Positions 1-64,000 of a stretch of 64,000 nucleotides of DNA are shown here, in pieces (position 1 is the first letter of the stretch; every line of letters starts with the position of its first letter). Source of the DNA: an uncultured Trichococcus sp. (GTDB taxonomy: Bacteria; Bacillota; Bacilli; Lactobacillales; Aerococcaceae); NCBI RefSeq assembly GCF_963667775.1, contig NZ_OY764015.1:564501-628500 (forward strand), given 5' to 3'. A model generated the notes under the pieces. The model was not told where the DNA came from. It made no database searches and worked only from the letters and a program-made list of their open reading frames with translations. The translations under genes were made by a program, and so were the position numbers.

Positions 1-126
1 TATACGACCAAGGATGGGAACATAATCGCATCCGTCAAAGAGTTGCGCAGCGGCGACAAATTGAAAGTGAATTTTTCGGACGGTTATGCCGAAGCAGAAG
101 TAAAACAGGTGGTGGAGGAAAAATAA
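1..126 (+). CDS. xseA: Exodeoxyribonuclease VII large subunit, C-terminal end (partial)
   Basis: An open frame enters from the left edge and stops at TAA 124-126. About 41 residues are visible, ending in a short beta-rich tail ([11 protein letters not shown], then AEAEV) typical of the XseA C-terminus. XseA is the catalytic subunit of exonuclease VII, which degrades single-stranded DNA from both ends together with XseB. The stop overlaps the xseB start (TAATG), so the two are translationally coupled. The identification rests on this tail plus the adjacent xseB. Confidence 0.85.
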
Positions 127-371
127 TGAAATCCGAAAAGAAAGTAAGTTTTGAAGAAGCGATGAACCAATTAGAAGCTATTGTAACAAGACTGGAAGCA
201 GGGGATGTTCCCTTGGAAGAGGCTTTGGAGCAATTCAAGGTCGGTATGGATCTCAGCAAGTATTGCCAAGATACTTTGAACAATGCCGAAAAAACATTGA
301 CGAAAATCGTCAACCCTGATGGTTCGGAAGCGAATTTTGAAGAATCGGCAGTCCAAAACGAAGGGGAATGA
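126..371 (+). CDS. xseB: Exodeoxyribonuclease VII small subunit
   Basis: An 81-residue acidic helical protein with the XseB signature: [33 protein letters not shown], seen here in parts ([10 protein letters not shown], then [12 protein letters not shown]). XseB is the small, non-catalytic subunit that assembles in several copies on XseA. Length is usual for the family (about 70-85). The start ATG overlaps the xseA stop, and the gene overlaps ispA by four bases (ATGA). This xseA-xseB-ispA order is common in Firmicutes. Confidence 0.95.
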
Positions 372-1270
372 CTCACATGAATCTTAGCGAATTTCAAGCG
401 GAGTGGATGCCGCGATTCGACGATTACCTCAACTCTGAATTGGATGCAAGTGCGCCTTCGCAAGAAAATCTGCATAAAGCAATGGCGTATTCTTTAATGG
501 GGGGCGGAAAAAGAATTCGTCCTCTTTTATTGTTGGCGACCCTTTCGCTGGCCGACTGCGAAATTTCGGATGGCTTTGCCGCCGCGGCCGCATTGGAATA
601 TATCCATACCTATTCTTTGATCCACGATGATCTGCCGGCTATGGACAATGATGATTACAGACGGGGTCGCCTGACTTCGCACAAGGTATTCGGAGAATCC
701 ACCGCAATCCTTGCGGGTGATGCGCTGTTGACGGCTGCCTTTGAGATACTTGCGGAATCCGCAGCCATTTCAGCAGACAAAAAAGTAAGACTGATTGCCT
801 TATTGGCGAAAGCTTCTGGCCCGAACGGAATGATAGCCGGACAGATGGATGATGTCGAGGGCGAAAAGAAGTCACTGACAATAGAAGAGTTGAAACAAGT
901 GCACGATAAAAAGACCGGCGCATTGATCAGGTATGCCGTTGCGGCGGGGTGCCTCATCGCGGACGCGGATGAACCATTCACAACTGAAATGGAAAGTTTC
1001 TCCAGACATTTGGGCTTGGCGTACCAGATCCACAATGATCTGAAGGATGTCGTGTTGGATGAGGCCGAGACCGGTAAAACCATTCATCACGATGCCGCAT
1101 TGAACAAAAATACATACCCATCCTTATTGGGGGTAAACGGAGCTATCCAGGAACTGAACAGCGTCATCCGCCAAGCGGAAGGTTGTTTGGACCGTGTGGC
1201 ATTGTCCTGCGCGAGTGCGGAAGACAAAATAGAGGTGTTCCGCCAATTAATGGATTACGTCAGAATATAA
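368..1270 (+). CDS. ispA: Farnesyl/geranyl diphosphate synthase (polyprenyl synthetase)
   Basis: A 300-residue trans-isoprenyl diphosphate synthase that condenses IPP with DMAPP/GPP to give FPP, the precursor of undecaprenyl phosphate and quinone side chains. The first Asp-rich motif is clear ([15 protein letters not shown], around residues 82-96), as is the GGGKRIRP substrate motif. The second Asp-rich motif, normally DDxxD, reads NDLKD (in [11 protein letters not shown], around residue 220), so its first Asp is Asn. The start ATG at 368 overlaps xseB by ATGA; an in-frame ATG at 377 is an alternative. A polyprenyl synthetase is certain; the exact chain length is inferred from context. Confidence 0.93.
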
Positions 1271-1282
1271 CGGGAGATTACC

Positions 1283-2125
1283 ATGGAAAAAGAAAGATTG
1301 GATTTACTTGTAGTACAACAGGGCTTGACTGATTCCCGTGAAAAAGCCAAAAGATTGATCATGGCCGGGCAAATATACGACGAGAACAACCAGCGTTACG
1401 ACAAACCGGGCGAAAAGATTTCCGTCGAGAAAATCCTCCATATTAAGGGAGAAACATTGAAATACGTAAGCCGAGGCGGATTGAAGCTTGAGAAAGCCAT
1501 CGCATTGTTCCAAGTAGACCCGAAGGACAAAATCTTTTTGGATATCGGCAGTTCAACTGGTGGCTTTACGGATGTCGCGCTGCAAAATGGTGCGAAGCTT
1601 TGTTATGCACTGGATGTCGGCTACAATCAGTTGGATTGGAAATTGCGCCAGGATGAACGGGTCGTTGTGATGGAACGGGTGAATTTTCGCTACAGCAAAT
1701 TGGAGGATTTTGAAAAAGGTCGGCCGGAGATGGCTTCCATTGACGTATCCTTCATTTCGTTGAAGTTGATTTTGCCGGTTCTCAAGGAAATCATCGTAGT
1801 CGGCGGAGATGTCGTCGCGTTGATCAAACCACAATTTGAAGCAGGAAGAGGGAAAATCGGCAAAAAAGGGATCGTCAGTGATCCGGCAGTCCATAATGAA
1901 GTGTTGCGTGATATCTTGGATTTTGCGTCATTGACCGGGTTCGATGTGAAAAATCTGAGTTATTCGCCCATCACTGGCGGGACCGGGAATATCGAATTTT
2001 TGGTCCATTTGCAGGCGAATGACCATGCTCCGGGGATCATTTCTCCGGAAATAGACAGCCCGCAAGTCGTCAAAGAGGCTTATCTGCAGCTGAAGAGCAA
2101 ATCAATCTCGATTTCCGATAAATAG
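1283..2125 (+). CDS. tlyA: TlyA family rRNA methyltransferase (YqxC type)
   Basis: A 280-residue protein with an N-terminal S4 RNA-binding domain (roughly residues 1-65: MEKERLDLLVVQQG, SREKAKRLIMAG) and a C-terminal FtsJ-like methyltransferase domain (FLDIGSSTGGFTDVAL motif I, VALIKPQFEAGR). Family members are rRNA 2'-O-methyltransferases, in some bacteria hemolysin-like. It lies 12 bp after ispA and 34 bp before recN. In many Firmicutes argR/ahrC sits between tlyA and recN; there is no room for it here. Confidence 0.92.
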   Translation: MEKERLDLLVVQQGLTDSREKAKRLIMAGQIYDENNQRYDKPGEKISVEKILHIKGETLKYVSRGGLKLEKAIALFQVDPKDKIFLDIGSSTGGFTDVALQNGAKLCYALDVGYNQLDWKLRQDERVVVMERVNFRYSKLEDFEKGRPEMASIDVSFISLKLILPVLKEIIVVGGDVVALIKPQFEAGRGKIGKKGIVSDPAVHNEVLRDILDFASLTGFDVKNLSYSPITGGTGNIEFLVHLQANDHAPGIISPEIDSPQVVKEAYLQLKSKSISISDK

Positions 2126-2159
2126 GTGACTAAGGAACCATTGCGAAGGGGAATACGGA

Positions 2160-3860
2160 ATGTTACAAGAGTTGTCCATAAAGAATTTTGCGATAATTGA
2201 AAATCTTCAAGTGAGTTTCGACGAGGGTATGACCGTGCTGACTGGGGAAACCGGCGCAGGGAAATCCATCATCATCGATGCCGTAGGTCTGTTGGCAGGC
2301 GGAAGAGGATCCAACGATTTGATTCGATACGGCGAAAACAAGACGGTCATCCAAGGGCTTTTCAGTATCCCCGAAAACGCCAAGACAGCGGCCGTTCTGG
2401 AAGCGTACGGAATCGAAGCGGACGGGAACCAAGTTTTGCTGCAACGGGAACTTTCCCGCAACGGCAAAAATATTTCCCGAGTCAACGGCACAATCGTAAC
2501 GGTTGCGACGTTGCGCGAGGTCGGTGAAACCTTGATCGATATCCACGGGCAGAACGAGCATCAAGAATTGATGGATCCGCAAAAACATATCGACCTGCTG
2601 GATCAGTTTGCCGGGAATGAACTGAGAGAAGTCAAAACGACCTATCTCAATACTTATGCCAAATATGTGGATACACGCAAGCAACTGATCAAACTGAAGA
2701 CGGACGAGAAAGAAACGGTCCAAAGAATCGACTTGTTGACTTTCCAAATCCAGGAAATCGAACAAGCACAATTGAAGGATCCCGCTGAAGATGAAAAACT
2801 GGAAGAAGAGAGGAACCTGCTCGTCAATTACCAAAAAGTCATGCAAGCTCTGACGAGCGCGTACGATTCGCTTCAGAACAGCGAAGAGAACGGCATCGAC
2901 AAAATCGGTCACGGCATGGCGGCTCTGGAAAAAGTGCAGGACATCAATCCGATATACCAAACAATCGCAGCCTCGGTATCGGCAGCGTATTACCAGCTGC
3001 AGGAATGCGCAGGTGACATCCTGTCGGAGATCGATCAATTGTCCTACGATGAAGGCCGCTTGAATGAAATCGAAAACAGATTGGAATTGATCCGCCAGTT
3101 GAAGCGGAAATATGGGAACACAATCAGCGAAGTGCTGGAGCATCACAAAAAAATTTCCCGGGAACTGGATCTGATCGAGAATCGGGAAAGCTACCTTGAG
3201 AAACTCAACTCGGACTATAATAAGGAAAAAGCAGAGGTTCTGGCTATCGGCAGACAATTGACCGCTATCCGGAAGAAAGCAGCAGTCGTTTTGGAAGAAC
3301 AGATCCAACTGCAACTGAAGGAACTTTACATGGACAAGGTCCTTTTCAAGACGGTTTTTCATGAACAAGCGGGGAAAACCGCGATCACGGAGAACGGACT
3401 GGATCAAGTGGAATTTTACATCGCGACGAATGTCGGCGAACCGCTGAAAGCCTTGGCTAAGGTGGCCAGCGGCGGCGAACTTTCCCGGATGATGTTGGCG
3501 ATGAAAGCTATTTTCACCAAAACGCAAGGCATCACCAGCATCATCTTTGATGAAGTGGATACCGGTGTGTCGGGCAGGGTAGCACAAGCGATAGCCAACA
3601 AGATCCACTTGGTGGCCAGCTATTCGCAGGTGCTCTGCATCACGCATCTTCCGCAAGTAGCGGCGATGGCGGATCAGCATCTCTATATACAAAAAGAAAT
3701 CATCGCCGATCGGACAAAGACGCATATCAAACCGCTGTTCGGAGCTGAACGGATCAACGAAGTCGCACGCATGCTGGCGGGCACCGACATAACGGAACTT
3801 TCACTGGCCCATGCAAAAGAATTGCTGGAATTGGCCGATACCGAAAAAAATAAAGCGTAA
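2160..3860 (+). CDS. recN: DNA repair protein RecN
   Basis: A 566-residue SMC-like ATPase of double-strand break repair. Walker A (GETGAGKS) lies around residues 31-38, followed by long coiled-coil arms (about 150-370), the ABC signature (SGGELSRMMLA) and Walker B (IIFDEVDTGVSGR), in the family order. The start ATG fits the conserved MLQELSIKNFAIIE opening. It is the last gene of the exonuclease/isoprenoid/repair stretch before the phosphodiesterase. Length is normal for RecN (about 550-570). Confidence 0.97.
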   Translation: MLQELSIKNFAIIENLQVSFDEGMTVLTGETGAGKSIIIDAVGLLAGGRGSNDLIRYGENKTVIQGLFSIPENAKTAAVLEAYGIEADGNQVLLQRELSRNGKNISRVNGTIVTVATLREVGETLIDIHGQNEHQELMDPQKHIDLLDQFAGNELREVKTTYLNTYAKYVDTRKQLIKLKTDEKETVQRIDLLTFQIQEIEQAQLKDPAEDEKLEEERNLLVNYQKVMQALTSAYDSLQNSEENGIDKIGHGMAALEKVQDINPIYQTIAASVSAAYYQLQECAGDILSEIDQLSYDEGRLNEIENRLELIRQLKRKYGNTISEVLEHHKKISRELDLIENRESYLEKLNSDYNKEKAEVLAIGRQLTAIRKKAAVVLEEQIQLQLKELYMDKVLFKTVFHEQAGKTAITENGLDQVEFYIATNVGEPLKALAKVASGGELSRMMLAMKAIFTKTQGITSIIFDEVDTGVSGRVAQAIANKIHLVASYSQVLCITHLPQVAAMADQHLYIQKEIIADRTKTHIKPLFGAERINEVARMLAGTDITELSLAHAKELLELADTEKNKA

Positions 3861-3903
3861 AAGAAAAACTGCGCAGTAGAGCAGACCGGAAGGATTGGAG
3901 AGA

Positions 3904-4644
3904 TTGGCATACACTAAAATCATCGCGCACAGGGGCAGCCGCGGAACACGACCGGAAAACACACTGGAGGCCTTTCGGGAAGCGCTGAAAGTCGCCAGTG
4001 ACGGTATAGAATTGGATGTCCATTTGAGCAAAGATGGTGAGGTCGTGGTCATCCATGACGAGACCGTGGACCGCACGACATCCGGAAAAGGCTATGTCAA
4101 AGACATGACCGTGCAACAGTTGAAGGCATTGGATGCCGGCAGCTGGTTCGATCCGAAATACAGCGACGCGCGCATCCCGAAACTCCAAGAGGTATTGACC
4201 CTATTGGCGGATAATCATTTTACAGGCGTCCTCAACATCGAATTGAAGACGGATGTATTCCAGTATCCCGCAATCGAGGAAAAAGTGCTTGCTTTGGCAG
4301 AGCCCTATCTTGAACAGTTTTCGGTCATCTACTCCAGTTTCCACTATGAAACCTTGAAAAAAATCAAGACCGTGCGCAAGGATTCGAAAATTGCCCTGCT
4401 TTTCAGCAAAAAAGGCAAGCAGCAATTTGAACTGGGCGAAGGGGTTCCGGTAGAAGGTTGGCATCCAAAATTTTCGATTCTGCGCAGTCTGCCGCCTTTT
4501 GAACAATCCAAGATTCCGCTCCGCGTGTGGACGGTGAACCGAAAGGTCGAAATGCAAGTCTGTCTGCGCAAAAATATCGATTCGATGATCACGGATTATC
4601 CGGAACGCGCACTGCAAATGAGAAAGGTGATTCAGGGTGTCTGA
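3904..4644 (+). CDS. Glycerophosphodiester phosphodiesterase (GDPD/UgpQ-like)
   Basis: A 246-residue cytoplasmic GDPD-family TIM barrel hydrolysing glycerophosphodiesters to glycerol 3-phosphate and an alcohol. The catalytic elements are visible: IIAHRG (HRG), RPENTLEAF, GIELDVH, and VVIHDETVDRTT with the second His. No signal peptide is seen. Two TTG starts are possible. That at 3895 sits directly against GGAAGGA, so the TTG at 3904 (9 bases downstream of it) is preferred. The 3' end overlaps miaA by 8 bp. Confidence 0.88.
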   Translation: MAYTKIIAHRGSRGTRPENTLEAFREALKVASDGIELDVHLSKDGEVVVIHDETVDRTTSGKGYVKDMTVQQLKALDAGSWFDPKYSDARIPKLQEVLTLLADNHFTGVLNIELKTDVFQYPAIEEKVLALAEPYLEQFSVIYSSFHYETLKKIKTVRKDSKIALLFSKKGKQQFELGEGVPVEGWHPKFSILRSLPPFEQSKIPLRVWTVNRKVEMQVCLRKNIDSMITDYPERALQMRKVIQGV

Positions 4645-5587
4645 AACAACAGAGAAAAAGTTAGAGAAAATCATGGTCATTGTCGGTCCGACCGCTGTGG
4701 GTAAAACCGCACTGAGTATCCGGCTGGCGAAAAAATACAATGGCGAAATCATCAATGGGGATTCAATGCAAGTTTACGAAGGTTTGGATATCGGCACGGC
4801 GAAAGTGACCAAGGAAGAAGCGGAAGGCATCCCGCATCATTTGTTGGATATCGTTCCGGTGGAGCAGGATTACACGGCTTCCGATTTCAAAAAGGACGCG
4901 AGAGGGGCCATCGAGTCGATTCTGGCAAGAGGCAAGCTGCCGATTGTGGTCGGTGGTTCGGGACTGTATATAGAAGGACTATTGTTTGATATGCAGTTCG
5001 GCGGGGTGGCTGCCGAAGATCCTGACTACCGGAAACAACTGGATGCTGAGCTACAACGGACTGATGCCATGCATATATGGAAGCAATTGCAGGAAAAGGA
5101 CCCCAAAGCGGCTGAACAGATCCATCCGAACAACAGCAGAAGGGTGATCCGCGCTTTGGAAGTGATCCACTTCAGCGGGAAACCCTTCTCGGATCAGGCT
5201 GATCGGGAAGCGGATCCTCATTACGATGCGCTGCTGATCGGGCTTGATACCGAGCGAAGCATCCTCTACGATCGCATCAACCGACGCGTGGATCTGATGG
5301 TTGCGGGCGGCTTGGTTGAGGAAGCAAAAGCACTCTTTGATAGACAGCTGCCTCCCAAGACGCAAGCGACAAGAGGTATCGGCTACAAAGAGTGGTTCGG
5401 TTATTTTAATAGTGAGGTCACATTTGAAGAAGCCGCAGAACAGTTGAAGCAAAACTCAAGACGCTATGCCAAACGCCAGTTGACTTGGTTCCGGAACAGA
5501 ATGAGCGGCATCCATTGGTTTGACCTGATTCAGGACGAGTATGAGATGCAGAAAATTGAAGATTTAGTCGAGTCGTTCTTAGCCTGA
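4637..5587 (+). CDS. miaA: tRNA dimethylallyltransferase
   Basis: A 316-residue MiaA, which transfers the dimethylallyl group of DMAPP to N6 of A37 in tRNAs reading UNN codons. The P-loop is GPTAVGKTALS (around residues 17-27), followed by INGDSMQVYEGLDIGTAK and PHHLLD, all hallmarks of the family. It starts at GTG 4637 behind AGGTGATTCAG and overlaps the upstream phosphodiesterase. DMAPP use links it metabolically to ispA upstream. It is followed by hflX as in many bacteria. Confidence 0.97.
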   Translation: MSETTEKKLEKIMVIVGPTAVGKTALSIRLAKKYNGEIINGDSMQVYEGLDIGTAKVTKEEAEGIPHHLLDIVPVEQDYTASDFKKDARGAIESILARGKLPIVVGGSGLYIEGLLFDMQFGGVAAEDPDYRKQLDAELQRTDAMHIWKQLQEKDPKAAEQIHPNNSRRVIRALEVIHFSGKPFSDQADREADPHYDALLIGLDTERSILYDRINRRVDLMVAGGLVEEAKALFDRQLPPKTQATRGIGYKEWFGYFNSEVTFEEAAEQLKQNSRRYAKRQLTWFRNRMSGIHWFDLIQDEYEMQKIEDLVESFLA

Positions 5588-6885
5588 TGGATGAGAAAGA
5601 ACGAAAAAAGAAAGTTGGAAATTCTATGGAAAATACGAAAGAAAAAGTAATTCTGGTGAACGTTCAGACGAACCAATCGGATGAAGCCTTTGAATATCAA
5701 CTGAGGGAACTTGCCGAATTGACCGAAACCGCTTTGGGCGAAGTTGTCGGTGTGTTGACCCAAAAGCGGGAACGAAAAGATTCGCGGACTGTCATCGGCA
5801 AAGGGAAAGTAGAAGAACTCGTGAATTTGTGTGCAGAACTGGAGGCGGATACCGTCATTTTCCAACAAGAACTCTCTTCCAAGCAGGTGCGCAACATCCA
5901 GGAGACTGTCGACTGCAAAGTCATCGACCGGGTCCAGTTGATATTGGACATATTTGCGATGCGTGCCCGCAGTAAAGAAGGGAAACTACAGGTAGCTTTG
6001 GCGCAATTGAGTTATCTGTTGCCGCGTTTGATGGGTCAAGGCGTTAATTTATCCCGTCTGGGCGGGGGTATCGGCACAAGAGGGCCTGGTGAGACAAAAC
6101 TCGAGACCGATCGCAGACACATCCACAGCCAGATGCAGGAAATAAAGAAAACATTGGAAGAAACAGAGCAGCACCGCCAAAGGGCACGAGAAAAACGCCA
6201 TGCCAGCGAAGTCTTTCAGATCGGTTTGATCGGTTATACGAATGCCGGGAAATCGACGGTCATCAATCGATTGACCGATGCTGCAACTTTGGAGGAGGAT
6301 AAATTATTCGCGACTCTGGATCCTTTGACAAGAAAGCTGACGTTGCCGAATCAATTTCAGGCTACGATTACCGATACTGTAGGTTTCATCCAGGATCTTC
6401 CGACACAGTTGATCCATGCTTTCCATTCGACGCTTGAAGAGAGCCGGAACATGGACGTATTTTTGCACGTGGTCGATGCTTCTACTTCCTTCATCGATGA
6501 ACATGAAAAAACTGTATTGGACCTATTGAAGGATTTGGATATGGATAAGACACCTATGCTGACGATCTACAACAAACGCGATCTTGCCGGTCCGGATTTC
6601 CAGCCGCGGCTCTTTCCGAACATCGTCATATCAGCGCTTGATGATGCCGACATCAACCGGTTGAAGGACTTCCTCTGGGAAGAAATCGCCAAAATGTTGG
6701 TTCCATACACAAAAGACATCGATGCAAGCGGTCCTGAAGCCCGCTTGATGAATAAGATGCAGCAAGAAACTTTTGTGGAATCCATCGAATATATAGAAGA
6801 AACTAATGCATACCGCTTAAGAGGGTACGCTAAAAGCAATTCAAAATGGTTGGGGGATAAAGCAACAGATGCAAGCGACGAATAA
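5587..6885 (+). CDS. hflX: Ribosome-associated GTPase HflX
   Basis: HflX splits stalled or hibernating 70S ribosomes. The N-terminal nucleotide-binding domain carries VIGKGKVEEL and the glycine-rich GGGIGTRGPGETKLETDRR. The G domain has G1 GYTNAGKST, G3 DTVGF and G4 YNKRD. ATG 5587 overlaps the miaA stop (TGATG), giving 432 residues. An in-frame ATG at 5626 (MENTKEKVILVNVQ) matches the usual N-terminus of the family and may be the true start. The 3' end overlaps the next gene by 17 bp. Confidence 0.95.
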   Translation: MDEKERKKKVGNSMENTKEKVILVNVQTNQSDEAFEYQLRELAELTETALGEVVGVLTQKRERKDSRTVIGKGKVEELVNLCAELEADTVIFQQELSSKQVRNIQETVDCKVIDRVQLILDIFAMRARSKEGKLQVALAQLSYLLPRLMGQGVNLSRLGGGIGTRGPGETKLETDRRHIHSQMQEIKKTLEETEQHRQRAREKRHASEVFQIGLIGYTNAGKSTVINRLTDAATLEEDKLFATLDPLTRKLTLPNQFQATITDTVGFIQDLPTQLIHAFHSTLEESRNMDVFLHVVDASTSFIDEHEKTVLDLLKDLDMDKTPMLTIYNKRDLAGPDFQPRLFPNIVISALDDADINRLKDFLWEEIAKMLVPYTKDIDASGPEARLMNKMQQETFVESIEYIEETNAYRLRGYAKSNSKWLGDKATDASDE

Positions 6886-8122
6886 AGAAGCAAGGCTGGC
6901 CGGATTGGTCGGACAAGTGGACAACAAAATCCAGCCCGTTTTTAAAGAGATACAGGAAAAGGCTCTATTTAATCAAGGCAAGGTACTGGAAGCTTTCCGG
7001 AAGCACCGCGTCAGTGATTACCATTTTAACCCGAGCACAGGCTATGGCTATGACGATGACGGACGGGACACGCTCGAAAAAGTTTATGCCGAGGTTTTTC
7101 AGGCTGAGGCTGCTTTGGTCAGGCCACAAATCATTTCCGGAACACACGCTATCGCCACTGCGCTCTTCGGAGTCCTGCGTCCCGGAGATGAATTGATGTA
7201 CGTTACCGGAACACCATACGATACGCTATTGGACATTGTTGGCCTGACGGGGAATGGGATCGGTTCTCTGAAAGAATACAATATCGCTTATCAGCATATC
7301 GAGCTGTGCGCAGAAGGCAAAGTGGACATTCCGAGGGTACTGGAAAAAATCAGTCCCAAAACAAAAATAATCGCGATTCAACGCTCCCGCGGCTACGCAG
7401 AAAGACCCTCCTTTACGATAAATGAAATCAAAGAGATGATTGCGGCGATCCGACCGCATGTAGGATCAGAAACCATCTTTTTTGTCGATAATTGTTACGG
7501 GGAATTTGTCGAAACGTTGGAGCCTATCGAAGTCGGAGCGGACCTGATTGCCGGCTCCCTCATCAAAAATCCGGGCGGCGGTATCGTGAAGATGGGCGGT
7601 TATCTCGCCGGTAGGGAAGATTTGATTGAGCGGTGCGCATACCGCCTGACAACTCCAGGTATCGGCCGGGAAGCGGGAGCTTCCTTATACAGCCTTTTGG
7701 AGATGTACCAAGGCTTGTTCTTGGCGCCCCATGTTGTCGGTGAAGCGGTGAAGGGTGCTGTTTATACAGCCGGACTGCTGGAAGAGTGCGGTGTATCGTC
7801 CACCCCGACTTGGGACAGCCCCCGCACTGATTTGATCCAGATGGTAGCACTGCCTAGCAAGGAAGCGATGATCGCTTTTGCTCAGACGATACAGAAATAT
7901 TCCCCAGTGAATGCAGCAGCCAAGCCTATTCCGGCCTATATGCCCGGTTACGAAGATGATGTCATCATGGCTGCGGGAACTTTCATTCAGGGCGCAAGCC
8001 TGGAATTGACGGCAGATGGCCCGATAAGACCACCTTATCTGCTCTACGTCCAAGGCGGACTGACCTATGAGCATGTCAAATTGGCAGTAACAGCAGCAGT
8101 GAAGGATACGTTTTTCGCATAG
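6869..8122 (+). CDS. Methionine gamma-lyase family / aluminium-resistance-like PLP protein (YnbB type)
   Basis: A 417-residue fold-type I PLP enzyme matching the family that follows hflX in Bacillus (ynbA-ynbB). Visible features are SGTHAIATALFGVLRPGDE, the ligand loop FFVDNCYGEFVE and the probable PLP lysine segment AGSLIKNPGGGIVKMGGYLAG. Family annotation (aluminium resistance, cystathionine beta-/methionine gamma-lyase-like) is by homology; the substrate is not established. It overlaps hflX by 17 bp and ends the operon at a strong terminator. glnR-glnA, which follow in Bacillus, are absent. Confidence 0.85.
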   Translation: MQATNKEARLAGLVGQVDNKIQPVFKEIQEKALFNQGKVLEAFRKHRVSDYHFNPSTGYGYDDDGRDTLEKVYAEVFQAEAALVRPQIISGTHAIATALFGVLRPGDELMYVTGTPYDTLLDIVGLTGNGIGSLKEYNIAYQHIELCAEGKVDIPRVLEKISPKTKIIAIQRSRGYAERPSFTINEIKEMIAAIRPHVGSETIFFVDNCYGEFVETLEPIEVGADLIAGSLIKNPGGGIVKMGGYLAGREDLIERCAYRLTTPGIGREAGASLYSLLEMYQGLFLAPHVVGEAVKGAVYTAGLLEECGVSSTPTWDSPRTDLIQMVALPSKEAMIAFAQTIQKYSPVNAAAKPIPAYMPGYEDDVIMAAGTFIQGASLELTADGPIRPPYLLYVQGGLTYEHVKLAVTAAVKDTFFA

Positions 8123-8130
8123 TTAATTGT

Positions 8131-8170
8131 GATTTCGGGCTGAGTTTACACTTAACTCAGCCCGAAAATC
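8131..8170 (+). terminator. Rho-independent terminator of the xseB-ynbB operon
   Basis: A near-perfect hairpin with arms GATTTCGGGCTGAGTT (8131-8146) and AACTCAGCCCGAAAATC (8154-8170). The long GC-rich stem closes the operon. The T-run after it is weak, but A/T-rich arms on both sides suggest it may work in both directions. Confidence 0.8.
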
Positions 8171-8233
8171 ACTCTTTCGAACAATTCCAGACTCAAAATA
8201 AGCAAAAATTCAAAATCTGGCTGCGAAATAGTG

Positions 8234-8262
8234 TTGACTTTAAGTCGGTTATCGCCTATACT
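8234..8262 (+). promoter_or_regulatory. Promoter of the first tRNA-Arg
   Basis: TTGACT (8234-8239), a 17-bp spacer and TATACT (8257-8262), 38 bp before the mature tRNA 5' end. This is a near-consensus vegetative sigma-A promoter. Confidence 0.8.
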
Positions 8263-8300
8263 ATTAAATGTTGTGAGTCGGTTGGATGACTCGTGAATTT

Positions 8301-8374
8301 GTCTCAATAGCTCAGCCGGATAGAGCATTCGCCTTCTAAGCGAACGGTCGGGAGTTCGAATCTCTCTTGAGACG
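8301..8374 (+). tRNA. tRNA-Arg (anticodon UCU), copy 1
   Basis: A full cloverleaf: acceptor GTCTCAA/TTGAGAC, D-stem GCTC/GAGC, anticodon stem TTCGC/GCGAA with loop CTTCTAA (anticodon TCT), T-arm GGGAG/CTCTC with TTCGAAT, and discriminator G. CCA is not encoded. It reads AGA/AGG. It is 74/74 identical to the copy at 8643. Confidence 0.96.
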
Positions 8375-8416
8375 TCATATCTGTTTTCAGGATCATAAGT
8401 CCATGACAGAGAATCG

Positions 8417-8452
8417 GTTGCATTCGCATGAAGCGGATGCGACGTTTTTTTT
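8417..8452 (+). terminator. Terminator between the two tRNA-Arg genes
   Basis: An 11-bp stem GTTGCATTCGC / GCGGATGCGAC (with G-U pairs) around a 4-nt loop, followed by eight or more T. It separates the two tRNA transcripts. The rest of 8375-8555 holds no convincing gene. Confidence 0.85.
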
Positions 8453-8555
8453 CTCAGGACAGCCTTATGGTCCGACCGGTGGATGGAGAAAAGCTGGAGA
8501 ATTGTCCGGTTGTTGCAACGGTGAAATATTTTTTGGGAAAATAGTCAAAATAATG

Positions 8556-8584
8556 GTGACAATTTTAATGCTATGCTGTATAAT
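8556..8584 (+). promoter_or_regulatory. Promoter of the second tRNA-Arg
   Basis: GTGACA (8556-8561), 17-bp spacer, TATAAT (8579-8584). The -10 is perfect and the -35 differs from TTGACA at the first base. It gives copy 2 its own transcription start about 50 bp upstream. Confidence 0.75.
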
Positions 8585-8642
8585 CATTTCTTGTGACACC
8601 GGTTTGAAACTGCTTCAAATTTTTTATCAGAATATTAATTTT

Positions 8643-8716
8643 GTCTCAATAGCTCAGCCGGATAGAGCATTCGCCTTCTAAGCGAACGGTCGGGAGTTCG
8701 AATCTCTCTTGAGACG
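8643..8716 (+). tRNA. tRNA-Arg (anticodon UCU), copy 2, prophage integration site
   Basis: Identical over 74 nt to copy 1, with the same cloverleaf and anticodon TCT. Its last 11 bases form the left part of the 14-bp attL core (8706-8719), so the phage attP rebuilds the 3' acceptor strand and the tRNA stays intact. This is the usual strategy of tyrosine-integrase phages. Confidence 0.96.
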
Positions 8717-8719
8717 TAT
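8706..8719. repeat. attL core (14-bp direct repeat with attR)
   Basis: CTCTTGAGACGTAT, exactly repeated at 43047-43060. It overlaps the T-arm/acceptor end of tRNA-Arg copy 2. The first tRNA copy diverges after GAGACGT, so it matches only 12 bases of the core. Confidence 0.9.
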
Positions 8720-8730
8720 CAACATAAAAT

Positions 8731-8776
8731 AAGGCGATACCTAGGAAATCAACTTTCCTTGTGTATCGCCTTTTTT
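8731..8776. terminator. Bidirectional terminator between tRNA-Arg and integrase
   Basis: Outer stem AAGGCGATAC (8731-8740) / GTATCGCC-TT (8763-8772) with an inner hairpin AGGAAA/TTTCCT, followed by a T-run on the + strand. On the - strand the outer stem is followed by ATTTTATG, so it may also end the integrase transcript. It lies inside the prophage, i.e. the phage supplies the tRNA terminator. Confidence 0.8.
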
Positions 8777-8829
8777 GTTTGGTTTTCGATTCCAAGAGTG
8801 GATAAGAGCAGACATGAAAATATATTTTT

Positions 8830-8871
8830 TTTGCATTGATTTTGCATTGTCATCTGCATTTTATTTTGCAT
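8830..8871. repeat. Putative integrase arm-binding repeats, left end
   Basis: TTTGCAT occurs at 8830-8836, 8841-8847 and 8865-8871, with CTGCATTT (8854-8861) between. The pattern TTTGCAYTGATTTTGCAY is matched at the right end (42987-43004). Repeats shared by both prophage ends and close to the core are what lambda-type arm sites look like; the binding role is inferred. Confidence 0.55.
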
Positions 8872-9991
8872 CGGCGTATAAACTGCCAGTGATTTCTGCC
8901 GCGCGTTCGTCGCCGCGTTCCTTCGTCTCCTTCAGAACGTGCGCATAGATGGATGCGGTGGTAATCTGTGACTTATGGCCAAGACGCTCCGACACATAAT
9001 GCAGATCGAGATGATGCAGCAAGAGGATGGATGCGTGCGTATGCCTGAGACCGTGGCTGGTGATGGTCGGGATGCCGGCCCTGGTGCATGCCTTCCGGAG
9101 ACTCTTGTTCACCGCGTCTACCGTGATCGGATCTCCGTTCATGCTGACAAAGACAAGCCGATGCGGATTGTTAAAGCGACTCTTGAGCGATGCCTTCTTC
9201 ACTTCGTCATAATAGGGCTTAATCAGCGCCATCGTTCTCGAATCGACGCCAATCGTTCTATTTTCTTTGTTTTTAGTCGGTTTAAACCCGTGAGCGCTCT
9301 TGTAATCCCATGATTTATTGATCGTGAGCGTGTTTTTCTTGAAGTCCAGCGAATCATATGTCAGCGCCATGATCTCGCCGACACGTGCACCAGTAGCAAG
9401 CTGCAGGAGACACATGTATCGGGCCGAGTAGTACAGGTGCAGGTCTTGCATCAGCGCATCCAGCAACTTCATTGTTTCAGCCTCACTCAAATACTTGTCG
9501 ACTTCCTTTTTGCCATCGGTTCCGGTGATCTGTATCTTATAGGCTACATCCTTGGCGATGTCTCCGCTCCGGAAAGCTTCACGTAGGCAAGGAGCTATCT
9601 TATTATGAATCTTGCGCACAGTGGCCTTGGAATGCGTCTGCGCGTAATCGTTTATAAATGCCTGGTACACTTGTTTTGAGATGTCCTTCAGCCGCAGGCC
9701 GGGGAAATGTACTTTGACAAGGTTGATGGCCGTCTGATAATTCCGATCGGACTCAAAGCTAAACTTTCCCATCTTGTAGGTATCGACCCATTTCGAATAG
9801 TAATCCAAAAAGAGGGTATCGCCGGCTTTGATGTCCAGACCCTTCTGTAGCTTCTGCTCGATTTCAGCAGCCGCTATCTGAGCATCCTTTTTTGTTGGAT
9901 AACCATTGCCTGATTTTGTACGATATTTCTCTCCATCTTTGTAGGAGATCCGATACTGCCATCCGGTAGCTAATTTCTTAAAACTTGCCAT
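8861..9991 (-). CDS. int: Tyrosine-type site-specific integrase
   Basis: A 376-residue phage integrase. The N-terminal arm-binding domain (ASFKKLATGWQYRISYKDGEKYRTKSG) is followed by an alpha-helical core-binding domain (about 65-165) and a C-terminal catalytic domain. Catalytic residues are visible: ATGARVGEIMAL (Arg), HGLRHTHAS (His-x-x-Arg-His) and a late IYAHVLKE (Tyr nucleophile). The start ATG at 9991 lies 9 bases after AGGAAAGGA; two upstream in-frame ATGs (ending at 10000 and 10027) have no better RBS. It adjoins attL and catalyses integration into tRNA-Arg. Confidence 0.95.
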   Translation of the reverse strand: MASFKKLATGWQYRISYKDGEKYRTKSGNGYPTKKDAQIAAAEIEQKLQKGLDIKAGDTLFLDYYSKWVDTYKMGKFSFESDRNYQTAINLVKVHFPGLRLKDISKQVYQAFINDYAQTHSKATVRKIHNKIAPCLREAFRSGDIAKDVAYKIQITGTDGKKEVDKYLSEAETMKLLDALMQDLHLYYSARYMCLLQLATGARVGEIMALTYDSLDFKKNTLTINKSWDYKSAHGFKPTKNKENRTIGVDSRTMALIKPYYDEVKKASLKSRFNNPHRLVFVSMNGDPITVDAVNKSLRKACTRAGIPTITSHGLRHTHASILLLHHLDLHYVSERLGHKSQITTASIYAHVLKETKERGDERAAEITGSLYADAK

Positions 9992-10013
9992 GCCTACCAT
10001 TCCTTTCCTGTGG

Positions 10014-10098
10014 TACAATAGGCACAAGACGACCTATTGCAGGTTGTTTATTTCAGCCTCGCTCCTATGCCGCCAAGCTAGGGGAGCGGGGTCTTTTT
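10014..10098 (+). ncRNA. Candidate small RNA (orphan promoter-terminator unit)
   Basis: On the + strand, opposite to the flanking genes, an extended -10 (TGGTACAAT, -10 hexamer at 10014-10019) is followed within 85 bp by a strong terminator. Its stem is CCTCGCTCC (10057-10065) / GGAGCGGGG (10083-10091), then TCTTTTTT. No ORF lies between. The layout resembles antisense antitoxin RNAs of type I toxin loci, but I see no toxin ORF on the other strand. A short RNA of about 75 nt is inferred from the two signals only. Confidence 0.4.
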
Positions 10099-10100
10099 TA

Positions 10101-11345
10101 TTATTCCGAATAAAAACTTCTAAAGCCTAACTCATCAATTAAGGTTATATTCTTTCCATTTTCGTTTAATTCCCTGGCTTTTCTCTCTTTTGTGGTAATT
10201 CCTGACGGAGAAACTTTCAAATCAACCTCACCGGTTACAACTATGTCTGTTTTACCCGATACATTCCCCTTGACAATAGCGCCTTTTTTAGATGCCATAG
10301 CCTCCAGAACCTCTTTATGCTCAGAGAAATTACCCGTAAAAACAATGTTCTTCCCAAAAAGTTCATGTTGCTCTGCGTCTTCATCATTTTCAATTTCATT
10401 GATCATATTCAAATCCGATTTAGCGAACTTACTCTTACCGAAGTTCCTTGTAGGCTCTAAATCAGAAAACGACTTAATCGAAATACTTGTGTACTTTGAT
10501 AAATACTTTTGAACCGATTTAACATTTTTCAATTCCATGCACTTGATGATGACTTCGGCCGCCGCTACTGTATCAGCCAACGCGTCGTGATGGTTGTCCA
10601 AATCTATTCCCAAAGTTTCGCACCGCTGGTTCAGTTTTCTATTACTTCCGCCACAAACTTTAGAAGAAAACGGAATAGAATCGAAATATTCAAAATCGAT
10701 ATCATCTATACCATAAAGCTCAAGTGTGCATTTTAGAACAGACATATCGAATCGAGCGTTGTAAGCTGTGATGTATTCCGATGATTGGAAGTAATGTTTG
10801 ATTTTTTCCCATATTTCATCAAAAAATGGTTCATTTTCTGTATCTGTTGGAGTAATTGAGTGTACGTTTATATTCGCTGTCCGATATTCGTTTTTCGGCG
10901 GCTGGATGAGGTACGATTCAGTTTTAACTATTTCCGTACCGTTTATTAAAGCTAGGCCGATTGAGCATGCGCTGTTATTTTGCTCTGTCGCAGTTTCGAA
11001 GTCGATCATAAGCGCATCGTATTCATAATTTCCATTTTCGTTCGGTTCATGTATTTCCTCTTGAATGCGTTGCTCTTGAGTAACTATTATTTTCTGAATA
11101 TCATATTCATGTTCGTCAGATTTATTTATTTTTGCAGATTTATCTATTACTGTTTTTTTGGAATATTTTAAAAGGGAGATTGCCACAAATCCAAAAGTTC
11201 CGGCTATCGCTAAAGAAAATATAGCGCCTACCATATTCTCGTTTAGCATGTCTATGCCAGCGAGGGCAAATAGCAGGCCGAATAAACCAGAAATAACAGC
11301 TGAAGCCTTGCTTAAAATTATTAGTATTGTTTTTTTCGCGTTCAT
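10101..11345 (-). CDS. Membrane-anchored DEDDh exonuclease with C-terminal BRCT domain
   Basis: 414 residues. Two N-terminal hydrophobic segments (about 6-30 and 38-58) are followed by a charged linker. Next is a DnaQ/epsilon-like 3'-5' exonuclease domain (about 105-270) with DFETAT (first Asp and Glu), ITAYNARFDMSVL (Asp) and DNHHDALADTVAAAE (His and Asp), i.e. a full DEDDh set. The last 90 residues form a BRCT domain (LFGKNIVFTGNFSEHKEVLEAMASKKGA, then TDIVVTG). The ATG at 11345 follows AGGAGTGATTAT. It sits in the lysogeny module next to the repressor, so it may be expressed in the lysogen. Domain calls are from motifs; the function in the phage is unknown (accessory or defence roles are possible). 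Confidence 0.8.
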   Translation of the reverse strand: MNAKKTILIILSKASAVISGLFGLLFALAGIDMLNENMVGAIFSLAIAGTFGFVAISLLKYSKKTVIDKSAKINKSDEHEYDIQKIIVTQEQRIQEEIHEPNENGNYEYDALMIDFETATEQNNSACSIGLALINGTEIVKTESYLIQPPKNEYRTANINVHSITPTDTENEPFFDEIWEKIKHYFQSSEYITAYNARFDMSVLKCTLELYGIDDIDFEYFDSIPFSSKVCGGSNRKLNQRCETLGIDLDNHHDALADTVAAAEVIIKCMELKNVKSVQKYLSKYTSISIKSFSDLEPTRNFGKSKFAKSDLNMINEIENDEDAEQHELFGKNIVFTGNFSEHKEVLEAMASKKGAIVKGNVSGKTDIVVTGEVDLKVSPSGITTKERKARELNENGKNITLIDELGFRSFYSE

Positions 11346-11374
11346 ATAATCACTCCTATTTAACAATATGGTGC

Positions 11375-12010
11375 TTATAAGTCAAAACTAACTCCGACAG
11401 CCTTGCCAAGTATCCTGGCGGGGTTATTCTCTGTGATTATGTACGGTGCATATGCGCTATTCTCCGCTACCAACATCACTATATCCCCTTGCTTTTTAAC
11501 GCGCTTGAGCGTCGCTTCCGAATCTCCGTTAACAAGTACAGCTGCTATCTCCCCATCTTCGACATCATCCTGAAGCCTGATCAAAACATCTGATCCGTTC
11601 GGTATCTTAGGCTCCATACTATCTCCTTTTGCCGTTAAGTAGAATGTCTGTCCTTTTGGCAGTCGGTCCTTCAAATGATACCGATACCCTATAATATTTT
11701 CGTCTGCCAATATAGGATCTCCGCATGCAATTGTACCGATAATTGGTATCGCCACCATATTCTCCGGAGTGACCTTAGTTATGTTCGTCTGTTCATACAA
11801 GTTTCGCACCGGAAAGAAATCATCTAAAGATACCTTGAAAATCGATGCAAGCTCAAAAAGTAAATCTTGATTAGCTTTTCTTTCTCCATTTTCATATCTA
11901 CTTATAGATTGCCTGGTTGTATTCAATAATTCTGCAAGTTCATCCTGAGTCATGCTCCTTGATTCTCTAAAGCTTTTTATCTTCATTCCAATGAATTTAT
12001 TTAGTTCCAT
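11375..12010 (-). CDS. CI-like phage repressor (XRE HTH plus S24 LexA-type peptidase)
   Basis: 211 residues. The N-terminal XRE helix-turn-helix (about 8-65) includes MTQDELAELLNTTRQSISRYENGE. The C-terminal S24 domain has the cleavage region IACGDP around residue 94, the catalytic Ser in TAKGDSMEPKIPNG and the Lys in EATLKRV. Such repressors hold lysogeny and self-cleave when RecA is activated, so induction by DNA damage is expected. Transcription is leftward from the divergent promoter region at 12045-12073. Confidence 0.93.
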   Translation of the reverse strand: MELNKFIGMKIKSFRESRSMTQDELAELLNTTRQSISRYENGERKANQDLLFELASIFKVSLDDFFPVRNLYEQTNITKVTPENMVAIPIIGTIACGDPILADENIIGYRYHLKDRLPKGQTFYLTAKGDSMEPKIPNGSDVLIRLQDDVEDGEIAAVLVNGDSEATLKRVKKQGDIVMLVAENSAYAPYIITENNPARILGKAVGVSFDL

Positions 12011-12044
12011 TTCATCACCGCCTTCGCATCCATTAGATGATAAT

Positions 12045-12130
12045 AGAATACCATTAAATCACCGAATTGGAAACATTTTTGTCTTTTTAGATAAAAAACT
12101 ATTTACAAGTTACCGAAATGGTGCTAAACT
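12045..12130. promoter_or_regulatory. Divergent repressor/Cro promoters with an operator in each spacer
   Basis: Rightward: TTTACA (12102-12107), 17-bp spacer, TAAACT (12125-12130). Its spacer contains TACCGAAATGGTG (12111-12123). Leftward, read on the - strand: TTTCCA (12073-12068), 17-bp spacer, TATTCT (12050-12045), with CACCGAATTGGAA (12060-12072) overlapping its -35 and spacer. The two half-palindromic sites share CACC-N5-GG and match a third, perfect copy at 12347-12359. Binding by CI or Cro is inferred from symmetry and placement. Confidence 0.7.
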
Positions 12131-12151
12131 TTGTTCATGGGGGTGAGATAA

Positions 12152-12382
12152 ATGCAATCGAAGTTATACGCGATGAGGAAAGACAAATTGAAAATGACCC
12201 AAGAAGAAATAGCTGCACATCTTGGTATTTCGACATTGTCTTATCGCAACAAAGAAAAAGGGAAAAGCGAATTTACTCAAGACGAGATGTTCGCTTTGTC
12301 AAAACTATTAGGCAAAAGCATAGACTCTATTTTTTTGCCAAGGAAGCACCAAAATGGTGACAACGGCGAGGGGGCAAAATAA
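12152..12382 (+). CDS. Cro-like XRE family regulator
   Basis: 76 residues, mostly one XRE helix-turn-helix (KLKMTQEEIAAHLGISTLSYRNKEKG, about 13-38). It is the first rightward gene, opposite the CI-like repressor, and starts 22 bp after the rightward -10 behind GGGGGTGAGATAA. Size and position fit a Cro-type switch protein. An overlapping frame at 12118-12360 has no family features and is not annotated. Confidence 0.85.
   Translation: MQSKLYAMRKDKLKMTQEEIAAHLGISTLSYRNKEKGKSEFTQDEMFALSKLLGKSIDSIFLPRKHQNGDNGEGAK
12347..12359. promoter_or_regulatory. Third putative operator, inside the end of the Cro-like gene
   Basis: CACCAAAATGGTG, a perfect 4+4 inverted repeat around AAAAT and the most symmetric copy of the sites at 12060 and 12111. 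It lies within codons 66-70 of the Cro-like gene, about 220 bp downstream of the rightward promoter. It could act as a distal operator or roadblock. Confidence 0.5.
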
Positions 12383-12384
12383 CA

Positions 12385-13140
12385 ATGAACAACCTGGTAA
12401 TTATGAAAGAGCACAAAGCAGTTACCACAAGTCTTCAGGTGGCGGAAAATTTCAATAAACAACATAAACATGTTTTGGAGGCAATCGAGAACAAATTGAG
12501 TTCAGCCGAAAATTCGGCCCTACTCAAAAGCATGTTTTATGAAGACGTATATCAGGCTTCAAACGGGAAAATGAACAAAATGTATTACATGAATCGAGAT
12601 GGATTCACTTTCATCGCTTTCGGATTTACGGGTGATAGAGCAGATGAATTTAAGTTGAAGTACATACAGGCGTTTAACGCAATGGAGAGTCACATCAAGC
12701 AACAGATGGACATGTCAAACCTAAGCCCGGAACTGCAGCTGATGGCTAACCTGGTGAACAACATGGCCAGGCAGGAAATGGCCCAGAAGCAACTTGAAAC
12801 GAAGATCGATAATATATCCGATATCGTCTCTCTCAATACAACTGACTGGCGCAAGGATGCAAACGCGCTGATCAATAGAGTGGTAAAAGTCGCCGGCGGA
12901 ACTCCTGAAGCACACAAAGAGACCAGGACTGCTATCTTCAAAGAGGTTGACCGCCGCGCTGGTGTGCAGCTGGAAACGAGGCTCACAAACAAGCGTCGTC
13001 GTATGGCCGATGAAGGTGCCAGCAAGTCGAAGCGCGACGGCCTTACGAAGATTGATGTAATTTCCGATGACAAGAAGCTCGTTGAGATTTACGTTGCTGT
13101 CGTGAAAGAATTCGCTATTAAGTATGGGGTATACAAATGA
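12385..13140 (+). CDS. Rha family antirepressor with ORF6C domain
   Basis: 251 residues. The N-terminal Rha domain (about 1-95) shows the typical TTSLQVAENFNKQHKHVLEAIE and YYMNRDGFTFIAFGFTG. The C-terminal ORF6C-type domain (about 140-250) includes WRKDANALINRVVKVAGG and YVAVVKEFAIKYG. Rha proteins are phage regulators often acting as antirepressors. It follows the Cro-like gene by 2 bp in the early rightward operon. Confidence 0.88.
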   Translation: MNNLVIMKEHKAVTTSLQVAENFNKQHKHVLEAIENKLSSAENSALLKSMFYEDVYQASNGKMNKMYYMNRDGFTFIAFGFTGDRADEFKLKYIQAFNAMESHIKQQMDMSNLSPELQLMANLVNNMARQEMAQKQLETKIDNISDIVSLNTTDWRKDANALINRVVKVAGGTPEAHKETRTAIFKEVDRRAGVQLETRLTNKRRRMADEGASKSKRDGLTKIDVISDDKKLVEIYVAVVKEFAIKYGVYK

Positions 13141-13166
13141 ACGAACCTAACCAAGGAGGAATTGAT

Positions 13167-13448
13167 ATGAACGAACTAGAAAAAGCCATTTTCGACGAAC
13201 TGAAAGCAGCTGTATCTTTCCAAGATTTTTTCAATAAAATTAGCGTCTTACAACTGAGTTTCAATAAATTTGAGCTCAAATCACTATGTAAAGTGGTGAA
13301 ATACGATTCGTTTGTGGAAAAATACGGATTTCAAACACTTTGTTATATAACCGATAACATCCACAAGGAGAGGGCGCTGTTTAATAAGGTTCCGGAAAAG
13401 GTGAGAATCAGAGAGTTGTTATCGGAGTTTGAAAAAGATGAGGAGTGA
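13167..13448 (+). CDS. Hypothetical early phage protein
   Basis: 93 residues, no family recognised. The protein is charged and helical with no membrane segment. The ATG at 13167 is preceded by AAGGAGGAATTGAT, an excellent RBS. An in-frame ATG at 13137 overlapping the upstream stop lacks one and is rejected. It precedes the DUF771 gene by 5 bp. Confidence 0.75.
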   Translation: MNELEKAIFDELKAAVSFQDFFNKISVLQLSFNKFELKSLCKVVKYDSFVEKYGFQTLCYITDNIHKERALFNKVPEKVRIRELLSEFEKDEE

Positions 13449-13453
13449 TTACC

Positions 13454-13762
13454 GTGATCAATTCACTTGAAACAAAAGTAGTGATCACTATCCCTGAGGA
13501 GCTGGTCCTGGTCGAAAAGGCGGAATATCAAAAGCTTGTGGACGAGAGAGACCAGGGCAAGATAGAGGACCTGAAGTGGTTCAAGCAGCAGGTAGGCATC
13601 GAGAACTTGTCTCTCCTGAAGGAGCGCATCCTCAACCCGTACCGGAAGGAGCTTGAAAAGTTCGTGAAGTACCCGGAGAACAACGGTGCCCATTGGAAAT
13701 TCCATAAGGCAAAAACAAAAAAATGGATCGATGAAAACTTCGACAAGGTAGTCGGGAGGTGA
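13454..13762 (+). CDS. DUF771 family phage protein
   Basis: 102 residues. The C-terminal half (DLKWFKQQVGIENLSLLKERILNPYRKEL and AHWKFHKAKTKKWIDENFDKVV) is the DUF771 pattern, seen in many Gram-positive phages next to replication or excision genes; its function is unknown, though an excisionase-like DNA-binding role has been suggested from size and position. Start GTG 13454 is preferred: AGGAG lies 8 bases upstream. An upstream GTG at 13445 overlaps that RBS. Confidence 0.8.
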   Translation: MINSLETKVVITIPEELVLVEKAEYQKLVDERDQGKIEDLKWFKQQVGIENLSLLKERILNPYRKELEKFVKYPENNGAHWKFHKAKTKKWIDENFDKVVGR

Positions 13763-13766
13763 TTGG

Positions 13767-13892
13767 ATGAAAATCTTTACTGATGAATTTGAGGATAGAT
13801 TGGTGAATTTCATAGGAGCGGCAGTCGTCATTGGTGTCGCATTACTATTCTTTGGCTTAGTCGGCGGGATTGAATTAGGGCTTATATTTTAA
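13767..13892 (+). CDS. Small membrane protein (41 aa)
   Basis: A 41-codon ORF with an excellent RBS (GGGAGGTGATTGG before ATG). The product has a short charged N-terminus (MKIFTDEFEDRLVN) and then one long hydrophobic segment (FIGAAVVIGVALLFFGLVGG). It sits 4 bp after DUF771 in the early operon. No homology recognised. Confidence 0.65.
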   Translation: MKIFTDEFEDRLVNFIGAAVVIGVALLFFGLVGGIELGLIF

Positions 13893-13903
13893 GGGGGAAA
13901 ACC

Positions 13904-14134
13904 ATGAGTGAAAAAAGCTATATAAATTGCGAATTGAAATATGACGAAGGGCTGCACCGTATCGAATTTGTTGGAACCGTCGAAGAATGCGGCTTCATGT
14001 CTGTCATAATCATCAACACGCTCAGGAAAGAGTATCTGGCAGCCGGATTCACGGATGACGAAGCAAAACGGATGCTTATTGGCGGGATTGAAAGATTTTG
14101 GGGAGATCCTGATGCCGGAGGAGGGCAATCATGA
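13904..14134 (+). CDS. Hypothetical phage protein
   Basis: 76 residues, soluble, no recognised family. ATG follows AAGGGGGAAAACC. The C-terminus (FWGDPDAGGGQS) overlaps the next start by ATGA. It is part of a run of tightly coupled small early genes. Confidence 0.7.
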   Translation: MSEKSYINCELKYDEGLHRIEFVGTVEECGFMSVIIINTLRKEYLAAGFTDDEAKRMLIGGIERFWGDPDAGGGQS

Positions 14135-14328
14135 AAAACAAAAATGTGCACGTCATCCAGCATTTCAAATTAGGGAATTATGCATATGCGGAGTTTGAAG
14201 AAGCTGAAAAAGTTGTACTGGATTATGGGTATATAAGAACATGCTGCTGCCGCGAAGGGATTATGTATTTGAAAGGCGAAGATAGAGTCTTGATAAAAAA
14301 ATTAAAACTGAAAGGAGAATTAAAATGA
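14131..14328 (+). CDS. Hypothetical phage protein
   Basis: 65 residues, no recognised family. A RTCCCREG patch has three consecutive Cys but no second pair to make a zinc ribbon. The start overlaps the upstream stop (ATGA) and its own stop overlaps the next ATG. Confidence 0.7.
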   Translation: MKNKNVHVIQHFKLGNYAYAEFEEAEKVVLDYGYIRTCCCREGIMYLKGEDRVLIKKLKLKGELK

Positions 14329-14594
14329 AAACTTATACAGCAGCATACGCTAAAAAGAAGGCTAAGGCTTTCCAAAAGAAACACTTTACCTCCTGCATCA
14401 GCATTTTCTTCTTGGACAAACGGACCTACAGGATATTCGTGTTCCAGGGAGATCGCCGGGTACTCGCAGAAAGCGGTCGCTTGCCTCAGTTAGAGAAGGC
14501 GAAAAACGAGGCTCTTGACACATATCTGGATGCAGCGTTATTGGAAATGGTAGTGGAATCCGGGGACGTGTGGCTAGGTGGTGCGAATGGATGA
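14325..14594 (+). CDS. Hypothetical phage protein
   Basis: 89 residues with a strongly basic N-terminus (AYAKKKAKAFQKKH) and mixed alpha/beta pattern. No family recognised. RBS AAAGGAGAATTAAA precedes ATG; the last codons overlap the next gene by ATGA. Confidence 0.7.
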   Translation: MKTYTAAYAKKKAKAFQKKHFTSCISIFFLDKRTYRIFVFQGDRRVLAESGRLPQLEKAKNEALDTYLDAALLEMVVESGDVWLGGANG

Positions 14595-14848
14595 CGTTGT
14601 TTATCTTGGCACAGGTTATGGCCAGGCGCGGCCTTACTCACAAACAAAGCAAGTCTGATCCAAACCTGGCGCGCATATGGGAAATAATCGACGGCCGATC
14701 AGTTCCGGTTCTGCAGGTTAACCTGGTCGATGGTTCGTTTCTGGAAATGAAACACTACCCATTGCTGGACACAAGAACAAAGGTCAAACTTGCTGATGCA
14801 CAAGCGGAGTACCATCGCAGATTTAAAGCAAGACGCAAAAAAAGCTGA
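14591..14848 (+). CDS. Hypothetical phage protein
   Basis: 85 residues beginning MTLFILAQVMARRGLTHKQ and ending in a basic tail (RRFKARRKKS). No family recognised. The ATG at 14591 overlaps the previous TGA (ATGA) and has AGGTGG upstream, which is preferred over an in-frame GTG at 14570. Confidence 0.65.
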   Translation: MTLFILAQVMARRGLTHKQSKSDPNLARIWEIIDGRSVPVLQVNLVDGSFLEMKHYPLLDTRTKVKLADAQAEYHRRFKARRKKS

Positions 14849-14863
14849 TGCGCCAACATCAGC
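14837..14863 (-). terminator. Rho-independent terminator facing leftward
   Basis: On the - strand: GCTGATG, 6-nt loop, CATCAGC, then seven T (14843-14837). The 7-bp perfect stem plus T-run is correctly oriented only for leftward RNA, although no leftward gene lies nearby. It could end antisense transcripts entering from the replication region. Confidence 0.5.
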
Positions 14864-14921
14864 CTGTAAAGTAAAAAACATTTACAAAGTAATTATAGCA
14901 CAGCGGAAAGAGGTGTTAAAT

Positions 14922-15731
14922 GTGGATGAGTTGAAAGGCGAAGGGATTCTTTCGAAAGGCTACGGAATCATTCCGAAGCTCATCATGAAAGACAAATCTT
15001 TGAGTATCGAGGCAAAAGGGATCTATGCTTACATCGCTTCCTATGCCGGTTCTGGTACGACCGCTTTCCCATCCGTTGATCTGATCTGTGGTGACCTTAA
15101 CATAAGCGAAAACAGGTTCCACAAAAACAAGAAATTGCTGATTGACTATGGGTACATTGAAGTTAAAAGGGTGCGAGATAAAGCCGGTTCGTTTGGTAAA
15201 AACGTCTATACAATCAAACAAACTGTCAGCCCGCCAACACTTCAATTTGAAGGCATGGTACCAACACTTCAAATCCCATGCATGGATAACCCAAGCATGG
15301 ATATTCCAGGCATGGAATTTGAAGGCACTAATAATAACAGTCTTAATATTAACAGTATTAATAATAACAACATGAAAAATAACAGCCCAGACAGTGACGA
15401 CGATGACGACAAAGATAATTTAACTAATAGCGAAAAAAATCCATCAGAGAAAAATGAACTGGAAACAGCCAGAGATTACATGTACTGGAAAAAACAGTTC
15501 GATGATAACCTGGGAGCAAATCTGACGAAGAAGAACTACCAAGGCATTGTCTCCTGGTTGGGAATATTCGACGAACAAGTGGTGTTACATGCATTAAGTC
15601 GAGCGGGATTAAGGGGCGGTAAATCTTATCATTATGTAAACGTGACGCTGCAGGAATGGATGCGTCTTGGATATGAGTGCTATGAAGATGTCATCGATGC
15701 TGAGATAAATGCAAAATATGGGAGTTTTTGA
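14922..15731 (+). CDS. DnaD-type phage replication initiation protein
   Basis: 269 residues. The N-terminal winged-helix region (about 1-95) reads GYGIIPKLIMKDKSLSIEAKGIYAY and FPSVDLICGDLNISENRF, the usual phage initiator pattern. A low-complexity Asn/Asp-rich linker follows (about 130-185). The C-terminal DnaD-like domain shows YWKKQFDDNLGANLTKKNYQGI, VVLHALSRA and YVNVTLQEW. The start GTG at 14922 follows AAAGAGGTGTTAAAT. An upstream frame extension to 14790 overlaps the preceding gene and is rejected. It should load the host helicase at the origin; the linker DNA carries iteron-like repeats. Confidence 0.82.
   Translation: MDELKGEGILSKGYGIIPKLIMKDKSLSIEAKGIYAYIASYAGSGTTAFPSVDLICGDLNISENRFHKNKKLLIDYGYIEVKRVRDKAGSFGKNVYTIKQTVSPPTLQFEGMVPTLQIPCMDNPSMDIPGMEFEGTNNNSLNINSINNNNMKNNSPDSDDDDDKDNLTNSEKNPSEKNELETARDYMYWKKQFDDNLGANLTKKNYQGIVSWLGIFDEQVVLHALSRAGLRGGKSYHYVNVTLQEWMRLGYECYEDVIDAEINAKYGSF
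15253..15390. other. Putative phage replication origin (iteron-like repeats plus AT-rich DNA)
   Basis: GCATGG recurs at 15253, 15280, 15295 and 15310 (spacing 27, 15, 15). AATTTGAAGGCA is present at 15244-15255 and 15316-15327. A very AT-rich stretch follows at about 15328-15390. Repeats plus an AT-rich tract inside the initiator gene match the layout of lambda-type and many Gram-positive phage origins. The assignment is inference. Confidence 0.5.
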
Positions 15732-16525
15732 TGAATAGACGGCAAAAAAAGAAGGCTATCTACAAAATTCTGGCCAAAGCCGAAAAAGAAATTGCCGAGG
15801 ATGCATCCAGACTGGCCCAAACCAATGACGACGGAAGTGTTAATCGACTTGCTGAAGTTCTGGCCAGAAGGACGAACGCCTTTGGACAAACGGAAATGAT
15901 CATACGCATGGATGCATCCATCCCGGAACATCTATTTGATCGACTGGTGGATGCAGATGGCGATTTGTTCGGAGAGTTCCGACTATTCGACAGCCGGGTA
16001 ATCACCGCGAAGCAGCGTAAATACATAAACGCTCTATGCCGGGACATCAAAGAGTACACCGGAGACGAGAGCATAGACCAGGTGCGAGAGGACCGGAAAC
16101 GGGAATTCATGGAACTGCATCAGATCCCGTACTTCAGCACATCGGAACTGCAGGCGAACTGCTCCGTAGAGGTAGCAAGCAAGTTTATCTCTTATATCGT
16201 CGATTTTTGCCTCGACAACGATATCGGTTTGGCAGAATCTCCGCTCAATTACGTTGATGACATCAAACATTATCTGATCAAATGCCTATGGACAAGAAAG
16301 TGTGCGTTATGCGGGAAAAAAGGTCAGGTCCACCATGTGGATGCAGTAGGGGCTGGGCGTAATAGAAAGAAGATTGATCACACGAAGCATCACTTGATGT
16401 GCTTATGCATCGGCTGTCATGAAGAATCACACAAGATAGGTCAGCAAACCTTTATGCGAAAACATCATGTTGTGGGCGTAATTATGAATCAAGAGCAGTA
16501 CGAAAAACTGAATTACAAGGGGTGA
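15731..16525 (+). CDS. Putative HNHc nuclease (HNHc_6 type)
   Basis: 264 residues. The C-terminal third carries a zinc/HNH-like pattern: CALCGKKGQVHHVDAVG, DHTKHHLMCLCIGCHEESHK, matching the HNHc nucleases found in replication modules of lactococcal and enterococcal phages. The N-terminal part is helical and unassigned. ATG 15731 overlaps the previous stop (TGATG) behind GGGAG. It may process replication or recombination intermediates; this is inferred from position. Confidence 0.75.
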   Translation: MNRRQKKKAIYKILAKAEKEIAEDASRLAQTNDDGSVNRLAEVLARRTNAFGQTEMIIRMDASIPEHLFDRLVDADGDLFGEFRLFDSRVITAKQRKYINALCRDIKEYTGDESIDQVREDRKREFMELHQIPYFSTSELQANCSVEVASKFISYIVDFCLDNDIGLAESPLNYVDDIKHYLIKCLWTRKCALCGKKGQVHHVDAVGAGRNRKKIDHTKHHLMCLCIGCHEESHKIGQQTFMRKHHVVGVIMNQEQYEKLNYKG

Positions 16526-16529
16526 GGAC

Positions 16530-16622
16530 ATGGGTGCAGAATCTATTAAATATATTTTATCGATATCATCTTTGGTAATTTCGATAGCGACTTATATCTA
16601 TGTGAAGGGAGCAGGGAAATGA
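16530..16622 (+). CDS. Tiny membrane protein (30 aa)
   Basis: 31 codons: MGAESIKYILSISSLVISIATYIYVKGAGK. RBS AAGGGGTGAGGAC directly precedes ATG. One hydrophobic helix spans almost the whole product. No family recognised. Confidence 0.5.
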   Translation: MGAESIKYILSISSLVISIATYIYVKGAGK

Positions 16623-16790
16623 ATGGTAATCATGACGGATTCGATCAGGAATAAAGTCGTCGGCGTTTTCTCCAATACGACAGAGGCGCTGAAATATGCA
16701 AAGCAAGAGGATATAAAGGTCGTCAGCTTCGAGACCTGCAAAGGCGGTGAGTTGCATGAGAGGAAAGAAGTGGACAAAAGCAGAACTTGA
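16623..16790 (+). CDS. Small hypothetical phage protein (55 aa)
   Basis: ATG starts right after the previous TGA, with AGCAGGGAAATGA upstream. The product is soluble and beta-alpha in pattern (RNKVVGVFSNTTEALKYAKQ, then VVSFETCKGGE). It overlaps the next gene by 35 bp. No family recognised. Confidence 0.55.
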   Translation: MVIMTDSIRNKVVGVFSNTTEALKYAKQEDIKVVSFETCKGGELHERKEVDKSRT

Positions 16791-17559
16791 ATACCTGCAA
16801 GACAGCTGGGGGAAGACGAAAACTGAAGGCATTGCCTTAAAGCTCGGCAGAACGTACAGCTCAATCATTAACAAGGCGCGCATCCTAGGGCTTGGCGATC
16901 CATTAACGCACATGGACGGAATCACAATTAGCAGGCTTTCAAAGGAACTCGGAATCGATTATCACCTTGTAGCGAATTGGATAGAGAAATACAATTTCCC
17001 GGCGAAAAAGAAGCGACTAGCAAAAGAGAGACGCGTCTTGTATGTAGGATATGCAGATTTTTGGGAATGGGCAGACAAGAATCGACAGATGATCGATTTC
17101 TCGCGATTCGACAAATACGCACTTGGGATTGAGCCTGCCTGGGCGAACGAGAAAAGGATAGCTGATTTCAACAAGAAACGTCTTGTCCAGAATACGCATA
17201 AAACACCGTGGACTCCGGGAGACATCAACAAACTGATTAGTTTGACCAAAGAGCCTGATATGACCTATCCGAAGATGAGTAAAATCCTGCAGCGGACGCA
17301 CGGAGCTATCAAAACGCGGATGGCAATGGAAGGCATCAAGTTCCGGCCTAGCTACCTGCCGAATCACAATAAATACACAGCCGGAGAAATCGAAACGCTC
17401 GAAACCATGATGCATAAGGGGCACAGCTTTATCGAAATAGCCTTCATTCTGGATCGTAGCGAGGCAGGCGTGAGGGGAAAGGCCGAAAGGATGGGCTACA
17501 CGTTCAAAAACGGTGTGCCGTTCAAGGGTGAACAAAAACAGGAGGCTGGATGCAGATGA
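16756..17559 (+). CDS. SANT/Myb-like DNA-binding phage protein
   Basis: 267 residues with repeated SANT/Myb-like helices: KKWTKAELEYLQDSWGKTKTEGIALKLGR at the N-terminus, TPWTPGDINKLISLTKEP around 160 and YTAGEIETLETMMHKGHSFIEIAFILDR near 210, each with the spaced aromatic residues. A helix-turn-helix-like stretch (ISRLSKELGIDYHLVANWI) lies near 60. The ATG at 16756 follows AAGGCGGTGAG; the GTG at 16747 is an alternative. Probably a sequence-specific DNA-binding protein of the early region; targets are unknown. Confidence 0.7.
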   Translation: MRGKKWTKAELEYLQDSWGKTKTEGIALKLGRTYSSIINKARILGLGDPLTHMDGITISRLSKELGIDYHLVANWIEKYNFPAKKKRLAKERRVLYVGYADFWEWADKNRQMIDFSRFDKYALGIEPAWANEKRIADFNKKRLVQNTHKTPWTPGDINKLISLTKEPDMTYPKMSKILQRTHGAIKTRMAMEGIKFRPSYLPNHNKYTAGEIETLETMMHKGHSFIEIAFILDRSEAGVRGKAERMGYTFKNGVPFKGEQKQEAGCR

Positions 17560-17759
17560 TAAAAGAAATAACTTTCTATTATCCGAAAAGAAATAACGAA
17601 ACATATGAAGTTGGCAGGGAAACCCCTGAAGGTACCGTCAAAAAGATTGAGGTTGAGCATAACAAGTCTTATACGAAGGTAATCATTTTTTTCGGATCAT
17701 GCACAAAAGTAGTTGCAGGAATCCCGTTCGAATACATAAGCGTGAATAGAGGGTTTTAA
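17550..17759 (+). CDS. Hypothetical phage protein
   Basis: 69 residues, beta-rich, no recognised family. Two starts are possible behind AGGAGG: ATG 17550 (4 bases away) or ATG 17556 (10 bases away). The gene overlaps the upstream one by 10 bp. Confidence 0.65.
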   Translation: MQMIKEITFYYPKRNNETYEVGRETPEGTVKKIEVEHNKSYTKVIIFFGSCTKVVAGIPFEYISVNRGF

Positions 17760-17760
17760 A

Positions 17761-17865
17761 ATGAGCACCGCTGAATTAATCATCATCGCTGCAATCGGTA
17801 CGGCTGGTCTCTTGATCGGCGAGCTGCAGCATCACATCAGAGAAAAAAGGAGGCATAAGCATTGA
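17761..17865 (+). CDS. Tiny membrane protein (34 aa)
   Basis: ATG at 17761, one base after the preceding stop. The product has one hydrophobic helix (ELIIIAAIGTAGLLIG) and a basic tail rich in His (REKRRHKH). The upstream RBS (AGGGTTTTAAA) is weak; the reading frame and the TTGA coupling to the next gene support it. Confidence 0.45.
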   Translation: MSTAELIIIAAIGTAGLLIGELQHHIREKRRHKH

Positions 17866-18062
17866 ATAACGATTATAAGCGCTGGCGCCAAGAGTTTGAA
17901 GTCGAGGAAGAAGTGAACCCATCGGCAGTCGGAAAGGTCGCAGAATTGGAGCAAGAGTATAAAAGAGTGGTCTGGATGAGTAGTGCCAAAAAAGGCAGGG
18001 CCTACTGGAAAGGGTACCTATCAGCCTTGCAATTTGCAATCGACGTACTGAGCAAGGAATAG
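17862..18062 (+). CDS. Hypothetical phage protein
   Basis: 66 residues starting at TTG 17862 with AGGAGGCATAAGCA upstream; the TTG overlaps the previous TGA. The sequence is helical and charged with a WKGYLSALQFAIDVL segment. No family recognised. Confidence 0.65.
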   Translation: MNNDYKRWRQEFEVEEEVNPSAVGKVAELEQEYKRVVWMSSAKKGRAYWKGYLSALQFAIDVLSKE

Positions 18063-18071
18063 GGGTGCGGC

Positions 18072-18146
18072 ATGATCATCAGCGAGGTTGCCGCCGCGGT
18101 CCTGCTATGTATATTTATAATTTCTGCAATAAAAGATAGGAGGTGA
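18072..18146 (+). CDS. Tiny membrane protein (24 aa)
   Basis: 25 codons with RBS AGGGGTGCGGC; the product is a single hydrophobic helix (SEVAAAVLLCIFIISAI) with a basic KDRR end. The stop lies within the RBS of the next gene. Too short for family assignment. Confidence 0.4.
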   Translation: MIISEVAAAVLLCIFIISAIKDRR

Positions 18147-18152
18147 AGTCGA

Positions 18153-18500
18153 TTGAGCAGTTACGCAAAGCTTGTAGATGGGGTGTATTCGGAATTTCAG
18201 CGAAAGAAAAGCAAGAGCGAAGTAATGGAATGGCTCAAGCAGCGATATGAAGATGGTTTCCGGTACGTCGTGCGAGACCTTGGATCGGACTGGTTAAGCG
18301 TCTACTCCATGAAACCGAAAAGATACACGATGGACGAATGCTGGGGATACCAGGAAAGGAACTGGGATGATATCGAATCCATGCCGGTGAAAATCATTAT
18401 GAATACAGATATGCCTGAAATCAACTGGAATAACAAATCGGCAACTGATATCGAAAAGCTACTGGTGAGATGGGGTAAAGCGGATGATGGAACACGTTGA
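18153..18500 (+). CDS. Hypothetical phage protein
   Basis: 115 residues from TTG 18153, preceded by AGGAGGTGAAGTCGA. It has several Trp residues (WLKQRYEDGFRYVVRDLGSDWL). Soluble, unassigned. It overlaps the next gene by 17 bp. Confidence 0.65.
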   Translation: MSSYAKLVDGVYSEFQRKKSKSEVMEWLKQRYEDGFRYVVRDLGSDWLSVYSMKPKRYTMDECWGYQERNWDDIESMPVKIIMNTDMPEINWNNKSATDIEKLLVRWGKADDGTR

Positions 18501-18651
18501 GTTGAAATATTACTGGTTGTACAAATACAGATGGGCGGATGGCCTGACATTTACCACAAATCAGCAGCTATCCGAGTTGGAGATGCAGGTCGGCGAATGC
18601 AGCTTCGAAAGTAAAATTCAAATCCACTACACAGAGGAGATAGATAAATGA
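18484..18651 (+). CDS. Small hypothetical phage protein (55 aa)
   Basis: Starts at ATG 18484 (or 18487) and ends by overlapping the next start (ATGA). The product is soluble and rich in aromatic residues (ELKYYWLYKYRWADGLTF). No family recognised; continuous coupling in the operon supports it. Confidence 0.55.
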   Translation: MMEHVELKYYWLYKYRWADGLTFTTNQQLSELEMQVGECSFESKIQIHYTEEIDK

Positions 18652-18860
18652 AATTGGGTGAAGCAATCGTATTCGTTGAAGGTTTGGGATACTCAGTCGC
18701 AAAAGTGGAAAGAAGAAAGTTGTTCCGCAAGGCGTACACACTTTACGCGGAGTTCCTGGGGGCCATTTACCTGTTTAAGCTGGATAAAGGGAAGTTATAC
18801 AAGAAGATCCCGTTAAGCTCAGGGAAGGGCTTCTGGGCAGAACTGGAGGAACTAGAATGA
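18648..18860 (+). CDS. Hypothetical phage protein
   Basis: 70 residues with RBS AGAGGAGATAGATAA. Basic and beta-rich with [21 protein letters not shown] at the end. No family recognised. It overlaps ssb by ATGA. Confidence 0.65.
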
Positions 18861-19378
18861 TTAACAACGTCGTACTTGTCGGCCGTCTGACGAAGGACAT
18901 CGATCTAAAATACACAGCCTCCGGAACGGCAGTCGGGTCATTCATCCTGGCGGTTAACCGGAACTTCACCGATCAGAACGGTGAGAAAAAGTCTGATTTC
19001 GTGAATTGCGTTATTTGGAGAAAATCGGCTGAAAACATGGCGAATTTCACCAGAAAAGGCTCATTAGTTGGCATTACCGGCCGCATCCAAACAAGGAATT
19101 ATGATAATCAGCAAGGGCAGCGCGTCTATATCACAGAAGTGGTCGTAGAAAACTTCACGCTCCTCGAGTCAAAACAAGTCACAGAGCAGCGGCCGCGGGA
19201 GAACACCTATCAGAACCAGGCGCCACCACAGCAAAGCCAGCAACAAAACAACGGTCCGCTGGATGCATCCAAAACAGGAGATTACAAATACAACTCCTTC
19301 GATGAATTCAATAACACGCCGGATCCATTCACAAACAGTGAACCATACGACATCAATGATGATGATCTGCCATTTTAG
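18857..19378 (+). CDS. ssb: Single-stranded DNA-binding protein
   Basis: 173 residues. The N-terminal OB fold (about 1-105) begins [20 protein letters not shown] and includes [22 protein letters not shown] Gln/Asn-rich linker and the acidic tip DINDDDLPF follow, which in bacterial SSBs recruits partner proteins. The tip suggests it uses host-type SSB partners. It belongs to the phage replication module. Confidence 0.96.
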
Positions 19379-19390
19379 GAGGTACTACAC

Positions 19391-19801
19391 ATGAGTAATA
19401 TAGATTTCAATATCAGCAATCTGGCCGATGGTGCCGTACAAGAAAAGATAGACCAGGAAGTCAGAAAGATCGTCGCCAACATCCTGGATGTGAATACGGC
19501 ATTCAAGCCAAGCCGGAAATTAATCATCGATGTCGAGTTTTCTTCTGATTCCACTCGGCAAGTCATCGAGACCAATGTGACGATCAAGAGTAAACTGCAG
19601 CCATCTGAGAGTGTATCGGCACTCATGATGGCGGGTAGGGATGATTCAGGCTACATCCATGCAGCAGAACTCAAATCATCCGCACCTGGGCAAATGTTCT
19701 TCGATGCAAATGACAGCACGCTAAAAACCGATATTGGCGTTCCGGTGGATGAAATAGAAGGCAATGGCGTGATCGATTTCAACGCAAGAAAAATCAAATA
19801 A
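19391..19801 (+). CDS. Phage protein of the replication-terminator-annotated family
   Basis: 136 residues, beta-rich (KLIIDVEFSSDSTRQVIETNVTIKSKL), with a repeated pattern typical of phage proteins often labelled replication terminator protein. I see no direct evidence for a terminator role; the label is by resemblance and context (between ssb and the next hypothetical gene). RBS AGGAGGTACTACAC gives a firm start. Confidence 0.6.
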   Translation: MSNIDFNISNLADGAVQEKIDQEVRKIVANILDVNTAFKPSRKLIIDVEFSSDSTRQVIETNVTIKSKLQPSESVSALMMAGRDDSGYIHAAELKSSAPGQMFFDANDSTLKTDIGVPVDEIEGNGVIDFNARKIK

Positions 19802-19818
19802 AGGACAGGTGAAGATAA

Positions 19819-20577
19819 ATGGAAAACTTAAAAGATGCTTTGGAATATGTGGTTGATTTAAAAGATAACGAAGAAAAGATCGTCAGAAGCTTTGAACAGA
19901 GCGGAAAAGAATACTACGATGCGAAAGCGCACGACTTAAGAGAATTGGAACCGCGTCGTTATCCGGAACCGTTGAAACTTTCCTCGCTCACAAGCCTGGT
20001 CGGATACATCATGAAGCAACTGGATGAAACAGGAACATATAAAAACCTACTCGTTCACGTGACTGATCACGACACGGTCGAAGTCAAAACGGAGCTTGAT
20101 GATCAAAGTAAGCGCCGAGTGTTGGCAGTTGCAAAAGCCATCACACCAGAAATAAGATACAAGCACTTCATGGATGTGGAATCATTTAATATCATGATGC
20201 AATCGAATTTCATTCCGAACGGGGATTCCGAGGTAGTTCTTAATTATGCATCTGCCATCAAGATCGACAAAGGGGCCGAGATAGCCGATAACGGAATCTC
20301 TCAGGTAACAACCATAAAAACAGGTGTGTCTACCATGCAACTCGCAAAAGCGCCGAACCCTGTAACGTTGAAGCCGTATAGAACATTCCAGGAAGTAGAT
20401 CAGCCGGAAAGTAAATTTGTCTTCCGAATCAACGATGCTCCTGGATGCGCCTTGTTCGAAGCGGATGGTGGCATTTGGAGGGCGGAAGCAAAGGCGCTTA
20501 TAGCTGAATATCTTCACAACAACCTGATTGTTGAGCAGGGCGCTGAAGCTGTCGAAAACATCACGATTTTGGCATAA
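19819..20577 (+). CDS. Hypothetical phage protein (possible DUF2303-like)
   Basis: 252 residues, soluble, alpha-beta. The stretch LSSLTSLVGYIMKQLDE, then LLVHVTDHDTVEV, recalls the DUF2303/YfdQ type seen beside replication genes; the match is weak and could be wrong. RBS GGACAGGTGAAGATAA. Function unknown. Confidence 0.6.
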   Translation: MENLKDALEYVVDLKDNEEKIVRSFEQSGKEYYDAKAHDLRELEPRRYPEPLKLSSLTSLVGYIMKQLDETGTYKNLLVHVTDHDTVEVKTELDDQSKRRVLAVAKAITPEIRYKHFMDVESFNIMMQSNFIPNGDSEVVLNYASAIKIDKGAEIADNGISQVTTIKTGVSTMQLAKAPNPVTLKPYRTFQEVDQPESKFVFRINDAPGCALFEADGGIWRAEAKALIAEYLHNNLIVEQGAEAVENITILA

Positions 20578-20588
20578 GGCGGCACGCT

Positions 20589-20930
20589 ATGAGAGAGAAC
20601 CGCGAATCCATCATGAAGATGAACATGAAAGTCACTGATCACGAAACGCAGAGCGCATTGAGAACACTCAAACGCCGTGTATACCAGGAAGACAGAGCAG
20701 CCTTCAACCACTTGAAAACGAAAAACCCGCGTGATTTGAACGTAACTGAAATACAGCTACTCATGGCGATCGCATACGACGGTTTGGAACTCAGGCAGAG
20801 GCTAGACAGAAAGTTGGTTGCATCCATCCTTGAGTTGACGGAAATCGGATCTCGAAAGAGTCCGAGAGTTCCTATTCTAAAAGAATTAAACGGAGTTCTA
20901 AAAGCGTTGCGAGGGGACTATTCTAAGTAA
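20589..20930 (+). CDS. Hypothetical phage protein
   Basis: 113 residues, basic and helical, with no membrane segment and no family recognised. It has a putative RBS AAGGCGGCACGCT. It is followed by a hairpin at 20952-20981 and a 107-bp gap, so it may end a transcription sub-unit. Confidence 0.65.
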   Translation: MRENRESIMKMNMKVTDHETQSALRTLKRRVYQEDRAAFNHLKTKNPRDLNVTEIQLLMAIAYDGLELRQRLDRKLVASILELTEIGSRKSPRVPILKELNGVLKALRGDYSK

Positions 20931-20951
20931 TCAAAAATAACGGCTATATTT

Positions 20952-20981
20952 CCATCCTGACAACTTTTAATGTCAGGGTGG
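20952..20981. other. Intergenic hairpin
   Basis: An 11-bp stem CCATCCTGACA / TGTCAGGGTGG (one G-U) around an 8-nt loop. No T-run follows on either strand, so it is not a classic terminator. It may be an RNA-processing or regulatory structure. Confidence 0.5.
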
Positions 20982-21039
20982 ATAATTAGTCGGAATCATT
21001 TGAATTGTCGCAGAGAGAAAGAGAAAGGCGGGAACTGTG

Positions 21040-21273
21040 ATGAAATACGAAAGAACAATCACTTTAATTTTCTTCACACCACTGATTGCGATGTTGGTGA
21101 ATGTTCACGGCATCCGACAAACGGTCATTAAGCAGAAATACGAGAAACAACTGGAAGTACAGCAAGCGGAATACCAGCATGCAGTCATAGACCTGCGACA
21201 GGAGCTGCATGATGCAAAATTCCAACTGGACATGGCAACAGACCATATTGAGTTAATTAACGCAGGACACTAG
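21040..21273 (+). CDS. Membrane-anchored coiled-coil phage protein
   Basis: 77 residues. An N-terminal hydrophobic segment (TITLIFFTPLIAMLVNV, about 5-22) is followed by a long charged helix (KQKYEKQLEVQQAEYQHAVIDLRQELHDAKFQLD) that looks coiled-coil. RBS GGCGGGAACTGTG before ATG; GTG 21037 is an alternative. Unknown role. Confidence 0.65.
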   Translation: MKYERTITLIFFTPLIAMLVNVHGIRQTVIKQKYEKQLEVQQAEYQHAVIDLRQELHDAKFQLDMATDHIELINAGH

Positions 21274-21282
21274 GAGGACGTT

Positions 21283-21552
21283 ATGGATAGATTTGAATTT
21301 GATTTTGATAATATGAGACGGATAGGTGATGTCGAAACGGCAAGAAGAGTATTCACTGTTTGGGTAGGGTTGACAATGGCTCAGTTATTTATTTTGTGCG
21401 TCTGCGCGTTAATCGTATTATTTTGGGCAAACAAATTCACGTTCTTTCTTCTATCCTTGATGACATTGCTTTTCATCACGATGCTAATAGCCGTATACAC
21501 AACTAAGATGCGTTATAAAAGTAAATTAAAGGCAATGGAGGACGAGGCATGA
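21283..21552 (+). CDS. Two-span membrane protein, hypothetical
   Basis: 89 residues. Acidic N-terminus, then two adjacent hydrophobic segments (VGLTMAQLFILCVCALIVLFW and FFLLSLMTLLFITMLIAVY, about 28-70) and a basic tail. Holin-like in size, but it lies in the early region far from the lysin, so a holin role is not claimed. RBS AGGAGGACGTT. Confidence 0.65.
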   Translation: MDRFEFDFDNMRRIGDVETARRVFTVWVGLTMAQLFILCVCALIVLFWANKFTFFLLSLMTLLFITMLIAVYTTKMRYKSKLKAMEDEA

Positions 21553-22022
21553 AAGAGCAACAAACAAGAGAGATTAAATTTCGGGGGATTAGAGAAAAAA
21601 CCGGAGAATGGGTGTATGGATACCTAGTTAAGAGAGAAGAGCCGTTCCTGCACGATATAATTTCACCTATCGGTAATCAATCATCTTGTACGTGGTCTAT
21701 AAAAAGAGGTTCAGAAGGACAGTACACAGGTCTGGTAGATAGCACGGGAAGAGAAATATTTGAATATGATATCGTAAAAATTATTAACACTAAAAGATTT
21801 TTGGGTGACGATTATAAGTGTTATTCAACTGTCGAGGTGATCGAAGGCCACGTTTATGTATGGTTAAGCCCGACTATTAACGGAGAAACAAAACGTTACG
21901 GAGCCAGGTTATTACTCAGCGGAATGTCTAAGTACATTGACATGAGAGGCATTGCTACATACGACGTAGAGGTGATTGGCAATAAAATTGAAAATCCTGA
22001 GTTGTTGGAGGTTTGTTCATGA
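21549..22022 (+). CDS. YopX family phage protein
   Basis: 157 residues starting REIKFRGIREKTGEWVYGYL and containing GQYTGLVDSTGREIFEYDIVK, the signature of YopX proteins (SPbeta-type). Function is unknown; common in early regions of Firmicutes phages. It overlaps its upstream neighbour by ATGA. Confidence 0.88.
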   Translation: MKEQQTREIKFRGIREKTGEWVYGYLVKREEPFLHDIISPIGNQSSCTWSIKRGSEGQYTGLVDSTGREIFEYDIVKIINTKRFLGDDYKCYSTVEVIEGHVYVWLSPTINGETKRYGARLLLSGMSKYIDMRGIATYDVEVIGNKIENPELLEVCS

Positions 22023-22264
22023 CACAAGAAGAAGCGATCGAATATTTAAAAGGTGAAGGGTTTGACCTTTTTCACATAGAGGAACGCCCAAAAACAATCA
22101 TCATTTGTGGATGCAGGAACGAGCCGAGAGGTTGCTGGTACAAATTGGAGGACGGAAAACTCTTCAAGCGGTCAGGGTATAACGGTTTGGAACGCAAATG
22201 GGACGAAGAAAAAGAAATCAACGAAAAATTAAATAGGGTTAGAGAAAAGGAGAACGGCAAATGA
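22019..22264 (+). CDS. Hypothetical phage protein
   Basis: 81 residues. ATG 22019 overlaps the YopX stop and follows TTGGAGGTTTGTTC. It has a CGCRNEPRGCWY cluster with three Cys; unassigned. The C-terminus is a charged helix. Confidence 0.65.
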   Translation: MTQEEAIEYLKGEGFDLFHIEERPKTIIICGCRNEPRGCWYKLEDGKLFKRSGYNGLERKWDEEKEINEKLNRVREKENGK

Positions 22265-22569
22265 TCACGGAATTAACAGCACGTATTGAAGAATGGGCAA
22301 GAGAACGAGGGTTGGACACTGCTAATCCTGACAAGCAAATGCTTAAGCTAGGCGAGGAGTACGGCGAACTCTGTCAGGGGTTGGCCAAAGACCATCCGGA
22401 ACAAGTAAAAGACTCCATCGGCGACATGTACGTCGTGCTCACAATCCTGTCGCTACAGCTGGGGCTTGATATCGAAGACTGCGTGATGCATTCGTATGGC
22501 GAAATCAAAGACAGAAAAGGAAAGCTTGTAAATGGGGTTTATGTCAAGGAATCCGATTTAATAATCTAA
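22261..22569 (+). CDS. MazG-like nucleotide pyrophosphohydrolase
   Basis: 102 residues, all-alpha. The metal-binding motif is visible as LGEEYGELCQGLAK (ExxxE type) and KDSIGDMYVVLTIL, as in MazG/dUTPase-like NTP pyrophosphatases. Such phage enzymes hydrolyse NTPs or alter the nucleotide pool. The start overlaps the upstream stop (ATGA). Confidence 0.8.
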   Translation: MITELTARIEEWARERGLDTANPDKQMLKLGEEYGELCQGLAKDHPEQVKDSIGDMYVVLTILSLQLGLDIEDCVMHSYGEIKDRKGKLVNGVYVKESDLII

Positions 22570-22575
22570 GAAAAG

Positions 22576-22821
22576 ATGGTGCTGCGGATGGATGAAGTGC
22601 TGTATTGGTTCGAGACCTTAAGTGGGAAACATCCGGCGAAACCGATCTACTCCATTAACTTCAGATGGTTTGCTATGGAGAGGGATGCTGAGCCGCGAGA
22701 AATAGACGCTATGAGCCTGGTGTACATCGGCCGAATGTCAAGAGCCGAATTTGAGAAGCACATCAGAAAGGAAGGCGATGCGCTATCAGGTACGAATGGC
22801 TCAAAGAATACCAGGAGTTGA
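22576..22821 (+). CDS. Hypothetical phage protein
   Basis: 81 residues, soluble, with no recognised family. ATG 22576 or 22588 could start it; both RBSs are weak. The 3' end overlaps the next gene's TTG (TTGA). Confidence 0.55.
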   Translation: MVLRMDEVLYWFETLSGKHPAKPIYSINFRWFAMERDAEPREIDAMSLVYIGRMSRAEFEKHIRKEGDALSGTNGSKNTRS

Positions 22822-23180
22822 AAGAGGAGATAGAAACTATCCAATGGAAAATCAGGAGATGCGAGTCAGAATTGAATAGGTGGCTCGCTGGTGGCGACCT
22901 ATCGAGCGTTCGCATAACAAGTGGGTCAAGGTCTAGTGGACTTGAAGAAGAAATACAAGCCCTGAAGGAATGCCTGGAAGCGTTGGTCGCATCCGAAAAG
23001 AGGCTAATAAAGATGGTTAGCCGCTTCAAAGGTCTGGACAACAAGATAATCAAAATGAAGTACATAGATGGGATGGCGTTGAAAGAGATAGCACAAGAGC
23101 TTAACTACAGCTATCAGTATATAGTCAACAAGCATTCAGCTATTGTAAGCACAATAAAATTCATAGAGGATATGAATTAA
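22818..23180 (+). CDS. ArpU-like/sigma-70 region 4-type late transcription regulator
   Basis: 120 residues. The C-terminus has a sigma-like helix-turn-helix (IIKMKYIDGMALKEIAQELNYSYQYIVNKHSAI), the N-terminus a charged helical region. Such proteins occur just before the packaging genes of Gram-positive phages and are thought to switch on late genes. Start TTG 22818 is preceded by CCAGGAG and overlaps the previous stop. It is the last early gene before the terminator at 23250. Confidence 0.8.
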   Translation: MKEEIETIQWKIRRCESELNRWLAGGDLSSVRITSGSRSSGLEEEIQALKECLEALVASEKRLIKMVSRFKGLDNKIIKMKYIDGMALKEIAQELNYSYQYIVNKHSAIVSTIKFIEDMN

Positions 23181-23226
23181 TATAACTTATATTCATAGTT
23201 ACCACTTATTGCATACGTTATATTAA
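23177..23226. repeat. Inverted repeat after the late regulator
   Basis: TTAATATAAC (23177-23186) and GTTATATTAA (23217-23226), a perfect 10-bp inverted repeat 30 bp apart in AT-rich DNA. It starts at the regulator's stop codon and precedes the early/late boundary, so it could be a target site for the late regulator. This is inferred. Confidence 0.45.
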
Positions 23227-23249
23227 TATATATTGTGAAGATAACTTGA

Positions 23250-23278
23250 GAGCAGCCGCTTACGCGGGTGCTCTTTTT
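23250..23278 (+). terminator. Terminator between early and late regions
   Basis: Stem GAGCAGCCGC / GCGGGTGCTC (one mismatch), 4-nt loop, then TTTTTG. It would end the early transcript. The interval 23279-23421 contains no convincing gene. Confidence 0.75.
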
Positions 23279-23421
23279 GTTATTCACAATGTAAGCGCAC
23301 GAAACGGAAGGGGCGATCGTATGTATCAATTCAGTCTGCTTGCAGAGGGAAGGCATGGTGATCCGTCAATCTCCTAGCCATCAGGCATGGTGGCCATCGT
23401 ACATAAACAAGGGGTGATGCT

Positions 23422-24177
23422 TTGGCGTACAAGGTGAAGAACGGCTTTTACGATACGAAGAAGTGGCTAAGGAAGCGGTCCAATGTCATGAGGCGTGATG
23501 AGTATAAGTGCAAGGAATGTTTAAGGTACGGAAAGACGAGTGAGGCGCAGATGGTGCATCACATCTACCCGTTGGAACACTATCCGCAATACAACTTAAC
23601 AGACATCAACCTGATCAGTCTATGCGACTCATGCCACGGAAAGATGCATGACCGTAACAACAATACTATTACCGAGATGGGTAGGTATTGGCAGGACAAG
23701 ATCAAGCTGGACCTGGGCATAACAGATGCAGACATCATCGATACCTTTCGTGTGGTGGTGGTGTGGGGTAGTCCTGGTTCGGGTAAGACAACCTATGTCA
23801 AGAAGCACATGCATGCGGGAGACATGGTGGTAGACCTGGACTACATCAAGCAGGCTATCAGTCTGCAGGGAAAGACTGCATCCATCAGTAACCTGATGCC
23901 AGTGGCACTAGACATACGCGAACACATCTACGATCTGATCAGCAAGCGTGACATCATCCATACCGAGACGGTGTGGGTCGTTGCTGGTCTGCCGAAGCAC
24001 GAGGACAGAGAGTACACAAGGAGAAGGCTTAGACCTAATGACATGGTGCACATCTCCTCGAGCTTAGAGCGTTGCATAGAGCAAGCAATGAACGATACAG
24101 ACCGTCATGACAAGGATCTGCAGGTCAAGATCATACGCAAATGGCATGAAGATTTTACAGAACCCCCCCTCATTTAA
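23422..24177 (+). CDS. HNH endonuclease fused to a P-loop ATPase/kinase-like domain
   Basis: 251 residues. N-terminal HNH domain (about 15-80): CKECLRYGK, MVHHIYPLEHYPQYNLTDINLISLCDSCHGKMH, with two CxxC pairs and the HNH core. The C-terminal domain (about 112-250) has Walker A WGSPGSGKTTYVKKHM and a Walker B-like MVVDLDYI, as in small AAA/kinase proteins. Start TTG follows AAGGGGTGATGC. HNH proteins next to terS assist terminase cutting in HK97-type cos phages; the fused P-loop is unusual. Neither activity is proven here. Confidence 0.8.
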   Translation: MAYKVKNGFYDTKKWLRKRSNVMRRDEYKCKECLRYGKTSEAQMVHHIYPLEHYPQYNLTDINLISLCDSCHGKMHDRNNNTITEMGRYWQDKIKLDLGITDADIIDTFRVVVVWGSPGSGKTTYVKKHMHAGDMVVDLDYIKQAISLQGKTASISNLMPVALDIREHIYDLISKRDIIHTETVWVVAGLPKHEDREYTRRRLRPNDMVHISSSLERCIEQAMNDTDRHDKDLQVKIIRKWHEDFTEPPLI

Positions 24178-24288
24178 TTATTTTTTTCAAAACCTAAACT
24201 CCCGGCGGTCAAAAATTTTTCCCTCCGCGGGACAACTTCAGAGAAAAGGGGGTGTGGACCAAAAAAGCAATCGAAAAGAGGTGAGAAA
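24178..24288. other. Intergenic region before terS, possible cos region
   Basis: 111 bp between the HNH gene and terS with a C7-tract at the HNH stop and a GC-rich core (CTCCCGGCGG, then CCTCCGCGGGA about 20 bp later) around an A/T run. In HK97-type cos phages the cos site lies near here, between HNH and terminase genes. I cannot define the nicks from sequence alone. Confidence 0.3.
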
Positions 24289-24654
24289 TTGGCGGGCGTA
24301 AAAACAAAAAAACAGCTAAAGAGCGCGATTGTTCGCAATATGAAAGGAGTTGGATCGTACAAAAAAGAGTATGACCAAATCATAGATATCTATGCCGGAA
24401 TGATGCATGAATATTTGCTTTTTGAAAGTGAATTTGAGGAGTCGGAGTACAAGATCACAGAGGAGTACACCAATAAAGCGGGGGCGACGAACCAAAGGAA
24501 GGTCCCTTTGCTCACTGCGATGGAGTCTTTGAGGAAAGACATCATCACCTATTCCGATCGCTTGAAGCTGAACCCGAAATCATTAGATATAGAGCCACCG
24601 AAATCAGATGTTTCCGGTTCACCGCTTGATCGATATCTCGCCTCTACAAAATGA
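24289..24654 (+). CDS. Phage terminase small subunit (P27 family)
   Basis: 121 residues, helical. The pattern YDQIIDIYAGMMHEYLLFESEFEES and KVPLLTAMESLRKDIITYSDRLKLNPKSL is typical of P27-type small terminases, which recognise packaging DNA. TTG start with AGAGGTGAGAAA. Followed by terL after 4 bp. Confidence 0.88.
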   Translation: MAGVKTKKQLKSAIVRNMKGVGSYKKEYDQIIDIYAGMMHEYLLFESEFEESEYKITEEYTNKAGATNQRKVPLLTAMESLRKDIITYSDRLKLNPKSLDIEPPKSDVSGSPLDRYLASTK

Positions 24655-24658
24655 ATAG

Positions 24659-26428
24659 ATGTACCTAACAAAAATTGATAGCCGTAATTTTGAGGTGGCT
24701 CTGGATTACGCGCAATCAATAACTGATGGAAAAAAAGTAGCTTGTAAAGAAAACAAACAGGCTGCAGAACGTTTTATCAAAGACTTGGAACGCGATGATC
24801 TCGAATTCAGGCAGGAGCAATTCGATTTTGTGATCGGCTTGATCGAAAATACAATCACGCACCAGCAAGGCGAGGACCTTTTGGGAAATCCGCTGCAGGG
24901 TAAGCCGCTTATTCTGCAGCCCTGGCAAATATTCGTCATAGTCAACTTGCTCGGATTTTTCCTGCCCGGGACGAATCTGAGGCGATTCCACGAGTCACTG
25001 CTGATGATCGCTCGGAAGAACGGAAAGACAGCCTTCGCTTCCGCGCTCGGATGGGCCTTGTCTATCCTGGAACGGAAGAGCGGATCAAAACTTTATATCT
25101 TGGCCAACAGTTTGAAACAAACAATGGAGTCCTTCGGATTCCTGAAGTACAACATTAACACGTTGAAAGATTCAACAATCCGGATCAGGGACAACAACCA
25201 GGAACACTCGATCGCGAAAGATTTCAGCGATGGCGGATCATTCTTTCTGCAGGCGTTGGCATCGGATCCGAAACGTTTAGACTCGTTGAACAGTAACTTG
25301 CTGATCCTGGATGAGGTGCATACCTGGGCTTCGGCCAAACGGTATATCCTGATGAAAAACTCGCAGAAAGCCTATCGAAACAAGTTACTCATTGCGATTT
25401 CTACTGCCGGAGATATCCCGAACGGATTTTTGGCCAACCGTCTCAAGTATTGTCAGAACGTGCTAAATGGAACGATTGTGGATGATGAGTATTTTATCTT
25501 TATCTGCAAAGCGGACCAGGATGAAAAAGGGCAAGTTTTAAACTACACAGATCCGGCCATACTGGAAATGGCAAACCCTTCCTGCGGTGTATCTGTTTCC
25601 TTGGAAGACCTGATTAGGGATGCAGAGTTGGCCATGAACGATCCTCAAACGAGAGGGGAGTTCTTGAACAAAACGCTGAACGTCTTCACGAACTCGCTCA
25701 AGTCCTACTTTGACACAAATGAGTTCCGATATTCGGATCAGCTGTATAACTGGTCAATGGAAGAGTTGGCCAAACTGAAAATCGATTGGTACGGCGGCGC
25801 CGACTTGTCGAAGCTGCATGACTTAACGGCTGCAGCGCTTTACGGTCGATACAATTTCAACGGCAAACAAATCGACATTGTTATCACACACGCGTTCTTC
25901 CCGATCGTGGCCGCACATGACAAAGCCGAAAAAGATGCCATCCCACTCTTTGGTTGGCAGGATGATGGCGTGCTGACAATGAGTAACACGCCGACTGTCA
26001 GCTATGACGACATTATCGACTGGTTCAAAAAAATGAAACAGATGGGATTCAAAATCAAACTGGTCGGATTCGACAAAAAGTTCGGCCGCGAGTTTTTCCT
26101 CGGCATGAAACGCTCCGGCTTCCGGATTGTGGATCAGCCGCAGTATTTTTACAAGAAATCAGAAGGGTTTCGGCGCATTGAGGCGAAAGCCAAGAATGCA
26201 GAACTCTACTACGTGCATAACCAAGCATTTGAATATTGCGTCGGAAACGTCCGAGCCATCGAAAAAACGGATGACATGATCCAGTATGAAAAGATTGATG
26301 GAGACGGCGGAACGCAACGTATCGACTTATTCGATGCAGCGGTATTCGGGGCTGTCCAGATGCTGGAAGATTTATCGAAAGGTGCCAGCGCAAGCAAGTG
26401 GCTAGGTGCTAAAACAGACGGGAGCTGA
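24659..26428 (+). CDS. terL: Phage terminase large subunit
   Basis: 589 residues. The N-terminal ATPase domain has Walker A-like [16 protein letters not shown] (around 115) and Walker [16 protein letters not shown] (around 217). The C-terminal nuclease region includes [20 protein letters not shown] (Asp) and [14 protein letters not shown]. This is the Terminase_1/HK97-like type that powers DNA packaging through the portal. No clear RBS is seen beyond coupling to terS. Confidence 0.95.
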
Positions 26429-26433
26429 AATTA

Positions 26434-27633
26434 TTGTCAAGAAAAGGTAAAAAAAATCGAGAACAAATCAGATCAGAACCAGTGAGCTGGATGTTATCAA
26501 CGGAAGCTTATGACACGCTGGTTGTTAAAGGCTATACGCGTCTGAGTGACAATCCGGAGGTCCGGATGGCCGTGCACAAGATTGCGGATCTGGTGTCTTC
26601 TATGACAATCCATCTGATGCAAAACACGGAAGACGGAGATATTCGAATTAAAAACGAGTTGTCCAGGAAGATCGATATTAATCCCTACAAGACGATGAGC
26701 CGGAAGAAATGGGTTTACAACATAGTCAGCAGCATGCTTCTAACGGGTGACGGAAATAGCGTGGTCTACCCGAAGATTGATGATCGCGGGCTGATAGCGG
26801 ATCTTGTACCGCTGCCGCCGTCGAGAGTGTCTTTCAAGGGCGATGAATTTGATTACAACGTCATTTACAATCACCAAACTGTTTATAGCCCGGACGAGGT
26901 ACTGCATTTTGCTATTAACCCGGATCCCGAAAAGCCCTGGCTAGGAACAGGCTACCGCATTGTGCTGAGGGATATCATCAAGAACCTGAAGCAAGCGACG
27001 GCTACAAAGAATAGCTTTATGTCCGGCAAGTACATGCCATCGCTGATCGTCAAAGTTGACTCATTGACAGCCGAATTATCCAGCGAAGAAGGACGCGACG
27101 GCGTTTATAACAAGTATCTAGAAAGTAGCGAAGCGGGTAAGCCGTGGATCATTCCAGCCGAGATGCTAGAAGTGCAGCAAGTCAAACCGCTAACGCTGGA
27201 AGATATTGCGATTAACGAATCAGTACAACTGGACAAGACAACAGTCGCCGGCATTATGGACGTTCCCGCCTTTTACCTGGGCGTTGGAAAATTCGACAAA
27301 GTGGAGCATAACAATTTCATTAACACGCGGATCAAGTCGATCGCAGAAACCTTGCAACAAGAACTAACGATGAAAACTCTATACAGCCCGGACCTTTATT
27401 GGAAATTCAACTCCCGGTCGCTGTATGCGTATGACATCAAAGAGTTGACTGAAATCGGCATGAATATGTACAAGATGGGTCTTATGGACGGAAATGAAGC
27501 GCGCGATCTCGGCGGATTCGGACCGAAGCCAGGACTGGATGAACTGGTCATTCTGGAAAACTACATTCCGAAAGGCATGATCGGAGATCAAGGGAAATTG
27601 AAACAAGGTGGTGAAACAGAAGATGGAGAATAG
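26434..27633 (+). CDS. Phage portal protein (HK97 type)
   Basis: 399 residues. The sequence carries the HK97-portal pattern: [68 protein letters not shown] and [15 protein letters not shown]. It forms the dodecameric DNA channel. TTG start behind GGGAGCTGAAATTA. It overlaps the protease gene. Confidence 0.94.
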
Positions 27634-28228
27634 GTTAGGTATGACGCACACGCGGACTTTCCACACGGAGTTAGAAACACGCGAAGAGCAAGACGGCGTC
27701 TCCGAAAAAGTAATTGAGGGCTACTTCTCGGTGTTTAACAACGAAACCGAATTGTGGCCAGGGGCATACGAATCAATCGCAACAGGCGCATTCGATGGGA
27801 CGATCAGCAATGACATCCGCGCTCTGATCAATCACGATGCACGTTTGGTGCTCGGGCGAAACAAATCCGGAACGCTGGATTTGAGGATCGATAGCCGAGG
27901 CTTGTGGGGCACTGTCAAGGTAAACGAAAAAGATGTGGATGCAATGAACCTATACGAGCGCGTGAAACGCGGGGACGTGGATCAATGTTCATTCGGTTTT
28001 AATATTCTGGCAGAAGAAACGGAGTTCCGGGATGATGGGTCGATTAAATGGATCATTAAAGAAATCGATCTCCATGAGGTTTCCGTCGTTACGTTCCCAG
28101 CTTATGAAGAAACAGGTGTGCAGGCACGGCATAAAGATTTAGAGCAGATGAAGCAGCGTATGAAAGAAGAGAAAAAACTCAGATTAAGGGAGAGGTTAGA
28201 AAATGTTAAAACAACTAATGCTACGTAA
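27623..28228 (+). CDS. HK97-family prohead protease
   Basis: About 201 residues, caudoviral prohead serine protease. Conserved features: [27 protein letters not shown] (catalytic His) and [10 protein letters not shown] (catalytic Ser in CSFGF), then [15 protein letters not shown]. It matures the prohead by cutting the scaffold/delta domain of the capsid protein. Start ATG 27623 overlaps the portal; GTG 27608/27611 or ATG 27641 are alternatives. Confidence 0.93.
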
Positions 28229-29624
28229 AAAGATAAATTCGGCAAGAGCAGCGCTTGAGGAGTATTTAAAAGCGGATAACTTCGAAAAACGCAGCACTGA
28301 TCTGGAAACGGCTATCACGGAGGCTGAAACGGATGAAGAAATCGCAGCTGTAGAAGATGAAATCAAACAGTTGGATGAAGAGAAGACGGCTTTCGAAGAA
28401 AAGAAATCTTCCTTGGAGGAGGAAGTTCGAAAATTGGAAGGCGAATTAAAAGAGCTGGACGACAATCAACCGAAACCAGGCGAAGGCACTGAAGGACGTT
28501 CCAAAGAAAATAAAGGCCAAATCAGAGGGGGACAAACAAACATGTTAACAAGATACAAAGCATTCAAAGGTATGCAACGTGCGCAAGTGGAGGAATTGAT
28601 CAAGCGTGATGATGTGCAAGAGTTCTTGACTCGTGCAAGAACGGTCATCTCAGAAAAACGTTCCGTATCAGGCGCAGAATTACTCGTTCCAACAGTTATG
28701 CTGGACATCCTGCGAGACACAATCAACAACTATTCTAAATTGATCTCAAAAGTAAACTTGAAGCCAGTTAAAGGCAAGGCCCGCCAAAACATCACTGGCG
28801 TCGTTCCTGAGGGCGTATGGACGGAAATGGTCGGAACCTTGAACGAATTGAACTTCACGTTCGCGCAAGTCGAAGTCGATGGTTATAAGGTCGGTGGATT
28901 TATTGCGATTCCAAACTCAACCCTGGAAGATTCAGATATCGCTTTAGCAAACGAAATCTTGGACGGCATGGGACAAGGTATCGGGTTGGCAATCGATAAA
29001 GCAATCCTTTACGGTACAGGTACAAAAATGCCAGTCGGTATCGTGAAGCGTTTAGCTGAAGCCGCTAAACCAGCTTACTACGGCAGCACAGAAACGTGGG
29101 CTGACCTAAGAACAACAAACTTGTTAGTAATCACAGCTGTCGGGAAAGATGATCCGACTGTCGGGGATCGCATTTTCTTCCAAGACTTGGTTCGCAAGCT
29201 CGGCGTTGCCAAACACGACAAAGCTTCCGGCTCTAAATTCTGGGCAATGTCAGAAAAAACACTGACAGAACTGAAAGCACGCGGGCTATCATTCAATGCT
29301 GCAGGCACAATCGTTTCCGGGATCGATGCGACCGTCCCTGTTGTTGGTGGAGATGCTGTCGCGCTGAACTTCATTCCGGACAACGTGATCATTGGTGGAT
29401 ACGGAATGATGTACTTGCTTGCCGAACGTGAAGGAACGTCCCTGGCACAATCCGAGCACGTTCAATTCATTCAAGAAAACACTGTCTTCCGCGGAAGCGC
29501 GCGTTACGATGGACGTCCTGTATTCGGTCAAGCATTTGTTGCAATCAATATTTCTCAAGCAGACCTTGCCGCTGCACCGGTAGCCAACGCAGTGACATTC
29601 GTATCAGATACAGCCAACGCTTAA
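28203..29624 (+). CDS. Major capsid protein (HK97 fold) with delta-like coiled-coil domain
   Basis: 473 residues. Residues about 1-105 are a charged coiled-coil (EDEIKQLDEEKTAFEEKKSS), acting as an internal scaffold that the protease removes. Cleavage probably lies near the GQTNMLTRYKAF region. The rest is HK97-gp5-like: ISEKRSVSGAELLVPTVMLDIL, GVVPEGVWTEMV and GGFIAIPNSTLEDSDI. It overlaps the protease gene by 26 bp. The stop codon lies within a palindrome (29614-29631). Confidence 0.94.
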   Translation: MLKQLMLRKKINSARAALEEYLKADNFEKRSTDLETAITEAETDEEIAAVEDEIKQLDEEKTAFEEKKSSLEEEVRKLEGELKELDDNQPKPGEGTEGRSKENKGQIRGGQTNMLTRYKAFKGMQRAQVEELIKRDDVQEFLTRARTVISEKRSVSGAELLVPTVMLDILRDTINNYSKLISKVNLKPVKGKARQNITGVVPEGVWTEMVGTLNELNFTFAQVEVDGYKVGGFIAIPNSTLEDSDIALANEILDGMGQGIGLAIDKAILYGTGTKMPVGIVKRLAEAAKPAYYGSTETWADLRTTNLLVITAVGKDDPTVGDRIFFQDLVRKLGVAKHDKASGSKFWAMSEKTLTELKARGLSFNAAGTIVSGIDATVPVVGGDAVALNFIPDNVIIGGYGMMYLLAEREGTSLAQSEHVQFIQENTVFRGSARYDGRPVFGQAFVAINISQADLAAAPVANAVTFVSDTANA

Positions 29625-29635
29625 GCGTTGGTTTT
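29614..29635 (+). terminator. Palindrome at the capsid gene stop, possible attenuator
   Basis: CCAACGCTTAAGCGTTGG is a perfect 18-bp palindrome containing the TAA stop, followed by TTTTC. It may partially terminate late transcription or stabilise the capsid mRNA. No other terminator lies within the head-gene operon. Confidence 0.55.
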
Positions 29636-29659
29636 CACTAATTGAGAGGTGGGGACAAA

Positions 29660-29908
29660 ATGAAATTTAAAGTAAAAGCCAAAACAATGTTCATCGATGG
29701 GGAAGCTAAAAAGACGCGGGACCGCGAAGAAATATTCGTGACTTCTGCCGAACGCTATGCACTAATGGCCGGAAAACTCGTCGAATTGATCGAAGAAATT
29801 GAAGAACAGGAACCTGCAGAAGAAGAAACCGAAGTGGTGGATGCAGAACCTGCAGTAGAACCCGCAAAGCCTAAGAGGAGCAGAAAAACAACAAAGGATG
29901 ATGCGTAA
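29660..29908 (+). CDS. Hypothetical head-region protein
   Basis: 82 residues with a very acidic middle (EEIEEQEPAEEETEVV) and a basic Lys/Arg tail (KPKRSRKTTKDDA). Position after the capsid gene suggests a small head protein. RBS GAGGTGGGGACAAA before ATG 29660. It overlaps the connector start (TAATG). Confidence 0.7.
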   Translation: MKFKVKAKTMFIDGEAKKTRDREEIFVTSAERYALMAGKLVELIEEIEEQEPAEEETEVVDAEPAVEPAKPKRSRKTTKDDA

Positions 29909-30171
29909 TGTTTGAAGGTGCATTAGATCTGGTTAAGGCCAGGTTAGGGATAACGTCGACGGCTAGGGATGTTTATCTGAAGGCCGTAATCAGTGGCGTT
30001 GTGAGTGAGTTGTCAAGCATTCAAGGGATCGTTCTGAATGAGAATATCCCAGCTCATTTGATGTTCGTCGTTGACTATGCAGAATTTCGTTATTCAAACC
30101 GCGAAAGCCCGGCAATGCCAAGGCACCTTCAATTCCGCATGCATAACCTTATGCTGAGCGGGGGTGAATGA
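29908..30171 (+). CDS. Head-tail connector protein (gp6-like)
   Basis: 87 residues, helical. FEGALDLVKARLGITSTARDVYLKAVISG and FVVDYAEFRYSNRES match the phage_gp6 connector family that extends the portal ring. Position between capsid and closure protein agrees. Confidence 0.85.
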   Translation: MFEGALDLVKARLGITSTARDVYLKAVISGVVSELSSIQGIVLNENIPAHLMFVVDYAEFRYSNRESPAMPRHLQFRMHNLMLSGGE

Positions 30172-30172
30172 C

Positions 30173-30487
30173 ATGTTTAATTACGATATCGACCTAGGTA
30201 AAGTTGCTGAAACGATCGTTAAGAATGAGGTTGCGCGAACGATTAATTGGACGTATAGGCTCGCGAACAAATTGGATGACAACATGTCCGAGTTTTACAA
30301 GGCTGCTGCAGTCGGCTTGAAGCCTGAATTAACCTTCGAGATAAATGATTTCGAATATGGTGACGAAAATTATCTGCGTTATCCTTCTGTATCAGGAACG
30401 GTATACACGATCATTCGCGCTCCGAAACGTGGAGAAATGCGGGAACTCGTATGTGTTACGTTGACAGGGGTTGGTAACGATGGTTAG
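30173..30487 (+). CDS. Putative head closure / head-tail joining protein
   Basis: 104 residues, no strong motif. Its place between the gp6-like connector and the gp10-like protein is that of a head closure protein. ATG 30173 follows GGGGGTGAATGAC; the frame also allows GTG 30164. Confidence 0.6.
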   Translation: MFNYDIDLGKVAETIVKNEVARTINWTYRLANKLDDNMSEFYKAAAVGLKPELTFEINDFEYGDENYLRYPSVSGTVYTIIRAPKRGEMRELVCVTLTGVGNDG

Positions 30488-30836
30488 AAAAGCTTTCACA
30501 ATGGAATCAAACGTTGATAAGATTATCGAAAAAATTCAAGAAAAACCACACATGGTAATGAATCAGATCGGATCGCAGTTAAAACGAGAAATCAAAGCAA
30601 ATACAATGAAGTCCGCCTTCTTCAGGCGTGAGAAAATACTTTCGAGGTCACTTGGGTATTGGGCCAGAAGGCAAGAGAAAGACATTCAGATTGGATTTAA
30701 AATGTCTATCCCTGGCATCGTCGGAAAAATGATAACAGGCGCCGAACCCGATCCGATAAAACCGATAGTGTTGAAAAATGCAGAATTAATAAAACAATTA
30801 ATCGGTAAAGCGCTAGACGAAATAAGAGGTGAGTGA
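30480..30836 (+). CDS. HK97 gp10-like tail-completion/neck protein
   Basis: 118 residues, basic and helical: SQLKREIKANTMKSAFF, LSRSLGYWARRQEKDIQIGFKMSI. HK97-gp10-type neck proteins have this size and position. RBS AGGGGTTGGTAACG before ATG 30480, overlapping the previous gene by 8 bp. Confidence 0.65.
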   Translation: MVRKAFTMESNVDKIIEKIQEKPHMVMNQIGSQLKREIKANTMKSAFFRREKILSRSLGYWARRQEKDIQIGFKMSIPGIVGKMITGAEPDPIKPIVLKNAELIKQLIGKALDEIRGE

Positions 30837-30837
30837 T

Positions 30838-31218
30838 ATGGATGCAAACGCGGTAGCTGATGAGATAGCTATTTACCTGGAAGCGAAACATGAGAGAGTT
30901 TATCGGATCAAAGCTCCGCAATCTCCGGAATTTCCTTACGTCGTTTACAGAATTGATACTATCGCAGACACTTTCCCATCGGATGACGTCGTAATAATAA
31001 TCGATGTTTATGAGGATGCAGCTAAGAGTGTCAGAGGTATCGAAAGTATTGCAGATGCGATTGACGGTGAGCTTAATCATGGAGTTATAGACACACCTGC
31101 AGTTAATATGCATTTTGAGAGAACGATCAGACAATACATTCCGGAAGAAGAACTCATGGGCGTTCACTTGGTCCAAATGCAATACACAACAAGAATTTAC
31201 TTTAAGGGAGAGGTATAA
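30838..31218 (+). CDS. Putative tail completion/terminator protein
   Basis: 126 residues: ADEIAIYLEAKHERVYRIKAPQSPEFPYVVYRI is the opening typical of phage tail terminator proteins (DUF3168-like). It lies just before the tube protein as expected. RBS AGAGGTGAGTGAT before ATG 30838. Confidence 0.7.
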   Translation: MDANAVADEIAIYLEAKHERVYRIKAPQSPEFPYVVYRIDTIADTFPSDDVVIIIDVYEDAAKSVRGIESIADAIDGELNHGVIDTPAVNMHFERTIRQYIPEEELMGVHLVQMQYTTRIYFKGEV

Positions 31219-31220
31219 AC

Positions 31221-31736
31221 ATGGCTACAGCAGAAAAGATTTTGCTAGGGTACGGCATTGTTACGGTCGGCACAACGCCGATCGGATTAACGCGTGGTGG
31301 ATCCGCATTCACTGTCGAACGTGAGTACAGGGAAATTCAAGCTGACGGAGATAGAGGGCCTGTGAAAGGTCGTATCGTCATCGACACCGAGCGTGCGAAA
31401 TTGGTCGTCAATGCATTGGAGTTGTTTAACGCGACGGATATGAATAAATATTATCCAGGTATGAGCGTTGGGCTGGATGTGGAAGAAAGCCCGAAGAAAC
31501 ATACAATGACGTCAACTTTATCTATCGTTTCAGGAGATTACAATGATGTTAAGTGGGTCGGAAAAACGAAAGATGGAAAAGCCGTAACAATCATTGTTAA
31601 AGATGCAATTAATATGGACAACTTAGAATGGAAGCTAGAAGACAAAAATGAAGTCGTTCCTTCTATTGGGTTCACGGCAACTTACGACGAAGCGGCTCGT
31701 GATACTGCTCCATGGAGTGTTGATTACGCAGTTTGA
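31221..31736 (+). CDS. Major tail (tube) protein
   Basis: 171 residues, beta-rich: GYGIVTVGTTPIGLTRGGSAFTVEREYREIQADGDRGPVKGRI, then KLVVNALELFNA, is the typical siphophage tube pattern. RBS GGGAGAGGTATAAAC. Followed by a small terminator-like hairpin and the chaperone gene, the standard order. Confidence 0.88.
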   Translation: MATAEKILLGYGIVTVGTTPIGLTRGGSAFTVEREYREIQADGDRGPVKGRIVIDTERAKLVVNALELFNATDMNKYYPGMSVGLDVEESPKKHTMTSTLSIVSGDYNDVKWVGKTKDGKAVTIIVKDAINMDNLEWKLEDKNEVVPSIGFTATYDEAARDTAPWSVDYAV

Positions 31737-31738
31737 TG

Positions 31739-31766
31739 AGAAGGGGAGTAATCTCCTTCTATTTTT
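31739..31766 (+). terminator. Weak terminator after tail tube gene
   Basis: AGAAGG-GGAG / CTCCTTCT hairpin with a two-base bulge and 4-nt loop, followed by ATTTTTC. Probably a partial terminator that raises tube protein relative to downstream genes. Confidence 0.5.
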
Positions 31767-31789
31767 CGTAGCAAACAGGAGGAATACGG

Positions 31790-32161
31790 ATGATAATTAA
31801 GGATTTTGATCTCGACGACGTGTTTTTGATGTCGGAAATCATAGAAAAAATGGAATTGGAAATGGACACCGACGCCATTATCAAGAAGACTAAAATTGCT
31901 AAAATGACAGGAAAAAAAGATGCTTCCGCTCTTGGGAAAGATGTACTAATGAGTCTTGGAATTGATCTTTCCACAAAGCTCATCAGAAAACTGCATAAAG
32001 CAAAGCGCGAAGTAAAACAACTGATCTCTAATTTAACTGGATTGGAATTGGAAAACGTTGGGAAGATGAGCATGAAAGACATGAAGGGTTTTTTCATGGA
32101 ACTCGTGCAGCGTGAAGGCTTCGAAGATTTTTTATCGCAAGCAGGAGAAGCGACCGAATAA
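31790..32161 (+). CDS. Tail assembly chaperone (gpG-like)
   Basis: 123 residues, helical: IKDFDLDDVFLMSEIIEKMELE and VKQLISNLTGLELENVGKM, as in phage tail assembly chaperones between tube and tape measure. The reading frame passes the heptamer TTTTTTA (32128-32134) shortly before its stop. RBS ACAGGAGGAATACGG. Confidence 0.85.
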   Translation: MIIKDFDLDDVFLMSEIIEKMELEMDTDAIIKKTKIAKMTGKKDASALGKDVLMSLGIDLSTKLIRKLHKAKREVKQLISNLTGLELENVGKMSMKDMKGFFMELVQREGFEDFLSQAGEATE

Positions 32162-32427
32162 ATATAACGGACTTACTCCTGAAAAGGTATGGGAATATAG
32201 AATACGTTTTAAGAATGCCGCTAAAGCAGTCGCTCAAATTGCTTGAAAAAGCGAGTGATGAGGACAAGAGGGAGACGTATTACAAGTGGTGGTTAGTGAG
32301 ATATCCTCAATACACATCAAGTAACTACGAGTCTTTCGACGAGTTCTACGAGAAATTTTTCCCACCAGCAGTAGAATACGACATGCGTTCAAAAGATGAG
32401 TTGATGGCAGAGCTATTACTCTTGTAG
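31790..32427 (+). CDS. Tail assembly chaperone fusion (gpGT-like) by -1 frameshift
   Basis: A -1 shift at TTTTTTA (codons GAT TTT TTA; 32128-32134) joins the first 115 residues of the gpG-like frame to a 97-residue extension ending at TAG 32427, about 212 residues in all. The extension includes KQSLKLLEKASDEDKRETYYKWWLVRYPQY and has no independent RBS of quality; its first in-frame ATG is at 32215, far inside. gpG/gpGT frameshifting is established for lambda and many siphophages. The site here is seen; its use is inferred. The split is encoded in two segments: 31790-32134 and 32134-32427. Confidence 0.75.
32128..32134 (+). other. Programmed -1 ribosomal frameshift heptamer
   Basis: TTTTTTA in the correct register (T TTT TTA relative to the chaperone frame), of the X-XXY-YYZ class. 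CAGGAG (32141-32146) can pair with CTCCTG (32176-32181) just downstream, a possible stimulatory stem. Confidence 0.75.
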
Positions 32428-32443
32428 GAAGGGGGTATGACAT

Positions 32444-34453
32444 ACGGAACTTTTTAGATTATTTGGTTCGATATTAATCGATGACCAAAAAGCGATAGGA
32501 TCATTAAAAAAAGCGGATGAAAAAGCGAGAGAATCGGCAAAAGCTTTAGAAACAGTTCAGGACAAAGCCGGAGCAGCTGCAAAAACGCTAATCGCAGTTG
32601 GGACGACTGCGGTAACGGCGGCTGTCGGAGCTGCTACATTCGCCGTTAATTTCGGAGACGGTCTCCAAAAGGCTCTAAATGGTGTTCAGTCAAGCGCCGG
32701 GCTAACAGATGAACAAATGGGTAGTATGAAGGGTACGATGATTGATATTTATAACAACAATTTCGGAGAAAGTTTCGAGGATATCGGAGTGGCGATGGCC
32801 GAAGTCGCCAAGCAAACCGGATTAGCTGATGAAGAACTCCAATGGGCAACCGAGAGCGCATTACTCATGCGCGATGCATTCGGATTTGAAGTGGCAGATT
32901 CCGTCCGTGCCGCAAGCATGATGATGGATCAGTTTGGCGTGAGTGGAGATACTGCTTATGACCTCATCGCTCAAGGAGCGCAGAAGGGCCTGGATAAGAA
33001 TGGAGATCTATTAGATACAATCAATGAGTATTCCGGGCAATTCTCCGGGATGGGATTCAGCGCGGAAGAGATGTTCAACATGTTATTGAACGGAGCTGAA
33101 TCAGGTACCTTTTCGGTAGATAAACTCGGCGATGCCGTTAAAGAATTCAGCATACGCACGAAGGATGGATCTGACACAAGCAGGGAGGCCTTCGACACTC
33201 TTGGGTTAAACGCCGATGAAATGTTTGCTAATTTTGCGGCAGGTGGAGAAACAGGGAAAGCGGCATTTGAATTAGTCAATGAACGGCTAATGGGCATGAC
33301 GGACCCTCTCGAACAGAACAGGCTTGGTGTAGCCCTATACGGAACGCAGTGGGAAGACCTTGGAGCTACTGGTGTGCAAGCTTTAACAAACGTCGACGGA
33401 TCGATTCAACAAACATCAGAAAACCTATCCCTAATGGACCTGAACGAAACGAAATACAATACTTTCGGAGAAGCGTTGGAAGGCGTCGGCAGGCAGTTGC
33501 AAACCGGCATTTTATTACCGATAAGCGAAAAATTATTACCTAAATTAGCTGAATTGACAGATTCGTTTGCTGAAAAAATGCCACAAATTCAAGGATATGT
33601 CGAAACAGGCATTGCTGTTGCCGTGGATGTTTTTAACGGATTCAAGGATGCACTGCAATGGACGACGGATAATGCGAATATTTTAATACCAGTAATCGCA
33701 GGACTGGCAGCTGGTTATGTCGCTCTGCAAATAATCGGGACCGTCAATACACTAATAGCTGCCGGAAGAGGGCTCATGGCCGCATATACAGCCATTACCG
33801 GAACGTCAACTATTACGATGGCGGGTTTAAATGCAGTCATGGCCGCTAATCCTATGGGAGCACTTGCTTTGGCTATCGGGTTGTTGATTGCTGCTGGTGT
33901 AGCCTTATACATGAACTGGGACACCGTGAAGGAGACGGCAGGTAATTTGTGGTCTACGATTTCAAACGTTTTCGGGAAGATAGGCTCTATAATATCCGAA
34001 AAAATGGATGCTGCAAAAAAAGCTGTCGGCAATGCAATAGACGCAATCAAAGGATTTTTCAGCTTCGATATTTCATGGCCGCATATTCCTGTCCCGAGTT
34101 TCTCTGTCAGCCCGTCTGGGTGGAAAATCGGAGATTTGTTAAAGGGCAGCATTCCTAGTTTGGGGATTTCGTGGAATGCTGACGGTGGTGTTTTCACGCG
34201 ACCAACAATTTTCGACACGGCTAGCGGATTGCAAGGAGTCGGAGAAGCCGGACCGGAGGCGATACTGCCACTTAACGACAAAACATACGAAGGTATGGCC
34301 AGAGGTATTGTAAAAGCCTTGGGTGGCAGAGAAACGATCGATTATGGCATGATGGCTGATGCTATCTTGCAAGCACTGATCAGTTACGGTTTCAAAATCG
34401 AAGTGGATAAACGGCAATTCGGAAGGTTGGTGACGGAAGTTTATGAGGTTTGA
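32444..34453 (+). CDS. Tape measure protein with non-canonical start (ACG)
   Basis: Open frame giving 669 codons from ACG 32444. The tape measure sets tail length and carries transmembrane stretches (IPVIAGLAAGYVALQI, LALAIGLLIAAGVALYM). The standard N-terminus ELFRLFGSILIDDQKAIGS begins at codon 2 from ACG 32444, and a good RBS (GGAAGGGGG, 32427-32435) ends 8 bases before that ACG. Between 32444 and 32717 the frame has no ATG, GTG or TTG. ATG 32437 is out of frame (stops after 6 codons) and too close to the RBS. A start at ATG 32717 would drop 91 conserved-looking residues. So either ACG is used, the start codon was lost by mutation, or there is frameshifting or a sequence error. Confidence 0.82.
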   Translation, partial: TELFRLFGSILIDDQKAIGSLKKADEKARESAKALETVQDKAGAAAKTLIAVGTTAVTAAVGAATFAVNFGDGLQKALNGVQSSAGLTDEQMGSMKGTMIDIYNNNFGESFEDIGVAMAEVAKQTGLADEELQWATESALLMRDAFGFEVADSVRAASMMMDQFGVSGDTAYDLIAQGAQKGLDKNGDLLDTINEYSGQFSGMGFSAEEMFNMLLNGAESGTFSVDKLGDAVKEFSIRTKDGSDTSREAFDTLGLNADEMFANFAAGGETGKAAFELVNERLMGMTDPLEQNRLGVALYGTQWEDLGATGVQALTNVDGSIQQTSENLSLMDLNETKYNTFGEALEGVGRQLQTGILLPISEKLLPKLAELTDSFAEKMPQIQGYVETGIAVAVDVFNGFKDALQWTTDNANILIPVIAGLAAGYVALQIIGTVNTLIAAGRGLMAAYTAITGTSTITMAGLNAVMAANPMGALALAIGLLIAAGVALYMNWDTVKETAGNLWSTISNVFGKIGSIISEKMDAAKKAVGNAIDAIKGFFSFDISWPHIPVPSFSVSPSGWKIGDLLKGSIPSLGISWNADGGVFTRPTIFDTASGLQGVGEAGPEAILPLNDKTYEGMARGIVKALGGRETIDYGMMADAILQALISYGFKIEVDKRQFGRLVTEVYEV

Positions 34454-35270
34454 TGTCAAGTATGTTGGCGCTGGCGGAACTGTCGATATGTCTTCCGCGC
34501 CAATCCTATACCAGGAACATGATTTCATGAAAAGAACCCACGGATATGAAGTCACGCAGCTTCTGAGTGGAATCGGCGGGAGATTGACACGTTTTCAAAA
34601 GGAATCGAGGGAATACAAGATTATCCTATCTGTTTGGCGTGATGACATGTACGACACGCTTAATTGGATGACCGATATTTTTGATCGTGACGTTGCCGAA
34701 AAAGTACCAGGTAAATTATTCGTGAACGACGAATACCTGCAGTGCTACATAGTCGGCAGTGATGTCAAAAATTGGACGTTGCCAGGAAATGGCGTAGCCG
34801 TCGAATTAACCATTTTCGCCGAAAAGCCGATATGGGTGAAAGAGGAATTGCAAACCTTCGACACGTTCGAAGCAAGCTCTACTACCGGATTCAAGCTACC
34901 GACCGCTATTCCGTTCGGCTTCACGTCGAGCGCAGGCTCACGGCAGCTGAATATCGATCATTATACTTCCGTATTCGCTGAAATTTCCTTGTTCGGACCA
35001 GTTACGTCGCCGTCCTTTTCGATCGGGTCGCATATCTATCAGGTATTCGGCACCTTGTCGGCCGGGGAACGGTACGTGATCAACCAAATTAACAAGACGG
35101 TCCACAAAATCACGAACAGTGGCGAAGTGATAAACAGTTTTAATTACAGGAACAAGGAGTATTCCGTTTTTGATCCGATCCCTGCCGGGGAAAGCATCAT
35201 GAATTATTCCGGTGAGTTCCCGATCAGTATTACTCTTTTCTATGAGCGAGGTGAACCAAAGTGGAAATAA
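34443..35270 (+). CDS. Distal tail protein (Dit-like, phage tail family)
   Basis: 275 residues, with an N-terminal Dit-type domain (DFMKRTHGYEVTQLLSGIGGRLTRFQKESREYKIILSV, DDMYDTLNWMTDIFDRDVAEKVPGKL) and a galectin-like C-terminal half. It forms the hub under the tail tube. It overlaps the tape measure gene by 11 bp and the next gene by 10 bp. Confidence 0.88.
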   Translation: MRFDVKYVGAGGTVDMSSAPILYQEHDFMKRTHGYEVTQLLSGIGGRLTRFQKESREYKIILSVWRDDMYDTLNWMTDIFDRDVAEKVPGKLFVNDEYLQCYIVGSDVKNWTLPGNGVAVELTIFAEKPIWVKEELQTFDTFEASSTTGFKLPTAIPFGFTSSAGSRQLNIDHYTSVFAEISLFGPVTSPSFSIGSHIYQVFGTLSAGERYVINQINKTVHKITNSGEVINSFNYRNKEYSVFDPIPAGESIMNYSGEFPISITLFYERGEPKWK

Positions 35271-36241
35271 TTCATGCGGATGAGAACCTGATTGAGCTGC
35301 AGATGCTCACGGAGTTCGAGCAGTACGAAGCCGTCAGTGGGCTTGGGTTTAAGTACGCCGATAATGATTTTGAACTGCAGGTCAAGGAAGCAGCGTGGGA
35401 AAAAATCCCGATGCAAAGCGGCCATTATCTCTATGAAGTCGGAACGGAATGGGGCGGCATGCTGGAAGATGTCAATCATGTCGGAACGACTGTGAAAGTC
35501 GGAGGACCTACCTGGCGCGGCATGTTGGCCAGAAAGATCATTTCTCCTCCTTCCGGACAAGCTTATCGGACAATCACGACGATGGAAGCAAACCAGGCCA
35601 TTGCAGCGCTTGTCGGCTCGTCTCTCGGCTCATTGTTTACCGTGAGCACGGCAAATTCCGGGATTACCGTGAGCGGATCATTCAGATACACAAACCTGTT
35701 GGCCGCTATCCATTCCATGCTGCAGCAATACGGCGCGCGTTTGGAAATTATTTTTGACGGCACACAGGTAGTTTTATCGGTCGTCTCGTCTGTCGATTAC
35801 ACGGAGACAGAGCTGTCTCAGGACTACGACGCGCCGCTGGAATCGTCTGTAGCTCACGGCAAGGCCTATAACCATGTGATTGCGCTCGGCAGAGGCGAGT
35901 TGGTTGACCGCGAAGTGGTGGAGCTGTGGCGGCTTGATGACGGTACAATCACCACAATGCCGCAGCCTGTCGGACCGAAAGACAAACAGTTCGTGCTCGA
36001 TTATCCGAATGCGGAATCGGCGGAAGAGTTGGCCAATAACGCAACTGTCAAGTTGATCGAGAACGCTCCGGAAGAATCGATAGCGATCAATCTGGACGAA
36101 ATCGAAACGGATTTCAAGCTAGGAGACGTCGTCGGCGGAAAGGATAACGTGACCGGGCTCAAAATCAGCAAACCTATCACTCAAAAGATACTCAAAATCG
36201 ACAAAAGCGGAAGAAAAATAAATTACAAAGCGGGTGAATAA
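35261..36241 (+). CDS. Tail protein, ReqiPepy6 gp37-like (Tal N-terminal type)
   Basis: 326 residues. IIHADENLIELQMLTEFEQYEAVSG, GHYLYEVGTEWGGMLEDV and PTWRGMLARKIISPP are the pattern of siphophage gp37-like/baseplate hub proteins. GTG start behind GAGGTGAACCAAA. It lies where a tail-associated lysozyme or hub is expected; I see no catalytic peptidase motif. Confidence 0.8.
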   Translation: MEIIHADENLIELQMLTEFEQYEAVSGLGFKYADNDFELQVKEAAWEKIPMQSGHYLYEVGTEWGGMLEDVNHVGTTVKVGGPTWRGMLARKIISPPSGQAYRTITTMEANQAIAALVGSSLGSLFTVSTANSGITVSGSFRYTNLLAAIHSMLQQYGARLEIIFDGTQVVLSVVSSVDYTETELSQDYDAPLESSVAHGKAYNHVIALGRGELVDREVVELWRLDDGTITTMPQPVGPKDKQFVLDYPNAESAEELANNATVKLIENAPEESIAINLDEIETDFKLGDVVGGKDNVTGLKISKPITQKILKIDKSGRKINYKAGE

Positions 36242-37102
36242 ATGGCACAGAAGGGAATTATCAGAAATTCTACGATAGCTGACGTTTCGGCCGCGAATAT
36301 GGCTGCTGCGTTTCATGCGATGATTGGTTCCTCCGGGATACTGAATCGGTTTAACAACCTGGCATGCACCAAAATAACGGACAATAGCGTCCGGCTAGAT
36401 AGCGGCGTTTACTCATTGCGCGGTTTCTTGCTGCACGTCGAACCAGGAACGACAGTTAACCTGACGATAGACAGCGGGACGGCTGGTCAAAAGCGAAATG
36501 ATCTAATTATGGCGGAACTCGTCAAAAACGGAGGTGGATCCGGCGTTGATACGCTGCAGTTCAAGATATTAAAAGGAACGTCTACAAGCGGAATACCTGT
36601 AGATCCTACGTTAACGCAACAGGACGTTAATGCGGCCGGCGTAACGTGCCAAGAAGCGCTGTATAGAGTTAAATTGGACGGCGTAACGATAACTACGATT
36701 GAGCCGATTGCTAGCCTGATCGGGAATGCGGCTTCGTTGGCGGCGGCATTGGATAATCGCTCGATTGTCGAGAGTGGCGGTAATGATATCGATGGATACT
36801 ACATTAAGTATGGCGACGGTACTATCGTATTCTGGGGAAGGATTGACCTTACTGGTTCATTCGCAACTGGGTCGACCGCTTCTTTCACAAAAAATTTAGG
36901 GGTACCTCTGACAAAGTTACCAATCGTCACGATGGCGGCGTCTATGTATGATGGTTCGGGATCGTTTGACGCGTACGGAGCGTCGCCAAAGCTGAACGGT
37001 ACAAGTTTGAGCGGCTTCTACGGTCACGTGAAGGTAGATTATGCAGCTGTCGCGCAAAACTTTATAGGTGTACACTACGAAGCTCATGCCAAGTGGAAAT
37101 AA
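36242..37102 (+). CDS. Tail fibre/baseplate protein upstream of the diversified adhesin
   Basis: 286 residues. Residues 1-160 are a baseplate-attachment type region (GFLLHVEPGTTVNLTIDSGTAGQKRNDLIMAEL). The C-terminal part (YYIKYGDGTIVFWGRIDLTGSFATGSTASFT) is a beta-rich gp53-like carbohydrate-binding type domain. Probably a receptor-binding or fibre component next to the DGR target. Start after GCGGGTGAATAA. Confidence 0.7.
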   Translation: MAQKGIIRNSTIADVSAANMAAAFHAMIGSSGILNRFNNLACTKITDNSVRLDSGVYSLRGFLLHVEPGTTVNLTIDSGTAGQKRNDLIMAELVKNGGGSGVDTLQFKILKGTSTSGIPVDPTLTQQDVNAAGVTCQEALYRVKLDGVTITTIEPIASLIGNAASLAAALDNRSIVESGGNDIDGYYIKYGDGTIVFWGRIDLTGSFATGSTASFTKNLGVPLTKLPIVTMAASMYDGSGSFDAYGASPKLNGTSLSGFYGHVKVDYAAVAQNFIGVHYEAHAKWK

Positions 37103-37165
37103 CAGTAGTGCGTTGAACGTGATTGGAAAGTGATTCAATAAAAAATGTATGAGGGGTGTTTTTAA

Positions 37166-38584
37166 ATGACGTTTGTACCATCCGATCAACTGAACGAAAT
37201 AATTAACAAAATACCAGGAGATCCAGCTGGTAAACTAGATCGAATTATCAGTAACCTCACTGCCGACCCTACAGATAAACTGGTGATGGGGGTCTACTGG
37301 AACAAAACAAGCAGCCCGACGCTCACGCGCACGGACGACGCAATCGGGAAGGTGGCGGCCGCCGGTGTCGATGGCGCCCTGGTCACGAACGACTTTGACC
37401 GCATGCCGATCTATCGCGAAATGATTGAAGTAACGGATGCTTACGGGAATGTTTTTATCAAAATTCCGAAGTTCTACATCAAAAAGACGGACGGACCCGG
37501 CTTCAAAACAATCAAGATTTCAAAAACACAATATCCGGGCTTTTACCTGCCAGCTGTATTTTGGGATTTTACGAACGGCAAAGAACTGGACTATTATCTG
37601 CATGGTAAATACAAAGCGAACTTGAGCGTGGACAATACGAAACTGGAGAGCAAGCCGGACACGTACCCGCTACAGTCAAAAAACATCGTTGATTTCCGTA
37701 ATTACGCGAAGGCAAACAATAACGTCGGAGCGGCTTTAAAAGGCTATCAGCAGCTGGATATACACGCGCAGGACGTGCTTTATTGCTTATTTACAGTTGA
37801 GTTCGCGACATTGAACTCGCAATCTATTATGCAGGGGTTCTCTACAGGACGATATACCGCGACTGACTTGGTAACGGTAGCTTCAACCGCCGCAAATACA
37901 ATCATCGTAGCTAACGCTACGGCCGACCTTTATAAAGTTGGCCAAACAGTCTCTCTCGGTACGTCACAAGGCGGACACCAAATCTTCTATGGCCGTAAAA
38001 TCGTATCAATCGCCGTTTATGACGGATCAAACAAGGTAATCACTGTTGACGGCGCTGTATTTAATGCGGCTATCGGGAATATGCTGTATAACACCGGCGC
38101 GAAATCCGGATTCAGCGCGGATGTCAACGCGGCAAGCGGAACACCGATCGCAAATGATGGAAAATATCCATGCGTTTACCGTGGGATTGAGTCTCCTTGG
38201 GGCGATATGTGGCAATTTGTGGATGGATTAAATATCACGGATCTGCAGGCGTGGGTCTGCCGGGATGCGGAGCAATACGCTTCAAATGTGTTCGCAGCTC
38301 CTTACGAAAAGGTCGGATATGTCAATGGAAACACAAATGGATATCTGAAATATAAAGGCTTCGATAAGTTGTTCCCGTTCGCTGAATTGCCGAAAGAAGT
38401 CGGTGGGGACTCTGCTACTTATTACGCCGATTATTACTATCAAGCAACCGGACAGTGCATCGCGCTTGTTGGTGGTCTCTGGAGCTCTGGCTCGCTCGGT
38501 GGGCTGTCGTGCTGGAACCTGAACAGTTCTTCGACGTACGCGGGCGCCTACATCGGGGGCCGTCTTCTTAAAAAGGCTCTTTAA
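37166..38584 (+). CDS. DGR target: variable phage adhesin (C-type-lectin-like C-terminus)
   Basis: 472 residues. The N-terminal 90 residues are low-complexity/linker-like, then a beta-rich region; the C-terminal about 150 residues (PCVYRGIESPWGDMWQFVDGLNI, then VGGLWSSGSLGGLSCWNL, ending IGGRLLKKAL) have the CLec/FGE-type pattern of DGR variable proteins such as Mtd, including the terminal GGRL. The last 37 codons or so are the variable repeat (38460-38570). It sits after the fibre gene and immediately before the TR and RT, so it is the phage's probable host-recognition protein. RBS GAGGGGTGTTTTTAA. Confidence 0.92.
   Translation: MTFVPSDQLNEIINKIPGDPAGKLDRIISNLTADPTDKLVMGVYWNKTSSPTLTRTDDAIGKVAAAGVDGALVTNDFDRMPIYREMIEVTDAYGNVFIKIPKFYIKKTDGPGFKTIKISKTQYPGFYLPAVFWDFTNGKELDYYLHGKYKANLSVDNTKLESKPDTYPLQSKNIVDFRNYAKANNNVGAALKGYQQLDIHAQDVLYCLFTVEFATLNSQSIMQGFSTGRYTATDLVTVASTAANTIIVANATADLYKVGQTVSLGTSQGGHQIFYGRKIVSIAVYDGSNKVITVDGAVFNAAIGNMLYNTGAKSGFSADVNAASGTPIANDGKYPCVYRGIESPWGDMWQFVDGLNITDLQAWVCRDAEQYASNVFAAPYEKVGYVNGNTNGYLKYKGFDKLFPFAELPKEVGGDSATYYADYYYQATGQCIALVGGLWSSGSLGGLSCWNLNSSSTYAGAYIGGRLLKKAL
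38460..38570 (+). repeat. DGR variable repeat (VR)
   Basis: 111 bp at the 3' end of the adhesin gene, matching the template repeat 38652-38762 at 95 positions. All 16 differences (at 38466, 38477, 38478, 38484, 38486, 38487, 38495, 38496, 38499, 38511, 38526, 38537, 38543, 38544, 38549, 38566) have A in the template. They change 11 codons: His to Leu, Asp to Gly, Tyr to Cys, and eight Asn to Leu, Ser, Tyr or Gly; one change is silent. The 3' GC-rich part (CATCGGGGGCCGTCT) would act as initiation-of-mutagenic-homology. Confidence 0.97.
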
Positions 38585-38591
38585 GGGGGAC

Positions 38592-38609
38592 CGGGGGATC
38601 TTTCCCCCG
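38592..38609 (+). other. Hairpin downstream of VR (DGR-type stem-loop)
   Basis: CGGGGGA / TCCCCCG, a perfect 7-bp stem with a 4-nt loop, 21 bp after the VR end and 8 bp after the adhesin stop. DGRs such as that of phage BPP-1 need a GC-rich hairpin of this size just downstream of VR for retrohoming. It might also act as a weak terminator (CTTCTTTT follows). Confidence 0.75.
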
Positions 38610-38651
38610 CTTCTTTTAGAGATTGTATCATGAGGGTTTTGAGGTGCGTGC

Positions 38652-38762
38652 TCGCGCATGTTGGTGGTAACTGGAACAATGGCTCGAACGATGGGCTGTC
38701 GTACTGGAACCTGAACAATTCTTCGACGAACGCGAACGCCAACATCGGGGGCCGTCTACTTA
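38652..38762 (+). repeat. DGR template repeat (TR)
   Basis: 111-bp non-coding copy of the VR, 82 bp downstream of it. It has 27 adenines, 16 of which are replaced in VR; none of the 84 non-A positions differ. It is rich in AAC/AAT codon-phase triplets, as DGR templates usually are. It would be transcribed and copied by the RT into A-mutagenised cDNA. Confidence 0.97.
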
Positions 38763-38881
38763 TTAGGGTTTTTATTCATTGCATCTCACTATCCGTGGCG
38801 CTTGCCAAAAATACGCCACAAAGAGCATGGTTTAGTAGGTCTCTCGAAAGACCGTGAGGCTAATAAGAAAGTTGGAATCTC
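38763..38881 (+). ncRNA. DGR RNA 3' spacer with two stem-loops
   Basis: Between TR and RT no ORF is found, but two hairpins can form: GTGGCG (38795-38800) / CGCCAC (38814-38819) and GGTCT (38838-38842) / AGACC (38849-38853). In known DGRs the RNA just 3' of TR is structured and primes cDNA synthesis. The role is inferred from position. Confidence 0.6.
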
Positions 38882-39988
38882 TTGAAACGCTACGGCTATA
38901 TATACGAAAAAGTTTGCGAAATAGAAAATATAAAACATGCTATGCATAAAGCGGCGATCGGAAAACGTGATCAGTTGCGCGTCCGTACAATATTGGAAAA
39001 CAGCGACTGGTACGCCCATCAGATCCGAAAAATGCTGATTAATCAAACATACCGGCCGACGAAGCCGTACATCAAAACGATTCAAGACGGAGTTGTGGGG
39101 AAATCGCGCACGATCCATAAGCCGAATTTCTATCCGGATCAGATTATCCATTGGGCAACCATGCTGCAATTGGAACCGATCTTCATGAAAGGCATGTACC
39201 AGTACAACTGCGGAAGCATTCCTGGGCGCGGCACCTCATACGGACAAAAAACGCTGCGGAAATGGTTAGATAACGATCCTAAGAACACGAAGTACTGCCT
39301 GAAAATGGATGTGAAGAAATTTTATCCATCGATTAAAGCGAAGTATTTGAAAGAGGCTTTCCGGAAGAAGATTAAAGACCAGAAATGCTTGTGGTTGATC
39401 GATAAGATCATCGGAACGGAAGACGGGCAACCAATCGGCTTTTATACGAGTCAATGGTTCGCGAATTTCTTCCTGCAGGACTTGGATCATTTCATAAAAG
39501 AAAAGTTGGGGATCAAGTATTACATCCGCTATGTCGATGATCTCGTATTGCTGGGGCCGAACAAAAAGAAGCTGCACGCCGCACGAAAAGAGGTTCAGAA
39601 ATTCCTGGCCAAGATTGGATTGACCTTGAAAAACACATGGCAAGTCTGGCCAACAAAGAAACGCGACATTGATTTCCTCGGCATTCGCTTTTTCAAAAAT
39701 AAAACGATTCTCCGGAAACGGAACGCACTGCGGATCAAACGCAGGATGGGGAAGATAAGCCGGAAAGGTTATCTGAATGAGCAAGACGCTTCCGCGTTTA
39801 TCTCTTATTGGGGATGGATCAAACGAAGCGACAGTTATCACTTTTATCATAAAAATATGCAGCCATATGCAACGATCGCAATGGCGCGGAAGGTGGTTAG
39901 CACAAATGCAAAAATACGGAAAACTGGTGGACGGGGTTATGCAATGCAGCTCAGTCCAGCTAGACGGTTACAAACCGTTACGGCATGA
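38882..39988 (+). CDS. DGR-type reverse transcriptase
   Basis: 368 residues. RT motifs in order: KMDVKKFYPSI (first catalytic Asp, residue 143), QPIGFYTSQWFANFFLQDLDHF (around 183, the DGR-type IGxxTSQ), YIRYVDDLVLLG (YVDD at 217-220) and WPTKKRDIDFLGIRFF. The thumb region (KISRKGYLNEQDASAFISYWGWIKRSDSYHFY) resembles DGR RTs. Start TTG 38882 has only a weak RBS (AAAGTTGGA). No maturase or endonuclease domain, so not a group II intron RT. Its last 83 bp overlap the next gene; the final 27 residues or so are poorly RT-like. Confidence 0.95.
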   Translation: MKRYGYIYEKVCEIENIKHAMHKAAIGKRDQLRVRTILENSDWYAHQIRKMLINQTYRPTKPYIKTIQDGVVGKSRTIHKPNFYPDQIIHWATMLQLEPIFMKGMYQYNCGSIPGRGTSYGQKTLRKWLDNDPKNTKYCLKMDVKKFYPSIKAKYLKEAFRKKIKDQKCLWLIDKIIGTEDGQPIGFYTSQWFANFFLQDLDHFIKEKLGIKYYIRYVDDLVLLGPNKKKLHAARKEVQKFLAKIGLTLKNTWQVWPTKKRDIDFLGIRFFKNKTILRKRNALRIKRRMGKISRKGYLNEQDASAFISYWGWIKRSDSYHFYHKNMQPYATIAMARKVVSTNAKIRKTGGRGYAMQLSPARRLQTVTA

Positions 39989-40124
39989 TCCGATTCCGGA
40001 AGGTTTCGATCAGCAGACGCAATATGTGTATGAGTTGGATCTGGTAGAAACGGCAGATGAGATTGTGATTGGCGTCGGAATCGGCGTCCTGCAGGTGGAC
40101 GATCCGGAAGAAGGCATGATCTGA
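39906..40124 (+). CDS. Small tail-region protein overlapping the RT 3' end
   Basis: 72 residues, beta-rich (QTQYVYELDLVETADEIVIGVGIGVLQVDDPEEGMI). ATG 39906 follows GGAAGGTGGTTAGCACAA. A longer frame to 39777 exists but lies within the RT. Unknown function; not Avd-like (Avd is larger and helical). Confidence 0.7.
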   Translation: MQKYGKLVDGVMQCSSVQLDGYKPLRHDPIPEGFDQQTQYVYELDLVETADEIVIGVGIGVLQVDDPEEGMI

Positions 40125-40237
40125 TGACGCTAAGCGAACTGTTGGAAATTATCGAAAATCAAAATCGTGAAATCGAAGAACTGCGACGTGAAAATGTTGA
40201 GCAAAAGAACTTTATCGACTCACTACTGGAGGTGTAG
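40124..40237 (+). CDS. Small coiled-coil protein (37 aa)
   Basis: 38 codons from ATG 40124, overlapping the previous TGA. The product is one amphipathic charged helix (LLEIIENQNREIEEL). The stop overlaps a strong RBS for the next gene. XkdX-like size, but no motif. Confidence 0.55.
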   Translation: MTLSELLEIIENQNREIEELRRENVEQKNFIDSLLEV

Positions 40238-40239
40238 TT

Positions 40240-40572
40240 ATGAAAGCACAGAACGATAAAATGCCGATTGCGCCATACGCAGTCGAAAAAGTAGGAACGA
40301 TGGCGGACATCCGTTTTTGTGAAAATGTCATTCAAACAGAAACGGAAGACGGCCCGCGTTATGAATATGATGCCTATTCGTTAGCGATTGAATACACGGA
40401 AGATTTAGGCGCTGATTTAGCCCAAAATACAGCCGTGTGGCTTCAAAAGGCAAAGGACGCAGAAACGCCCATCCCGCTTCCGAAATCGTTAGAGGACCGC
40501 ATGCAAGAGACGGAAAACAAGGTGGTCACGATCGAAGAAACGATCGATGTTCTTTTTGGAGGTGCGAGCTGA
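40240..40572 (+). CDS. Hypothetical tail-region protein
   Basis: 110 residues: PYAVEKVGTMADIRFCENVIQTE, then YEYDAYSLAIEY, and a C-terminal helix ending VVTIEETIDVLFGGAS. Typical small protein after fibre genes in Firmicutes phages; function unknown. RBS GGAGGTGTAGTT. It overlaps the next gene (TGATG). Confidence 0.7.
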   Translation: MKAQNDKMPIAPYAVEKVGTMADIRFCENVIQTETEDGPRYEYDAYSLAIEYTEDLGADLAQNTAVWLQKAKDAETPIPLPKSLEDRMQETENKVVTIEETIDVLFGGAS

Positions 40573-40715
40573 TGAAAAAGGAACGACTAGATGCGATTAA
40601 ATCCGTCAAAGAAGCCAAAAAAGCGGAGCTGAAGGAGAAGTCATTTTCGAAGCTGACGGCCAAAGAAAAGGACGCCTTGCTGGAAACAATGGCAAAAATA
40701 CTGGGGTTAATCTGA
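40572..40715 (+). CDS. Small charged phage protein (47 aa)
   Basis: 48 codons from ATG 40572 with GGAGGTGCGAGCTG. Highly charged helix rich in Lys/Glu (RLDAIKSVKEAKKAELKEK). The frame also runs upstream to 40437 inside the previous gene, which is not credible. No family recognised. Confidence 0.6.
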   Translation: MKKERLDAIKSVKEAKKAELKEKSFSKLTAKEKDALLETMAKILGLI

Positions 40716-40729
40716 GGGGAGCGTGGAAC

Positions 40730-41056
40730 ATGGAGTGGATATCCGCAATCGTAGCGAGTGCAATCACAGGTTTGGTGACGTACTCGGTCGCAAACAAGGA
40801 GACAAGCGGAACGGTAGAACAACAGTACACAGAAAACATCACAAAGCTATTTACTTTTTATAAAGAGCAGGTGGATGCATTAAGCGATGAAGTAAGGCAG
40901 CTGAAATCACAGATCAAAGAAATCGAAAACAAATATGTAAAAGATATCAATGGGTACAAGGTCATCGTCGAGAAGTTGGAAGATGAAATTGAAGTCCTCC
41001 GCGAAGAAAACGAAGGATTGAAGGTCGAAAATGCGCTCTTGAAAGGGGAAAACTAA
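40730..41056 (+). CDS. Membrane-anchored coiled-coil protein before holin
   Basis: 108 residues: one N-terminal hydrophobic segment (WISAIVASAITGLVTYSVA) then about 75 residues of coiled-coil (VDALSDEVRQLKSQIKEIENKY). Size and position suggest a lysis-region accessory (spanin-like roles are not expected in Gram-positives). RBS GGGGAGCGTGGAAC. Confidence 0.7.
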   Translation: MEWISAIVASAITGLVTYSVANKETSGTVEQQYTENITKLFTFYKEQVDALSDEVRQLKSQIKEIENKYVKDINGYKVIVEKLEDEIEVLREENEGLKVENALLKGEN

Positions 41057-41057
41057 T

Positions 41058-41297
41058 ATGGAATTAAATGTTTTTATCGCTCCGATCACAATGATTGCCG
41101 TGGAAATGGCCAAACGCGCCGGCCTGGAAAGCAAGTACCTGGCATTTGTGGCCGTCATCCTAGGAGTGTTATTCGGCGCTCTTTATGGCTTCGTTTATAA
41201 AGGGGATGTATTCGTCAATGCGTTCGAAGGATTGCTGTACGGTGCCGCTTCTTCTGGCGTGTACGATGCAGCGAGCCACACAACAAGGAGTGAGTGA
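41058..41297 (+). CDS. Phage holin
   Basis: 79 residues. Two hydrophobic segments (VFIAPITMIAVEMA and YLAFVAVILGVLFGALYGFVY), then a C-terminal amphipathic part (FEGLLYGAASSGVYDAASH), as in phage holins next to endolysins. It lies directly before the lysin and overlaps it. The holin subtype is unsure. Confidence 0.82.
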   Translation: MELNVFIAPITMIAVEMAKRAGLESKYLAFVAVILGVLFGALYGFVYKGDVFVNAFEGLLYGAASSGVYDAASHTTRSE

Positions 41298-41299
41298 TC

Positions 41300-42814
41300 A
41301 TGGTCACTCTAAACGATATCAAAGCAAAGGTTATCCAGGTATGGCAGGACGATCGTATCATCCTGCCGTCTGTAACTGCAGCTCAATTCATTTTAGAATC
41401 CGCATCCGGAACAAGCACTTTGGCCAAAGCGGCTAATAATTTCTTCGGGATTAAGGCAAGTGTGCCCTGGGCTGGTCCTGTTGAAACGATCACCTCAAAC
41501 GAGGAGGTATACGGCAAACTCGTGCCGCGTGTTTCAAAGTTCCGAAAATACGGATCCTGGCAAGAGTCGGTGCAGGACCATAGTGATTTCTTTGTAAGCA
41601 CCGCTTTCCGGAAGGAACATTATGCAGCTGCAATCGGTGAGACGGACTACAAGAAGGTGTGCACCGCTTTGGCAAAAACATACGCTACCGACTCAAGCTA
41701 CGGCAATAAACTCATTGCGATAATCGAAAATAACGGTCTGGATGCATGGGACGAAGGAGGAACTATCGTGGGGAAGAAGATTTTTATTGATGCTGGACAC
41801 GGCGGGAGCGACAATGGAGCGACTGGAAACGGAATCCTGGAAGACGCGTGGAATTTAGAGGTGTGTGCGCTGATTGAATCAGAATTATTGGCGCTCGGCC
41901 ATCAAATTACGAGTACCAGGAACACGGATGTTTACGTTGGGTTATCCGATCGGGCGATCATGGCCAACAACTGGGGAGCGGATATCTTTATCAGCTGCCA
42001 TGTTAATGCTGGCGGCGGTACCGGCTACGAAGACTTTATCTATGACGGTGTTTTGGCAAGTGACGGAAACACTCCTGGTCTGCAGAGAGCGATCCACGCT
42101 GCCGTCGTAAAAGTAACCGGGGCCTACGGATTAAAAGACCGCGGGATGAAACGCGCCAATTACGCTGTATTGCGGGAAACGTATATGCCGGCAATCTTGT
42201 TGGAAGCTGGATTTTTGGATAACACAAACGATGCAATGCTGCTTAAAAATCCTCAATTCAAAAAAGATTATGCGCACGCGGTCGTTGCTGGCGTCCAAAA
42301 CTATTTCGGGCTGTCAGTCTCTAGTTCTCCGGCACCTTCCGTTTCGCAGGTTGTTAGGACAAGAGTACCTATGACTTATGATGCTAAAGTTACAGTTGGA
42401 GGATATTCGATCGACAGCGCTCCATGGGGCGAACTAGGCTTCACGCAATGGGGCATGACGGATGACATTTTGGGGAATAGCATCTATGTCTACGAGGAGT
42501 CCGAAAGTGGCGAGTATGTCAATGCATATCAAGTAGGTTGGATTGATAAGCGCGCCATCACACGCGAAAAGCAAGTGGTGGCATCGATCGTTCATCTGCC
42601 AAACGGGAAGAACTGGACGATCTATCCAGTGGAAGGTCCGTACACGGCGGGTGATGTGATTTCTCTGGAAGGTGCTAATGGCGAATCAGCGTACACAGTC
42701 CTGGGCGAGCGCAATGGCGGAAAAGTCTTTGTGGTGGAACTGGAAAACTTTGGCCCGGTCGGCCTATACTACGACGAGGACAAAGGCGCTTTTGTTGAAA
42801 AGAAATACGCATAG
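41300..42814 (+). CDS. Endolysin: glucosaminidase (GH73) plus amidase_3
   Basis: 504 residues. N-terminal glucosaminidase-like domain (about 5-150: ILPSVTAAQFILESASGTSTLAKAANNFFGIKAS; catalytic Glu in ILESA). The central N-acetylmuramoyl-L-alanine amidase_3 domain (about 155-340) reads IFIDAGHGGSDNGATGNG, the ISCHVNAGGG zinc site and ILLEAGFLDN. The C-terminal part (about 350-504) is an unassigned wall-binding region. Two catalytic domains that would cut different bonds in peptidoglycan. ATG 41300 with AAGGAGTGAGTGATC; GTG 41294 is an alternative. Confidence 0.9.
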   Translation: MVTLNDIKAKVIQVWQDDRIILPSVTAAQFILESASGTSTLAKAANNFFGIKASVPWAGPVETITSNEEVYGKLVPRVSKFRKYGSWQESVQDHSDFFVSTAFRKEHYAAAIGETDYKKVCTALAKTYATDSSYGNKLIAIIENNGLDAWDEGGTIVGKKIFIDAGHGGSDNGATGNGILEDAWNLEVCALIESELLALGHQITSTRNTDVYVGLSDRAIMANNWGADIFISCHVNAGGGTGYEDFIYDGVLASDGNTPGLQRAIHAAVVKVTGAYGLKDRGMKRANYAVLRETYMPAILLEAGFLDNTNDAMLLKNPQFKKDYAHAVVAGVQNYFGLSVSSSPAPSVSQVVRTRVPMTYDAKVTVGGYSIDSAPWGELGFTQWGMTDDILGNSIYVYEESESGEYVNAYQVGWIDKRAITREKQVVASIVHLPNGKNWTIYPVEGPYTAGDVISLEGANGESAYTVLGERNGGKVFVVELENFGPVGLYYDEDKGAFVEKKYA

Positions 42815-42869
42815 CCTGACGGAGGCTTTATATCCCATCGTTGGTCCCGCATGAGACGTCTTCATGTAT

Positions 42870-42899
42870 ATCCTCACTCTAAGCGGGTGGGGATTTTTT
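42870..42899 (+). terminator. Terminator of the prophage late operon
   Basis: Stem ATCCTCACTC / GGGTGGGGAT (10 bp with G-U pairs), 5-nt loop, then six T. Ends the late transcript after the endolysin. No gene lies between it and attR. Confidence 0.85.
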
Positions 42900-42984
42900 A
42901 ATTTATCCTTGCAATCCAATTAAAGCTCCTATATTATAGAAGAAAGAATATGAATGTATATAAATGAATAAGAAAGAACGAATG

Positions 42985-43004
42985 TTTTTGCACTGATTTT
43001 GCAC
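42985..43004. repeat. Putative integrase arm-binding repeats, right end
   Basis: TTTGCACTGATTTTGCAC contains two TTTGCAC units 11 bp apart, the same spacing and motif (TTTGCAY) as the left-end array at 8830-8847. Lies 43 bp before the attR core. Confidence 0.5.
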
Positions 43005-43046
43005 GAAAATGGCAAAAAGACCGATGTATCAAGGCGATAATAAGTC

Positions 43047-43060
43047 CTCTTGAGACGTAT
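43047..43060. repeat. attR core
   Basis: CTCTTGAGACGTAT, exact copy of the attL core. The sequence right of it is the original downstream flank of the tRNA-Arg gene. The preceding phage bases also repeat AAGGCGATA (43031-43039), seen right of attL (8731-8739). Confidence 0.9.
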
Positions 43061-43070
43061 AAAAACAAAG

Positions 43071-43113
43071 AAAAAGCCCACCGTAAGGATTAGGTCCTTG
43101 CAACGGGCTTTTT
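43071..43113. terminator. Original tRNA-Arg terminator (host)
   Basis: AAAAAGCCC (43071-43079) / GGGCTTTTT (43105-43113) with an inner AAGGA/TCCTT stem. Bidirectional in form. It lies 11 bp after the attR core, so before integration it would have ended the tRNA-Arg transcript; it now also faces the leftward gene at 43144. Confidence 0.85.
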
Positions 43114-43143
43114 CTGTGGCAATAACGTTGAAATTTCGTGAAT

Positions 43144-43449
43144 TCAATCCAGATACTCATAGACGTTTTTTGTCGCTTCATCGAAAACTACTTCATGCGA
43201 ATCGCTGTTTTCGATCTTCTTCAAAGGTAAATTTGTGCGGTAAACGCTTTGATCAGGGAACTGCTCCAAATAAATGACAAAATTTTTGGGGTAAAAACTT
43301 ACCATTTTCGTAAATACATGGTCCTGGTTGATGATGACAGTCTTCACTTCAGACATGCTCTTAACCCAGTAAGTATCCACATTGAAATACTCACCTGGAT
43401 GAACCGTGTATTCATATTTCAGTATCGTAATAAGGTCATTCAACATCAT
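43144..43449 (-). CDS. Hypothetical protein next to attR
   Basis: 101 residues, no recognised family. Beta-alpha pattern with aromatic residues (EYFNVDTYWVKSMSEVKTVIINQ). RBS TTAGGAGGGATTT precedes ATG 43449. It lies outside attR and is therefore host DNA. Confidence 0.7.
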   Translation of the reverse strand: MMLNDLITILKYEYTVHPGEYFNVDTYWVKSMSEVKTVIINQDHVFTKMVSFYPKNFVIYLEQFPDQSVYRTNLPLKKIENSDSHEVVFDEATKNVYEYLD

Positions 43450-43622
43450 AAATCCCTCCTAAAAAGAATGTTAAACTCTTCACATCCTCATTATACATCA
43501 TAGCTGGCAGATAATTAACACATTTTTTAAATGAAATTGCGGACAAAAGGCATTAATTTGAAAGAAATATTTAGATGTTAAAGGCAATAATTGATATTTG
43601 GGCTAAATCATCAAAAGTGTGG

Positions 43623-43628
43623 TATAAT
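43623..43628 (+). promoter_or_regulatory. Extended -10 promoter of the 43678 gene
   Basis: TGGTATAAT gives an extended -10 (TATAAT 43623-43628) 50 bp before the ATG; the -35 is weak. Nothing else is seen in 43450-43622. Confidence 0.6.
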
Positions 43629-43677
43629 ACTAGTTGTAAGTCTGTTGGAGTTCCTGGTTCTTAAAAGTGAGGCGATA

Positions 43678-44022
43678 ATGGAAATGGTACGAAATATTAC
43701 TAACGAAACGAAAACCATGATTGAGAGCGAATTACGTAAAGGTACGAGTAACTCACGTATTGCGAATCTGCTTGGTGTATCGTATGAGCAGGCTTTGGAG
43801 GTCGTCGATGCCATCAAGGAATCTATACGGCCTGAAATCGGTGATGAAATAAAATTTACATTCCGCAAGCAGGAAATGGTGGGAGTAATCCGGAAATTAT
43901 TGACAAATAGCGCCGTCGTAGAGATTTACTGGGATTTATCCTCCGGCACGATGAAGGACATTTGCGAGGATAAAACGATTGTGAATTTCAAAGACATTGA
44001 GGAATTTGTTAAAGTTGACTAA
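43678..44022 (+). CDS. Small HTH-like protein with DUF2187-type end
   Basis: 114 residues. Residues 5-45 look like a helix-turn-helix (ESELRKGTSNSRIANLLGVSYEQALEVVDAI); the second half, EIGDEIKFTFRKQEMVGVIRKLLTNSAVVEIYW, resembles the DUF2187/YkvS beta domain. ATG 43678 follows AAGTGAGGCGATA; the frame runs open to 43591 without RBS. Function unknown. A terminator follows. Confidence 0.65.
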   Translation: MEMVRNITNETKTMIESELRKGTSNSRIANLLGVSYEQALEVVDAIKESIRPEIGDEIKFTFRKQEMVGVIRKLLTNSAVVEIYWDLSSGTMKDICEDKTIVNFKDIEEFVKVD

Positions 44023-44033
44023 TACATTTATAA

Positions 44034-44064
44034 GAAGGAGCGGCATTCATCGTCGCTTCTTTTT
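44034..44064 (+). terminator. Terminator
   Basis: GAAGGAGCGGC / GTCGCTTC hairpin with a 7-nt loop and TTTTT. It insulates the fab operon promoter from upstream transcription. Confidence 0.75.
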
Positions 44065-44189
44065 GTTGCGCCAAGCCGTCCCAATCAGACGATGTACACC
44101 CCAGTTTAACGCAAGCGTTTTAAAAGAGTAAGGAATTAATGAATCTTGCAGCACCGCTTGAGGCAAGAGAAAATTTATTATCGAAATGC

Positions 44190-44218
44190 TTGACAGGTTG
44201 TACAAAATTTTATATAGT
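44190..44218 (+). promoter_or_regulatory. fab operon promoter
   Basis: TTGACA (44190-44195), 17-bp spacer, TATAGT (44213-44218). The -35 is consensus. The transcript would carry the three FabT boxes just downstream. Confidence 0.85.
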
Positions 44219-44263
44219 TTGAAAGTCGAAAGGTTTGAACATCAAACTATTTTGACCTTCAAA
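44218..44263 (+). promoter_or_regulatory. Three tandem FabT boxes
   Basis: TTTGAAAGTCGAA (44218-44230), TTTGAACATCAAA (44234-44246) and TTTGACCTTCAAA (44251-44263), centred 16-17 bp apart on about one-and-a-half helix turns. They match the known FabT consensus TTTGATTATCAAA. The first touches the -10. Repression by FabT with long-chain acyl-ACP is known in streptococci and enterococci; here it is inferred. Confidence 0.8.
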
Positions 44264-44306
44264 CGAACGCTGTTTGATTGGGCATCGAAAGGGGGGAGTG
44301 ATATCT

Positions 44307-44768
44307 TTGGATCATTCCATAGATAAAATTAACTCATATCTCGTAGCTGTCTTCAACGAAGTGCTGGATATCGAAGAGCGTGCATTGCGTGTCAGTACCT
44401 TTTCAGATCTATCCATCAAGGAGATGCATACAGTCGAGGCAATCGGCATGTATCAAGAACACACAACTTCTGAAGTAGCAAAAAAATTGAACATAACTGC
44501 GGGAACTTTAACGGTGGCCATAAACACGCTGGTAAAAAAAGGGTATGTTGAACGCATTCGGATGGAGAAAGACCGCAGAGTCGTAAAACTAGGATTAACC
44601 AAAAAAGGACGCTTACTGTATCGTCTTCATGATAAGTTCCATAGAGAGATGGTAAAAAATACTATTCGCGACATGGAAGATCAGGAAGTGAAAGTTTTGC
44701 TGAAAGGCCTAAACAATCTTCACGGTTTCTTATTTGGGTTAGTTCAAAATATCAAGGAACAGGGTTGA
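44307..44768 (+). CDS. fabT: FabT, MarR-family regulator of fatty acid synthesis
   Basis: 153 residues, winged helix (FSDLSIKEMHTVEAIGMY, TTSEVAKKLNITAGTLTVAINTLVKKGYVERIRMEKDRRVVKLGLTKKG). First gene of the fab cluster, so autoregulated. The start TTG 44307 has GGGGGGAG 8 bases upstream; an ORF to 44274 is possible but less likely. Overlaps fabH. Confidence 0.94.
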   Translation: MDHSIDKINSYLVAVFNEVLDIEERALRVSTFSDLSIKEMHTVEAIGMYQEHTTSEVAKKLNITAGTLTVAINTLVKKGYVERIRMEKDRRVVKLGLTKKGRLLYRLHDKFHREMVKNTIRDMEDQEVKVLLKGLNNLHGFLFGLVQNIKEQG

Positions 44769-45751
44769 TGAAATTGGGTTCAAAGATAAGCGCAACAGGT
44801 CACTATCTTCCTGAACAGGTCATCTCAAACGATGATCTGTCTAAAATCATGGACACAAGTGATGAGTGGATCAGCAAAAGGACAGGCATCCGTAGCCGAC
44901 ACATTTCGAAGGATGAAAATACTTCTGATCTGTCAAGCAAAGCGGCCGTCAAAATTTTGCAAAACGGTAAGATAACTGCAGACCAACTGGACTTCATTAT
45001 AGTGGCAACAATGACCCCAGATGCTCTCAGCCCTTCGACTGCTTGCTTAGTGCAAGAAAAGATAGGCGCAGTAAATGCTTTCTGTTTCGATATCAATGCA
45101 GCTTGTTCCGGCTTTGTTTACGCATTGTCCACCGGTCTCCACATGATGCAGAGCGGTCTATATCAATATGGCATGATCATAGGTGCTGAGACAATGTCAA
45201 AAGTCGTCAACTGGGAAGACCGTGCTACGGCTGTCCTGTTTGGGGATGGCGCTGGCGGTGTGTTGTTGGAACGAACGGAAGATGATTGCTTCGTTGCAGA
45301 AGCGATTCATTCTGATGGTGGACGCCATATGGCATTAGTGGCGAACACAATGAAAGTAGAAAATCCGTATGGAAACTCCTCTCAGGAGGAACAAGCTTTC
45401 CTTACGATGGATGGCAGAGCCATCTTCGATTTCGCAATCCGCAGTGTACCAAGCGTCATACGCGAAGTGATGGAGAAAGGAAATCTTTCTGATGGAGATC
45501 TGAAGAAGATTTTGGCTCATCAAGCGAATGTACGCTTACTCGAGGCAATCAGCAAAAAAGTGAAACTGCCATTTTCATTGTTTGCCACAAACATTGCGGA
45601 GACGGGCAACACCTCAGCAGCAAGCATTCCGATTTTGTTGGATCAGCTTGTTCAAACTAAGGAAATTCAACTCGGCACCAAAGATAAGGTGCTGATGACA
45701 GGATTTGGTGGCGGCCTCACTTGGGGAGCCATCGTAGTATCATTAAACTAA
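44768..45751 (+). CDS. fabH: Beta-ketoacyl-ACP synthase III
   Basis: 327 residues. Condenses acetyl-CoA with malonyl-ACP to start a fatty acid. Catalytic triad visible: Cys in [11 protein letters not shown], His in [10 protein letters not shown], Asn in [12 protein letters not shown]. Start ATG 44768 overlaps the fabT stop (TGATG), RBS AAGGAACAGGG. Confidence 0.97.
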
Positions 45752-45777
45752 AAAAAACATATTTGGAGGAATTTATT

Positions 45778-46005
45778 ATGACATTCGAAAAAATTCAAGC
45801 TATTATCGTGGACCAATTGGACAAAGAAGTAGAAGAAGTACAATTAGCAACTAACTTCAGAGAAGACTTGGATGCAGACAGCCTGGACTTGTTCCAAATC
45901 ATCAACGACATCGAAGACGAATTCGACATCAAAATCGAATCAGACGAAGGCATCAACACTGTTGAAGATTTAGTTAAATACGTTGACGCTCAATTAGCAG
46001 AATAA
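45778..46005 (+). CDS. acpP: Acyl carrier protein
   Basis: 75 residues, acidic, with the phosphopantetheine site DADSLD. RBS TTGGAGGAATTTATT sets the start at ATG 45778; the frame runs open further upstream without meaning. Carries all acyl intermediates of the pathway. Confidence 0.97.
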
Positions 46006-46030
46006 GCAGTAGAAGGAAAGTAGGCCTTGT

Positions 46031-46990
46031 ATGAAATCAGAATTATGTGAATTATTAGGTATTCAATATCCCATCATTCAAGGGGCAATGGCGTGGGTAG
46101 CGGATGCTGATTTGGCAAGTGCCGTTTCCAATGCTGGTGGTTTGGGTCTTATCGGGACTGGACATGATAGTGTAGATGTAGCGAATGAAAAAATTTCGAA
46201 AATGAAAGCATTGACGGATAAGCCTTTTGGGGTAAACATCATGCTTTTGAATCCGCATGTCGATGCTATTGTTGAAGCAGTGATTGCTGCCGGCGTTAAG
46301 GTTGTAACAACCGGCGCCGGAAGTCCAGCCCGTTATATGAACCAATTCAAAGAAGCAGGCATCACCGTTATTCCGGTAGTGGCTTCCGTAGCTTTAGCGA
46401 GAAGAATGGAGAAAGATGGCGCACACGCTGTCGTCGTCGAAGGCATGGAATCCGGTGGACACATCGGAAAAACAACGACACTTGCCCTGGTTCCTCAGGT
46501 TGTCGATGCCGTTTCGATTCCAGTCATCGCTGCCGGCGGTATCGGAGATGGACGCGGGATGGCAGCTGCTTTCATGTTGGGCGCATCTGCTGTTCAAGTG
46601 GGTACCCGTTTTGTAGTCGCCAAAGAATCCAATGCACATCAAAATTTCAAGAATGCCATCCTCAGGGCGAAAGACATCGATACAGTCATTACCGGTCAGA
46701 TTACCGGCCATCCTGTTCGTGTGTTGCGCAATAAGTTGACCAGAGAATATCTGCAAGTCGAAAAAGAAGAGACAAGCAAGGAAAATCCGGACTTGGCAAA
46801 ACTTGAAGAAATGGGCAAAGGCGCGCTGAGAAGAGCGACTGTCGATGGTGATAAAGACTACGGTTCGATGATGGCCGGACAAATCGCCGGTTTGATTTCG
46901 AAGGAACAAACGTGTCATGATATCATACAAGAGTATATGACGGAATGCAAAGAAGTTATTTTGGCCCAGGCTAAATTGTGGGCTGAGTAA
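46031..46990 (+). CDS. fabK: Enoyl-ACP reductase II (FMN, FabK)
   Basis: 319 residues, nitronate monooxygenase-like TIM barrel: GIQYPIIQGAMAWVADADLASAVSNAGGLG, VVVEGMESGGHIG and VIAAGGIGDGRGMAAAFMLGASAVQVGTRF. The last step of elongation. FabK is the type expected in lactobacillales rather than FabI; no fabI is in the window. Confidence 0.96.
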   Translation: MKSELCELLGIQYPIIQGAMAWVADADLASAVSNAGGLGLIGTGHDSVDVANEKISKMKALTDKPFGVNIMLLNPHVDAIVEAVIAAGVKVVTTGAGSPARYMNQFKEAGITVIPVVASVALARRMEKDGAHAVVVEGMESGGHIGKTTTLALVPQVVDAVSIPVIAAGGIGDGRGMAAAFMLGASAVQVGTRFVVAKESNAHQNFKNAILRAKDIDTVITGQITGHPVRVLRNKLTREYLQVEKEETSKENPDLAKLEEMGKGALRRATVDGDKDYGSMMAGQIAGLISKEQTCHDIIQEYMTECKEVILAQAKLWAE

Positions 46991-47011
46991 CAAATTTATA
47001 GAGGTGAAATA

Positions 47012-47938
47012 ATGGCAACAGCTTTTGTCTATAGTGGTCAGGGTGCACAATATTTCGGTATGGGTCAAGAACTTTATAATGAGTATGCCGTTGTGCGCGC
47101 TGTTTTTGAAGAAGCCTCAGCAACGCTTGGTTACGATGTTGCAGAATTATGTTTCCAAGAGAATGACAAGCTTCATTTAACTGAATATACACAACCAGCA
47201 ATCTTAACGGTTAGCTACGCCCTTGATCAATTACTAGCTGAAAAGGGAATTCAGCCAGATTTTGTTGCAGGATTGAGCCTCGGAGAATATACAGCACTGG
47301 TGAAAGCCAATGCTTTTTCTTTTAATGAGGCTATTTCGCTCGTAGCGAAACGCGGAAAATACATGAGCGAAGCTGTGCCGGCAGGCCGTGGGAAAATGGC
47401 TGCCGTCATGAATGCGGAACGTTCTGTCATCGAAGAATCTTGCCGGGAAGCAAGCGAGACGGCATATGTCGCGCCTGCCAACTACAATATGCCGACACAG
47501 ATCGTTATCGGCGGGGAAATCGAAGGTGTGGACAAAGCCATCGAAATCCTTGAGTCCAAAGGCGTGAAACGCATCATCCCATTGAACGTCAGCGGTCCTT
47601 TCCATACGGCTCTGTTGCATCCTGCAGCGGAAAAGTTGGAAGTAGCCTTGTCTGAAGTGCCTGTCGATGAACCGAGGATACCTGTTGTAGGCAATACCGA
47701 AGCGACCATCGTAGCAAGAGACGCCATCAAGGGTCTTTTAGTGCGTCAGATCGAATCGCCGGTACTTTGGGAAGACAGCGTCCGCAAGCTGGTTGAACTG
47801 GGTGTGGACACCTTCGTGGAAGTCGGCCCGGGCACGACTTTGAGCAAATTCATCAAAAAAATCAACAAAGAGGTCGCCGTGTACAATGTGGAGGATTTGA
47901 AATCCCTCAACAAGACCCTTGAAGCATTACAAAAATAA
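47012..47938 (+). CDS. fabD: Malonyl-CoA:ACP transacylase
   Basis: 308 residues. Acyltransferase motif GLSLGEYTAL (active Ser in GLSLG) and the FVYSGQGAQYFGMGQELY opening; His in NVSGPFHTALL. Loads malonyl units onto ACP. RBS ATAGAGGTGAAATA. Confidence 0.97.
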   Translation: MATAFVYSGQGAQYFGMGQELYNEYAVVRAVFEEASATLGYDVAELCFQENDKLHLTEYTQPAILTVSYALDQLLAEKGIQPDFVAGLSLGEYTALVKANAFSFNEAISLVAKRGKYMSEAVPAGRGKMAAVMNAERSVIEESCREASETAYVAPANYNMPTQIVIGGEIEGVDKAIEILESKGVKRIIPLNVSGPFHTALLHPAAEKLEVALSEVPVDEPRIPVVGNTEATIVARDAIKGLLVRQIESPVLWEDSVRKLVELGVDTFVEVGPGTTLSKFIKKINKEVAVYNVEDLKSLNKTLEALQK

Positions 47939-47967
47939 GAAGATCAGACAAGAAATGAGGGATAGTC

Positions 47968-48699
47968 TTGGATTTAAAAGGAAAGACGGTCATCGTCACT
48001 GGTAGTTCAAGAGGAATCGGCGAAGCAATCGCTGAAGCTTATGCGAAACGTGGAGCCAATATCGTTCTGAATGCACGTAAACCGATTGCTGAAGAAAAAG
48101 TTGCGCATCTGGAATCCTACGGCGTAACTGTAAAAACGCTCCTAGGCGATGTCAGCGATTTTGAGACTGCCAAAGAAATCGTCAGCCAGGCCAAAGAACT
48201 GTTCGGTTCCGTTGATGTTTTGGTAAACAACGCTGGGATCACCCGCGACAAATTGATCATGCGCATGGATGAGGAGGACTTTGATGCCACTTATCAAGTG
48301 AATCTGAAGGGTACCTTCAATATGATCCGCCACGCTTTGCCGCTGATGCTGAAGCAAAGAGCCGGCAGCATCATCAATATTTCAAGCGTCGTCGGCGAAA
48401 CAGGAAATACAGGGCAGGCCAACTACGCTGCCAGCAAAGCCGGCATCATCGGATTGACGAAATCTGTCGCCCGTGAAGCAGCAACAAGAGGCATTACTTG
48501 TAATGCCATTGCTCCAGGATTCATCGAAACGGAAATGACGGATGTTCTTTCAGAAAAGATTCAGGAACAGATGTTGACGCAAATCCCATTGAAACGATTT
48601 GGAAAAGCCGAAGAAGTGGCAAACACTGCTGTCTTCTTGAGTGAGAATACTTACATTACCGGCCAGACCATCAGTGTCAATGGCGGCATGCATATGTAA
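47968..48699 (+). CDS. fabG: 3-oxoacyl-ACP reductase
   Basis: 243 residues, short-chain dehydrogenase: VTGSSRGIGEAIAEAYA (NADPH motif), NNAGITRD, and the catalytic Ser-Tyr-Lys set ISSVVG / NYAASKAG. Start TTG 47968 with GAGGGATAGTC. Ends GGMHM as usual. Confidence 0.97.
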   Translation: MDLKGKTVIVTGSSRGIGEAIAEAYAKRGANIVLNARKPIAEEKVAHLESYGVTVKTLLGDVSDFETAKEIVSQAKELFGSVDVLVNNAGITRDKLIMRMDEEDFDATYQVNLKGTFNMIRHALPLMLKQRAGSIINISSVVGETGNTGQANYAASKAGIIGLTKSVAREAATRGITCNAIAPGFIETEMTDVLSEKIQEQMLTQIPLKRFGKAEEVANTAVFLSENTYITGQTISVNGGMHM

Positions 48700-48714
48700 G
48701 ACAGGAGGATAATT

Positions 48715-49950
48715 ATGAATCGCGTTGTTATTACAGGTATGGGTGCTATCACACCTTTAGGAAATACAGTCTCTGAATATTGGGACGGCATCAAAAACGG
48801 TAAAAACGGTATTACTGCCATCACTAAATTTGATGCAAGCGAAACGGGCATTTCTGTCGCAGGCGAAGTCAAGGACTTCGATGCGACCTTATACATGGAC
48901 CGTAAAGAATACAAGCGTATGGATCTGTTTTCGCAATATGCGGTAGCAGCCTCAGCCCAGGCAGTCGAACAAAGTGGTATCGACATGGACAAAATCGATG
49001 CGGATCGCTTTGGCGTTACGATCGGATCTGGTGTCGGCGGATTCATGACTATGGAATCCGGTATCATCAAAATGCACGAAAAAGGACCGAAACGCGTACC
49101 GCCGATGTTCGTACCGATGGCAATCGGAAACATGGCGGCAGGTAACACTGCCATCAAATTCGGTGCTAAAGGACCAAGCATGGACATCGTTACTGCTTGT
49201 GCTTCCGCGACAAACTCAATTGGAGAAGCCTTCCGTAGCATCAAACATGGTTATGCAGACCTGATGCTTGCAGGCGGATCGGAAGCCACAGTCTGCGAAA
49301 TCGGCATCGCTGGTTTTGCGGCTTTGACGGCTTTATCCACAAACACTGATCCGGACCGTGCATCCATTCCTTTCGATAAAGAAAGAGATGGTTTTGTCAT
49401 GGGCGAAGGCGCGGGCATCTTGATGCTTGAAAATCTTGATCACGCACTGGCACGCGGCGCAAACATCTTGGCTGAAGTGGTCGGATACGGCGTCACCTGT
49501 GATGCTTATCATATGACGGCTCCATCCGCTGACGGAAGCGGTGCCGGCAAAGCGATGCTTCAAGCCATTAAAGAAGCAGGTATCACTCCGGCGCAAGTCG
49601 ATTACATCAACGCTCACGGAACAAGTACGCCTGCAAATGATTCAGGCGAAACGGCTGCGATCAAGTATGCATTCGGCGAAGAAGCATACAACGTCGCAAT
49701 CTCTAGCACAAAGAGCATGACTGGGCACCTATTGGGCGCTGCCGGCGGTATTGAAGCTGTTGCCTGCGTTAAAGCCATTCAGGATGATTTTCTGCCGCCT
49801 ACAATCGGCTTGCAAGTGGCTGATGAAGGCTGCGATTTGGATTACATCCCGAATGTTGGGCGTGAAAAAGAAGTCACTTACACATTGAGCAACTCTTTGG
49901 GCTTCGGCGGCCACAATGCCGTACTATGTTTCAAAAAATGGGAGGCTTAA
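48715..49950 (+). CDS. fabF: 3-oxoacyl-ACP synthase II
   Basis: 411 residues. Catalytic Cys in VTACASATNSIG, His in NAHGTSTPAND and TKSMTGHLLGAAGGIEAV. Elongates acyl chains. RBS ACAGGAGGATAATT. Confidence 0.98.
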   Translation: MNRVVITGMGAITPLGNTVSEYWDGIKNGKNGITAITKFDASETGISVAGEVKDFDATLYMDRKEYKRMDLFSQYAVAASAQAVEQSGIDMDKIDADRFGVTIGSGVGGFMTMESGIIKMHEKGPKRVPPMFVPMAIGNMAAGNTAIKFGAKGPSMDIVTACASATNSIGEAFRSIKHGYADLMLAGGSEATVCEIGIAGFAALTALSTNTDPDRASIPFDKERDGFVMGEGAGILMLENLDHALARGANILAEVVGYGVTCDAYHMTAPSADGSGAGKAMLQAIKEAGITPAQVDYINAHGTSTPANDSGETAAIKYAFGEEAYNVAISSTKSMTGHLLGAAGGIEAVACVKAIQDDFLPPTIGLQVADEGCDLDYIPNVGREKEVTYTLSNSLGFGGHNAVLCFKKWEA

Positions 49951-49953
49951 TAC

Positions 49954-50415
49954 GTGAATATTGAAGATGTAAAAAGCCTGATTTCCTTGATCGATGAATC
50001 GACCTTGACTGAGTTGCATTATCAGACAGGCGACTTTCAACTCTTGTTGTCCAAGAACAAGTTGGTCCAATCGAACCAACAGCCAAGCGACAGCATTCCG
50101 GCAGCCGCTCCAACTCCAGCAGTGACGGCTCCTGTCCAAAACATCAAGGAAGCCGTTTCTGAAGCGGCTGCTGCAAAAGAAGGGAAAATCATCACTTCTC
50201 CGATTGTCGGCGTTGTTTACTTGGCACCGACTCCTGATGCAAAACCTTACGCGATTAAAGGCCAAAGCATCGCAAAAGGCGACGTCGTCTGTTTGGTGGA
50301 AGCAATGAAACTTATGAATGAAATCAAAAGCGAATTCGATGGGGAAATCGTTGAAGTGTTGGTTGAAAATGAACAAATCGTTGAATACAACCAACCGCTG
50401 TTCCGCATCGTCTAA
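49954..50415 (+). CDS. accB: Acetyl-CoA carboxylase biotin carboxyl carrier protein
   Basis: 153 residues. The biotinyl Lys lies in VEAMKLMNEIKSEFDG at the C-terminal beta-barrel; an Ala/Pro-rich linker (about 48-70) precedes it. GTG start after GGGAGGCTTAATAC, coupled to fabF. Confidence 0.96.
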   Translation: MNIEDVKSLISLIDESTLTELHYQTGDFQLLLSKNKLVQSNQQPSDSIPAAAPTPAVTAPVQNIKEAVSEAAAAKEGKIITSPIVGVVYLAPTPDAKPYAIKGQSIAKGDVVCLVEAMKLMNEIKSEFDGEIVEVLVENEQIVEYNQPLFRIV

Positions 50416-50433
50416 TAAAAGGAGACTAATAAA

Positions 50434-50865
50434 ATGAGTTTATTAAGCGCACAAGAAGTAATGGATATCATCCCAAACCGCTACCCGATTTTCTTCATCG
50501 ACAAAGTTGAAGAATTGACACCAGGCGAACATATCGTCTGCTATAAAAATGTAACAATCAACGAACCTTTCTTCCAAGGTCATTTCCCTGGAGAACCAGT
50601 AATGCCAGGCGTATTGATCGTTGAAGCGTTGGCTCAAGCGGGCTCTATTCCTTTGTTGACATTACCTGATTTCAAGGGACAAACAGCTTACTTAGGCGGA
50701 TTGAACAAAGTCAAATTCCGTCAAAAAGTTGTTCCCGGCGATGTTGTTCGCCTTCAAGTTGATATCGTCAAATTGAAGAAATTTGCAGGTATCGGTTATG
50801 GACAAGCTTTTGTCGGAGACAAAAAAGTGTGTGAAGTTGAAATGACATTCATCATTGGTAGATAA
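50434..50865 (+). CDS. fabZ: 3-hydroxyacyl-ACP dehydratase FabZ
   Basis: 143 residues, hotdog fold. Active site: GHFPGEPVMPGVLIVEALAQAG (His and Glu). Dehydrates beta-hydroxyacyl-ACP. RBS AAAGGAGACTAATAAA. The next gene starts one base after its stop. Confidence 0.97.
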   Translation: MSLLSAQEVMDIIPNRYPIFFIDKVEELTPGEHIVCYKNVTINEPFFQGHFPGEPVMPGVLIVEALAQAGSIPLLTLPDFKGQTAYLGGLNKVKFRQKVVPGDVVRLQVDIVKLKKFAGIGYGQAFVGDKKVCEVEMTFIIGR

Positions 50866-50866
50866 T

Positions 50867-52243
50867 ATGTTTACGAAGGTATTGATCGCAAACAGAGGAG
50901 AAATTGCTGTCAGGATCATTCGTGCTTGTCATGAGTTAGGAATCCAAACGGTAGCGGTCTATTCCGAAGCTGACCGCGAAGCATTGCATACGCAGCTGGC
51001 CACTCAGGCTATCTGTATCGGTCCTGCAAAAGCGAGCGATTCCTATCTGAATATGACAAGCATCTTGAGCGCAGCAGTCGTTACAGGAGCCCAAGCCATT
51101 CATCCAGGCTTCGGGTTCCTCTCGGAAAACAGTGCATTCGCCACAATGTGCGAAGAAATGAATATCCGATTCATCGGACCTTCTTCCACCATCATTGACT
51201 TGATGGGCAACAAAGCAAATGCCCGCAAGACGATGATTGCAGCAGGCGTACCTGTCACTCCGGGAAGCGAAGGCTACATCTCTTCATATGAAGAGGCAGT
51301 GGCACAAGCAGAGAAGATCGGTTATCCGGTCATCCTGAAAGCGGCCGCTGGTGGTGGCGGTAAAGGGATGCGAAAAGTCTACCAAGAAAACGGTCTGGAG
51401 GCAGCCTTCAGCCAAGCGAAAGCGGAAGCCAAAGCTGCCTTCGGTGACGATCGTATGTACCTTGAAAAGATCATCACACCAGCCCGTCATATCGAAGTAC
51501 AGATTTTGGGCGATTCGTTCGGAAATGTCGTCCATCTGGGCGAGCGCGATTGTTCCCTGCAGCGCAACCATCAGAAAGTATTGGAAGAAAGTCCATCCAC
51601 ATTCATTTCAGAAGAAACACGCAAAGCCATGGGGGATGTCGCCATCCGAGCGGCCAAACACGTCGGCTATACAAATGCAGGTACGATCGAGTTCCTCGTC
51701 GATACCGAACAACGTTTCTATTTCATGGAAATGAACACACGTATCCAAGTGGAGCATCCGGTAACCGAAATGGCGACTGGCATCGATATCGTCAAGGAAC
51801 AATTGCGCATTGCGAGCGGTGAACCGTTGTCCTTTACGCAAGATGAGGTTGCCATCACTGGTCATACGATCGAGTGCCGCATCAACGCTGAAAATCCGGC
51901 TTTGGGATTCCGCCCTTCATCCGGAAAAATCGACTACCTGTTCTTGCCTAGCGGCGGAAATGGCCTGCGTGTCGAAAGCGCCATGTACGGCGGATACATG
52001 ATTCCGCCATTCTATGACTCGATGATCGCCAAAATCATCACAAAAGGTGACGACAGAAGTGAAGCAATCGCCAAAATGAGGCGTGCGCTGCAGGAACTGG
52101 TCATCGAGGGAGTCGACACGAACCAATTCTTCCAGGAAGATATTCTGCAGGATCCTAATTTCATTTCCGGAGATTACGATACGGAATATCTTCAGAATGT
52201 GTTCCTGAAAACGTGGGCACCTGAAGAAGAGGAAAGTGTATAA
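50867..52243 (+). CDS. accC: Acetyl-CoA carboxylase biotin carboxylase
   Basis: 458 residues. ATP-grasp enzyme: VLIANRGEIAVRIIRACHELG, KAAAGGGGKGMR (ATP loop), EMNTRIQVEHPVTE. Carboxylates the biotin on AccB. ATG 50867 gives the family's standard N-terminus; the ORF extension to 50855 is rejected. Confidence 0.97.
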   Translation: MFTKVLIANRGEIAVRIIRACHELGIQTVAVYSEADREALHTQLATQAICIGPAKASDSYLNMTSILSAAVVTGAQAIHPGFGFLSENSAFATMCEEMNIRFIGPSSTIIDLMGNKANARKTMIAAGVPVTPGSEGYISSYEEAVAQAEKIGYPVILKAAAGGGGKGMRKVYQENGLEAAFSQAKAEAKAAFGDDRMYLEKIITPARHIEVQILGDSFGNVVHLGERDCSLQRNHQKVLEESPSTFISEETRKAMGDVAIRAAKHVGYTNAGTIEFLVDTEQRFYFMEMNTRIQVEHPVTEMATGIDIVKEQLRIASGEPLSFTQDEVAITGHTIECRINAENPALGFRPSSGKIDYLFLPSGGNGLRVESAMYGGYMIPPFYDSMIAKIITKGDDRSEAIAKMRRALQELVIEGVDTNQFFQEDILQDPNFISGDYDTEYLQNVFLKTWAPEEEESV

Positions 52244-52279
52244 AACAATTAGTCAAGAAGTCACACTAGAGGTGAGGAA

Positions 52280-53155
52280 ATGAAATTATTTCGTAAGCGT
52301 CCTTACATTCCGATAGCCCAAGTTCCCGCTTCAAAAGCAGACGATCAGAAACCGATCGTTCCTGAAGGCTTATGGGAAAAATGCCCGAATTGTCAAAAGA
52401 CGATCTACAGCAAGGATTTAGGGAAAGATAAAGTATGCCCGCATTGTGCCTATAATTTCAGAATATCGGCATACGAACGCATTTCCAATATCGTTGATGA
52501 AGGTTCTTTTGATGAATGGAACGCCCTTATGCCCGAAGAAAATCCATTGGCTTTTCCGGGGTATGAGAACAAATTGAAGATCGCCAAAGAAAAAACGGGA
52601 CTTGACGAAGCGGTTGTAACCGGCGCGGCATTCATCAATAAGCATAAAGTTGCTTTGTGTGTGATGGATTCGAACTTTATCATGGCAAGCATGGGAAAAG
52701 TGGTCGGCGAGAAACTGACGCTCGCATTTGAACGCGCAACGGTTGAAAAGCTCCCGATCATTGTCTTCACTGCTTCCGGCGGCGCCAGAATGCAAGAGGG
52801 CATCATGTCCTTAATGCAGATGGCAAAAGTCAGCGTTGCAGTCTCCAACCACAGTAAAGCAGGGCTGTTGTACATCACAGTCCTGACCGATCCGACTACT
52901 GGGGGCGTGACGGCCAGCTTTGCGATGCAAGGGGATATTATCCTTGCGGAAACAGGGGCGACTGTCGGGTTCGCCGGTAAGCGCGTCATAGAACAGACAA
53001 TCAAAGCGAAATTGCCTGAAGGTTTCCAGACGGCCGAAAAGGTGCTGGAAAATGGCTTTATCGACAAAATTGTAGCCAGAAAAGATTTAAAGAGAGCATT
53101 GCAGCATCTTTTGCTGTTGCATGCTCCTGCAGAAAAGGCGGGTGAAGCGCAGTGA
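52280..53155 (+). CDS. accD: Acetyl-CoA carboxylase carboxyltransferase beta subunit
   Basis: 291 residues. N-terminal zinc ribbon (WEKCPNCQKTIYSK, then VCPHCAYNFR; four Cys) and crotonase-fold carboxyltransferase (FTASGGARMQEGIMSLMQMAK, DPTTGGVTASFAMQGD). Transfers carboxyl from biotin to acetyl-CoA with AccA. The stop overlaps accA (GTGA). Confidence 0.97.
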   Translation: MKLFRKRPYIPIAQVPASKADDQKPIVPEGLWEKCPNCQKTIYSKDLGKDKVCPHCAYNFRISAYERISNIVDEGSFDEWNALMPEENPLAFPGYENKLKIAKEKTGLDEAVVTGAAFINKHKVALCVMDSNFIMASMGKVVGEKLTLAFERATVEKLPIIVFTASGGARMQEGIMSLMQMAKVSVAVSNHSKAGLLYITVLTDPTTGGVTASFAMQGDIILAETGATVGFAGKRVIEQTIKAKLPEGFQTAEKVLENGFIDKIVARKDLKRALQHLLLLHAPAEKAGEAQ

Positions 53156-53934
53156 AGGATGTCAAAGAAATTATCACCGCTGCCAGAAGCATCTCCCGTC
53201 TGACGGCAACGGAAATGATCCATGCCATCTGCGATGGTTTTGTTGAATTCCACGGCGACCGAAAGTTCGGGGATGACCCTGCTATCGTCGGTGGGATCGC
53301 GTTGCTGGATGACATGCCGGTAACCGTAATCGGAACGCAAAAAGGTCATGATGTGACTGAAAATGTCTTTCGAAATTTCGGATCACCTCATCCGGAAGGC
53401 TACCGGAAAGCGATCCGCTTGATGAAACAGGCGGAGAAATTCGATCGTCCGATCGTTACGTTCATCAATACTTCAGGCGCTTTTTGCGATGTCGACTCTG
53501 AGGACCGAGGCATCGGTGAAGCAATCGCTGAATCGCTTTTGGTGATGAGTCAACTGACGGTCCCTTTCATCGCTATCTTCATCGGCGAGGGAGGCAGTGG
53601 CGGCGCTTTGGCGTTGGCGATGGGCAACGAGGTTTGGATGTTGGAGAATACCATGTATTCTGTCCTATCCCCGGAAGGTTTTGCATCCATTTTATGGAAA
53701 GATTCCTCGCGATCGGATGAAGCGGCCAAAGTAATGAAGTTGACGCCTGATGATCTTTTTGCATTGGACGTCATCGACAAAATCATCATGGAAACCCGCA
53801 GGAAAGTGGCCCGCAAATCGGACGATGTCATGCTTGAATTGAAGCGTGAGCTAAGCGCCAAGCTGAAAGAGCTGAAGCAACTGACTCCAGCGGAATTGGT
53901 CGAGCAACGGCAAAAACGATTCCGGAACTATTGA
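53152..53934 (+). CDS. accA: Acetyl-CoA carboxylase carboxyltransferase alpha subunit
   Basis: 260 residues. GDRKFGDDPAIVGGIALLDD, GTQKGHDVTENVFRNFGSPHPEGYRKA and FIGEGGSGGALALAMGN are AccA hallmarks. GTG start, overlapping accD by 4 bp; last gene of the operon. Confidence 0.97.
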   Translation: MKDVKEIITAARSISRLTATEMIHAICDGFVEFHGDRKFGDDPAIVGGIALLDDMPVTVIGTQKGHDVTENVFRNFGSPHPEGYRKAIRLMKQAEKFDRPIVTFINTSGAFCDVDSEDRGIGEAIAESLLVMSQLTVPFIAIFIGEGGSGGALALAMGNEVWMLENTMYSVLSPEGFASILWKDSSRSDEAAKVMKLTPDDLFALDVIDKIIMETRRKVARKSDDVMLELKRELSAKLKELKQLTPAELVEQRQKRFRNY

Positions 53935-53951
53935 TTCAAGAACGGTTATGG

Positions 53952-53989
53952 ACCGCCCGCACGGCTGATGCTGTGCGGGCGGTTTTTTT
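53952..53989 (+). terminator. Terminator of the fab/acc operon
   Basis: Perfect 11-bp stem ACCGCCCGCAC / GTGCGGGCGGT, 10-nt loop, then seven T. Confidence 0.95.
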
Positions 53990-54006
53990 CGTGTTCATTT
54001 TTGTGT

Positions 54007-54012
54007 TATAAT
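54007..54012 (+). promoter_or_regulatory. Extended -10 promoter of the 54052 gene
   Basis: TTGTGTTATAAT with TATAAT at 54007-54012; -35 (T-rich) is weak. 40 bp before the start codon. Confidence 0.5.
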
Positions 54013-54051
54013 GACCTAACAGGAAAATCAGTTTAGATTGGGGTGATGGAA

Positions 54052-55023
54052 ATGGGAGAAAAAATTGTTTTTCCATTAAATTACGAGGGATACTTGAAAA
54101 AGGGACTATTGGCATTCGAAGAGGGAAATCTGCAGCTTGCGGAAGAATGGATCGGCAAAGCCGTAGCCATCAAGAAGGCGGACGATATCCTCCCGCTTTA
54201 CCTCATGTTGCTGCAGGAGACCGATCAAGCAGAGAAAAGTCTGGCCATGATAAACGAAATGCGGCCGGACATAGCCGCCTCCGTTTCAGTCGATGACATT
54301 GATTTTCTGTATTTGAAAGGCTTGCTACAGTCTGAAGCCTTCGATTCAGCCCGCGAACAAATCGAAGCGCGGAAAAATACGTACGGCTTATCGATGGAAC
54401 ATCAATTAGCTTTGGAGCAATTGGAAGCTGAAGTCGAAAAAATTGAACTGAAGAATTTGGAGAAGAAGCTGAAAAAAAGTTCGGAAATCCTTCAAGCCGA
54501 AAAAAACATCGATGCGCAACCGTTCCACAAGCAGCAACTTTACGCGCAACAATTGAAGGAATTGGAGGATGACCAATTCCTTAAGATAGCACGACGCTTG
54601 CTCATGAACAACAATCTCCATCGGATGCTCAAGACAGAAATCATCCATCAATTTCTTGCGCGCGGACTCCACCCAATAGTGACGGTCAGATTGGACGGAA
54701 GCGAAGAAAAACTGGATTTGACTGGGCTGGTCCCATTGATCGAGTCGAAAACTTACGAAGAAGGAATGGCTTACATCCGTGAAGAAATTGCCAATGCAAA
54801 TCCGACTTTGGCTGATGCGATTGAAAATGCCTTCTTCATGCAATTATCCCTCCTTTATCCGTTCGAAGACAGGACGATCGCATCCGTGCCGGAATGGCTG
54901 GAAGTGCTGTACCGCATTTACAATGGGACCGGATCGACGGGTGAACCGAGCGAAAAGAGCATCCGCGATAAAATCGAACAATTGGAAAATAAGCTGGCCG
55001 ATTTTTTTGGATTTTTTGAATAA
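54052..55023 (+). CDS. Hypothetical TPR-like helical protein
   Basis: 323 residues, soluble and helical. The N-terminal part has TPR-like pairs (KKGLLAFEEGNLQLAEEWIGKAVAI, LYLKGLLQSEAFDSAREQIEARK) followed by a coiled-coil (LEQLEAEVEKIELKNLEKKLKKS). ATG 54052 has TTGGGGTG 6 bases upstream; ATG 54046 is too close. Family not named with certainty. Confidence 0.7.
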   Translation: MGEKIVFPLNYEGYLKKGLLAFEEGNLQLAEEWIGKAVAIKKADDILPLYLMLLQETDQAEKSLAMINEMRPDIAASVSVDDIDFLYLKGLLQSEAFDSAREQIEARKNTYGLSMEHQLALEQLEAEVEKIELKNLEKKLKKSSEILQAEKNIDAQPFHKQQLYAQQLKELEDDQFLKIARRLLMNNNLHRMLKTEIIHQFLARGLHPIVTVRLDGSEEKLDLTGLVPLIESKTYEEGMAYIREEIANANPTLADAIENAFFMQLSLLYPFEDRTIASVPEWLEVLYRIYNGTGSTGEPSEKSIRDKIEQLENKLADFFGFFE

Positions 55024-55037
55024 GGCTGCCGGATTAA

Positions 55038-55066
55038 TTGACTCTATTGGGTTTCCTCTCTATAAT
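55038..55066 (+). promoter_or_regulatory. Cold-shock gene promoter
   Basis: TTGACT (55038-55043), 17-bp spacer, TATAAT (55061-55066). A 5' leader of about 55 nt precedes the csp start, short for a thermosensor leader. Confidence 0.85.
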
Positions 55067-55127
55067 GAAGGTAACCCGTCTTTGTGAAAGCAGTTCCAAA
55101 GAATTGAGTGTTGAAGGAGGATGTACA

Positions 55128-55340
55128 ATGGAATTTGGCAAAGTAAAGTGGTTCAATAATGATAAAGGGTATGGTTTTATTGAACTCGATCAACAGGATG
55201 ACGACATTTTCGTACATTTTACCGGCATAGCTGGAGAAGGCTTCAAAAGACTCGAAGAAGGGCAACGCGTTCAGTTCGATATCGCTGAAGGCATCAGGGG
55301 ACCACAGGCCACTAATGTCATCGTATTGGCTGAAGCATAA
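55128..55340 (+). CDS. Cold-shock protein (CspA family)
   Basis: 70 residues: [30 protein letters not shown] has both RNP-like motifs. Binds single-stranded RNA/DNA. RBS GAAGGAGGATGTACA; an in-frame extension to 55038 is rejected. Confidence 0.95.
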
Positions 55341-55359
55341 AAAAAGCACTAGCAAACCG

Positions 55360-55407
55360 CAAAGGTGAAGGAGATCCTTTTAGGATTTTCTTTCACCTTT
55401 GTTTTTT
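55360..55407 (+). terminator. Terminator after the cold-shock gene
   Basis: CAAAGGTGAA (55360-55369) / TTCACCTTTG (55392-55401) plus an inner stem, then TTTTTT. Confidence 0.8.
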
Positions 55408-55412
55408 AGGAT

Positions 55413-55832
55413 GTGGATCAATTGATAAAATTATTCGTGGATGGGGCGGCTACGGGAAAAGAAGGTTATGCGGCCATCGGGATTTTGATCGTTGAGGACG
55501 GGAGACAAAAGCAGATTGGCTTGCCTTTAGAGGAGCAAATGGACAATCATCGAGCTGAATTCGAAGCGCTCCTGTATGGGTTGCGCCACCTGAAAGCGCA
55601 CAAAAAACAAGACCAGCTCGTTTTTTGTTACACGGACAGCAAACTAGTCGCCGAATCGATCAGGAAAAAGTACACAAAAAAAGCGGAGCTTAAGCTTTTG
55701 CTGGAGGAGGCATTGCAGGAATTGGCAGTGTTCTCAAATCTTTATTTGAAATGGATTCCGGAAAGGGAAAACAGAGGAGCTGATAATCTCGCCAGAAATG
55801 CGCTCCATCAGCTTACCAAAAAGAACAAATGA
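55413..55832 (+). CDS. Ribonuclease HI family protein
   Basis: 139 residues. LFVDGAATG (Asp), MDNHRAEFEALLYGL (Glu), CYTDSKLVAESI (Asp) and NRGADNLARNAL (Asp) fit the four catalytic carboxylates of RNase HI. Cuts RNA in RNA-DNA hybrids, though YpeP-like family members are variable. GTG 55413 has a poor RBS (TTTTTTAGGAT); TTG 55422 is an alternative. Confidence 0.82.
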   Translation: MDQLIKLFVDGAATGKEGYAAIGILIVEDGRQKQIGLPLEEQMDNHRAEFEALLYGLRHLKAHKKQDQLVFCYTDSKLVAESIRKKYTKKAELKLLLEEALQELAVFSNLYLKWIPERENRGADNLARNALHQLTKKNK

Positions 55833-55879
55833 TCATGGATTAGTACTTGAATAAATACGAAGAAAATATTCCGTAATTA

Positions 55880-55898
55880 AAAAAAACGCTTCGAAGCG
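55880..55898 (-). terminator. Minus-strand hairpin with T-run, second terminator
   Basis: CGCTTCGAAGCG palindrome (55887-55898) followed on the - strand by eight T. With the hairpin at 55998 it would end the rRNA methyltransferase transcript. Nothing else is seen in 55833-55997. Confidence 0.55.
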
Positions 55899-55997
55899 AA
55901 TCAAGTCGTTGCACCGATCATCGGAGCTACCAAGAAAAGCAATCTTATTAGCGCCATTTAGACTCTCGACTTCACGCTGACGCTACTTTCTTATCAA

Positions 55998-56046
55998 AAA
56001 AGCAGTCTGCACAATTCCGCTTCAGCGGGGCGTACAGACTGCTTTT
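55998..56046. terminator. Bidirectional terminator
   Basis: AAAAGCAGTCTG (55998-56009) / CAGACTGCTTTT (56035-56046), 12-bp perfect stem. Convergent transcription of rnhA-like (+) and the methyltransferase (-) ends here. Confidence 0.85.
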
Positions 56047-56062
56047 ATTCGTTCAATTAGGT

Positions 56063-57235
56063 TTATTTTCCTTTGCTTTCGATGGCATCAGACTCTTTTT
56101 TGACTCTAGGAGGGCGCGTACCCCAATATTGGAACAGATCAGTACGCAGTCTGCCGTTGTAGAGTTTGCGTTTTTTCGTTGCTTTTTCGCCGTAGAATTC
56201 TTCGAAAAGCAACTCGCTCGTCAGGATGTATTTGCTCCATGTCTTCAACGGACGGAAAACCTGACCCATCTCTTTGTAGAGTATCTCGATCTCTTCCTGA
56301 TCGGAGAGGCGCTCGCCGTATGGCGGGTTGCAGACGATTGTGCCGTATTCCTTGGTTGTCGTGAAGTCGGCCAAAGCCAACTGTCTGAAAGTAACATAGT
56401 CCGCAACGCCTGCTTTTTCAGCATTGCTTTTCGCGATGGCGATGACGTGCGGATCGATATCGGATCCGCCGATATCCAATTTCACATCGAAGTTCGCGGC
56501 AGCTTTGGCTTCATTGCGGATGCGATCCCACATGCCTTCTTCAAAAATGTTCCATTCTTCGGAAGGGAAAGAGCGTTTCAATCCCGGAGCGATGTTGAGG
56601 CCGATCAGAGCCGCTTCGATCGGAATCGTGCCGGAGCCGCAAGTCGGGTCATAGAAGGGGCGGTCAGGGAACCAATTGGTCAGCATCACCAAAGCGGCTG
56701 CCATATTTTCCTTCAATGGTGCGCCACCTTTTTCGGAACGGTAACCGCGTTTGAAAAGGCTGGAACCGCTCGTGTCGATCGTCAGGATCACTTCATCCTT
56801 GTTGATGGCGACTTCAATCGGATAGAGTGCGCCGGATTCAGGCAAACGGGTACGGCGGTGATAGTATTCGCTCAGGCGGTTGACGATGGCCTTTTTGACG
56901 ATCGCTTGGCAATCGGGGACACTGTACAAAGTCGATTTTTGCGATTTGCCGGAAACCGGGAATTCCGCATCCATCGGAAGGATTTGTTCCCATGGCAAAG
57001 CTTTCGTTTGCTCGAAAAGGTCATCGAAAGTTTTGGCTTCAAATTTGCCGAACACGATTTTGATGCGGTCAGCGGTGCGCAGCCACAGGTTGGTTGTGAT
57101 GATGTCCGCTTCCGTACCGGTGAAGTAGGCTTTGCCGTTCTCTACCTGGACGTTGTAGCCCATTTTTTTCAGCTCATTGCCGGTGATGGCTTCGATGCCG
57201 CTTGCGGCCGTAGCCACTAATTGATATGTTCTCAT
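56063..57235 (-). CDS. THUMP-domain class I rRNA methyltransferase (RlmL/YpsC type)
   Basis: 390 residues. N-terminal THUMP/ferredoxin-like domain (about 1-160; AASGIEAITGNELKKMGY) and C-terminal N6-adenine type methyltransferase (FYDPTCGSGTIPIEAALIGLNI as motif I, TIVCNPPYGERLSDQ as NPPY motif). Probably methylates guanosine N2 of 23S rRNA like RlmL. It follows rnpB on the - strand, as in other Lactobacillales. Confidence 0.92.
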   Translation of the reverse strand: MRTYQLVATAASGIEAITGNELKKMGYNVQVENGKAYFTGTEADIITTNLWLRTADRIKIVFGKFEAKTFDDLFEQTKALPWEQILPMDAEFPVSGKSQKSTLYSVPDCQAIVKKAIVNRLSEYYHRRTRLPESGALYPIEVAINKDEVILTIDTSGSSLFKRGYRSEKGGAPLKENMAAALVMLTNWFPDRPFYDPTCGSGTIPIEAALIGLNIAPGLKRSFPSEEWNIFEEGMWDRIRNEAKAAANFDVKLDIGGSDIDPHVIAIAKSNAEKAGVADYVTFRQLALADFTTTKEYGTIVCNPPYGERLSDQEEIEILYKEMGQVFRPLKTWSKYILTSELLFEEFYGEKATKKRKLYNGRLRTDLFQYWGTRPPRVKKESDAIESKGK

Positions 57236-57283
57236 TGATAACTCCTTATTTGTTTTGCCTTAGAAATTGCCGGATAATGCACG

Positions 57284-57313
57284 AAAAATGGGACAAAAAT
57301 TAGCTTGTCCCAT
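57284..57313 (-). terminator. Terminator of rnpB
   Basis: On the - strand: ATGGGACAA, loop, TTGTCCCAT, then TTTTTC. Lies 36 nt past the 3' end of RNase P RNA. Confidence 0.75.
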
Positions 57314-57348
57314 CCTCGATCGTATTCTTTTGAAGAAAAAAAGCCTGA

Positions 57349-57729
57349 TTTGTAAATTTCTGTAAGCCATGTTCTGTCGCGCCATCGGAGCCAGGCCTCT
57401 GATGGCGGAGGTAATTATCTATCTGCATTTCTGCCTCTTTCCCTCGTTCATTTCCTTGGAAAGAGTGCCCCTACCAAAGTTTGGGTTGCTCGCTCGAGGG
57501 GTTTACCGCGTTCCACCAGAAAGGTTTCCCCGTCTGCTTCGTCACTGTGGCACTTTCAAGAATACTCAGGCATAGGCAGAGCCCTTAGCCTTTTTTTCTG
57601 CCGTCAATCTATCGATTGCCTTAGCTTATTGTTTCGCTAAGCACGAACACTACAAGCATCTCAGCTTGTGCGAGCATGGACTTTCCTCAGCCTCCATAAA
57701 GGAGACCGCAATTACCCGAAATTTACAAA
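57349..57729 (-). ncRNA. rnpB: RNase P RNA, B type
   Basis: About 380 nt on the - strand. P1 forms between TTTGTAAATTTC (5') and GAAATTTACAAA (3'). Conserved blocks include GAGGAAAGTCCATGCTCGCAC, TAGTGTTCGTGC, TGACGGCAG, GAAAGTGCCACAGTGACGAA, AACGCGGTAAACCCCTCGAG and ACAGAACATGGCTTAC. This is the B (Bacillus) type. It matures the 5' ends of tRNAs, and gpsB lies just upstream as usual. Confidence 0.96.
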
Positions 57730-57741
57730 TGTCTTTTGATG

Positions 57742-58083
57742 CTAGTTTGCTTCTTCGTTTGTTTCATCCAGTTTTGAACCGAATACATGTTTCTCCAAGT
57801 TGGAAAGGCGTTTCAAAATGTCAAAGTTCGTTACGCCACTGCCGACTGAAGATACATTCGATTGCGTCGGCTTAGCTAAAACTGCTTGCTTCGTCAACTC
57901 GTCAACACGGCTCATCAAACGTTCATTTTCGCTTTGAAGATAAGAAAGGTCTTTTTGGTAAGATTCATAATCCCTTATGATCATATCCAGGAATTCATCG
58001 ACTTCTGCAACGTTATAGCCTCTCATAGCGCTTTTGAATTCTTTTTGCAGAATATCTTTAGTTGTTAGATTTTTATCTGCCAT
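57742..58083 (-). CDS. gpsB: Cell division/growth regulator GpsB
   Basis: 113 residues. N-terminal DivIVA-like membrane-binding part (TTKDILQKEFKSAMRGYNVAEVDEFLDMIIRDYE) then coiled coil and a C-terminal trimerisation helix (FDILKRLSNLEKHVFG). Coordinates septal and side-wall synthesis. -10 TATACT lies in the 58084-58252 gap. Confidence 0.95.
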   Translation of the reverse strand: MADKNLTTKDILQKEFKSAMRGYNVAEVDEFLDMIIRDYESYQKDLSYLQSENERLMSRVDELTKQAVLAKPTQSNVSSVGSGVTNFDILKRLSNLEKHVFGSKLDETNEEAN

Positions 58084-58252
58084 ATTTGCACACCTCGTTA
58101 GTTGTCCTTGTTACCTAAACAGTATAGCATAAAACAGTAATATTAATAAGCAAATATTCTAATCAACATCATATCAGGCTTTTCGGTAAAACTCAACTTA
58201 AATTTTTATTGCGCCTGATGATGCACATAACAATAAGGAAGGGAAAGAAAGC

Positions 58253-58627
58253 CTAGTAGGGCAAGGCTCCTTGAAAATTGATGATGATGTATTGCTTGTC
58301 GCCTGATTTAGTGGTCGTGATGGATAAATTTTCATTAAGAACCGGCTGCTTACCGAATATCTCCAACAAAAAGCTCTTGAAGACCTTATCCGTCTTGGAC
58401 TGCAGGGCCTCTTTGAAGAGGTCACTTTTCACTTCCGGATCGATTCTATCCTCAAAAATGATTTTTTCTTCGGGAGTGAGGTAATCATCTTCCAATACTA
58501 TTTCAGCCCTTCGGCCGAACGGAATCTGGACTTTCAAGCTGTCTTTGAATTCTTCTTTCTGGTAATCGCGGGCTATGCGCGTGACTAAGTAATCGATGGA
58601 TTGTCTGATCTCTGCTTGTTCTGTCAT
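58253..58627 (-). CDS. Hypothetical protein
   Basis: 124 residues, charged helical N-terminus (TEQAEIRQSIDYLVTRIARDYQKEE), no family recognised. Start ATG 58627 with GGAGGGATATTTC; ATG 58642 is less likely. Position near gpsB is where YpsA would be in Bacillus, but it is too small and lacks its motif. Confidence 0.7.
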   Translation of the reverse strand: MTEQAEIRQSIDYLVTRIARDYQKEEFKDSLKVQIPFGRRAEIVLEDDYLTPEEKIIFEDRIDPEVKSDLFKEALQSKTDKVFKSFLLEIFGKQPVLNENLSITTTKSGDKQYIIINFQGALPY

Positions 58628-58852
58628 GAAATATCCCTCCAACTTTTTTCCTGACCTAAATATATCACAAACCGTCCCTTTTATAAATCGTTCCTTCTTT
58701 GTGGCGGGCCGTTTTTCGGGAATTAATGTGCTGATGCATAGTCCGGAATATCTCTTTTTCCCGTAATTTGCTACAATAGGTTGAGAACGTCATCCCGAGG
58801 TTGTGCACAGTCAGTGCGGCACTGCCGAAAAAAAGATACGAGGTGTAAGAAA

Positions 58853-59335
58853 ATGGACAAAAGTATGATCGACAAGATCCACGAGGAATTGGAAGAACAG
58901 CACTTGCCTTGCGAGTGGCGATTGGAGTGGCATAAACCCTTCCATACAGTCGAAATTGTGTTATTATTAGAAGTCAGTTATCCTTCAGACAATAGTATTT
59001 CTGATGTATTTGGCCACTCCAATCACGAAGATCGGTTCATTTTTGAAGATTCTGTTTTGTTCTATGATCGTGCATCCTCCAAAATACGGGCGGAGGAATA
59101 TTTGGCAGGTATCCCTTTCGATCGGAAAAAGGGGATTCAAGGCGGATTGGCCGAAGCGGTTGTCAAGAACATCCGTCTGACGGTCGGGGAAGCAAACAGC
59201 AAACTCAGGGACTTTCTGAACAATGAAGGGGACTCCAGTTTCGAATTGCATTGGAATGAGCTGAATTTTATGCAGACAATCGGAACACTGAAGGAATTAG
59301 GAAGATTTGATGAAACGTATTATCGTTATCCTTGA
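58853..59335 (+). CDS. DUF3013 family protein
   Basis: 160 residues, acidic. The pattern IHEELEEQHLPCEWRLEWHKPFHTVEIVLLLEV is that of DUF3013 proteins, which stand directly before prmA in many Lactobacillales; function unknown. ATG 58853 follows ACGAGGTGTAAGAAA. A frame to 58781 is not used. -10 TACAAT is about 75 bp upstream. Confidence 0.82.
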   Translation: MDKSMIDKIHEELEEQHLPCEWRLEWHKPFHTVEIVLLLEVSYPSDNSISDVFGHSNHEDRFIFEDSVLFYDRASSKIRAEEYLAGIPFDRKKGIQGGLAEAVVKNIRLTVGEANSKLRDFLNNEGDSSFELHWNELNFMQTIGTLKELGRFDETYYRYP

Positions 59336-59356
59336 TGATAGGAAAGGTGATTGTAA

Positions 59357-60307
59357 ATGGAATGGAATGAAGTGAAGGTTGTGACTGCTACCGAAGCGGT
59401 TGAAGCTGTATCGAATATATTGATGGAAGCCGGTGCGAAAGGCGTCGCCATAGATGACGAATTGGACTTCGTCAATCTGCAGGATGATGGTTTCGGTCAG
59501 ATCAAGGAGGAACGGGCTTTGCCTGAGGAAGGGCACGCCGTATATATCATGGCTTATTATCCGAATAACGAAGGTTTCCAGGATACCGTGTTGTTCATCA
59601 AAGACCAGCTGGCACAGCTGGAAAAAATTGATCTGAAGATCGGAAAAAATGAGCTGCAGATCAACCAAGTGAAAGAAGAGGATTGGGAAAACTCCTGGAA
59701 AGAATATTTCCATCCGATCCGCTTGACGCGTTTTTTGACGATCGTACCTTATTGGGAAAACTACACGCCTGAAGATGAAAAAGAGATGCTGATTCAATTG
59801 GATCCGGGGATGGCCTTCGGCACTGGCACGCATCCGACGACGCGTCTGTCCATCGAAGCGCTCGAAGCAGTCATGCGCGGTGGCGAAAAAGTGATCGATG
59901 TCGGAACCGGGTCGGGCGTGTTGAGCATCGCAGCCAAAGCCATGGGCGCGGAAACGGTCTATGCCTACGATATCGATGAAATCGCTACACGCGTTTCCAA
60001 AGAGAACATCGCTTATAATGCGTACGCTTCCGATGTCATCGTCAAAGAGAATAATCTATTGGTAGGCATCGCTGATCAGGAAGCGGACATCATCGTCGCG
60101 AATATCCTGGCCGAAATCCTTCTGCTGTTGCTTCCCGATGCCTACAATAACCTCAAGGACGATGGCTGTTTCATCCTTTCGGGCATCATCGATTCAAAGA
60201 AAGAGGAACTGACTGCAGCCTTGATCAGCAACGGCTTTGAGATCGAGCAAGAAAAGCAAATGAAAGATTGGGTTTGCCTGATCTGCAAAAAAAAATTGGA
60301 GGATTGA
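59357..60307 (+). CDS. prmA: Ribosomal protein L11 methyltransferase
   Basis: 316 residues. N-terminal L11-binding part and a SAM domain with LDPGMAFGTGTHPTTRLSIEALE, DVGTGSGVLSIAA and ANILAEILLLLLPD. Methylates L11. RBS AAAGGTGATTGTAA. Confidence 0.97.
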   Translation: MEWNEVKVVTATEAVEAVSNILMEAGAKGVAIDDELDFVNLQDDGFGQIKEERALPEEGHAVYIMAYYPNNEGFQDTVLFIKDQLAQLEKIDLKIGKNELQINQVKEEDWENSWKEYFHPIRLTRFLTIVPYWENYTPEDEKEMLIQLDPGMAFGTGTHPTTRLSIEALEAVMRGGEKVIDVGTGSGVLSIAAKAMGAETVYAYDIDEIATRVSKENIAYNAYASDVIVKENNLLVGIADQEADIIVANILAEILLLLLPDAYNNLKDDGCFILSGIIDSKKEELTAALISNGFEIEQEKQMKDWVCLICKKKLED

Positions 60308-60310
60308 AGC

Positions 60311-61087
60311 ATGCAGCGATACATCATTCCGCCTCTAGCAAAAAATTATCAAACCCAGCCGATTGTTTTGTCGGATGATTTCCATCACCATATGGTGCAT
60401 GTGATGCGCATGAAGCCGGGGGATCGGGTCTATTTGGCCGACAACTCCGGCATTTCATTCGTTGCGGAAATCACCGATATATCAGCAAGTACCGTCAGTT
60501 TGAAGTGGGTGGCCGACGAAGACCGCTCCACGGAACTGCCGGTCAAGATTGCGATCGCTTGTGGACTGCCGAAGGGGGACAAGCTGGAATACATCGTACA
60601 GAAGGGCACTGAGTTGGGCGCGGCAGCCTTCATCCCTTTCGCGGCCAAGAATGCGGTTGTAAAGTGGACAGCTGATAAAAGCGCAAAAAAACAGCAGCGT
60701 CTGCAGAAAATTGCGAAAGAGGCAGCCGAGCAATCGCACCGCCAAAAGGAACCGTTTGTGCATCCTGTCCACAACCTTAAAGAGTTGCTGGCGGAAGCGA
60801 TAAAATACAGCAAAGTGTTGGTTGCTTATGAAGAGGATGCGAAGGCTGGAGAAGGCAGCATCTTGGTGAACACTCTGGAAAATCTCGAAGCAGGCGATTC
60901 GCTATTGTTGGTGTTCGGGCCTGAAGGCGGGTTGGCGCCGGAAGAGCTGACGGCTTTCAGACAAGCCGGCCACAAGAGCTGTGCGTTGGGACCGAGGATT
61001 CTACGGGCAGAGACAGCGCCCTTGTATGCATTGGCGGCAGTATCCTATGAAATGGAATTAAGAAAAGGAGCGGATAAAAATGGTTGA
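60311..61087 (+). CDS. rsmE: 16S rRNA (uracil-1498-N3)-methyltransferase
   Basis: 258 residues. SPOUT fold: [16 protein letters not shown]-like N-terminus, [14 protein letters not shown] and [16 protein letters not shown] (knot). It starts 4 bp after prmA and overlaps deoC by 8 bp. Confidence 0.96.
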
Positions 61088-61745
61088 AAAAATAAACAAA
61101 TACATCGATCACACTTTATTAAGACAAGATGCGACAGAGGCGGAAATTAAAGCCCTTTGTGAAGAAGCGAAGAAGTATGACTTCAAATCCGTCTGCGTAC
61201 AACCTTACTGGGTCAAAAAGGTTGAAGCCTTCCTGACCGGTTCGAATGTCCTTGTCTGCACTGTCGTTGGTTTTCCGCATGGCGCCAATACGGCAGAAGT
61301 GAAAACTTTCGAAACGAAACAGGCGGTTCAGAACGGTGCCGATGAAGTCGATATGGTCATCAACATCGGAGCCTTGAAGGATGGCGATTACCAGACTGTC
61401 GAACATGAAATCGCAGCTTTGGTCGAAGCAGTCAAAGGCAAGGCGATCCTGAAGGTCATCATCGAGACTTGTCTGTTGACCGATGATGAAAAAGTGGTCG
61501 CTTGCCAGTTGGCCCAAAAGGCGGGGGCCGACTTTGTCAAGACATCCACCGGTTTTTCAACAGGTGGCGCAACATTGGAAGATGTCGCACTGATGCGCAA
61601 GACAGTCGGACCTGAAATGGACGTAAAAGCAAGCGGCGGCGTGCGCACGTATGAAGATGCACTGGCTTTCATCGCAGCCGGCGCAACGCGCTTGGGCACC
61701 TCCAGCGGCAAGAGAATCGTCGAAGGTTGGCTTTCGGCAAAATAA
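61080..61745 (+). CDS. deoC: Deoxyribose-phosphate aldolase
   Basis: 221 residues. [46 protein letters not shown] (Lys region), [14 protein letters not shown] (Schiff-base Lys) and [12 protein letters not shown] are the DERA signature. Converts deoxyribose 5-phosphate to acetaldehyde and glyceraldehyde 3-phosphate. Confidence 0.97.
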
Positions 61746-61795
61746 ATGCAAGGGATGCTCTGTTCGCATTCAAAAAAATGTGAACCAAGCTAGTA

Positions 61796-61840
61796 AACCT
61801 TGAGGGACTTCTTTTCAGGAGACAGTCCTTCAAGGTTTTT
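61796..61840 (+). terminator. Terminator after deoC
   Basis: AACCTTGAGGGACT / AGTCCTTCAAGGTT, 14-bp stem with wobble, then TTTTT. Confidence 0.9.
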
Positions 61841-61901
61841 CTGATGTCTCAAGGTTGAAAATAGATAATAATTGTTGATGGCGCATCGTTCCGATTTACA
61901 G

Positions 61902-61907
61902 TATAAT
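61902..61907 (+). promoter_or_regulatory. Putative relA promoter -10
   Basis: TATAAT at 61902-61907 with TTGATG 21 bp upstream (too far) and otherwise weak -35. The leader of about 120 nt holds no ORF of note. Confidence 0.45.
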
Positions 61908-62029
61908 AAAGGGAAATATATTCACTTTTTGTTTGCAGAATAGGATATATAGAGCCACTGTTCCGATTGCGGACGGAATCGGAAATCGCAGTAAGTAAAT
62001 ACATAATCTTAAAAGTCAGGAGTGACAAC

Positions 62030-64000
62030 ATGCCGAAAATCAAAACCTATTCACCTGAAGAGGTTGTGCAGCTATGCGCGGAATATATGAATGAAACCCA
62101 TGTGGCATTTGTCCAAAAAGCGTGTGATTTTGCCAGGGAAGCTCATAGCGGGCAGATGCGAAAGTCCGGTGAGGAGTACTTTGTTCATCCGACCCAAGTC
62201 GCAGCGATATTGGCAGATTTGAAATTAGATCCTGAAACGATTGCAACGGGATTTTTGCATGATGTTGTGGAAGATACAGAATACACTTTGGAGGATATCG
62301 AACGCGAATTTTCCAAAACCGTAGCCATTTTGGTCGATGGTGTCACCAAGTTGGGTAAAATCGAATACAAATCGCATGAAGAGCAACAGGCCGAAAACCA
62401 CCGCAAGATGTTGATGGCCATGGCGAAGGACCTGCGGATCATTATGGTGAAATTGGCGGACCGATTGCACAATATGCGCACGTTGAAATACCATAAGCCG
62501 GAAAAACAACGGATCATATCCAATGAGACGTTGGAAATCTATGCCCCCTTAGCCCACCGATTAGGGATGAACCGGATCAAATGGGAATTGGAGGATACAT
62601 CGCTCAGGTATCTGAATCCACAGCAATATTACCGGATTGTTCATTTGATGAACAGCAAGCGCGATGAACGTGAGCTCTACATCAAGGATACAATCAACAA
62701 AATCAAAGAGTCGATTGACGAGTTGGAGATTGAGGCCGACATCTACGGCAGGCCGAAGCACATCAACTCCATTTACCGGAAAATGAAGGACCAAAAGAAA
62801 CAATTCACGGAAATCTACGATCTGTTGGCTATCCGTGTCATCGTCCATTCCATCAAAGACTGTTATGCCGTTTTGGGTGCTATCCATACAAAATGGAAGC
62901 CGATGCCGGGACGTTTCAAAGATTATATCGCCATGCCCAAGGCGAATATGTATCAGTCGCTGCATACGACCGTCATCGGGACGCAAGGAACGCCTGTCGA
63001 AATCCAGATCCGGACAATCGAAATGCACCAGGTCGCGGAGTATGGGGTTGCGGCTCACTGGGCATACAAAGAGGGCATCACCAAAAAAATCGATCCGGAA
63101 AAGATGCCCCATCAGATCGATTGGTTCCGTGACCTGATCGATTTGCAGGATGATTCCAAGAACGCCAGCGAGTTCGTCGAAAGCGTCAAAGAGGATATTT
63201 TCAAGGACAAAGTGTATGTCTTCACTCCGAAAGGCGATGTCGTTGAATTACCATCGGGTGCCGGTCCTTTGGATTTCGCCTATAACATCCATACCGAAAT
63301 TGGGCACAAAACCATCGGCGCTAAAGTCAACGGGAAAATCGTCCCTTTGAATTACAAGCTTCAGAACGGCGACATCATCGAAGTGATGACATCACCGAAC
63401 TCATTCGGTCCAAGCAGGGACTGGGTCAACCTGGTTTCCACCAGCAAAGCAAAAAACAAAATCAAACGCTATTTCAAGCTGCAGGACCGCGATGAACACG
63501 TCATCAAAGGCCGGGATATGCTGGAAAAACAACTGGTGGAAATGGAGTTTCCGCCAAAGGAATTCCTGACAAAACTAGGGATCAAAGATTTGTTGAATCG
63601 TTTCAATGTCAACTCTGAAGATGACCTCTATGCCGCAATCGGGTTCGGTGAACTGTCTGCCTTCATCGTTTCCAATCGTTTGACCGAAAAAGCCCGACGA
63701 GAGCGGGATAAGCACAAAGCGGAACAACAGCTGGACACGATCGAGCAAAAAACAAAAAAAGATAATCCGAAGATGAAGATCCGTCATGAAGGCGGCGTAG
63801 TCATCCAAGGAGTGGATAATCTGCTCATCCGCATCAGCCATTGCTGCAACCCGGTTCCGGGGGATGAAATTGTCGGCTACATCACAAAAGGGCGCGGTAT
63901 CTCGGTCCATCGGAAAGATTGCCCGAATGTGCAAGTTTCCGGAGAACACGGCGACCGGTTGATTGATGTCGAATGGGAAGATACCGGATTGTCAAATATC
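62030..64000 (+). CDS. relA: Bifunctional (p)ppGpp synthetase/hydrolase Rel (5' part)
   Basis: 657 codons seen, open to the right edge. The N-terminal HD hydrolase (HPTQVAAILADLKLD, FLHDVVEDTEYT) is intact, so it is bifunctional. The synthetase region (GRPKHINSIYRKMKDQ, DLLAIRVIVHSIKDCYAVLG, FKDYIAMPKANMYQSLHTT) and TGS domain (VYVFTPKGDVVELPSGAGPLDFAYNIHTEIGH) follow; the ACT end lies beyond the window. Sets the stringent response. Confidence 0.97.
   Translation, partial: MPKIKTYSPEEVVQLCAEYMNETHVAFVQKACDFAREAHSGQMRKSGEEYFVHPTQVAAILADLKLDPETIATGFLHDVVEDTEYTLEDIEREFSKTVAILVDGVTKLGKIEYKSHEEQQAENHRKMLMAMAKDLRIIMVKLADRLHNMRTLKYHKPEKQRIISNETLEIYAPLAHRLGMNRIKWELEDTSLRYLNPQQYYRIVHLMNSKRDERELYIKDTINKIKESIDELEIEADIYGRPKHINSIYRKMKDQKKQFTEIYDLLAIRVIVHSIKDCYAVLGAIHTKWKPMPGRFKDYIAMPKANMYQSLHTTVIGTQGTPVEIQIRTIEMHQVAEYGVAAHWAYKEGITKKIDPEKMPHQIDWFRDLIDLQDDSKNASEFVESVKEDIFKDKVYVFTPKGDVVELPSGAGPLDFAYNIHTEIGHKTIGAKVNGKIVPLNYKLQNGDIIEVMTSPNSFGPSRDWVNLVSTSKAKNKIKRYFKLQDRDEHVIKGRDMLEKQLVEMEFPPKEFLTKLGIKDLLNRFNVNSEDDLYAAIGFGELSAFIVSNRLTEKARRERDKHKAEQQLDTIEQKTKKDNPKMKIRHEGGVVIQGVDNLLIRISHCCNPVPGDEIVGYITKGRGISVHRKDCPNVQVSGEHGDRLIDVEWEDTGLSNI

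Follow-up and report, generated by a model that had tools for sequence, protein, structure and literature searches.

An Avd-less diversity-generating retroelement with an RT-18-type spacer RNA in a Trichococcus prophage

The window analysed here, a 64,000-nt stretch of DNA from an uncultured Trichococcus sp., contains a prophage with a diversity-generating retroelement (DGR), an element of a known kind that in this case comes without the usual helper, Avd. It is very probably an RT-18-type phage DGR that diversifies the lectin tip of a tail protein by the following proposed mechanism. The template repeat (TR) and the spacer downstream of it would be transcribed, with the spacer folding into the RT-18 structure; by analogy with BPP-1, this structure may hold the reverse transcriptase (RT) and initiate cDNA synthesis from the 3' terminus of TR. 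Template adenines would be miscopied by the RT, and the hairpin, together with the IMH segment common to the 3' ends of both repeats, would direct the mutated cDNA to replace the variable repeat (VR). Some 11 residues of the C-type-lectin tail tip would be resampled, most of them encoded by AAY codons, in which no stop can arise, while TR would stay unchanged.

Target, VR, hairpin, TR, a 75-nt RNA and RT all lie within 2.8 kb (Table 1). The mapped coordinates bear out the order target–VR–hairpin–TR–RT given by the first-pass annotation, and its description of a complete-looking DGR is supported by the TR/VR pattern, the RT motifs, and the intact target, RT and RNA. Its placement of the element in a prophage also holds: a region of about 34 kb encodes integrase, terminase, portal, head, tape measure, tail and lysis genes and is flanked by an att-like 14-nt direct repeat (8706-8719, at the 3' end of a tRNA-Arg gene, and 43047-43060).

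Table 1 Features of the DGR and its prophage (positions in the window)
Feature	Position	Strand	Basis or remark
Prophage	8706..43060		bounded by 14-nt direct repeat; boundary inferred from the repeat
Integrase	8861..10027	-	phrog_1, 248 bits
Tail gene upstream of target	36242..37102	+	common to both other DGR prophages of the genome
DGR target, tail protein, 472 aa, predicted C-type-lectin-like C-terminus	37166..38584	+	phrog_5302, E 3.3e-46; profile A1
Variable repeat (VR)	38460..38570	+	3' end from ~38556 is the IMH-like segment
Hairpin CGGGGGA-TCTT-TCCCCCG after VR	38592..38609	+	7-bp stem, 4-nt loop
Template repeat (TR)	38652..38762	+	3' end is the IMH*-like segment
Structured RNA in the TR–RT spacer, Rfam RT-18 (RF03021)	38796..38870	+	68.4 bits, cut-off 41.3
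DGR reverse transcriptase, 368 aa	38882..39988	+	TTG start; RVT_1, phrog_1423; TSQ and YVDD; tree

The repeat pair and the target protein

When both strands of the whole window were scanned, TR and VR emerged as the sole repeat pair, 111 nt each at an offset of 192. All 16 mismatches fall on adenines of TR, which holds 27, and none of its 84 other positions differs; were 16 mismatches placed at random over 111 positions, P for such an A-only placement would be 1.6e-12. The same scan returned pairs in 0 of 120 shuffled loci and recovered the BPP-1 pair, with 17 of 17 mismatches at A. On recount, the repeat length, mismatch number and adenine restriction reported by the first-pass annotation proved exact to the base. 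Its figure of 11 codons, mostly AAY, stands in part: 8 of the codons at changed sites are AAY in TR and 11 amino acids are altered, but the codons touched number 12, one of them synonymously (CTA to CTT at 38564). This synonymous sixteenth mismatch lies within the IMH segment at the 3' end, which leaves about 15 changes of mutagenic appearance. The IMH-like and IMH*-like segments at the 3' ends of VR and TR, predicted from the sequence, also show recurring differences in relatives.

The target profile, built from alignment A1, matches TaqVP (5vf4), a solved C-type-lectin DGR protein, at E 2.1e-11 in three colinear stretches, the last on VR at the C-terminus, each of them weak when taken singly (i-Evalues 0.0014, 11 and 0.12). 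Matches of the single target sequence to the PDB (best E 0.025) were judged to be chance. By profile only, the C-terminus that contains VR is predicted to have a C-type-lectin fold, and the target presumably binds a receptor. The target is unlike TaqVP in having an insertion and another N-terminus; the Thermus aquaticus prophage DGR of TaqVP is described as carrying avd (PMC6328139).

Spacer RNA, Avd and the hairpin after VR

Covariation in the RT-18 spacer RNA is strong, with 94.7% of cells paired over two of the model's helices in an alignment of sequences picked for matching RT-18; single-sequence folding was not better than that of shuffles (z -0.65). In other DGRs the same TR–RT spacer is occupied by RT-4, RT-9 or RT-17, and in BPP-1 by Phage_DGR. 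Rfam lists families of this type only as RT-n sRNA, with no role, and their source is reportedly a 2017 paper. That RT-n paper is cited in PMC8143477, in the passage concerned, for DUF2800/DUF2815; among the open-literature matches listed, none links RT-18 to DGRs, and we found no open-literature paper with the RF accession numbers of RT-n RNAs. The presence of RT-18 and its sister RNAs in DGR spacers points to a likely function for the RT-n families and provides a new handle for finding DGRs.

RT-18 and bAvd searches covered 45 of 66 viral records, with L083 left out of RT-18 scoring. An Avd gene (bAvd) was found in none of these 45 related records, many of which are fragments, and the BPP-1 control scored 123 bits; the genome itself encodes a single bAvd, at another (second) DGR. 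No ORF downstream of RT is common to all 21 neighbourhoods compared. A 72-aa ORF overlapping the 3' end of the RT gene (39906-40124) was rejected as an accessory gene: it occurs in 10 of the 21 loci, is absent from the rest and has no PHROG match, and is therefore no general partner. As BPP-1 is reported to require Avd (PMC12875486) and the genome has one bAvd elsewhere, an unseen Avd-like helper might be at work here, either a remote phage protein or one supplied by the host, perhaps the second DGR's Avd. Against such a helper stand the empty bAvd search and the lack of a shared downstream ORF, and we consider it rather unlikely. DGRs of Avd-less architecture are already known (PMC7290462), and a compact Avd-less DGR with signs of natural activity in its lineage opens the role of Avd to comparison, much of the DGR biochemistry in the papers cited here being based on BPP-1, a system that needs Avd.

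The hairpin after VR noted by the first-pass annotation was found again with its 7-bp stem and 4-nt loop. The phage-DGR hairpin described in PMC3240598 has a GC-rich stem of 7-10 bp and a 4-nt GRNA loop and is sited after VR; in BPP-1, according to the same source, changing the loop from GAAA to CTTT brought homing down to near background. Stem length and loop size in the window fit this description, but the loop sequence does not. Among relatives, 15 of 26 loci have a GGGGGA...TCCCCC stem in the corresponding position downstream of VR, with no GRNA loop in any of the 15; the stem sequence is conserved and the loop variable, opposite to the rule published for BPP-1. Folding of the hairpin region as a single sequence was not better than shuffles (z -1.02). 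The stem could instead serve to end transcription of the target gene, with no homing role: it is GC-rich, begins 7 nt past the stop codon and is followed by CTTCTTTT, and its loop is not GRNA. Yet among the relatives listed the stem mostly lacks an immediate T-run, and it recurs at the site of the published homing hairpin; we consider a terminator without a homing role rather unlikely.

More tentatively, it is possible that RT-18-type phage DGRs are a mechanistically distinct sublineage without any Avd, in which the RT-18 RNA would carry out the holding and priming that BPP-1 splits between RNA and Avd, and the hairpin would be read by its GGGGGA/TCCCCC stem, not by its loop. RT-4, RT-9, RT-17 and RT-18 might then be template-RNA spacers of different DGR lineages, usable as markers for the detection and typing of DGRs.

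Variation among relatives

The first-pass annotation had held that TR/VR differences at non-A positions in related prophages would speak against a DGR. We examined 27 related loci and summed 25, with the near copies L015, L022, L039, L072, L074 and L082 uncounted: with the final 15 nt of TR set aside, TR and VR disagree at 340 of 586 adenines and at 11 of 1787 bases of other kinds. Within those final 15 nt (the IMH segment), the same 25 loci have mismatches at 33 A and 14 other positions. The two loci left out fit the A-only pattern poorly (L009, with mismatches at 18 A and 19 other positions and an indel; L011, with 7 A and 9 other).

Three near-identical RT-18 phages (L037, L039 and L082) have 14, 10 and 10 pairwise VR differences, all at adenines of TR, with none in TR and 0-3 elsewhere over 2.9-3.7 kb. 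With VR differing only at TR-A positions, the lineage appears to have been active in nature. The record of locus L013 has 8 undetermined bases in 7492, all of them in VR at TR-A. L028-L030 also show 4-5 non-A changes, and L050/L051 one. No VR difference separates the near-identical pairs L015/L016 and L020/L022 (RT-18), L050/L054, L053/L054 and L062/L063.

We infer that the copy in the window is active as well. That it was once active and is now silent, its VR a frozen past product, would agree with these unchanged pairs and with the 75 other genomes of the family, which yielded no related strain carrying a different VR, no close relative of the target and no second copy of the prophage. A silent element is nevertheless quite unlikely, since target, RT and RNA are intact, the RT motifs are kept and no non-A difference has built up between TR and VR.

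The reverse transcriptase and known systems

As the first-pass annotation had stated, an RT with YVDD and DGR-type motifs follows TR, and TSQW is also present, with the SQ in region 4 that is described for DGR RTs (PMC3521204). In an unrooted tree, from which L087 and the crAssphage LMMB RT were left out, the window RT nests among RTs from loci with TR/VR pairs, and the two RTs of group II introns in this genome make up a separate branch; the first-pass condition against a DGR, a grouping with introns or retrons, was not borne out. The intron side also holds, with long branches, the RTs of BPP-1 and of the second DGR in this genome; by itself, the tree therefore gives no link between the window RT and BPP-1. 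The best solved chain for the window RT is 8ub7, which we take to be the BPP-1 RT. That the RT is of another kind (group II intron, retron or defence) beside a chance repeat is vanishingly improbable: it does score with retron, intron and defence models, but all far below curated NCBIfam cut-offs (group II intron model TIGR04416, 89 bits versus 300), it has SQ and not the intron SP in region 4, chance hardly yields the A-only mismatches, and the same cassette occurs in many relatives.

The DGR lineage scheme is said to come from Wu et al. 2018. The crAssphage LMMB DGR, filed under 'lineage 3' by its authors, resembles the window DGR in its order target–VR–TR–RT without avd, the features given for that lineage in PMC7290462 and found in the window, and in its tail-protein target. 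Its TR/VR pair has 21 of 22 mismatches at A; its RT is 34.9% identical to ours, and at E 0.05 Rfam matches nothing in its stretch. RTs 55-57% identical to ours occur in Lactobacillus phage LBR48 and Levilactobacillus prophages (L023, L074-L076), together with a related target and, as in the window, RT-18 above cut-off; no TR/VR pair was found in LBR48, whose target lies across the record start.

BPP-1, a Bordetella phage, shares with the window an A-specific TR/VR pair, SQ and YxDD motifs, a structured TR–RT spacer RNA, a hairpin after VR and a target of the C-type-lectin class. It differs in having avd between VR and TR, a GAAA loop and a Phage_DGR spacer in place of RT-18; the window DGR has neither the Avd gene nor a GRNA loop. 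Across the genome, three prophages each carry a different DGR in the same slot, which suggests cassette exchange between related phages.

A diversity-generating retroelement of Avd-less architecture

The repeat pair is exactly as the first-pass annotation gave it: TR and VR differ at 16 of 111 nt, with 16/16 mismatches at TR adenines and 0/84 at other positions, an outcome with a probability of 1.6e-12 if mismatches fell at random on a TR with 27 adenines. A scan of both strands of the whole window returned this pair alone; the same scan found a pair in 0/120 shuffled control loci and recovered that of Bordetella phage BPP-1, the positive control (17/17 mismatches at A). Used as a search pattern across the whole genome, the first 56 nt of TR matched only its own TR and VR. 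The differences alter 12 codons rather than the 11 first claimed, 11 being the number with a new amino acid and one being silent. Because the 16th mismatch, A38758, is silent and lies in a 3' IMH-like segment that recurs in relatives, we set it aside and count about 15 mutagenic changes. The target is a 472-aa tail protein (phrog_5302), and a profile of 26 sequences, including that of the window, matches PDB 5vf4 at 2.1e-11 in three colinear stretches, the last on VR, each weak when taken singly (0.0014, 11 and 0.12). The structure is that of TaqVP, a DGR protein of the C-type-lectin class (PMC6328139). Tail context and the analogy with BPP-1 suggest that the target may bind a receptor.

The best solved chain for the reverse transcriptase is 8ub7, which we take to be the BPP-1 RT. 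The annotated YVDD and DGR-type motifs are present as YVDD and TSQW; group II intron RTs of the same genome carry SP, and SQ is described as a mark of DGR RTs (PMC3521204). A tree of 39 rows puts the window RT in a 22-row group (100/100 support) and the intron RTs on a separate branch (100/100); this placement and its SQ, not SP, set it apart from the group II introns, one of the groupings that the annotation had named as contrary to its reading. The 22-row group includes all 19 rows labelled RT-18, plus the RT of the genome's third DGR and those of loci L052 and L061; RT-18 carriers are clustered, though they need not form a single clade. The tree gives no tie of the window RT to BPP-1, since the BPP-1 RT, like that of the genome's second DGR, lies on the intron side on a long branch. 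A short ORF overlapping the RT 3' end (39906-40124) has no family match.

VR and TR are separated by 81 nt, and the accessory protein bAvd (PF22296) occurs once in the genome, at the second DGR; it was found in 0/45 related viral records, many of them fragments, with a BPP-1 control at 123 bits. Inactivation of Avd, RT or TR in the reconstituted BPP-1 DGR is reported to leave repair at ~1e-9 (PMC12875486), and about a quarter of DGRs are described as having no accessory-gene homologue (PMC7290462). The latter source describes lineage 3 DGRs as having target-VR-TR-RT order and no avd, a likeness to the window DGR that concerns architecture rather than the RT tree. The window element is a real DGR, of a known kind and Avd-less in architecture; specialist interest attaches to the identity of its RNA, to the rule seen in its hairpin and to the slot with three cassettes.

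RNA families between TR and RT

Rfam describes RF03021 as 'RT-18 RNA', nothing more. It scores above cut-off in 25/45 viral relatives and in 10/15 loci of a further set, and these carry a TR/VR pair in 23/25 cases (none found in L011 and L023) and 9/10 cases (none found in L086), respectively; in one such locus, L094, 10/13 mismatches are at A. Across 29 loci, the RNA starts a median of 38 nt past TR, one TR end (L036) being a truncated match, and the median distance from its end to the RT match is 11 nt. It is rare, with matches in 4/398 phylum genomes, 1/395 order genomes and 0/14 control genomes, and in the three phylum genomes apart from the window's own, one of them below cut-off, the site comes with a TR/VR pair and an SQ-type RT. 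Among 31 distinct sequences, picked by their RT-18 match, 94.7% of cells are paired over 11 pairs in two helices of the model. The covariation score is 0.715; slid controls give 0.060-0.123, and shuffles average 0.248, with 0/500 as high; nine pairs have changes on both sides, a number reached by 122/500 shuffles. Folded singly, the window RNA does no better than shuffles.

Other DGRs carry other families: the BPP-1 spacer matches Phage_DGR, the genome's second DGR RT-9, and relatives RT-17. RT-17 is above cut-off in 19/41 viral records and lies between TR and the RT match in 16/19, no TR having been found in L031, L041 and L068. RT-4 sits between TR and RT in Faecalibacterium phage FP_Epona, and its sole hit among 398 genomes is preceded by a TR/VR pair (16/17 A). 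RT-9 occurs in 1/199 phylum genomes, namely the window's own. No Rfam match at E 0.05 was found in crAssphage LMMB or in two further phages, L106 and L107. We infer that RT-4, RT-9, RT-17 and RT-18 are DGR template-RNA spacers; none of the papers listed by our search links them to DGR spacers, a link that the families' original description may state.

Coordinates of the DGR, its prophage and comparison loci
Feature	Position	Strand	Details
tRNA-Arg(tct), two identical genes in tandem	8300-8376 and 8642-8717		before the integrase
14-nt direct repeat, putative prophage ends	8706-8719 and 43047-43060
VR	38460-38570	+	111 nt
Hairpin	38592-38609	+	CGGGGGA-TCTT-TCCCCCG
TR	38652-38762	+	111 nt, 27 A
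RT-18 RNA (RF03021)	38796-38870	+	68.4 bits
RT ORF	38882-39988	+	368 aa, TTG start; RVT_1 and phrog_1423 (354 bits)
72-aa ORF	39906-40124		overlaps RT 3' end; conserved in 10/21 related loci
Second DGR (L002/L088)	G000:C1 near 211456-213032		12/12 mismatches A; avd and RT-9 present
Third DGR (L003/L089)	G000:C1 near 811166-812002		17/18 mismatches A
RT-4	L105:2858-2974		between TR and RT
RT-9	L002:1369-1461		between TR and RT
RT-17	L028:2328-2411		between TR and RT
Phage_DGR	L091:2750-2882		between TR and RT

A prophage slot with three cassettes

The proposed prophage location is borne out by an integrase beside two tRNA-Arg genes, by terminase, portal, head, tape measure, tail and lysis genes, and by a 14-nt repeat; together, repeat and gene content mark out a prophage of ~34 kb. 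The second tRNA-Arg(tct) carries the att-like repeat at its end; duplication of the tRNA by an earlier integration would leave such an arrangement. The DGR follows the tail genes and precedes those for holin and endolysin. The host genome, 3.3 Mb in a single contig, holds two further DGRs, the third without an Rfam match, in prophages that have flanking genes in common with that of the window: the gene before the target (65.5% and 45.8% identity), one ORF after the RT (88.8%, window versus third DGR) and the C-terminal part of the endolysin, common to all three. Despite these common flanks, the RTs are 28-29% identical. This makes one slot, between tail and lysis genes, with three different DGR cassettes of separate RT lineages.

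Hairpin and repeat variation among relatives

The hairpin noted downstream of VR is present. Published phage DGR hairpins are described as having a 7-10-bp stem and a 4-nt GRNA loop at a distance of 4-34 bp (PMC3240598); that of the window agrees in stem length, loop size and distance, but its loop is not GRNA. A perfect stem of at least 7 bp follows VR in 15/26 loci, and GGGGGA...TCCCCC with a 3-6-nt loop also in 15/26, with GRNA loops in 0/15; the same search showed BPP-1's own GAAA loop. BPP-1 tolerates changes in the stem but not in the loop, whereas relatives of the window DGR show the reverse. We regard this stem-conserved rule as a lead, as shared ancestry alone could keep the stem.

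We gathered 66 viral and 16 genome loci as relatives. Non-A differences, which the annotation had held would count against it, are few in 25 of 27 loci examined: outside the last 15 nt of TR, TR and VR differ at 340/586 adenines versus 11/1787 other bases. The two loci left out of these sums fit the A-only pattern poorly (L009, 18 A and 19 other differences with an indel; L011, 7 A and 9 other). Within the last 15 nt there are 33 differences at A and 14 at other bases, recurring in one segment in which TR ends like CTTATTAG and VR like CTTAAAAAG, resembling the reported 3' difference between IMH* and IMH of BPP-1 (PMC12875486).

Thirteen near-identical locus pairs were compared. The three pairs among RT-18 phages L037, L039 and L082 show 14, 10 and 10 VR differences, all at TR adenines, with 0 TR changes and 0-3 changes in the remaining 2.9-3.7 kb, a sign that this lineage has been active in nature. 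Three pairs among L028-L030 have 15-16 A changes and 4-5 others, and L050/L051 and L051/L054 have 10 A changes and one other. VR is unchanged in 5/13 pairs, with changes elsewhere numbering 9 (L015/L016), 0 (L020/L022, L050/L054 and L053/L054) and 84 (L062/L063). In L013, a viral contig of 7492 nt, all 8 Ns (within 3436-3470) lie in VR at TR-A positions, as a mixed population would give through assembly ambiguity, a possible sign of hypervariation that may also have another cause.

In L093:888-1422, one TR (1308-1422) matches two upstream sites (15/15 and 17/20 A), one of them perhaps a second VR. One TR matches two or three upstream VRs in the viral DGRs L040, L044-L048, L050, L051, L069 and L071.
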